A stretch of 26,646 nucleotides of DNA from a virus, in the IMG/VR virus record IMGVR_UViG_3300010389_000104, positions 1 to 26,646 of that record. One strand, written 5' to 3'. Position 1 is the stretch's first letter. The number at the start of each line of letters is the position of its first letter. Below are positions 1-26,646 of the stretch, in pieces. Below the pieces are notes generated by a model that did no database searches, was not told where the DNA came from, and saw nothing but the letters and a program-made list of their open reading frames with translations. The translations under genes and the position numbers were made by a program.

Positions 1-65
1 CCAAATATGCCGCCTCTTCTCGCAATAAAGCGCGTAAGAAGTATCGCGGACAAGGCAAAGGATAA
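1..65 (+). CDS. C-terminal tail of an upstream gene (partial, 5' end outside window)
   Basis: The frame with codons beginning at position 3 is open from the window edge to a TAA at 63-65. It gives a very basic, low-complexity tail (KYAASSRNKARKKYRGQGKG) with Lys and Arg in more than a third of positions. The next ATG lies only two bases after the stop, and the AAAGGA that serves it (57-62) lies inside this tail, which is typical of genes read from one phage transcript. The tail alone does not identify the protein. A basic tail fits a nucleic-acid-binding or virion protein, but that is a guess. Confidence 0.55.
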   Translation, partial: KYAASSRNKARKKYRGQGKG

Positions 66-67
66 CA

Positions 68-442
68 ATGTACAATTTAACTCTCTACACCTATCTCGCG
101 CCCAGCAAAGTCTGTGGTGGAGTGGGTGTTTTTTCTTTGGTGGACATTCCAAAGGGAACAATCATATTTGAACCAACGAAGGAAGTTAAAGTTCCCTGGA
201 GTTCAATACCAGATAATATACATGAAAGGGTAAGATCAATTACTCTTAATGACGAATATGGTTTTTGGATTGATTGTGACCTTAACAAGACCTACGCTGC
301 TTATTATGTAAATCATACTGATGAGAATGAAAATGTAAGGTATGACTATGAAAATGGTTCTTGGTATGCAACAAGAGATATTCTGAAGGATGAGGAACTA
401 CTAAACACATATGAGGAGGATGAGAAAGATTGGCTTACTTAA
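68..442 (+). CDS. Small SET-domain protein (putative lysine methyltransferase)
   Basis: This 124-residue protein is essentially a bare SET domain. The N-terminal SET signature appears as GGVGVFSLVDIPKGTIIF (residues 17-34). The S-adenosylmethionine-binding and pseudoknot motif appears as YYVNHTDENEN (79-89), corresponding to the usual F-[IV]-N-H-x(4)-N. The C-terminal strand appears as DEELLNTY (108-115), whose Tyr115 sits where the catalytic tyrosine lies. There is no post-SET cysteine cluster and no other domain. The known family transfers methyl groups to lysine side chains; the substrate here is unknown, and a virion, host chromatin-like or ribosomal protein are all possible. The start is supported by AAAGGA at 57-62, five bases before the ATG. 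The gene sits just upstream of the baseplate block and overlaps the following gene by 13 bases, so it is probably made late with structural proteins. The fold assignment is good; activity is not shown. Confidence 0.8.
   Translation: MYNLTLYTYLAPSKVCGGVGVFSLVDIPKGTIIFEPTKEVKVPWSSIPDNIHERVRSITLNDEYGFWIDCDLNKTYAAYYVNHTDENENVRYDYENGSWYATRDILKDEELLNTYEEDEKDWLT
414..419 (+). promoter_or_regulatory. Perfect Shine-Dalgarno AGGAGG that fixes a TTG start
   Basis: AGGAGG lies inside the 3' end of the SET-domain gene, ten bases before a TTG codon at 430. The first in-frame ATG of the downstream gene is at 670 and would remove 80 residues. The strong site therefore supports TTG as the real start and indicates translational coupling of the two genes. 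Confidence 0.7.
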
Positions 443-1065
443 ATCATAGTTTACCAGATTGGTCTTGTTACATCCGTAATGAGTTTCTCTATAATCACAA
501 GAAAGGTCATGGTGAAGTCACTAAGTGTGATGTGCATTCTGTTGCAAGCATAGAGAAACGTGCACCTCTATTCGAAGCATTCTTAGAGAATGGTGTTAAC
601 TGGACTCGTCGTCCTCTACACGCATTCTGTTGGCGTCCAGACGCAGAGATAGAACCATTAGAGGATATAATGTACTGGGATTGCTTTTCTCCTTATATTG
701 ACGTTCAGAGAAGGCACAGATTGGCAAATTTAGATGCACAATTGATTCGACCAGATGGAAAAAAAGTCTTAGGAACTTATATGTTCACTTTGGATTGGTC
801 TTGGGAAAACAAAGGTATGCCAGATTTGAATTTTTCAGAGACACCAGAGCATAAATGTGCTCATTTATTCAAGGTTGAAACTGGAAATTACTATGCATAT
901 CCAAATAATCGGATTATTTGGTACGATAATGCATGGGTTTTTAATAGAATTGAAAAAAATCCTGGTTATGAGATCGACTTAACAGTCTATACAGTTGAAA
1001 ATAAAAGAAAACTAGAGACTTCCGATCATTATATGTACGAAATTACTGATCTGGAGCAAAAATAA
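430..1065 (+). CDS. Conserved-looking protein of unknown function (TTG start)
   Basis: I do not recognise this 211-residue protein. It is rich in Trp, Tyr and His (for example PDWSCYIRNEF near the start, PLHAFCWRPDAE near residue 65, and TLDWSWENKG near 120) and has no obvious membrane segment, signal peptide or repeats. The composition suggests a compact globular fold rather than a fibre. The start is TTG, supported by a perfect AGGAGG ten bases upstream; the first in-frame ATG would cut off the first 80 residues. It overlaps the SET-domain gene by 13 bases, and its stop codon overlaps a late-promoter-like octamer. It could be a baseplate or tail accessory protein by position, or the partner or substrate of the SET protein; neither is shown by the sequence. 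Confidence 0.8.
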   Translation: MAYLNHSLPDWSCYIRNEFLYNHKKGHGEVTKCDVHSVASIEKRAPLFEAFLENGVNWTRRPLHAFCWRPDAEIEPLEDIMYWDCFSPYIDVQRRHRLANLDAQLIRPDGKKVLGTYMFTLDWSWENKGMPDLNFSETPEHKCAHLFKVETGNYYAYPNNRIIWYDNAWVFNRIEKNPGYEIDLTVYTVENKRKLETSDHYMYEITDLEQK

Positions 1066-1068
1066 ATA
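1061..1068 (+). promoter_or_regulatory. T4-type late promoter, AATAAATA
   Basis: AATAAATA matches seven of eight bases of the T4 late promoter TATAAATA, and matches the NATAAATA form known for T4-like cyanophages. It overlaps the TAA of the preceding gene (1063-1065) and lies 58 bases before the ATG at 1126. Transcripts started about ten bases downstream would carry a leader that includes the hairpin at 1098-1119. Confidence 0.5.
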
Positions 1069-1097
1069 CTACTAAGGGATAGCAACCCCTCTAAAAG

Positions 1098-1120
1098 TTC
1101 TGATTTTCACGAATCAGGAG
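1098..1120 (+). promoter_or_regulatory. Leader hairpin that sequesters the Shine-Dalgarno of the next gene
   Basis: Positions 1098-1105 (TTCTGATT) pair with 1112-1119 (AATCAGGA). This gives an eight-pair stem with one G-U pair and a six-base loop (TTCACG). The only good ribosome-binding site for the ATG at 1126 is AGGAG at 1116-1120, so four of its five bases lie in the 3' arm. The stem would limit initiation in free RNA unless it is melted or bound. Structure is inferred from pairing only; no folding energy was computed. Confidence 0.45.
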
Positions 1121-1125
1121 CTAAA

Positions 1126-1371
1126 ATGGGACAATCACCTGTCGATAGAAACAAAGAGTACATGAGAGAGATGTGGGGAACCACAAAACTCATCTCAGAT
1201 TATGGTTCAATGCAGAACATTCCAGAGAAAAGAGTGCTTACAGAGGTTATGCATGACCTTGCACCACGTCATAATCTTAAAAAACAGACTGAGTTGCATG
1301 AAAAAATCCGCAATGACGAAGATTATGATGATTGGAGCTATGGAACTGAGCCAACATACGGGAAACTCTGA
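1126..1371 (+). CDS. Small charged protein of unknown function
   Basis: This 81-residue protein is not recognised. It is hydrophilic, with a Met-rich beginning (residues 1-35), a basic middle (HDLAPRHNLKKQTELHEK) and an acidic, aromatic end (RNDEDYDDWSYGTEPTYGKL). There is no membrane segment or signal peptide, and it is probably largely helical in residues 30-65. The start is supported by AGGAG at 1116-1120, five bases upstream, which is partly buried in a hairpin. It stands alone between two late-promoter-like octamers, so it may be a single-gene unit expressed with the baseplate. A chaperone or small virion component is possible by position only. Confidence 0.75.
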   Translation: MGQSPVDRNKEYMREMWGTTKLISDYGSMQNIPEKRVLTEVMHDLAPRHNLKKQTELHEKIRNDEDYDDWSYGTEPTYGKL

Positions 1372-1378
1372 CATTAAG

Positions 1379-1386
1379 TATAAATA
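1379..1386 (+). promoter_or_regulatory. T4-type late promoter, perfect TATAAATA
   Basis: An exact match to the T4 late promoter octamer lies in the 38-base gap between the 81-residue gene and gp25, 23 bases before the gp25 ATG. A late sigma factor (gp55-like) with the sliding clamp recognises this element in T4. It is the likely main promoter for gp25, gp6 and the giant gene. Confidence 0.75.
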
Positions 1387-1409
1387 AAATCAAGAAAACT
1401 TTCGACCAA

Positions 1410-1811
1410 ATGGCACTTCCACGGGTTTCTAGAGCATTTAAGGACATTAGTTTGTCTTTTGAGCCACATCCCGTGACAAAAGACTTACCAATATTGACAA
1501 ATGAGTCTGCAATTCGCAGATCTGTAAGAAATTTGGTCCAGACGATACCAACTGAGAGGTTTTTTAACTCTCTTATAGGTTCAGATGTACGTTCAAGTCT
1601 GTTTGAATTCGTAGATTATGCAACCGCATCTGTAATTCAGGAGCAAATTTTAGATACTATCGAAAATTTTGAGCCAAGAGTTGCAGATGTGGTTGTAGAA
1701 GTCGATCCAAGACCAGATGAAAACAGTTTTGAAGTCACCGTAATCTATGATATTGTCGGTCAAGAGTTTCCAACTCAAGAATTCTCATTTTTACTAGAGG
1801 CAACAAGATAA
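1410..1811 (+). CDS. 25: Baseplate wedge subunit gp25 (GPW/gp25 family)
   Basis: At 133 residues this is almost exactly the size of T4 gp25 (132). The family pattern is clear: AIRRSVRNLVQTIPTERFF (residues 34-52), which corresponds to the conserved segment ending in T-x-x-GER, here TER; a following SLFE (63-66); and the invariant EPR motif (88-90) before the last beta-strands. gp25 helps attach the wedge to the central hub and starts sheath polymerisation in contractile tails. Despite the old name gp25-like lysozyme, it is structural. The next gene, gp6, starts one base after the stop, and the two are direct partners in the core bundle of the T4 wedge. I see no good Shine-Dalgarno before the ATG; the perfect late promoter lies 23 bases upstream. 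Confidence 0.93.
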   Translation: MALPRVSRAFKDISLSFEPHPVTKDLPILTNESAIRRSVRNLVQTIPTERFFNSLIGSDVRSSLFEFVDYATASVIQEQILDTIENFEPRVADVVVEVDPRPDENSFEVTVIYDIVGQEFPTQEFSFLLEATR

Positions 1812-1812
1812 A

Positions 1813-3726
1813 ATGCCTTTTACTAAATTTACAAATCTCGATTTTGACCAGATAAAGACCTCTATAAAGGACTATTTGCGTGCAAATTCCAATTTCACGG
1901 ACTTTGACTTTGAGGGGTCTAATTTTTCGGTCTTAATTGATACTTTAGCGTATAACACATATATTACTGCGTTCAATTCCAACATGATCGTCAATGAATC
2001 CTTCTTGGATTCTGCGACTTTGAGAGAAAATGTGGTATCTTTAGCAAGAAATATTGGATACGTACCACGCTCTAGAAGCGCCGCACAGGCGACTGTAAAC
2101 TTTAACGTACCAACTACTAGCTCTTCCGCTACGATGACCTTACAGGCGGGTCTAGTATGCGTTGGTGCAACGAATGATAGCAATTATATCTTCTCAATTC
2201 CAGAAGACGTTACTACAACCATTAGTTCTGGTGTAGGATCGTTTACTGACTTAAAAATCTATCAAGGAACGTTCCTTAAAAAAACGTTTGTAGTCGATGG
2301 ATCTATTGATCAGAGATTTATTCTTGATAACTCCTTCATTGATAGTTCAACTATTGTAGTAAAAGTCAAGGGATTATCAGATACTGGTGATGGTAGGGAA
2401 TATTCCTTAGCAAATAATATTTTAAATCTCAATGCAACTTCAGAAATCTATTTGATTCAAGAAGTTCAGGATGAGAAATATGAACTGTTGTTTGGTGATG
2501 GATACTTTGGAAAGAAACTTGAGACTGGATCAATCATCACAGTATCATACATTATCACTGATGGTAAGAATGGAAACGGTGCATCAAACTTCTCTTTCTC
2601 TGGAAGAGTAACTGACTCTGATGATAACATCATTGTTCCAAGTGGTTCAATCACAGTCTCTACTGTAAATTCTGCTGCAAATGGTGGAGACATTGAACCT
2701 ATTGAATCGATTAAGTACTTTGCCCCTAGAATTTACGCATCACAGTATAGAGCGGTAACTAATCGTGACTATGAGGCGATTATTCAATCCATCTATCCAA
2801 ATACTGAATCTGTATCCGTAGTTGGTGGTGAAGAATTAGACCCACCACAATATGGAAATGTATTCATTAGTATCAAACCAAAGAATGGTAACTTTGTATC
2901 AGACTTTGATAAGAACAATATTCTTACAAGATTAAAAGAATACAGTATCTCTGGAATAAATCAACAGATAGTTGATCTTAAGGTTCTTTACGTTGAGATC
3001 GATACTGCTGTCTACTATAACAGTTCACAGGTCACTAGCGTAAATGATCTGAAAACAAATGTTACTTCTGTTTTAAATACTTTCTCATCATCCAACATCA
3101 ATCAATTTGGTGGAAGATTCAAGTATAGTAAACTTTGCCAGACAATTGATAATGTTGATGATGCAATTTCTTCAAACATTACTCGCGTCAAGATTAGAAG
3201 AAATCTAAATGCCCTGATAGAAACACCAGGACAGTATGAACTTTGCTATGGAAATAGATTCCATATAAATCCTGAAGGATTTAACATTAAGAGTACAGGG
3301 TTCACAATCGCTGGAAGTACCGAATTATACTACTTTACAGATGTTCCAAATAAGAAAGGTGATGGAACACTTGATGGAAGTGGAAAGGGAATTCTGACTG
3401 TTACCAGAGACATTAGAGATTCTTCTGGAAACTACATGATTGATAGAACTTTGAACCCTGTAGGAACTGTAGATTACGTTAAGGGTGAACTGATTATAAA
3501 CACAATTACGATCACTTCAACTGTTGAAAGTAACAATATCATTGAGATACAAGCGGTCCCAGAATCAAACGATGTCATTGGATTAAAGGACCTTTATTTG
3601 TCTTTCGATGTTTCAAATAGCACCATAAATATGGTGAGAGATACAATTACATCTGGAGAGCAAACATCCGGTGTAGGATATAAATCGACTTCTAGTTACT
3701 TAAACGGAGAGCTAAAGAGGGTATAA
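1813..3726 (+). CDS. 6: Baseplate wedge subunit gp6 (baseplate J-like)
   Basis: This 637-residue protein is close to T4 gp6 in length (660) and sits directly after gp25, as expected for partners. The N-terminal part has the family pattern, with a helical region around YNTYITAFNSNMIVNESFLD and the LARNIGYVPRSRSAA segment at about residues 80-94. The Baseplate_J-like core is seen from YFAPRIYASQYRAVTNRDYE (from residue 302), followed by the SVSVVGGEE strand and the segment ending in TRVKIRR. gp6 dimers form the continuous inner ring that holds the six wedges together and transmits the contraction signal. The C-terminal 170 residues are less familiar to me. The start is one base after the gp25 stop, with a GAGG at 1797-1800. 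The stop is one base before the next ATG, so all three genes are probably co-translated. Confidence 0.9.
   Translation: MPFTKFTNLDFDQIKTSIKDYLRANSNFTDFDFEGSNFSVLIDTLAYNTYITAFNSNMIVNESFLDSATLRENVVSLARNIGYVPRSRSAAQATVNFNVPTTSSSATMTLQAGLVCVGATNDSNYIFSIPEDVTTTISSGVGSFTDLKIYQGTFLKKTFVVDGSIDQRFILDNSFIDSSTIVVKVKGLSDTGDGREYSLANNILNLNATSEIYLIQEVQDEKYELLFGDGYFGKKLETGSIITVSYIITDGKNGNGASNFSFSGRVTDSDDNIIVPSGSITVSTVNSAANGGDIEPIESIKYFAPRIYASQYRAVTNRDYEAIIQSIYPNTESVSVVGGEELDPPQYGNVFISIKPKNGNFVSDFDKNNILTRLKEYSISGINQQIVDLKVLYVEIDTAVYYNSSQVTSVNDLKTNVTSVLNTFSSSNINQFGGRFKYSKLCQTIDNVDDAISSNITRVKIRRNLNALIETPGQYELCYGNRFHINPEGFNIKSTGFTIAGSTELYYFTDVPNKKGDGTLDGSGKGILTVTRDIRDSSGNYMIDRTLNPVGTVDYVKGELIINTITITSTVESNNIIEIQAVPESNDVIGLKDLYLSFDVSNSTINMVRDTITSGEQTSGVGYKSTSSYLNGELKRV
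3621..3636 (+). repeat. Perfect 16-bp inverted repeat in the 3' end of gp6
   Basis: CACCAT-AAAT-ATGGTG is a six-base stem with a four-base loop, about 90 bases before the giant gene starts. The centre also reads CATAAATA (3624-3631), a weak match to the late promoter octamer. It lies in coding sequence, so codon choice may explain it. Confidence 0.3.
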
Positions 3727-3727
3727 G

Positions 3728-6700
3728 ATGATACAAACTGGGTTTGAGCAGAGGGTAAAGGTTCAGCAAATTATTGACAGCCAACTTCCCGAATTTTTAC
3801 GTTCTGAAAGTCCAAAGTCTGTTGATTTTTTAAAGCAATATTATATTTCTCAAGAGTACCAAGGTGGTCCATCGGACGTTGCCGAAAACTTAGACCAATA
3901 CTTACAGTTAGATAATTTCACACAAGAAGTAATTTCAGGACAGACTACTCTGTATTCTGGTATTTCTTCAACTACTGACACCGTACAGGTATATTCTACT
4001 AAGGGATTCCCCAAAGAATATGGTTTGTTTAGAATCGGTGATGAAATCGTCACCTACACTGGAGTTACCACTAATACATTTACTGGATGTATTAGAGGAT
4101 TCAGTGGAATTCAAACCTATAGAACCGATTTAAATTCCGAAGAATTAGTCTTCAAAAAGACATCACAGTCTTCACACACCGCAGGTGATACTGTACACAA
4201 CTTGAGTGCACTGTTTCTCAAGGAATTTTATAAGAAAATAAAATATACCTTCACTCCAGGTTTGGAGGATACTGATTTCGTATCAGATCTTGATGTTAAT
4301 AACTTCATCAAAGAGTCTGGATCTTTATATAAAGCAAAAGGAACAAAAGAATCTTTCAAGATTCTCTTTAATGTTCTCTACGGAGTTACTCCAACCGTAG
4401 TAGATCTTGAAAGATATCTGATCAAACCGTCTGATGCAGAGTTTCTCAAGAGAGAAGTTGTAGTTGCCGAAAGAATTTCTGGGGATCCAAACAGATTAGT
4501 TGGACAAACAATTGTCAATTCTGCAGACGAAAATACCAAAGCTTCAGTTTCTGAGGTAGAAATCTTTACAAGATCTGGAATCAGCACTTTTTATAAGTTA
4601 AACCTTTTTGTTGGATATACTGATAGAAGTACTGTTGAAGGAACTTTCAAAGTCCAACCAAAAGTAAAGTCGATTACTAAGGTTTCTGCTGGATCATCAG
4701 TTATCACTGTAGACTCAACAGTTGGGTTTGGATCAACTGGAGTTTTAGTATCTGGAAACAATGTAATCACTTATGGTGAGAAAACTTTAAATCAGTTCTT
4801 ACAATGTAGTGGAATTGATGAAGAAATTTCTGTTTCTTCAGAAATAAGAACTAATGAAGTATTCTTTGGATATGAAGACGGAGATATTAATAAGAAAGTA
4901 GAGGTTAGAGTTGGCGGTGTTCTTTCCGATTTTGAGACGGTCGGCAATCCATCGTTGGTATCTGAGGGACAGGTACTGTATGTCAAGAATGTTGGTGAGA
5001 TAATTAAAAATCCAGAAACTGATAAAACATACAAAGAAATTTTTGCAAATTCTTGGATCTATAATACTACAGTAAGATTTGAAGTTGATGCAATATCTGG
5101 ATCTACTTTTACTCTTAAGTCTTCAATTGAAGAATCAAGCCTTAAAGTTGGTGATGTTGTAGACATTCTTCAGGGATCTACACAAACCATATCCCAAGCG
5201 GATGTGACTGTTTCATCAATCAACGCTACAAACAAGCAAATAACACTTGCAAATCTTGGAGGATTTACTCCAGCTGCTGGCGTTGATTATACTATTAGAA
5301 GAAAATTAAAAACCGCATCTAGTTCTGTAGTCCCAGTCGCTTATAGCGGAGTAACGTGTGATATTCAAAACGTATATAATGAGGATGATGAAAACTTCTA
5401 TGTTGCATCCAATTCTTTACCATCATATCAAATCACAAAAGACGTAAAGAAAGCAACCATCAGTTCTGCAAGTGGAAGTGCTTTAGAGGGATTTAGCAAC
5501 TCCACATTAAAGTATTCGATCCTATCATTTAGTTCAAGTGTACCATTTGTAACTGGTGATGAAGTTCAATATACAGCAGAGATTGATGTTCTTGATGGAC
5601 TTTCTGAGAGAACGTATTACGTTAAAGTTCTTTCTCCAGATAACAAAATTAAACTGTATGAGTCACCATCTTTTATAGAAAGTGATACTCCTATTGAATT
5701 CGCTTCAACAAATTCAACCGGAGCACATACATTTACATTAGCAGTTCAAAAGAGTGGACTGATACACCCACAAAGACTTCTTAAGAAATTTCCATCCTCT
5801 CAAAACATTAAGAATGGAACTGGTGTAAAAACTGTCCCTGGAAGTACAGGGATGCTGATAAATGGTGTAGAAATTTCAAACTACAAATCTTTTGATAAGA
5901 TTTACTATGGACCTGTTAGCAAAGTTGACCTACTGAGTGGTGGATCTGATTATGATGTGATCAACCCACCAACTGTGACTCTCGGAAACCCTGTTGTTAG
6001 TGGTGGTACTACATCTCTAGTAAGACCTGTAATTAGAGGATCTGTACAATCAGTTCAAGTTGATCCTCAAGACTTTGATATTAGAAGGGTTCAATCTGTC
6101 ACAATTAGCGGTGGAAATGGAACTGGTGCCATTCTGCAGCCAGTTTTAGATACCAGATATCGTGAGATTGAATTTGATGCAAGAGAAACAACAGATGGTG
6201 GTGGCATTGATATATCTGATGATACCATTACCTTCTTAAAGGATCACAAACTCAGAAATGGTGACAAGATTGTATATAATAGAAATGGAAATTCTGAAAT
6301 TGGTATAGGATCTTTTAATGCAAGTAATACTGACCAAACTTCAACTTTACATAGTGGATCTGCATATTTTGCAGAATTAGTAAATACATCCTCAATCAAG
6401 TTATATCAAACTTTCGATGATTATAACAGTGGCATTAACACGGTTGGATTTACAACTTCAGTAACTCAGGGTGTTCATAAGTTTAGACTTTTTGATGGTA
6501 AGAAAACACTGAGAAGTATAAAGGTCATCAATCCTGGAAGTGGTTATGAAAATAGAAAATTAATCGTACAACCAACAGGGATTTCTACAGTTTATAATAC
6601 CATTACCTTTGAAAACCATGGATTCAATGATGGTGATATTATTACTTACACCACGGATGGTACAGAAATTGGTGGTCTTACAGGTGGAAATGAGCATTAT

Positions 6701-9700
6701 GTATTGAAACTTGATAATAATACTTTTAGATTAAGTGATCCTGGTGTTGGATCAACGGCATTTGTTGATAATTACAATAGAAGAAAGTTTATCAAGTTTA
6801 GTTCTAGTGGTGTTGGACATCAAAACTTTGCATACAAAGATATCACCATTACCGTTAATGCTGAGTTTGATGGTGTAACTGGAGTTATAACTGCAACACC
6901 ACAGATTAGGGGAGAAATTGTCGATTTATACCTCTATGAAAATGGAACTGGTTATGGTTCCACCATTTTAAATTTCCATAAGAGACCTAACGTCACATTC
7001 AAATCTGGAAAAGATGTTGAACTGAAACCAATTGTCAATGGTGGAAAGATCGTCAGTGTTCAAGTTACTAATGGTGGATCTGAGTACACAAGCGCACCAG
7101 ACTTAACTGTTGTTGGATCTGGAGTTGGAGCTAAGTTAAGAGCAGTTGTTACCAATCAAAAAGTAAGTTCTGTAGTCATATTGAACGGTGGTGCTGGATA
7201 TGATGCAAACACATCTATCACGGCAACTTCTGTAGGATTAAATGCTAATGCTAGAGCATCTATCAGAGACTTAACTGTAGACAACTACGGTAGATTTGGT
7301 CAGGAACTTCTTTCTGAGGACACCCAAGGTCTTAAGTATAATCTTGTTGGATACAGTACTCAAATCGGAGGATCAACTTTTGGTGATGATGGAACATCAC
7401 ACTCACCAATTATAGGTTGGGCTTACGATGGTAATCCAATTTATGGTCCATATGGATATGCAAATGCACTGGATGTTAATTCCAGTGTGGTTCAATTAAC
7501 AACTGGATATGTTCAGTCCACTTCTAGTGTAACTGATAGACCATCTGGATTTGATGCTGGATTCTTTGTCGATGATTACAAGTTTAACAATTCTGGAAAC
7601 TTGGATGAATATAATGGAAGATTTGCAAAAACACCAGAATTTCCAAATGGTGTTTATGCTTACTTTGCTGGAATTTCTACTGACTTTGCAACCAATTCTG
7701 TAAAATCACAATTCCCCTACTTCATTGGTAATGCATATAGGTCTTTACCAGCAACACAAGATGTTGATCAGACTTTTGACTTTAATAATTCAAGGTTGAG
7801 AAGAAATACATTCCCATACAGAACGGAGGATCTCACCTCATCTAATGATTTTATATCTGAACCAAATGAAGTTTTAGTACAAAAAGCAACTGTTGAATCT
7901 ATAACAAAAGGTTCTGTAGATGACTTTGATATTAGAGAACCTGGATCTGGATATGCAGTGTATGATTTGGCAACCTTTGATAACACCGACACCAATGGTG
8001 GTGGATTGGGTGCATATGTACAATCTATAACTGGAAAAAATATCGTAGAAGTTTCCACTTCAGTTCAAACACTTGCAGGATCTTTAGTTCTTAGATCAAA
8101 TGACAATGAGATAGTTGTTGAGACAACCGAACCTCACAACATCCAAAATGGTAATAAGGTCGCCATTTCTGGCGTTTCAACTTATATTAAAGGTCTGACT
8201 AATACACATACAGTTGGTGTTTCTTCAGAAATTTTATATCTCTCTGCAGCAGTTGCAAGTAATGCAACTTCTGGATTTGTAACTGATATCTATGTTTCAA
8301 ATGTTCCAAAAATAATCTCTGTTGGTTCTACGATAGCAATTGGAACTGAGAGAATGTCAGTTCTCAATGTATTCCCAGATACAAAAGTTTTAAGAGTTGC
8401 TAGGGGATTATCTGGAGCTGGTCATACAGTATCCACAAAAATTGCAGAGGTTAGCAACACCTTAACTATCCAACTCAATACCAATAGTTTTGATTCAAAT
8501 GCAAACAGAAAGGTATACTTTAATCCAGAACAGCAAGTTGGAATAGGACAAACAGCGGGTATTGGAGTTTCCGCAATATATGCAGTTGGTTTGAACGCAA
8601 AATCAATTTCAATTCCAACACAGAGCATATATCTTCCTAATCATCCATTTAAAACAAATCAGCAGGTGATACTGAGGGCAGTATCTGGAGCATCAAAAAT
8701 CTCAGCATCAAATACTGAAACCAGCACTGAGTTTGATATTCCAGATTCAACCTCTCAAACTCTCTTCGCAGTTAACAAAGGTAGAGATTACATTGGTCTG
8801 TCTACTCAGGTTGGAGTGACGACAAATGGACTATACTTTAGATCATTTAGTCCAAATGGGGATAGTGATGACTACAAATATTCTTTGGAGTCTATATTCA
8901 ATCAAGTTACTGCAAAAGTACAAAAGATTACGTCCACAGTGTCAGTTTCTACTGATCATGGTTTGAGTGATGGTGACACAATTTCACTGTCCATAAAACC
9001 AAATCTTTCTGTAGGAATCGGAACTTCTACCGCAATTTTTGTAAAATACAATGCTGATGAAGGGAAACTGTTGGTCAATCCAACAGGATTTACATCCACT
9101 GCTGTCGGAACTGCAACTAGTGAACTGACAATTACCTCTCATGGATTTAAGACTGGAGAAAAAGTCTTCTACAATTCATCGGACTTGATTGTTTCTGGTT
9201 TGCAAACTGGACCATATTATGTTTATAGAGTTGATGATGACACCATTCAGTTGTCTGAAACATATAATGATGCTATCTCTATTCCACCAACAATTGTAAG
9301 TTTTGGATCTACTGGTGGAGCTGGTCAAGAATTATCTAAGGTTAATCCTCAAATACCAGTCGTTAAAAATAATAACCTGGTATTTAACGTAGCAGATTCA
9401 TCTCTTAATGGTTACAAATTCAAAATCTTCTACGATAAGGAATTTAAAAATGAATTGATTTCCGTTGGTGGAACAATTACGACTGCAAGTGTATCTGGAG
9501 TTGGTACAGTTGGAGTTGGAACAACTGGAGTTGGAACAGTTACGTTGAATTATAGCGATGAACTTCCATCAAAACTTTATTATACATTAGAAAAATCTGG
9601 TTATATTAGTAGTTCTGATACAACTGTAGCAAATTACTCCGAAATACTCTTTGTTGATAGTTCTTATAACGGTTCATATACAATTTCTGGAATTGGTTCA

Positions 9701-12700
9701 ACAACATTCCAGGTAGCACTTAAGGAGGTTCCTGAAAGACTTTCATATTATCCTTCTCAGGTTGATCAAGCAAAATATTCAACAACTTCAGTTACAGCAA
9801 GAGGTGGTGTTAATTCTCTGAGAATTACATCTGGTGGATCTAATTACAAGAAGTTGCCAGAGTTTGTAAGCATCGCCTCTACAGATGGTGTTAATGCTGA
9901 CATTGTACCACAATCAAACACTATTGGTAATATTAAAGAGGTTGTCATTAATGATCAAGGATTTGATTTTTCTGCGGATAAAACTTTAAGTCCTGAGGTC
10001 TATATTTCACCAAATCTTCGCTTAACCGATAGAAATACAATAACATCTGTTAGTGTTGTATCTGGAGGACAAAATTATGTCTCGGCACCAGATTTGGTTA
10101 TTGTAAATCCAATTACTGGAGTTGCTGTAGAATCTGGAACACTAGAAGCAGTTTTACAGGGATCTTCTATTACTGCGGTTAACGTCTTACAGTCACCAAA
10201 AGGACTAAGTGAGGTTAAGAACAAGGTATATGCAATCAACAACAGTAATGGTGTTGGGATTGAAAGTTGCACATCATCACCAGCTGGCATAGTCACTTGC
10301 AGACTCCAAACACCTATTCTAGGATTCTCGACTGCACCATTCGCAGTTGGTGATAGAGTATTCGTTGAAGGAATACAAAAACTAGGAACCTCTGGAGACG
10401 GATTTAACTCCGCAGACTATCAATATCAATTCTTCCCAGTTACAAAGTTCACAAATACAAACCCAGCAGAACTTGAGTTTGATATGTCTGGCATTGCTAC
10501 TAATGCTGGAATTGCAGTTACAACTCAGAATGCATATGCAACTCTGATAAAAGAATCGAACTATCCAACATTTGATGTTGTCCAATCTGCTCTTGAATTT
10601 AATGATGGTGAGAAAATTTTAACTCTTGAAAATTCCATTTATGTTGAACGTGATTTAATTGTCACTGACAATATAAATGATCTTCTTAAGGTTTATGGAT
10701 CATATGATCTTTCTGTTGGTGATAGGTTAATTGGTAAAATATCTGGAACTGAAGCAACGATTAAAGAAGTTGAAGAAAATAAGGCATTCTTTGTCGTAGA
10801 TTATGCATTGAGAACTAATAAGGGATGGGATAAAGAAACTGGAGTTTTAAACTCTGATTTCCAAGTTACACCAGATAATGATTATTATCAGAATCTATCA
10901 TATACAGTTAAGAGTCCAATAACTTATGATGAGATGATAGATCCAGTCAACAGACTCTTACATACATCTGGACTTAAGAACTTCTCTGATACTGGAATTA
11001 CAAATACCACATCTGTTGGTGTTGGCACTACAGTTACCGCAACCAGTGTTGCACTAATTGACATTATTAGTGAGAACAGAGTTGATACTGTAAAATATTT
11101 TGATTTTGGACTTGATGTAGACACTCAAAATGGGTCTTCTAAGTTTGTCAAACTGGAAAACAAAAAGTTAGCAGATTATATTAAGTGTGATACTAACAGA
11201 GTTTTGATCTTGGATGATATAAAAAATCTATTTTCTAATAACGATGGAGAAACAGATTTACATGTTGATCTTGACTCAATATCCATTACAGATGGATATG
11301 CTAGGTACTTAATTCAAATTAGAAGCACTGACAATCTTGAGACACAGGTTTTAGAAGTTGTTACTGTTCCATCACAGAATGACAACTTCTTGACTGTAGA
11401 AAAAGCATCTATTACTAGCGGAAGAGCAAATAATAACAATATAAACACAACACTCAAATTGGGTGATGTTGAAGCTAATACTGATGCCCTTGCGTTGAGA
11501 TTTACCCCACTTGAACCATTCGATACTGATTATGATATCAAAGTTTTGAAGAATGAATTTAACACTACATTAACAGGAATAAACACTAGAACAATTGGAT
11601 TTGTTGACCTTGTAGGTGTTACCACAACGGTTGGAGTTGGTACAACAGTTTCTCTGATTACTAGAGAAGTTGATACAACTGAAGGAATTTTTGCTAATGT
11701 TGAGATTTTCAATAATGTTACGAAAGACCGATCAATTGTAGAACTTTACTTAGATCATGATGGATCAGATACATTCATATCAGAGTATTACTTTGATAAC
11801 GATGAGACATCTGTTGCATCCGATAACTTTATTGGAACCTTTAGAGGAAGCATCAGCTCTGGTGTTCTTTCATTAGACTATACAAACAGCACCGAATCTG
11901 AATCAGTTTTAGTAAGAACAAGAGCGGTTGGATTTGGCAGCACATCTGTTGGTGTTGGAACTTACAGATTCTTGGCATCATCACAACCAGCAGAGAGTGA
12001 AAATTCTGGTAGACTTCAAAGTAATTTTGAAACAACCACAGGAATTTCTACACCAATTAGTGTTTCTAAGAACGATGTAACTACAATTAAATCAATCGCT
12101 AGAGTAAGTTATGGTAATACCTCGGCGTTGCATCAATTGCTTGTAACGCACGACAATACCTTTGCATACACAATGCAATATCCATTCCTTTCTATTGGAA
12201 GTACAAGTGGAATTGGAACATTTGGATCAGAACTTAGTGGGTCCGATTTAGTCCTCAAATTCTATCCAGATGCGGAAATTGCAGCAAATCAACCAGTAAT
12301 AGTTCAAACATACAGTGAAGTTATCCAAACTGAGAGAGATTTGAACAATGTTGCAGAGGTGCTGACTTACGGTCCAGTAAACGAAGAGTTGTTTGTTTCT
12401 GGTTATAACTCAAGAAATGGTGAAAGAAGTAATGCTACGGCATTTGATTTAACCCACGAAACAATCCCAGTTTTTGCTAAAACATTTAATCCTGCATCTT
12501 CATCTGTCCTTGATCAAGGAACTGGAATCTTCACAATTGATGATCACTACTTTAACACTGGAGAAAGATTGATCTACGAAGCTGGATCTACTTTCACTGG
12601 TGTTGCGGGAACTGTTATGAACATTGCTGGATCTTCTGTTGGATTATCAACCGAAGTTTATGCAATTCGCATCAATCCAAACCAGTTTAAATTGGCAACT

Positions 12701-15628
12701 AGCGCAGCAAATGCAAGTGCTGGAACTGGAGTTACTTTTACAGATCCAGGTGGTGGAAATGCACATACTCTTGAAATGTATAAGAAACTTAGCAAGTCTC
12801 TCATTTCAATTAATGGTGTTGTACAAAGTCCAATTGCATTTACACCGATTAATTATGATTTGACTAATCATGGTGGTACGGTCTCTGCTGCAACTTCATT
12901 CTTCTCATTGACTGGTATTTCATCGATTCTTCCTGGAGATATCCTAAAAGTTAATGAAGAATATGTAAAAGTTGAGGGTATTGGTATTGGAACAACATCC
13001 CTTGGTCCAATTACTGGAGTAGGAAACTTCAATCTGGTAAAAGTTGAAAGAGGATTCGTAGGATCTTCAGCAACTGATCACACTGACGGTGATAATGCTA
13101 GAGTTTATATTGGATCATATAACATCGTCAAGAGCAAGATTCACTTCTCAGAACCACCAAGAGGTGATCTTGGACAGTTGATTGGTTTAGATAATCTGAC
13201 TAAGACTAAATCTTCATTTGGTGGAAGAGTTTATCTGAGACAAAATTATGATACTAACCAGGTATTTGATAACATATCCAAATCATTTACTGGCATTGGT
13301 CAAACATATACAGTAACTGTTGGTGGAATCAATACCACAGGAATTGAGACTGGAAGTGGAGTTCTGTTCATTAATGACATATTCCAAACTCCAACAACTG
13401 ATAACAACGTTGGAAACAACTACGACTTTATCCAGGGATCTGCAGGAATCTCTAGCGTCGTATTTACTGGAATTACGTCATCTAATGCACAATTGATTCT
13501 TTCTGAAACTGACATTAATAAGAATCAATTACCAAGAGGTGGAGTTATTGTTTCACTTGGTTCGACTTCAGGTCTTGGATTTGCTCCTCTTGTAGGTGCT
13601 GCTGTTACAGCAGTTGTGTCTGGTGGTGCAATTCAATCAGTTGGTTTAGGATCAACAGATATTCATGGATCTGGTTATCGTGGAACAGTTGCTATTGCTA
13701 TCACAGAATATGGTGGATCGCCAGGAAGTGGTGCAAATGTTACTGCTACTGTTGGTGCTGGTGGTACTCTGATCTTCACAGTTGCATCTGGAGGATCTGG
13801 ATATACAAATCCAATCGTTAGCATTCCTTCACCATCATATGAAAATCTACCAATTATTGGTGTTTCTCGCCGTGGAATTGGACCTACAACAGACACTGGA
13901 GAAGGTTTACTGCTCACCGTTGATGTTGGTCCAGTATCTACTACTGGAATAGGTTCAACACTATTTGAAGTTTCATCCTTCAAAATTTCTAGACCTGGTT
14001 ATGCATTTAAACCTGGTGATAAATTTAAACCAGTTGGATTGGTTACAGACGCTGGTTTGGCAGCACCACTTGCAGATTTTGAACTTGAAGTTCTTGATAC
14101 TTTCTCTGACTCTTTTGCTTCCTGGACGTTTGGTGAGTTGGACTTCATTGATCCTATTGCGTCACTGCAAAATGGATCAAGAACTCGATTCCCACTCTAT
14201 TATCAGGGGGAACTTTTAAGTTTTGAAGTTGGTGATGGGGACGCTGAAATTGACCTGAATGCTGTTCTTCTGATCTTTGTTAATGGTGTTGTTCAGGAAC
14301 CAGGATCACATTACAACTTCTCTGGTGGCACATCGTTTACATTCACCGATGCACCTAAGGCAGAGGATCAAATTTCCATCTTCTTCTATAGAGGAACTCG
14401 TGGAACCGATAGCTTCTCAGTTGAAATCATCGAAACAATCAAAGAGGGTGATGAACTGCAACTTATCAAATATGGTGGAGTAGACGCACAACAACCAAGA
14501 ACTATTGTTGGTATTGTTACTTCCGACTTACTTGAGACTAACCTTTATAGTGGAATTGGAGTTAGTGATACGACTGCAAGACCATTTAACTGGATCAAGC
14601 AAAAAGTTGATAAGTTTATTAACAATGATTTTGTTTATAAGTCTAGACCATCTATCGAACCACTTGTTTATCCAACAGCAAGAATTATTGGTGACCTCAC
14701 ATCATCATCTGGAGAAATCTTCGTTGATGATGCACAGTTCTTCAACTATGAGGAAAATGAATCTTCAATCGTTATTAGCAGTGTAGACGCATTAATTATC
14801 AATCAAGGTGCTGCTGATCCAGTTGCTGCAGCAATCACCGCAACGGTTTCTGCTGCTGGAACAATCAGCGCATTGACAATCACTGATGGTGGGTCTGGTT
14901 ATGTTGGAACTGCTATTACCGTTTCCATCGCAGCACCAAAACTGGTTGGAGTTGGAGTTGGAACTACTGCTTCTGCAACAATTCCTGTTTCTAACGGATC
15001 TTTAAGTGGAACTGCTAATATCATAAATCCTGGATTTGGATACACATATACTAATGCACCTAAGGTCTTAGCACCAACAAACAATGTTTCATATGAAAAT
15101 GTAACTTCTATTGATATTGTACAAGGTGGTAGTGGAATTGTAACTGGTATCACAACAGTTGCTGGAAGTGGTGGAACTGGTACTTTGGGTCTTAAGTTCT
15201 TCCTGAATGCCTCCAGTGCTTCAGAATATAGTAACATCAACAACGGTTATCCTATCTTGATCGTAGACACGATAGTTGGATCAGGTGTAACTTCAGTTGA
15301 TGGTCCAGATTCTGCTGTTGTTGGAATTGGCACAACATTTGTTGATAACGTTTATATTGTTAGGTCGTTCTCTTCAGCAGCAGCAAATGCAGAGTTTGTG
15401 GCTGACATTCTTTCAACTACAGCGTCCACAACAGAAATACCTGCAACAGGATTTGTTACTTGTGGAAGATTCTCTTGGGGTCGTCTCGCTGGAATTTCTA
15501 GATCTTCCTCGCCAATTTCAATTGGTGTAACTGGATTAACTTTCTCAGGACTTAGCACCTATCCAACAATCCAAAGAAGATCCTTTGGACATAGAGATAC
15601 TGGTGCCCTTAGAAACGATCTAGGATAA
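3728..15628 (+). CDS. Giant baseplate-associated structural protein with gp7-like N-terminus and YHYH-like domain
   Basis: A single open frame of 3966 residues. The first ~340 residues resemble the C-terminal part of T4 gp7: YKAKGTKESFKILFNVLYG (201-219) and RLVGQTI (256-262) correspond to T4 segments that I recall as containing KG-x-x-x-SYKFLF-x-VLY and LVGQTI. Position between gp6 and gp8 also fits gp7. A YHYH-like domain spans about 1226-1313, with IIGWAYDGNPIYGPYGY (1228-1244), LDEYNGR (1292-1298) and YAYF (1310-1313). The rest is recurring modules: HxFxxGD-type units (marker residues about 611, 840, 964, 1470, 1639, 1744, 1805, 2940); SGGxGY units (742, 940, 1076, 1120, 1158, 1409, 2040, 2117, 3317, 3359, 3725, 3772); RGxxG units (123, 1559, 3108); and NGVVQ units (3029, 3216, 3519). 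No membrane or signal sequence. AGAGGG at 3716-3721 precedes the ATG by six bases. It is probably a wedge protein extended into a long outer structure; the roles of the modules are unknown. Confidence 0.8.
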   Translation: MIQTGFEQRVKVQQIIDSQLPEFLRSESPKSVDFLKQYYISQEYQGGPSDVAENLDQYLQLDNFTQEVISGQTTLYSGISSTTDTVQVYSTKGFPKEYGLFRIGDEIVTYTGVTTNTFTGCIRGFSGIQTYRTDLNSEELVFKKTSQSSHTAGDTVHNLSALFLKEFYKKIKYTFTPGLEDTDFVSDLDVNNFIKESGSLYKAKGTKESFKILFNVLYGVTPTVVDLERYLIKPSDAEFLKREVVVAERISGDPNRLVGQTIVNSADENTKASVSEVEIFTRSGISTFYKLNLFVGYTDRSTVEGTFKVQPKVKSITKVSAGSSVITVDSTVGFGSTGVLVSGNNVITYGEKTLNQFLQCSGIDEEISVSSEIRTNEVFFGYEDGDINKKVEVRVGGVLSDFETVGNPSLVSEGQVLYVKNVGEIIKNPETDKTYKEIFANSWIYNTTVRFEVDAISGSTFTLKSSIEESSLKVGDVVDILQGSTQTISQADVTVSSINATNKQITLANLGGFTPAAGVDYTIRRKLKTASSSVVPVAYSGVTCDIQNVYNEDDENFYVASNSLPSYQITKDVKKATISSASGSALEGFSNSTLKYSILSFSSSVPFVTGDEVQYTAEIDVLDGLSERTYYVKVLSPDNKIKLYESPSFIESDTPIEFASTNSTGAHTFTLAVQKSGLIHPQRLLKKFPSSQNIKNGTGVKTVPGSTGMLINGVEISNYKSFDKIYYGPVSKVDLLSGGSDYDVINPPTVTLGNPVVSGGTTSLVRPVIRGSVQSVQVDPQDFDIRRVQSVTISGGNGTGAILQPVLDTRYREIEFDARETTDGGGIDISDDTITFLKDHKLRNGDKIVYNRNGNSEIGIGSFNASNTDQTSTLHSGSAYFAELVNTSSIKLYQTFDDYNSGINTVGFTTSVTQGVHKFRLFDGKKTLRSIKVINPGSGYENRKLIVQPTGISTVYNTITFENHGFNDGDIITYTTDGTEIGGLTGGNEHYVLKLDNNTFRLSDPGVGSTAFVDNYNRRKFIKFSSSGVGHQNFAYKDITITVNAEFDGVTGVITATPQIRGEIVDLYLYENGTGYGSTILNFHKRPNVTFKSGKDVELKPIVNGGKIVSVQVTNGGSEYTSAPDLTVVGSGVGAKLRAVVTNQKVSSVVILNGGAGYDANTSITATSVGLNANARASIRDLTVDNYGRFGQELLSEDTQGLKYNLVGYSTQIGGSTFGDDGTSHSPIIGWAYDGNPIYGPYGYANALDVNSSVVQLTTGYVQSTSSVTDRPSGFDAGFFVDDYKFNNSGNLDEYNGRFAKTPEFPNGVYAYFAGISTDFATNSVKSQFPYFIGNAYRSLPATQDVDQTFDFNNSRLRRNTFPYRTEDLTSSNDFISEPNEVLVQKATVESITKGSVDDFDIREPGSGYAVYDLATFDNTDTNGGGLGAYVQSITGKNIVEVSTSVQTLAGSLVLRSNDNEIVVETTEPHNIQNGNKVAISGVSTYIKGLTNTHTVGVSSEILYLSAAVASNATSGFVTDIYVSNVPKIISVGSTIAIGTERMSVLNVFPDTKVLRVARGLSGAGHTVSTKIAEVSNTLTIQLNTNSFDSNANRKVYFNPEQQVGIGQTAGIGVSAIYAVGLNAKSISIPTQSIYLPNHPFKTNQQVILRAVSGASKISASNTETSTEFDIPDSTSQTLFAVNKGRDYIGLSTQVGVTTNGLYFRSFSPNGDSDDYKYSLESIFNQVTAKVQKITSTVSVSTDHGLSDGDTISLSIKPNLSVGIGTSTAIFVKYNADEGKLLVNPTGFTSTAVGTATSELTITSHGFKTGEKVFYNSSDLIVSGLQTGPYYVYRVDDDTIQLSETYNDAISIPPTIVSFGSTGGAGQELSKVNPQIPVVKNNNLVFNVADSSLNGYKFKIFYDKEFKNELISVGGTITTASVSGVGTVGVGTTGVGTVTLNYSDELPSKLYYTLEKSGYISSSDTTVANYSEILFVDSSYNGSYTISGIGSTTFQVALKEVPERLSYYPSQVDQAKYSTTSVTARGGVNSLRITSGGSNYKKLPEFVSIASTDGVNADIVPQSNTIGNIKEVVINDQGFDFSADKTLSPEVYISPNLRLTDRNTITSVSVVSGGQNYVSAPDLVIVNPITGVAVESGTLEAVLQGSSITAVNVLQSPKGLSEVKNKVYAINNSNGVGIESCTSSPAGIVTCRLQTPILGFSTAPFAVGDRVFVEGIQKLGTSGDGFNSADYQYQFFPVTKFTNTNPAELEFDMSGIATNAGIAVTTQNAYATLIKESNYPTFDVVQSALEFNDGEKILTLENSIYVERDLIVTDNINDLLKVYGSYDLSVGDRLIGKISGTEATIKEVEENKAFFVVDYALRTNKGWDKETGVLNSDFQVTPDNDYYQNLSYTVKSPITYDEMIDPVNRLLHTSGLKNFSDTGITNTTSVGVGTTVTATSVALIDIISENRVDTVKYFDFGLDVDTQNGSSKFVKLENKKLADYIKCDTNRVLILDDIKNLFSNNDGETDLHVDLDSISITDGYARYLIQIRSTDNLETQVLEVVTVPSQNDNFLTVEKASITSGRANNNNINTTLKLGDVEANTDALALRFTPLEPFDTDYDIKVLKNEFNTTLTGINTRTIGFVDLVGVTTTVGVGTTVSLITREVDTTEGIFANVEIFNNVTKDRSIVELYLDHDGSDTFISEYYFDNDETSVASDNFIGTFRGSISSGVLSLDYTNSTESESVLVRTRAVGFGSTSVGVGTYRFLASSQPAESENSGRLQSNFETTTGISTPISVSKNDVTTIKSIARVSYGNTSALHQLLVTHDNTFAYTMQYPFLSIGSTSGIGTFGSELSGSDLVLKFYPDAEIAANQPVIVQTYSEVIQTERDLNNVAEVLTYGPVNEELFVSGYNSRNGERSNATAFDLTHETIPVFAKTFNPASSSVLDQGTGIFTIDDHYFNTGERLIYEAGSTFTGVAGTVMNIAGSSVGLSTEVYAIRINPNQFKLATSAANASAGTGVTFTDPGGGNAHTLEMYKKLSKSLISINGVVQSPIAFTPINYDLTNHGGTVSAATSFFSLTGISSILPGDILKVNEEYVKVEGIGIGTTSLGPITGVGNFNLVKVERGFVGSSATDHTDGDNARVYIGSYNIVKSKIHFSEPPRGDLGQLIGLDNLTKTKSSFGGRVYLRQNYDTNQVFDNISKSFTGIGQTYTVTVGGINTTGIETGSGVLFINDIFQTPTTDNNVGNNYDFIQGSAGISSVVFTGITSSNAQLILSETDINKNQLPRGGVIVSLGSTSGLGFAPLVGAAVTAVVSGGAIQSVGLGSTDIHGSGYRGTVAIAITEYGGSPGSGANVTATVGAGGTLIFTVASGGSGYTNPIVSIPSPSYENLPIIGVSRRGIGPTTDTGEGLLLTVDVGPVSTTGIGSTLFEVSSFKISRPGYAFKPGDKFKPVGLVTDAGLAAPLADFELEVLDTFSDSFASWTFGELDFIDPIASLQNGSRTRFPLYYQGELLSFEVGDGDAEIDLNAVLLIFVNGVVQEPGSHYNFSGGTSFTFTDAPKAEDQISIFFYRGTRGTDSFSVEIIETIKEGDELQLIKYGGVDAQQPRTIVGIVTSDLLETNLYSGIGVSDTTARPFNWIKQKVDKFINNDFVYKSRPSIEPLVYPTARIIGDLTSSSGEIFVDDAQFFNYEENESSIVISSVDALIINQGAADPVAAAITATVSAAGTISALTITDGGSGYVGTAITVSIAAPKLVGVGVGTTASATIPVSNGSLSGTANIINPGFGYTYTNAPKVLAPTNNVSYENVTSIDIVQGGSGIVTGITTVAGSGGTGTLGLKFFLNASSASEYSNINNGYPILIVDTIVGSGVTSVDGPDSAVVGIGTTFVDNVYIVRSFSSAAANAEFVADILSTTASTTEIPATGFVTCGRFSWGRLAGISRSSSPISIGVTGLTFSGLSTYPTIQRRSFGHRDTGALRNDLG
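9496..9540 (+). repeat. Three tandem 15-bp units coding GVGT(V/T)
   Basis: Units at 9496-9510, 9511-9525 and 9526-9540 read TGGAGTTGG-W-ACA-N-N and differ from each other at three positions or fewer. They encode the run GTVGVGTTGVGTV around residue 1930 of the giant. Similar GVGTT stretches recur in the same protein (near 11015, 11630, 11945, 14950), so this looks like a slippage-prone linker. Confidence 0.75.
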
Positions 15629-15630
15629 GT

Positions 15631-15638
15631 TATAAATA
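15631..15638 (+). promoter_or_regulatory. T4-type late promoter, perfect TATAAATA
   Basis: An exact TATAAATA lies three bases after the stop of the giant gene and 19 bases before the gp8 ATG. This would give a fresh late transcript for gp8 and the genes behind it, so they need not depend on read-through of an almost 12-kb gene. Confidence 0.75.
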
Positions 15639-15656
15639 TAGAAAAAAGCTAGCACG

Positions 15657-17204
15657 ATGGCGGCAATTGTAACAGATCAGTTTAGAATATTAAATGCGGG
15701 AAATTTTGTAGATTCCGTCACCAATACTTCTAATTCATATTATGTTTTTGTAGGACTAGCAAACCCAACTGCCAGTGGATTTGGCAAGTCTTCCTCATGG
15801 GATACTGATACTCCAAATCCAATTGATAATTTTGATTATCAGGGTTTTGTTGGTGACAACATGTCCTTTGGTAAAAAAATAACTTCTTCAAATGTTAGAA
15901 GGGTTGTTAGAAGAATTGATTGGACAAGAGGAACTCGTTATGAGATGTACAGGCATGATTATAGTATAAACAACTTGTCACCAATCACAAAGTCCGCAAG
16001 ACTTTATGATTCAAACTATTATGTAATGAATAGTGAGTACAAGGTTTATATTTGTGTTGATAATGGATCATCTGGGATTTCCACAACTGGAAATGCATCA
16101 CTGGATGAACCAACTTTCACTGATTTGGAACCATCAAGTGCTGGAGTGAGTGGAGATGGATATGTTTGGAAATATCTTTTTACAGTAACACCTAGTGACA
16201 TTATAAAATTTGACTCTACAGAATATATTACTGTCCCAAATGATTGGTCAACGTCAACAAACGCACAAATAGCTGCTGTTAGAGATAATGGCGATTCATC
16301 TGTAAATGAAAATCAAATAAAGAAAATTTATATTGATAACAGAGGACTTGGGTATTCACAAGGAACACACGAAGTTGATATTTTAGGTGATGGTAGTGGT
16401 GGAAAAGCAGTTCTCGATGTTGATAGTAGTGGAAGAATAACTAGCGCAGCAGTTTCTTCAGGTGGAAAAGATTACAGCTTTGGAATTGTTGATCTGGGAT
16501 CTATTAACTCAAACTCCACAACTAAAGCAAAACTTATTCCAATCATACCACCTTCAAAAGGACATGGGTATGATATCTACAGAGAACTTGGCGCTGAACG
16601 TGTCTTGTTATATGCAAGATTTGACGACTCTACCAAAGATTTTCCAGTAGACACAACAATTGCACAAATTGGAGTTGTAAAAAATCCAACGTCTGTTGGT
16701 TCAACATCAGTTTTTACTGATAATCAGTATTCATCTCTGGGTGCAATTAAGTTCTCTTCAACGACTGGAACTCTTGCCATTGGTGATGCAATCAAACAGA
16801 CAGTTACTGGTGGTGTTGCAAAAGGATATGTGTTCTCATATGACACTGAGACAAAAGTTTTGAAATATGTTCAAGATAGATCATCATTCTTAAATCAGAC
16901 TACTTTTGATCAAACTGATTATGTTGGAGTTTCAACTTCAGCAAAAGTTTATGAGTTTGCATCAAATGCAAATGCTGTAACTAGTACTGGTGGATTCTCT
17001 GGATCTGTTGATACTGGATTTACTGGTGTTTCTACAAATCCAACAGGATCAAAAATTATTGCACTTGGAGTCCAATTTACAAATGGAGTTGCTACTCCTG
17101 AGATAAATAAAGGATCGGGGGACATTATCTACATCGATAATAGACCTGCTATTTCGAGAAATTCTAGACAAAAAGAAGACGTTAAAATTATCCTGGAATT
17201 CTAA
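15657..17204 (+). CDS. 8: Baseplate wedge subunit gp8, enlarged
   Basis: Several landmarks match T4 gp8 as I remember it, in the same order: IVTDQFR (residues 4-10), RRIDW followed by GTRY (85-95), GDGYVWKYLF (166-175) with TEYITVP soon after, and the C-terminal signature GDIIYIDNRPAI (488-499) before the final KIILEF. T4 gp8 is 334 residues, this one 515. Much of the extra length lies between the middle and C-terminal landmarks and includes two SGGxGY-type units (IDNRGLGY ending at Tyr233, SSGGKDY ending at Tyr273), the same unit that recurs in both giant neighbours. In T4, gp8 dimers sit on the outside of the wedge and contact gp7, gp10 and gp6. A late promoter lies 19 bases upstream; I see no clear Shine-Dalgarno. 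The next gene begins three bases after the stop. Confidence 0.88.
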   Translation: MAAIVTDQFRILNAGNFVDSVTNTSNSYYVFVGLANPTASGFGKSSSWDTDTPNPIDNFDYQGFVGDNMSFGKKITSSNVRRVVRRIDWTRGTRYEMYRHDYSINNLSPITKSARLYDSNYYVMNSEYKVYICVDNGSSGISTTGNASLDEPTFTDLEPSSAGVSGDGYVWKYLFTVTPSDIIKFDSTEYITVPNDWSTSTNAQIAAVRDNGDSSVNENQIKKIYIDNRGLGYSQGTHEVDILGDGSGGKAVLDVDSSGRITSAAVSSGGKDYSFGIVDLGSINSNSTTKAKLIPIIPPSKGHGYDIYRELGAERVLLYARFDDSTKDFPVDTTIAQIGVVKNPTSVGSTSVFTDNQYSSLGAIKFSSTTGTLAIGDAIKQTVTGGVAKGYVFSYDTETKVLKYVQDRSSFLNQTTFDQTDYVGVSTSAKVYEFASNANAVTSTGGFSGSVDTGFTGVSTNPTGSKIIALGVQFTNGVATPEINKGSGDIIYIDNRPAISRNSRQKEDVKIILEF

Positions 17205-17207
17205 AAA

Positions 17208-20200
17208 ATGCCACAGAAAACGAACCTCAATATAAGCCCTTATTTTGACGATTTTGATAAGGACGATAATTTTTATAGGGTCTTATTTAAACCAGGATTT
17301 CCTGTTCAAGCAAGAGAATTAACGACTTTGCAGTCAATGCTGCAAAATCAAATCGAGTCTTTCGGAAGTCATATATTCAAAGAGGGATCCATGGTGATCC
17401 CTGGAAACATTAACTATGATGGCGAATATACTTGCATCAAGATAAACACAGACCATCTTGGTATTGATGTCATTAACTATGCTGATCAACTTGTAGGAAA
17501 AAGACTCAGAGGTCAAACCTCTGGGGTAGTAGCATCAGTAGACAAATATTTGGATATTTCCCCAGCAGAGGGAGTCACAGAATTTACACTTTTTGTAAGA
17601 TATCATCAAGCAGGAACATCCGAAGAGGTGTCAACATTCTCTGACGGTGAGGTATTAATTACCGAAGAAAGTTTTGCTTACGGAAATACTAACATAAATG
17701 CCGGTGATACTGTAGCAACTGTTGTTTCAGAGAATGCATCAGCAATAGGAAGCAATGTATCTATTGGAAACGGCGTTTACTTTATTAGGGGTACTTTTGT
17801 AGATGTTGCAGAGGATAAGTTAGTTCTTGATCCATACGCAAATACACCATCTTATAGAGTTGGTCTCAATATTTCAGAAGAACTGATAACGGCAAAGGAT
17901 GATTCATCCTTATATGATAATGCTAAAGGTTTTTCAAACTTTGCCGCACCAGGTGCAGATAGATTAAAAATATCTACTACTCTTACTAAAAAATTATTAA
18001 CAGATTTTGATGATAAAAACTTTGTAGAACTTTTAAGGATTGAAAATGGAGAGATCAAGAAGCTCCAAAATACTTCCGTCTACAGTATAATCAAGGATTA
18101 TTTTGCTAAGAGAACCTATGAAGAGTCTGGAGACTACTCATTAGGTAATTTTGGTATACAAATTGCAGAATCTCTCAACAATAGATTATCTAATGATGGG
18201 GTTTATTTTGAAGGTCAAGTAACAGATCAACTGAATACTCCTTCAGAAGATTTACTTGCCGTAAAAGTTTCTCCAGGAAAAGCATACGTTAGAGGATTTG
18301 ACGTTGAAACGGTATCCACAACTGTTCTCGATGTGGAAAAACCAAGGGATACTAGAACGGTCACTAATTCTCTAGTTCCTTTTGAATTTGGAACATTATT
18401 CAAAGTTAATTTTGCTGCTGGAACTCCCTTTATTGGAGTAAACAATAACTCAAACACAGTTGAACTTTATAACAGAAGAAAGACAACTCAGTTTGCAAGT
18501 GCAGGATCTGGAACAAAAATTGGTGAAGCAAGAATATATGCTTACAACCTGACCGATGCACCCTATGTAGATAATACTTCAGAATTTGATTTGTATTTGT
18601 TTGATGTACAAACATATACTGAAATCGTTGTTAATGAATCTCTGAATTCAACACAATGCCCAGCAACATCTTTTGTTGAAGGTGTAAGTAGCGGAGCATC
18701 TGGATTTGTTGTCACTGCAGCATCCAGCGCAACAATTATGCTGACTCAAACGTCAGGAACTTTTATTGCTGGTGAGCAGTTAAGAATCAATGGAACTACT
18801 GAGGTTTCAAGATCAGTTAGAACTGTAAAAACTTTTGGAATTCAAGATGTAAAGTCAGTATATCAAGATTCCACTAGTGTAAGTTCAGAATTAAAATCAG
18901 ATTTTTCTGGGGATTTAGTCTTACAGAAGAAAACAGCAACTAATTTTAGTCTTACTGACACAATTACAATTAGCACCGCTGGTATTGCAACAGTTCCTGG
19001 TAAGAATTTTGTTGGCATCAAGAGTGATGCAATCATTAGATATCAAACAAGTGACCTTGCAGTAGAGACATTTAACAGAGTTGAAAGTGTTTCATCTGAC
19101 GGATTGACACTTACATTGGCAGCGACTACTGATGTTGCTAATGTTTGTGATGGAAATCTCCCATCAACAACTCAAACAGTAAGTTTTAGTATTGGTGCTC
19201 CTATCGTAAAGGAAAAGGGTGGTCTCTACGCTCACTTAGAAGAAGATAATATTTCATCAGTTGGTCTTTCTGGATCTAACTTAACAGTTATAAAGCAAAT
19301 TAGAGAAAAGAGCACAGATGCCACTGGTCAACTTGGTCTAACTCCAAGCGAAACTGGAATTACAAGTTCAAGATATGAAACGTTTGATGCTGACAGATAT
19401 ACAGTAGTCTATTCCAATGGTGGTTATGAGGCATTAAGTTCCGATCAGTTCACTTTAGGAACAGATGGAAACATTACAATTACTGGACTGAATGCATCAC
19501 AATCAAGTAATGTTACTGTAAACACCACTGTCAGAAAGATTGGAATAAAAGAAAAGCAGAAAGAATATGTAAGAAGTGAGAAAGTTAATATAACAAAAAC
19601 ATCTGCTGGAGTTTCAACAACATTTACTGGACTGTCTACAAGTCCTTATTATGGAACAAGGATTGAAGATAGAGAAGTATGTTTGAATCTTCCAGACGTT
19701 GTTAAGGTGATTGGTGTATTTGAGTCACTCAACGCTTCAACCCCAGTTTTAGATTCCTTAGAATTCCCCTCAGGTCTTTCCCTAGACACAAGTTCAATTC
19801 TTGGTGAAAAGATCTTAGGAAAAGATAGTGGAGCTCTAGCACAAATTGTGACAAGATCTTCTGCTACAAAGGTTGAGATTGTCCGCTTAAATGATGCAGA
19901 GTTTGTACTTGGAGAAGCAGTTACTTTCCAAGAATCAAATATTCAGTCTGCAATTGCAACAATTAACAAAGGAAACTACCAAAACGTCACTTCACATTAC
20001 AAATTAGATTCTGCACAAAGAGAGCAGTATTATGACTACTCTAGAATTGTGAGGAAAAATGATGGATACATTCCATCTCGCCGTCTTCTGGTAATTTTCG
20101 ATTACTACCGTGTACCATCAAATGATCTTGGTGATGTCTACACTGTAAATTCTTACGACTCTGAGAGATATAAGTACGATATCCCAGTTTTACCAAGTGG

Positions 20201-23200
20201 AATTAGAGCATCTGATGTTCTTGACTTTAGACCAAGAGTCGCACAATTCTCATCAGAAACTTCTTCACCATTTGCTTTTGCTAGTAGAACATTTGCAACC
20301 GCAGGAACTAACCCTACGTTAGTTGTTGCACCTCTTGAGGGATCAATTGTAGATTATTCACACTACCTCCCAAGAATCGATAAAGTTTCTCTTGATAAGG
20401 AAGGAAACTTTAGTGTTACTAAAGGAGTATCTGCGGTTAATCCAAAACCACCTTCAAATGTTGATAGTGCAATGGAAATTGCAACCATTGAACTTCCAGC
20501 ATACTTATACGATGTTAAAGACGCAAAAATCACTATTACTGATAATAGAAGATACACAATGCGTGACATTGGAAAGATTGAAGATCGTGTAGAAACTCTT
20601 GAAACATTAACTTCTCTTTCTTTACTTGAACTTGATACTAAGTCACTTCAAGTAAGAGACGCTGATGGATTTGATAGATTCAAATCTGGATTCTTCGTTG
20701 ATGATTTCAAGGATACTGCAAGATTAGACTTTGGAGAGTCTGAAGTAAATGTAGATACAGCAAATAATGAACTCACAACACCAATTGATTTCTACTCACT
20801 GAAACCACAAGTAGCTTTAGAACCATCAATTAATCTTGATACTGCAGACTTCACACAGAATCTGCAACTTCTAGACTCAAACGTACAAAAAACTGGAGAC
20901 TTAATTACTCTCAAGTATACCGAAAAAACTTGGATTGAACAACCTTTAGCATCAAGAGTTGAAAATGTCAATCCATTTAATATGATTGACTTTACTGGTA
21001 GAATTGAACTTTCACCAGCCTCCGATAACTGGGTTAGAAATGTTTTTGTTGATGGTGGTGAAAGATCAATCGTTGGTGATTTCAATGGATCATACATTGA
21101 AACTATTAAAATTTCTTCAAATCCAGACACCCACATTAGATCCAGAAACGTTTCTTTCGCTGCTGGTGGATTAAGACCATTAGCGAGACATTATCAATTC
21201 TTTGATAGCGCAAGTGGAATTGATATTGTTCCTAAACTTATTGAAGTTACAATGTCATCTGGCGTGTTCAGCGTTGGTGAAAATGTACAAGGATTTATTA
21301 ATGGCAATAGATCAAGCGGTGGAACTAGAATCTTCAGAGCGAGAGCTATTCAACCAAACCATAAAACTGGACCATACAACAATCCCACAACAACAATTAG
21401 TCTCAATCCTTACGATAGATCTTTAACATTACCAACTACATATTCGGCATCTTCCACAGTATTAAACATTGATTCTGAGGCACTGTCTGATGAAGTGCAA
21501 GGTAAGTATTTTGGATATGTAACTAAGGGTATGGTTCTGGTTGGTGAAACCAGTGGCGCAGAAGCGACTGTGAGCGACGTTAGACTGGTAACTGATACTT
21601 TCGGTGATCTTGGTGGTTCATTCTTCTTCAGGGACCCCCTGTCGTCCCCTCCGCCACCGTTACGCTTTGAGACTGGTACTAGAACTTTCAAACTTACTTC
21701 TAGTAGCACAAATGCTAAACCTCTTCCTGGAAGTCTGCTAATCAGTAGTGGTGAAACAACGTACACTACAAGCGGAATCGTAGATACGTTTAGACAAACA
21801 AGGGTGATTGTAAGAAGACCACCCCCACCACCACCAGCACCTCCACAGAACAGAGGCGGTGGAAAAGATCCACTGGCACAGTCATTCACTGTTGATGAAA
21901 CTGGTGCTTTCTTAACTGCTGTTGATCTTTTCTTTGCAAACAAAGATGAGAATGAGAAGGTTACGATTGAAGTACGCACAGTTGAACTCGGTACTCCTAC
22001 CGATCAATTGGTCGATGATTTCTCAAGAGTAACTCTGGAACCATCACAGGTCAATACTTCTTCAGATGGAACTGTTGCAACTAAAGTAACATTCCCATCA
22101 CCAATTTACTTGGAACCATCTAAAGAGTATGCGATCGTAATTCTTGCACCAACCACAAACAATTATGAAACGTGGATTGCAAGAATGGGTGAAAGAACAG
22201 TAAACACCACTACATTACCAAATGCTGAGAGTGTAATTGTCACAAAACAATATGTTGGTGGAAGTTTGTTCAAGTCACAAAATGGCACAATCTGGACAGC
22301 AAGTCAATTTGAAGATTTGAAGTTTAAGCTTTATAAGGCAAACTTCTCAACAACTCCTGGAACTGCATACTTCTACAATACACCTTTAACTACTATTGAT
22401 GCCAACCTTCCAAAGTTAACTCTCGATCCAATCAAGACTTTACCTAGAAAGTTGAAAGTTGGAATCACCACAACCACAACGATGAATGCGGTTCTTCAAG
22501 TTGGTAGAAAGGTAAGTGATGGAACTGTTGGAAGACCATATGGATATATTGAGCAAGTTGGTGGAAGACTTAATACTGCATCAGTAACTTCTGTTGGTGC
22601 TGGATACAGTACTGGATCATTTGCAGATATCCCACTTTATACAATTACAGGATCTGGTAGTGGTGCTAGAGGAACTGTAGTTGTTACTGCTAACAAACTT
22701 TCTTCTGTTTCAATTACAACTCCAGGAAATGGATACGTAGTTGGTGATTTAGTTGGTGTTACAACTAGCAGTGTCATTAAGGGTAGCGGCGGTAGAGTAT
22801 CTGTAACAACACTTGATGGAAATGATACTCTGTACTTAACCAATGTTCAGGGTGAAGAATTTACTGCAAGTACAGATTTGGTAGTTTATGAGGGTTCAAC
22901 TGCGGTTTCTTATGCAAATACTGATATTCTGAGTTCCTCTGTAGTCAATTCTCTGTATGAAGGTAATGTGGTAGAGGTGAACCAATATGGACATGGTATG
23001 CACGCCACTAATAATATTGTTACCCTCTCGGATATTGAGCCAAATACAGTTCCATCCACATTAAGTGCAGATTTGTCTATTGGATCTGCAAGCATTTCCG
23101 TTGCAAATACATCAATCTTCGGAACATTTGAAGGTATAAGCACTTCCAGAGGATTTGTAAAGATCAACAATGAAGTTATCTTCTACGATTCAATTACTGC

Positions 23201-24299
23201 CGCTGGCGGTGGATCTGGAACTCTTGGAATTGGAACCAGAGGAATTGATGGATCACTCGTTAGATCACATCCAACAAATTCACAGATCTTCCCATATGAA
23301 CTGAATGGAGTATCACTTACTAAGATCAATAAGCAACATAATATGTCAGCAAATGCTCTGCTGAATAGTTCTCAAGATCTTGACAAGTACTACATTCAAA
23401 TTGATCGCCAGGATAGAGCAAGTGGTGACACTCAACTAAGTTTCACCGATGAAAACTATGTTGGTGGTAAAGATGTAATCGCCACTAAGAACATCCAATA
23501 CAATACATTGCTCCCAAGAGTTAACTTTATAACTCCTGGAGATGGAACAAACGTTTCTGCACAGATTAGGACCGTTTCTGGAACAAGTGCTGGTGGATCC
23601 GAGCCATCTTTCATTGATCAAGGGTTTGAATCCATTGAACTCAATGAGCAAAATGAACTTTCATCCACCAGAATTGTGGCATCTGAGGTCAATGAGTCAA
23701 ATAGACTTACCGATCTTCCAAAGAATAGATCATTTACACTTGGCGTAACTTTGAATTCTGCAGATTCGAATCTGTCACCTGTCATTGACACTGCCAACAT
23801 GACAATGATTTATGGAAGAAATCGTTTGAATGATCCAGTTTCAGATTATGCTTTTGATGGTAGAGTCAATCTAAATTCTGAAGATCCACATACTGCTGTT
23901 TATGTCACTAACAAAATTTCCCTGAAGCAACCAGCATCTTCTCTCAAAGTATTAGTTGGTTCATATAGGCATTCATCAGCAGACTTTAGAGTTCTTTATC
24001 AACTGTTCAGAACAGATTCTAATGAAGTTGAGCAAGCATTTGAGCTCTTCCCAGGATATGATAACTTGAGAGATACTAACAATGATGGATTTGGTGATAC
24101 TGTAATTGACAATACTAAGAATAGTGGTAGAGCAGATGCTTTTGTAGTTGCCAGTGCTGACGGTCAATTCTCTGAATATCAGTTCAGCATTGATGATCTG
24201 GAACAGTTTAATGGATTCAGAATTAAGATTGTAATGAGTGGAACTAATGAGGCACGCTCACCCAAGTTTAAGGATCTCAGAGTCATCGCTCTTGCATAA
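17208..24299 (+). CDS. Giant DUF4815-type virion structural protein
   Basis: 2363 residues. The N-terminus has the DUF4815 hallmark: NISPYFDDFD, then FYRVLFKPGFPVQARELTTL and HIFKEGSMVIPG (residues 8-66). The region about 966-1012 ends in DVLDFRPRV. MRDIGKIEDRVETLETLTSL (from 1118) is a probable coiled coil. GxxSGAxAxV units begin at 102, 492, 871 and 1446. A Pro-rich stretch (PPPPPPAPP, 1538-1546) and GGGK linker precede DPLAQSF (1554-1560), the start of a C-terminal structural region with two SGGxGY-like units around nucleotides 22590-22760 and an RG unit near residues 1985-2011. This position is occupied by gp9/gp10 in T4, so it may replace them as the outer wedge and fibre attachment protein; that is inference. 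The ATG is three bases after the gp8 stop, without a clear Shine-Dalgarno. No cleavage or enzyme motif is visible. Confidence 0.82.
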   Translation: MPQKTNLNISPYFDDFDKDDNFYRVLFKPGFPVQARELTTLQSMLQNQIESFGSHIFKEGSMVIPGNINYDGEYTCIKINTDHLGIDVINYADQLVGKRLRGQTSGVVASVDKYLDISPAEGVTEFTLFVRYHQAGTSEEVSTFSDGEVLITEESFAYGNTNINAGDTVATVVSENASAIGSNVSIGNGVYFIRGTFVDVAEDKLVLDPYANTPSYRVGLNISEELITAKDDSSLYDNAKGFSNFAAPGADRLKISTTLTKKLLTDFDDKNFVELLRIENGEIKKLQNTSVYSIIKDYFAKRTYEESGDYSLGNFGIQIAESLNNRLSNDGVYFEGQVTDQLNTPSEDLLAVKVSPGKAYVRGFDVETVSTTVLDVEKPRDTRTVTNSLVPFEFGTLFKVNFAAGTPFIGVNNNSNTVELYNRRKTTQFASAGSGTKIGEARIYAYNLTDAPYVDNTSEFDLYLFDVQTYTEIVVNESLNSTQCPATSFVEGVSSGASGFVVTAASSATIMLTQTSGTFIAGEQLRINGTTEVSRSVRTVKTFGIQDVKSVYQDSTSVSSELKSDFSGDLVLQKKTATNFSLTDTITISTAGIATVPGKNFVGIKSDAIIRYQTSDLAVETFNRVESVSSDGLTLTLAATTDVANVCDGNLPSTTQTVSFSIGAPIVKEKGGLYAHLEEDNISSVGLSGSNLTVIKQIREKSTDATGQLGLTPSETGITSSRYETFDADRYTVVYSNGGYEALSSDQFTLGTDGNITITGLNASQSSNVTVNTTVRKIGIKEKQKEYVRSEKVNITKTSAGVSTTFTGLSTSPYYGTRIEDREVCLNLPDVVKVIGVFESLNASTPVLDSLEFPSGLSLDTSSILGEKILGKDSGALAQIVTRSSATKVEIVRLNDAEFVLGEAVTFQESNIQSAIATINKGNYQNVTSHYKLDSAQREQYYDYSRIVRKNDGYIPSRRLLVIFDYYRVPSNDLGDVYTVNSYDSERYKYDIPVLPSGIRASDVLDFRPRVAQFSSETSSPFAFASRTFATAGTNPTLVVAPLEGSIVDYSHYLPRIDKVSLDKEGNFSVTKGVSAVNPKPPSNVDSAMEIATIELPAYLYDVKDAKITITDNRRYTMRDIGKIEDRVETLETLTSLSLLELDTKSLQVRDADGFDRFKSGFFVDDFKDTARLDFGESEVNVDTANNELTTPIDFYSLKPQVALEPSINLDTADFTQNLQLLDSNVQKTGDLITLKYTEKTWIEQPLASRVENVNPFNMIDFTGRIELSPASDNWVRNVFVDGGERSIVGDFNGSYIETIKISSNPDTHIRSRNVSFAAGGLRPLARHYQFFDSASGIDIVPKLIEVTMSSGVFSVGENVQGFINGNRSSGGTRIFRARAIQPNHKTGPYNNPTTTISLNPYDRSLTLPTTYSASSTVLNIDSEALSDEVQGKYFGYVTKGMVLVGETSGAEATVSDVRLVTDTFGDLGGSFFFRDPLSSPPPPLRFETGTRTFKLTSSSTNAKPLPGSLLISSGETTYTTSGIVDTFRQTRVIVRRPPPPPPAPPQNRGGGKDPLAQSFTVDETGAFLTAVDLFFANKDENEKVTIEVRTVELGTPTDQLVDDFSRVTLEPSQVNTSSDGTVATKVTFPSPIYLEPSKEYAIVILAPTTNNYETWIARMGERTVNTTTLPNAESVIVTKQYVGGSLFKSQNGTIWTASQFEDLKFKLYKANFSTTPGTAYFYNTPLTTIDANLPKLTLDPIKTLPRKLKVGITTTTTMNAVLQVGRKVSDGTVGRPYGYIEQVGGRLNTASVTSVGAGYSTGSFADIPLYTITGSGSGARGTVVVTANKLSSVSITTPGNGYVVGDLVGVTTSSVIKGSGGRVSVTTLDGNDTLYLTNVQGEEFTASTDLVVYEGSTAVSYANTDILSSSVVNSLYEGNVVEVNQYGHGMHATNNIVTLSDIEPNTVPSTLSADLSIGSASISVANTSIFGTFEGISTSRGFVKINNEVIFYDSITAAGGGSGTLGIGTRGIDGSLVRSHPTNSQIFPYELNGVSLTKINKQHNMSANALLNSSQDLDKYYIQIDRQDRASGDTQLSFTDENYVGGKDVIATKNIQYNTLLPRVNFITPGDGTNVSAQIRTVSGTSAGGSEPSFIDQGFESIELNEQNELSSTRIVASEVNESNRLTDLPKNRSFTLGVTLNSADSNLSPVIDTANMTMIYGRNRLNDPVSDYAFDGRVNLNSEDPHTAVYVTNKISLKQPASSLKVLVGSYRHSSADFRVLYQLFRTDSNEVEQAFELFPGYDNLRDTNNDGFGDTVIDNTKNSGRADAFVVASADGQFSEYQFSIDDLEQFNGFRIKIVMSGTNEARSPKFKDLRVIALA

Positions 24300-24301
24300 T
24301 T

Positions 24302-24499
24302 ATGATTAGAGTTGATGGTTATAAAAATCTATACCGCGATGACTCGGGAGCAATTGTTAGTATTGATACCGATGAATATTCACAATATGTTAAATTGAGA
24401 TCTCAGAGAAAACATCAAAGGGATGAATTGGTAGAAATGAGAAAAGATATTGATGAAATCAAATCCCTACTTAAGGAGTTTTTAAATGGATCCAAGTAA
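24302..24499 (+). CDS. Small coiled-coil protein of unknown function
   Basis: A 65-residue hydrophilic protein. The first 25 residues (MIRVDGYKNLYRDDSGAIVS and following) look like a beta hairpin with a YRD turn. The remainder (residues 28-62) is a charged helix with heptad spacing of Leu, Met and Ile (ELVEMRKDIDEIKSLLKEFL), a likely coiled coil. It starts two bases after the stop of the DUF4815 gene, has no Shine-Dalgarno of its own that I can see, and overlaps the next small gene by 14 bases, so it is probably translated by coupling. Size and layout suggest an assembly factor or minor virion component; nothing more specific can be read. Confidence 0.78.
   Translation: MIRVDGYKNLYRDDSGAIVSIDTDEYSQYVKLRSQRKHQRDELVEMRKDIDEIKSLLKEFLNGSK
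24473..24478 (+). promoter_or_regulatory. Shine-Dalgarno AAGGAG for the small overlapping gene
   Basis: AAGGAG lies seven bases before the ATG at 24486 and inside the upstream small gene. It supports the overlapping start and shows that the 59-codon frame is really translated. Confidence 0.65.
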
Positions 24500-24665
24500 A
24501 ATTGAACTAGAAAATTTAAGCAAGAGTTTTGAGTACTTTAAACTTGCTGCAGAAATTGACGAATGTGAGTCTATTGAAAGACTTAGAAATCTTGCAAAGT
24601 CTTACATAAAATTATACATGAAACAACAAGAGGTTGTTTCTGCTATGGGTTTATCTGGACTATAA
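24486..24665 (+). CDS. Small helical protein of unknown function (59 residues)
   Basis: The frame runs from ATG at 24486 to TAA at 24663-24665 and encodes MDPSKIELENLSKSFEYFKL and on to a C-terminal KQQEVVSAMGLSGL. It is almost entirely predicted helix: a first helix ELENLSKSFEYFKLAAEI, a turn at DECESIE, and a second helix RLRNLAKSYIKLYMKQQEVV. A strong AAGGAG sits seven bases before the ATG. It overlaps the preceding gene by 14 bases, and its stop overlaps a perfect late promoter octamer. Short two-helix proteins of this kind are common in T4-like cyanophages, but I cannot name this one. A resemblance in length and helical layout to NblA was considered and not accepted. Confidence 0.75.
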   Translation: MDPSKIELENLSKSFEYFKLAAEIDECESIERLRNLAKSYIKLYMKQQEVVSAMGLSGL

Positions 24666-24668
24666 ATA
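24661..24668 (+). promoter_or_regulatory. T4-type late promoter, perfect TATAAATA
   Basis: An exact octamer overlaps the last codon and stop of the 59-residue gene and lies 20 bases before the ATG at 24689. It would start a transcript for the two small structural-type genes, possibly reading into the fibre gene. Confidence 0.72.
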
Positions 24669-24688
24669 TTTAAAACCCTCATTATAAA

Positions 24689-25027
24689 ATGGCAGTCTAT
24701 ACCTCCAATATCTTAGTAAATACTGATACTGATTTTACTCAGGTGTTTACTTTAGAAAATGCTGATACTAATTCTGCACTCAATTTGACTGGATATGGTG
24801 TAAAAGCACAGATGAGAAAACACCCCAGTTCTAGCGGTGTTACAACATTTACCTCATCAATTCTTAGTGCTGCTGCTGGACAAATTCAAATTGGATTGTC
24901 CACATCACAAACAGCAGATCTTAAAGAGGGTAGATATTTGTATGATGTTGTCATTACGGATACTTCTTCCGTAATGACAAGAGTTGTTGAAGGCACTGCA
25001 CTGGTAAGCAAGGGAGTTACTCGCTAA
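24689..25027 (+). CDS. Probable small virion protein, beta-sandwich type
   Basis: At 112 residues the protein shows an all-beta pattern: NILVNTDTDFTQVFTLE, then LNLTGYGVKAQMRKHP, a mid loop with AAAGQIQIGLSTSQTADL, and GRYLYDVVITD before a final VVEGTALVSKGVTR. The order (dxF-x-q-x-[FI]-x-L, then DLTGY or NLTGY, then a-x-x-R, then G-x-[IL]-x-[IL]-x-[LS], then Y-x-YDV) is familiar from small phage proteins linked to the baseplate and to receptor-binding complexes, including the N-terminal domain of lactococcal BppU-type proteins. That match is a pattern recalled, not searched. Its stop overlaps the next start by one base (TAATG), so the two are probably made in similar amounts. It could join the baseplate to the fibre encoded further downstream. 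Confidence 0.7.
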   Translation: MAVYTSNILVNTDTDFTQVFTLENADTNSALNLTGYGVKAQMRKHPSSSGVTTFTSSILSAAAGQIQIGLSTSQTADLKEGRYLYDVVITDTSSVMTRVVEGTALVSKGVTR

Positions 25028-25260
25028 TGGCAACCATTAAAGTTAGGGTAGGTCAGAAGAACGGTGTTAAAGTTGTAGCATCAAATACATCAGTTTCCGT
25101 ATCACGAATTGGTAGTGCAAGTGATGTTGATACGGGTGCAAGAGCTACCAATACCTTCCTAATGTACGATGGGACTGAGTATATTCATGTTCCTGCATCA
25201 GAAATCTTAGATTTAGCAGACACCGTTGATGATAGTTCTATTGATTATGGAAGTTTTTAA
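25027..25260 (+). CDS. Small probable structural protein of unknown function
   Basis: A 77-residue protein that starts within the stop of the previous gene (TAATG). The first half is basic and beta-like (TIKVRVGQKNGVKVVASN, then SVSVSRIG). The second half carries a FLMYDGTEYIHVPASEI segment and an acidic end, ILDLADTVDDSSIDYGSF. Similar short proteins, with a segment like YDGTxYxxVPxxxILDLAD, occur next to tail-fibre genes in marine T4-like phages as I recall; I cannot give a function. By position it may be a fibre-associated or assembly protein. The 41-base gap behind it holds a CTAAATA late promoter, and no hairpin terminator is visible. Confidence 0.72.
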   Translation: MATIKVRVGQKNGVKVVASNTSVSVSRIGSASDVDTGARATNTFLMYDGTEYIHVPASEILDLADTVDDSSIDYGSF

Positions 25261-25272
25261 GTAATTTTTTAA

Positions 25273-25279
25273 CTAAATA
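25273..25279 (+). promoter_or_regulatory. Late promoter, CTAAATA variant
   Basis: CTAAATA, the variant form of the T4 late promoter reported for marine cyanomyoviruses, lies 22 bases before the ATG of the fibre gene. A weak AAAGG (25285-25289) follows as a possible ribosome-binding site. Confidence 0.55.
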
Positions 25280-25301
25280 CATAAAAAGGTAATACTGAAA
25301 A

Positions 25302-26646
25302 ATGGCCGCACCTGTTTTAAAGTTTAAAAGGGGAAATCTAACTGATTTACCCTCACTGGCAGTCGGTGAACCAGGTTTTACAATTGATAAGTTTGATCTT
25401 TATCTCGGCAGCAGTTCTGGAAACCAATTTGTTGGAAGTGGTAGATTCTGGTCCACAGAAACTGCATCGGCAGGTAGCGCCGTAAATATCTTCGAAGCTA
25501 CTGCCAACGGAACAAATAAAATCTCTCTGAAGGCACCCACAAGCATTGCTTCAGATATTGAGTTTATTTTCCCATCAGTTCAGGGTGCAGTATCTTCGGT
25601 ACTGACCAACGATGGATCTGGAAATTTAAGTTGGGCTAGTGGATCAGCAAACCCGATATTTACTGGTATTGCAACATTCAATACATCTCAGGTAGATGTC
25701 AATAGCACAGTAACTGTCTCTGGTATTACCACATTTGAAAGTACGGCAGATAATACTTTAGGTGATGTTAATACTGGTGCAGTTCAGATTGATGGTGGCG
25801 TTGGTATTGCCAAGAACGTCACAGTTGGTGCTGCACTTTCTGTAACTGGAGATGCTTACGTTGTCGGTCTCTCAACATTTGAAGGTGCAGTAGAATTCAG
25901 AGGTGGAACAATTAACCTCGGTGATTCTGCTAATGATAATATCGTCCTTGGTGGTGAAATTAATTCCAATGTTATTCCAAACACTGATGATGCATTTGAC
26001 TTAGGTTCATCATCTCAGCAATGGAGACACCTTTTCATTGATGGCACTGCAGAAATTGATGATCTGAATGTATCTGGTATTGCAACTATTACCGATGTTA
26101 ACGTTGGTGGTGCTGCAACAGTCAGTGGTGCATTGGATGTTAATGGTGGTGCCAATATCTCTGGTGGAGAAGTCACACTTTCATCTGCTACAGTTTCTGA
26201 CCTGACTGCTGGTCGTGTTGTTCTTGCTGGAACATCTGGAGCTCTCCAAGATGATGCAAGTTTAACTTATACTGATGCAGATGGTCTTACTGTTGCCAAT
26301 AGTGGAATTAATGTTACAGGAGTTTCCACGTTCTCGACAAATGTAGTCGTTGGTGGAGACATCCGCGTAAATGGCAATGACATTCAAGCATCTGATGGCA
26401 ATGCCAATATTACTCTCACTTCAAATACTTTAACCACGTTTGCTGGTGATATTAAAGTCACTGGTAATGACATTCAAGCATCTGATGGCAATGCCAATAT
26501 TACTCTCACTTCAAATACTTTAACCACGTTTGCTGGTGATATTAAAGTCACTGGTAATGACATCCAAGACAGTGGTGGATCGGCTGCTCTTACTTTTGAT
26601 GGTTCCACAAATGTAACGGCAAATAATAATCTTACTGTTACTGGAA
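25302..26646 (+). CDS. Tail-fibre-like protein (partial, 3' end outside window)
   Basis: The frame is open from ATG at 25302 to the window edge (448 codons). The N-terminus, LKFKRGNLTDLPSLAVGEPG then FTIDKFDLYLG (residues 6-36), has the R-[RG]-[GN]-x-LP-x-L-x-x-GE-[LP]-G-F-x-D layout seen at the start of many fibres and in the Mtd N-terminal domain family, and probably attaches the fibre to the baseplate. Behind it come short repeats around (V/I)SG(I/V)(A/S/T)TF, such as VSGITTFEST and VTGVSTFSTN, and the cassette DLGSSSQQWRHLFIDG (233-248), common in cyanophage fibres. An exact 90-bp tandem duplication codes for GNDIQASDGNAN repeats near residues 359-418. The receptor-binding tip lies outside the window, so host specificity cannot be judged. 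CTAAATA lies 22 bases upstream. Confidence 0.83.
   Translation, partial: MAAPVLKFKRGNLTDLPSLAVGEPGFTIDKFDLYLGSSSGNQFVGSGRFWSTETASAGSAVNIFEATANGTNKISLKAPTSIASDIEFIFPSVQGAVSSVLTNDGSGNLSWASGSANPIFTGIATFNTSQVDVNSTVTVSGITTFESTADNTLGDVNTGAVQIDGGVGIAKNVTVGAALSVTGDAYVVGLSTFEGAVEFRGGTINLGDSANDNIVLGGEINSNVIPNTDDAFDLGSSSQQWRHLFIDGTAEIDDLNVSGIATITDVNVGGAATVSGALDVNGGANISGGEVTLSSATVSDLTAGRVVLAGTSGALQDDASLTYTDADGLTVANSGINVTGVSTFSTNVVVGGDIRVNGNDIQASDGNANITLTSNTLTTFAGDIKVTGNDIQASDGNANITLTSNTLTTFAGDIKVTGNDIQDSGGSAALTFDGSTNVTANNNLTVTG
26376..26555 (+). repeat. Two exact 90-bp tandem copies inside the fibre gene
   Basis: Positions 26376-26465 and 26466-26555 are identical as read. A third, diverged copy begins at 26556 (AATGACATCCAAGACAG). 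The unit is 30 codons, in frame, and encodes NDIQASDGNANITLTSNTLT plus TFAGDIKVTG. Identity at synonymous positions points to a recent duplication. Confidence 0.92.

Follow-up and report, generated by a model that had tools for sequence, protein, structure and literature searches.

A recurring beta-module in gp7, gp8 and DUF4815 proteins of a T4-like cyanophage and in other virion proteins

A unit of about 40 aa, with the converged consensus GSITSVTITNGGSGYTVGPPTVIITTGIGTGATALVSPVI, recurs in three baseplate genes of a T4-like cyanophage, and we think it likely to be an old, promiscuous structural beta-module that has expanded in T4-like cyanophage virions. The unit would be a three-stranded beta-repeat, often carried by virion proteins as an insert of two units (~80 aa), and its present distribution would stem from several old insertions into different genes rather than from recent exchange between neighbours. 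Its job may be a structural one, in which the outer parts of the baseplate, the neck and the fibres would gain rigid beta bulk from it, and such contacts as it makes would differ from gene to gene instead of involving one shared ligand. Promiscuous Ig-like domains (Ig, FN3 and BIG2) are small beta-modules found on many unrelated phage virion proteins, and the unit described here resembles them in that placement, but it differs in having three strands in about 40 residues, in usually occurring in twos and in having no Pfam match. Finding one motif in adjacent baseplate genes is thus not enough to infer that the genes have exchanged it or that their products bind at a common site.

The window and its units

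The window is the complete IMG/VR record of 26,646 bases and carries the baseplate cluster of a T4-like cyanophage (Table 1), whose closest named phage is Synechococcus phage S-SRM01 (73% across 8% of the query). We provisionally assign the giant gene to gp7 on the grounds that gene order and its PHROG match fit and that annotated relatives name it gp7 or baseplate wedge initiator. An alignment of giant residues 196-266 with residues 730-790 of T4 gp7 (hhalign E 0.0017, 61 columns, shared LVGQTI motif) is by itself modest evidence, and the match of the giant to PF23786 (E 0.026) is under the cut-off. Membership of gp8 in its family is indicated by a phrog_438 match at 7e-163 over residues 1-478 as well as by T4 gp8 itself (Table 1), and the DUF4815 protein scores 208 bits against PF16075, for which the curated cut-off is 30.

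Table 1. Genes, domains and units in the window (bit scores are from the multi-gene unit profile unless stated; aa, residues of the giant)
Feature	Position	Strand	Evidence
gp6	1813-3726
Giant, probable gp7 (baseplate wedge initiator), 3966 aa	3728..15628	+	phrog_2885, 3754 bits; gp7 in annotated cyanophages
Giant unit, aa 728-769	5909..6034	+	33.5 bits
Giant partial unit, aa 790-806	6095..6145	+	18.1 bits
Giant partial unit (NPGSGY), aa ~929-942	6512..6553	+	13.2 bits
Giant weak unit (GTGYGS), aa 1063-1105	6914..7042	+	in hand seed; orthologous L085 unit 20.0 bits
Giant unit, aa 1106-1141 (best match)	7043..7150	+	52.7 bits; 23.2 bits with gp8-only profile; pLDDT about 90
Giant unit, aa 1144-1179	7157..7264	+	36.0 bits
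YHYH domain, overlapping and directly following the third unit of the giant	7169..7699	+	PF14240, 2e-24
Giant unit, aa 1395-1434	7910..8029	+	37.2 bits
Giant unit, aa 2026-2062	9803..9913	+	34.8 bits
Giant weak unit (QGFDF), aa 2069-2103	9932..10036	+	only with a seed profile containing that unit
Giant unit, aa 2103-2131	10034..10120	+	26.2 bits
Two giant weak units, aa 3305-3345 and 3346-3390	13640..13897	+	seed profile
Giant unit, aa 3711-3752	14858..14983	+	17.6 bits; 20.7 bits in another profile search
Giant partial unit (NPGFGY)	15014..15061	+	12.7 bits
gp8, baseplate wedge subunit, 515 aa	15657..17204	+	phrog_438, 544 bits; PF09215, 5e-14; T4 gp8 1n7z, E 2.4e-18
gp8 unit 1 (Tyr233)	16311..16412	+	34.7 bits
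gp8 unit 2 (Tyr273)	16431..16547	+	33.4 bits
DUF4815 (VrlC-like) protein, 2363 aa	17208..24299	+	PF16075, 3e-61; PDB 9euf, 1e-37
DUF4815 unit 1	22563..22685	+	32.9 bits
DUF4815 unit 2	22692..22808	+	29.0 bits
Fibre-like gene	window end, after DUF4815 protein

An earlier note on this DNA had proposed that one module is common to the giant, gp8 and the DUF4815 protein, and this proved to be real. A profile trained on gp8 orthologues alone, with shuffles of the window proteins as the control, found the unit in both of the other proteins: giant residues 1106-1140 scored 23.2 bits, 2103-2126 scored 10.0 and 1145-1166 scored 8.2, and residues 1788-1827 of the DUF4815 protein scored 9.4, where the best shuffle reached 1.7 bits. 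Similarly, the public gp8 family phrog_438 also matches the giant at 7037-7240 (E 7e-9) and 9773-9973 (7e-4) and the DUF4815 gene at 22554-22805 (6e-8), and because that family was made apart from the present work it provides independent evidence of homology. Cross-matches to the giant, gp8 and DUF4815 proteins were given by phrog_438 as well as by phrog_460 (head closure Hc2). On these profile comparisons we regard the units of the three genes as homologous modules.

The multi-gene profile recovered the two units in gp8 and the two in the DUF4815 protein that had been reported earlier. The count of about a dozen in the giant stands if partial and weak units are included; seven are clear with this profile. 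Among the weakest, giant residues 3350-3398, in the region 13640..13897, scored 6.1 bits in one profile search and 3.9 bits with the gp8-only profile. When one gene was left out and the units of the window alone were used for training, gp8 and the DUF4815 protein scored 5-10 bits, while the highest-scoring shuffles reached 7-10 bits, the signal being clearest when two genes trained the third. Since this is near the shuffle maximum, the case for the unit draws on its relatives rather than on the window alone.

Beta repeats rich in Gly, Ser, Thr and Val might come to look alike without common descent, through convergence or low-complexity bias. The units are indeed short and compositionally biased, and the weak window-only signals would fit such an origin. 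We nevertheless judge it very improbable: composition-preserving shuffles seldom approach the best unit scores and none reaches them, and over 40 columns the units retain one sequence of elements, from strand to turn to Tyr to GxGA. Furthermore, scans of the T4, KVP40 and KMI13 genomes gave zero matches, so that the profile does not match at random.

No curated Pfam or NCBIfam model was found to cover the unit, and neither a set of 45 units nor the unit positions of the three proteins gave an Ig or FN3 Pfam match. A PDB sequence search returned BurrH and prolyl endopeptidase, which were rejected as chance matches. Literature searches found no paper for unit strings such as GSGYTSAP and nothing relevant on DUF4815 in baseplates. 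The unit marks, without a Pfam or NCBIfam model, a large and mostly unannotated share of gp7, VrlC/DUF4815, gp14 and fibres, and a model of it would enable annotation in common T4-like ocean phages and a structural test of the extra mass.

Predicted fold and the question of a common ligand

AlphaFold models place three strands in each unit, in the same register in gp8 and the giant. In gp8 these form two sets of three (223-228/236-244/250-255 and 261-268/276-279/292-296), and in the giant the predicted order is strand, GxGY turn, strand, GxGA turn, strand. Mean pLDDT over the whole models is low, at 53 and 57, the former being the poor value of gp8; the gp8 module is among the better parts of its model (62-88 over 221-300), and the model of giant residues 1035-1345 is confident only at 1095-1168, where pLDDT is mostly 89-94. 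The suggestion that the units of all three genes fold alike thus holds, as a prediction, for gp8 and the giant, which are the two proteins that the models cover. Judging by the strand positions, successive units are probably joined by pairing between the last strand of one and the first of the following one. Comparison of the gp8 and giant models, which are only partly confident, with PDB structures gave no match at E<=0.001; Foldseek with the whole giant model found nothing in the PDB, and the gp8 model had weak local matches to F1/V1-ATPase subunits (E 0.5-1). Among predicted viral structures, the fold is shared by cyanophage structural proteins, by the gp14 neck protein of metaG-MbCM1 and by other phages.

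Across genes, the positions of the unit that are conserved hold glycines at the turns, a single Tyr, Ala or Pro, and hydrophobic residues in alternation, as expected for a structural beta-module. The Tyr is near-invariant (0.92 of the profile). In gp8, Tyr233 is invariant in 31 near-clade proteins and nearly so in 32 that include distant phages, and Tyr273 is invariant in 32, rhizobial phages included. Beyond this Tyr, the unit profile holds no conserved polar or aromatic set. Conservation of the gp8 module (0.73) is lower than that of its flanks (0.80-0.86), which does not suggest a key interface. The unit is most likely a structural spacer or decoration.

It had also been proposed that the three proteins share a surface for one partner or ligand, such as host polysaccharide. 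A surface specific to the wedge was dropped, because the unit also occurs in gp13/gp14, gp5 and fibres, as well as in bacterial SusD proteins and multicopper oxidases (see below). In a broader form of the idea, all units would be adhesin-like and would bind one ligand class through the conserved Tyr, and both the near-invariance of that residue and the presence of the unit in fibres and in SusD, a glycan-binding family, are in its favour. However, neck proteins, the gp5 hub and the tail sheath are improbable glycan binders, and neither the kinds of residue conserved nor the relative conservation of the gp8 module is what a common ligand would predict, so we consider this reading unlikely. A role of the Tyr in glycan binding is possible, the structural role being the one that we favour.

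Inheritance of the units with their genes

The same note had suggested that the units were copied between neighbours. The three genes do adjoin, not only in the window but also in S-SRM01, Sf-CH5 and P-SSM2, and their modules are homologous, as would be expected if duplication or gene conversion had carried units from one of them to another. If so, the units of two genes should be more alike within a phage than between phages. No such excess was found: across 71 phages the similarity between gp8 and gp7 units was 1.041 in the same phage vs 1.027 in different phages (p 0.15), and the same-phage comparison likewise gave no excess for gp8 and DUF4815 (p 0.42) or for gp7 and DUF4815 (p 0.17). No DNA repeat linking units of different genes was found either. 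For 432 of 445 units the nearest one in another phage came from the corresponding gene, a figure that close relatives make easier to reach, and the nearest unit of a different gene was hardly ever in the same phage. For each of the window units, the best other-gene match comes from a different phage or from a bacterium instead of the neighbouring gene. With the unit equally present in distant virion genes, copying between neighbours is a most doubtful explanation overall, and for recent times it appears to be already contradicted.

A tree of 153 units, built to see whether units of different genes intermix, gave 16 changes of gene label vs 55 when labels were shuffled (minimum 50), and 134 changes of phage label vs 122 shuffled. 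Branch support was at least 0.9 in only 12% of branches, so the deep order of the tree is not fixed, and units may long ago have been copied between particular genes. By these measures the units track the gene, not the phage, and within each lineage the unit appears to be inherited with its gene.

The sites at which the units sit point to old events as well. T4 gp8 can be aligned with the window gp8 before and after the module, with 48 aa (213-261) where the window gp8 has 133 aa (196-329), and is therefore shorter by ~85 aa, the size of a two-unit module. The scaffold flanking the module of the window gp8 is shared by T4 gp8 (PF09215; PDB 1n7z, 5iv5) and a Klebsiella phage gp8 (9f4a), but T4-type gp8 is without the two-unit insert. 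The insert occupies one site in cyanophages and in Sinorhizobium and Agrobacterium phages, and this constancy from cyanophages to rhizobial phages indicates that it is old in gp8; either T4 may have lost it or the others may have gained it. The DUF4815 pair, by comparison, comes after the FEDLKF segment in the clade of the window but before it in S-CRM01 and Syn1; in OLIVR5 its place is further downstream, and P-SSM4 and phiM12 lack it at the site of the window. Such differences in site by lineage indicate several separate insertions.

Units across virion genes and in prokaryotes

Sharing is not confined to the three neighbouring genes. When the unit profile was searched in this genome and in other cyanophages, as had been proposed, matches appeared in many virion genes. 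Eight whole phage genomes scanned with 45 units had 4-31 matches each, the profile holding units of some of these phages and so favouring the counts there, and all matches that were looked up lay in virion genes. These included, besides gp7, gp8 and DUF4815, neck gp14, gp13 (in S-CRM01), hub gp5, a tail/wedge protein of 617-619 aa encoded ~100 kb away, long tail fibres and a YadA-like fibre. For example, gp14 carries 3-4 units in the clade of the window where the gene is complete. This head closure protein (phrog_460) resembles the giant and gp8 in having such units and in cross-matching both, but it is a neck protein, outside the baseplate. The unit was also found in Pelagiphage HTVC008M, S-CAM7 and P-HM1, and in Ochrobactrum phage OC it was found in gp8 only.

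A scan of prokaryotic genomes, for which the query was one Syn1 unit joined to one L083 unit and the loci are thus biased towards the consensus, gave 49 loci with 292 units, and none in shuffles. Bacterial carriers include a phage-type tail sheath along with multicopper oxidases and SusD-family lipoproteins; other bacterial or archaeal proteins have as many as 17 units in tandem. The units are rare there: in an even draw from two phyla, 0 of 98 and 2 of 99 genomes matched at E<=1e-6, seeds aside. Bacterial SusD proteins and multicopper oxidases are like the phage proteins in having the same unit, in pairs in SusD, but unlike them in being cellular, surface or secreted proteins by family, and the similarity is one of profiles only. 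Common descent of bacterial and phage units is likely, but the units are short, and Gly-rich ones in bacteria could be convergent.

One possible history, to which we give rather less than even weight, is an old radiation in which the unit was copied among virion genes in the ancestor of the cyanophage-like T4 phages and was then inherited vertically. Its rarity in bacteria, set against the number of matches per phage genome, and the separate DUF4815 sites argue for such a radiation. Against it, the deep branches of the tree are weakly supported, acquisition from outside is equally possible, and for several phage units the best score is to a bacterial unit, although the bacterial units were found with the consensus-like query. 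More broadly, and again only tentatively, the unit may be an undescribed prokaryotic beta-module that has become a virion building block of the Kyanoviridae, having been inserted time after time, from few founders, into the majority of their tail, neck and fibre proteins; in bacteria it would also have entered SusD proteins, multicopper oxidases and tail sheaths. In two SusD loci (L116 and L120) the units occur as a pair, and the SusD match of L116 is ~80 residues longer than the model.

Domain matches in the giant protein and the DUF4815 protein

In the giant (probably gp7), the best array of GxGY units (the roughly 40-aa beta-repeat of three predicted strands) has a YHYH domain after, and overlapping with, its third unit; within the region of this domain, HSPIIGWAYDGNPIYGPYG is strongly conserved (29 relatives). 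In the VrlC-like DUF4815 protein (17208-24299), the region that aligns best to PDB 9euf is covered by a PHR-domain match at aa 1557-1701, which is sub-threshold (E 0.0003; 21.8 bits against a cut-off of 23.6).

Other repeats and short motifs

Besides the GxGY units, the giant carries a second repeat family with the pattern [TS]I..H-G-[FL]-x-x-G-[DE]-x-[IV]-x-Y. We count about five copies, often followed by YxVxxxDxxTFxL, and some of them adjoin GxGY strands. Short VGVGTT/GIGTT motifs are also dispersed along this protein, at 11 places from aa 333 to 3865, and none occurs in the gp8, DUF4815 protein or gp6 of the window.

Domain and second-family repeat copies in the giant protein
Feature	Position (aa)	Position (nt)	Match
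YHYH domain		7169-7699	PF14240, 2e-24
[TS]I..H-G-[FL] repeat	840	6245	
[TS]I..H-G-[FL] repeat	964	6617	
[TS]I..H-G-[FL] repeat	1744	8957	
[TS]I..H-G-[FL] repeat	1805	9140	
[TS]I..H-G-[FL] repeat	2940	12545	

At the DNA level, a 34-nt repeat family lies near 9493-9541 in the giant gene, and a fibre-like gene that closes the window contains a 90-base tandem repeat (26372-26568; 2.2 copies, 98%). The latter is a recent duplication, in contrast to the GxGY units.

GxGY units in bacterial proteins

In a Syntrophaceae MAG, two GxGY units sit between the sheath domains of a tail sheath protein (locus L105, 3548-4963). A two-unit insert lies in the C-terminal half of SusD-sized Bacteroidota proteins at five loci (L116, L120, L130, L132 and L133), with membership of the SusD family confirmed for those of L116 and L120.
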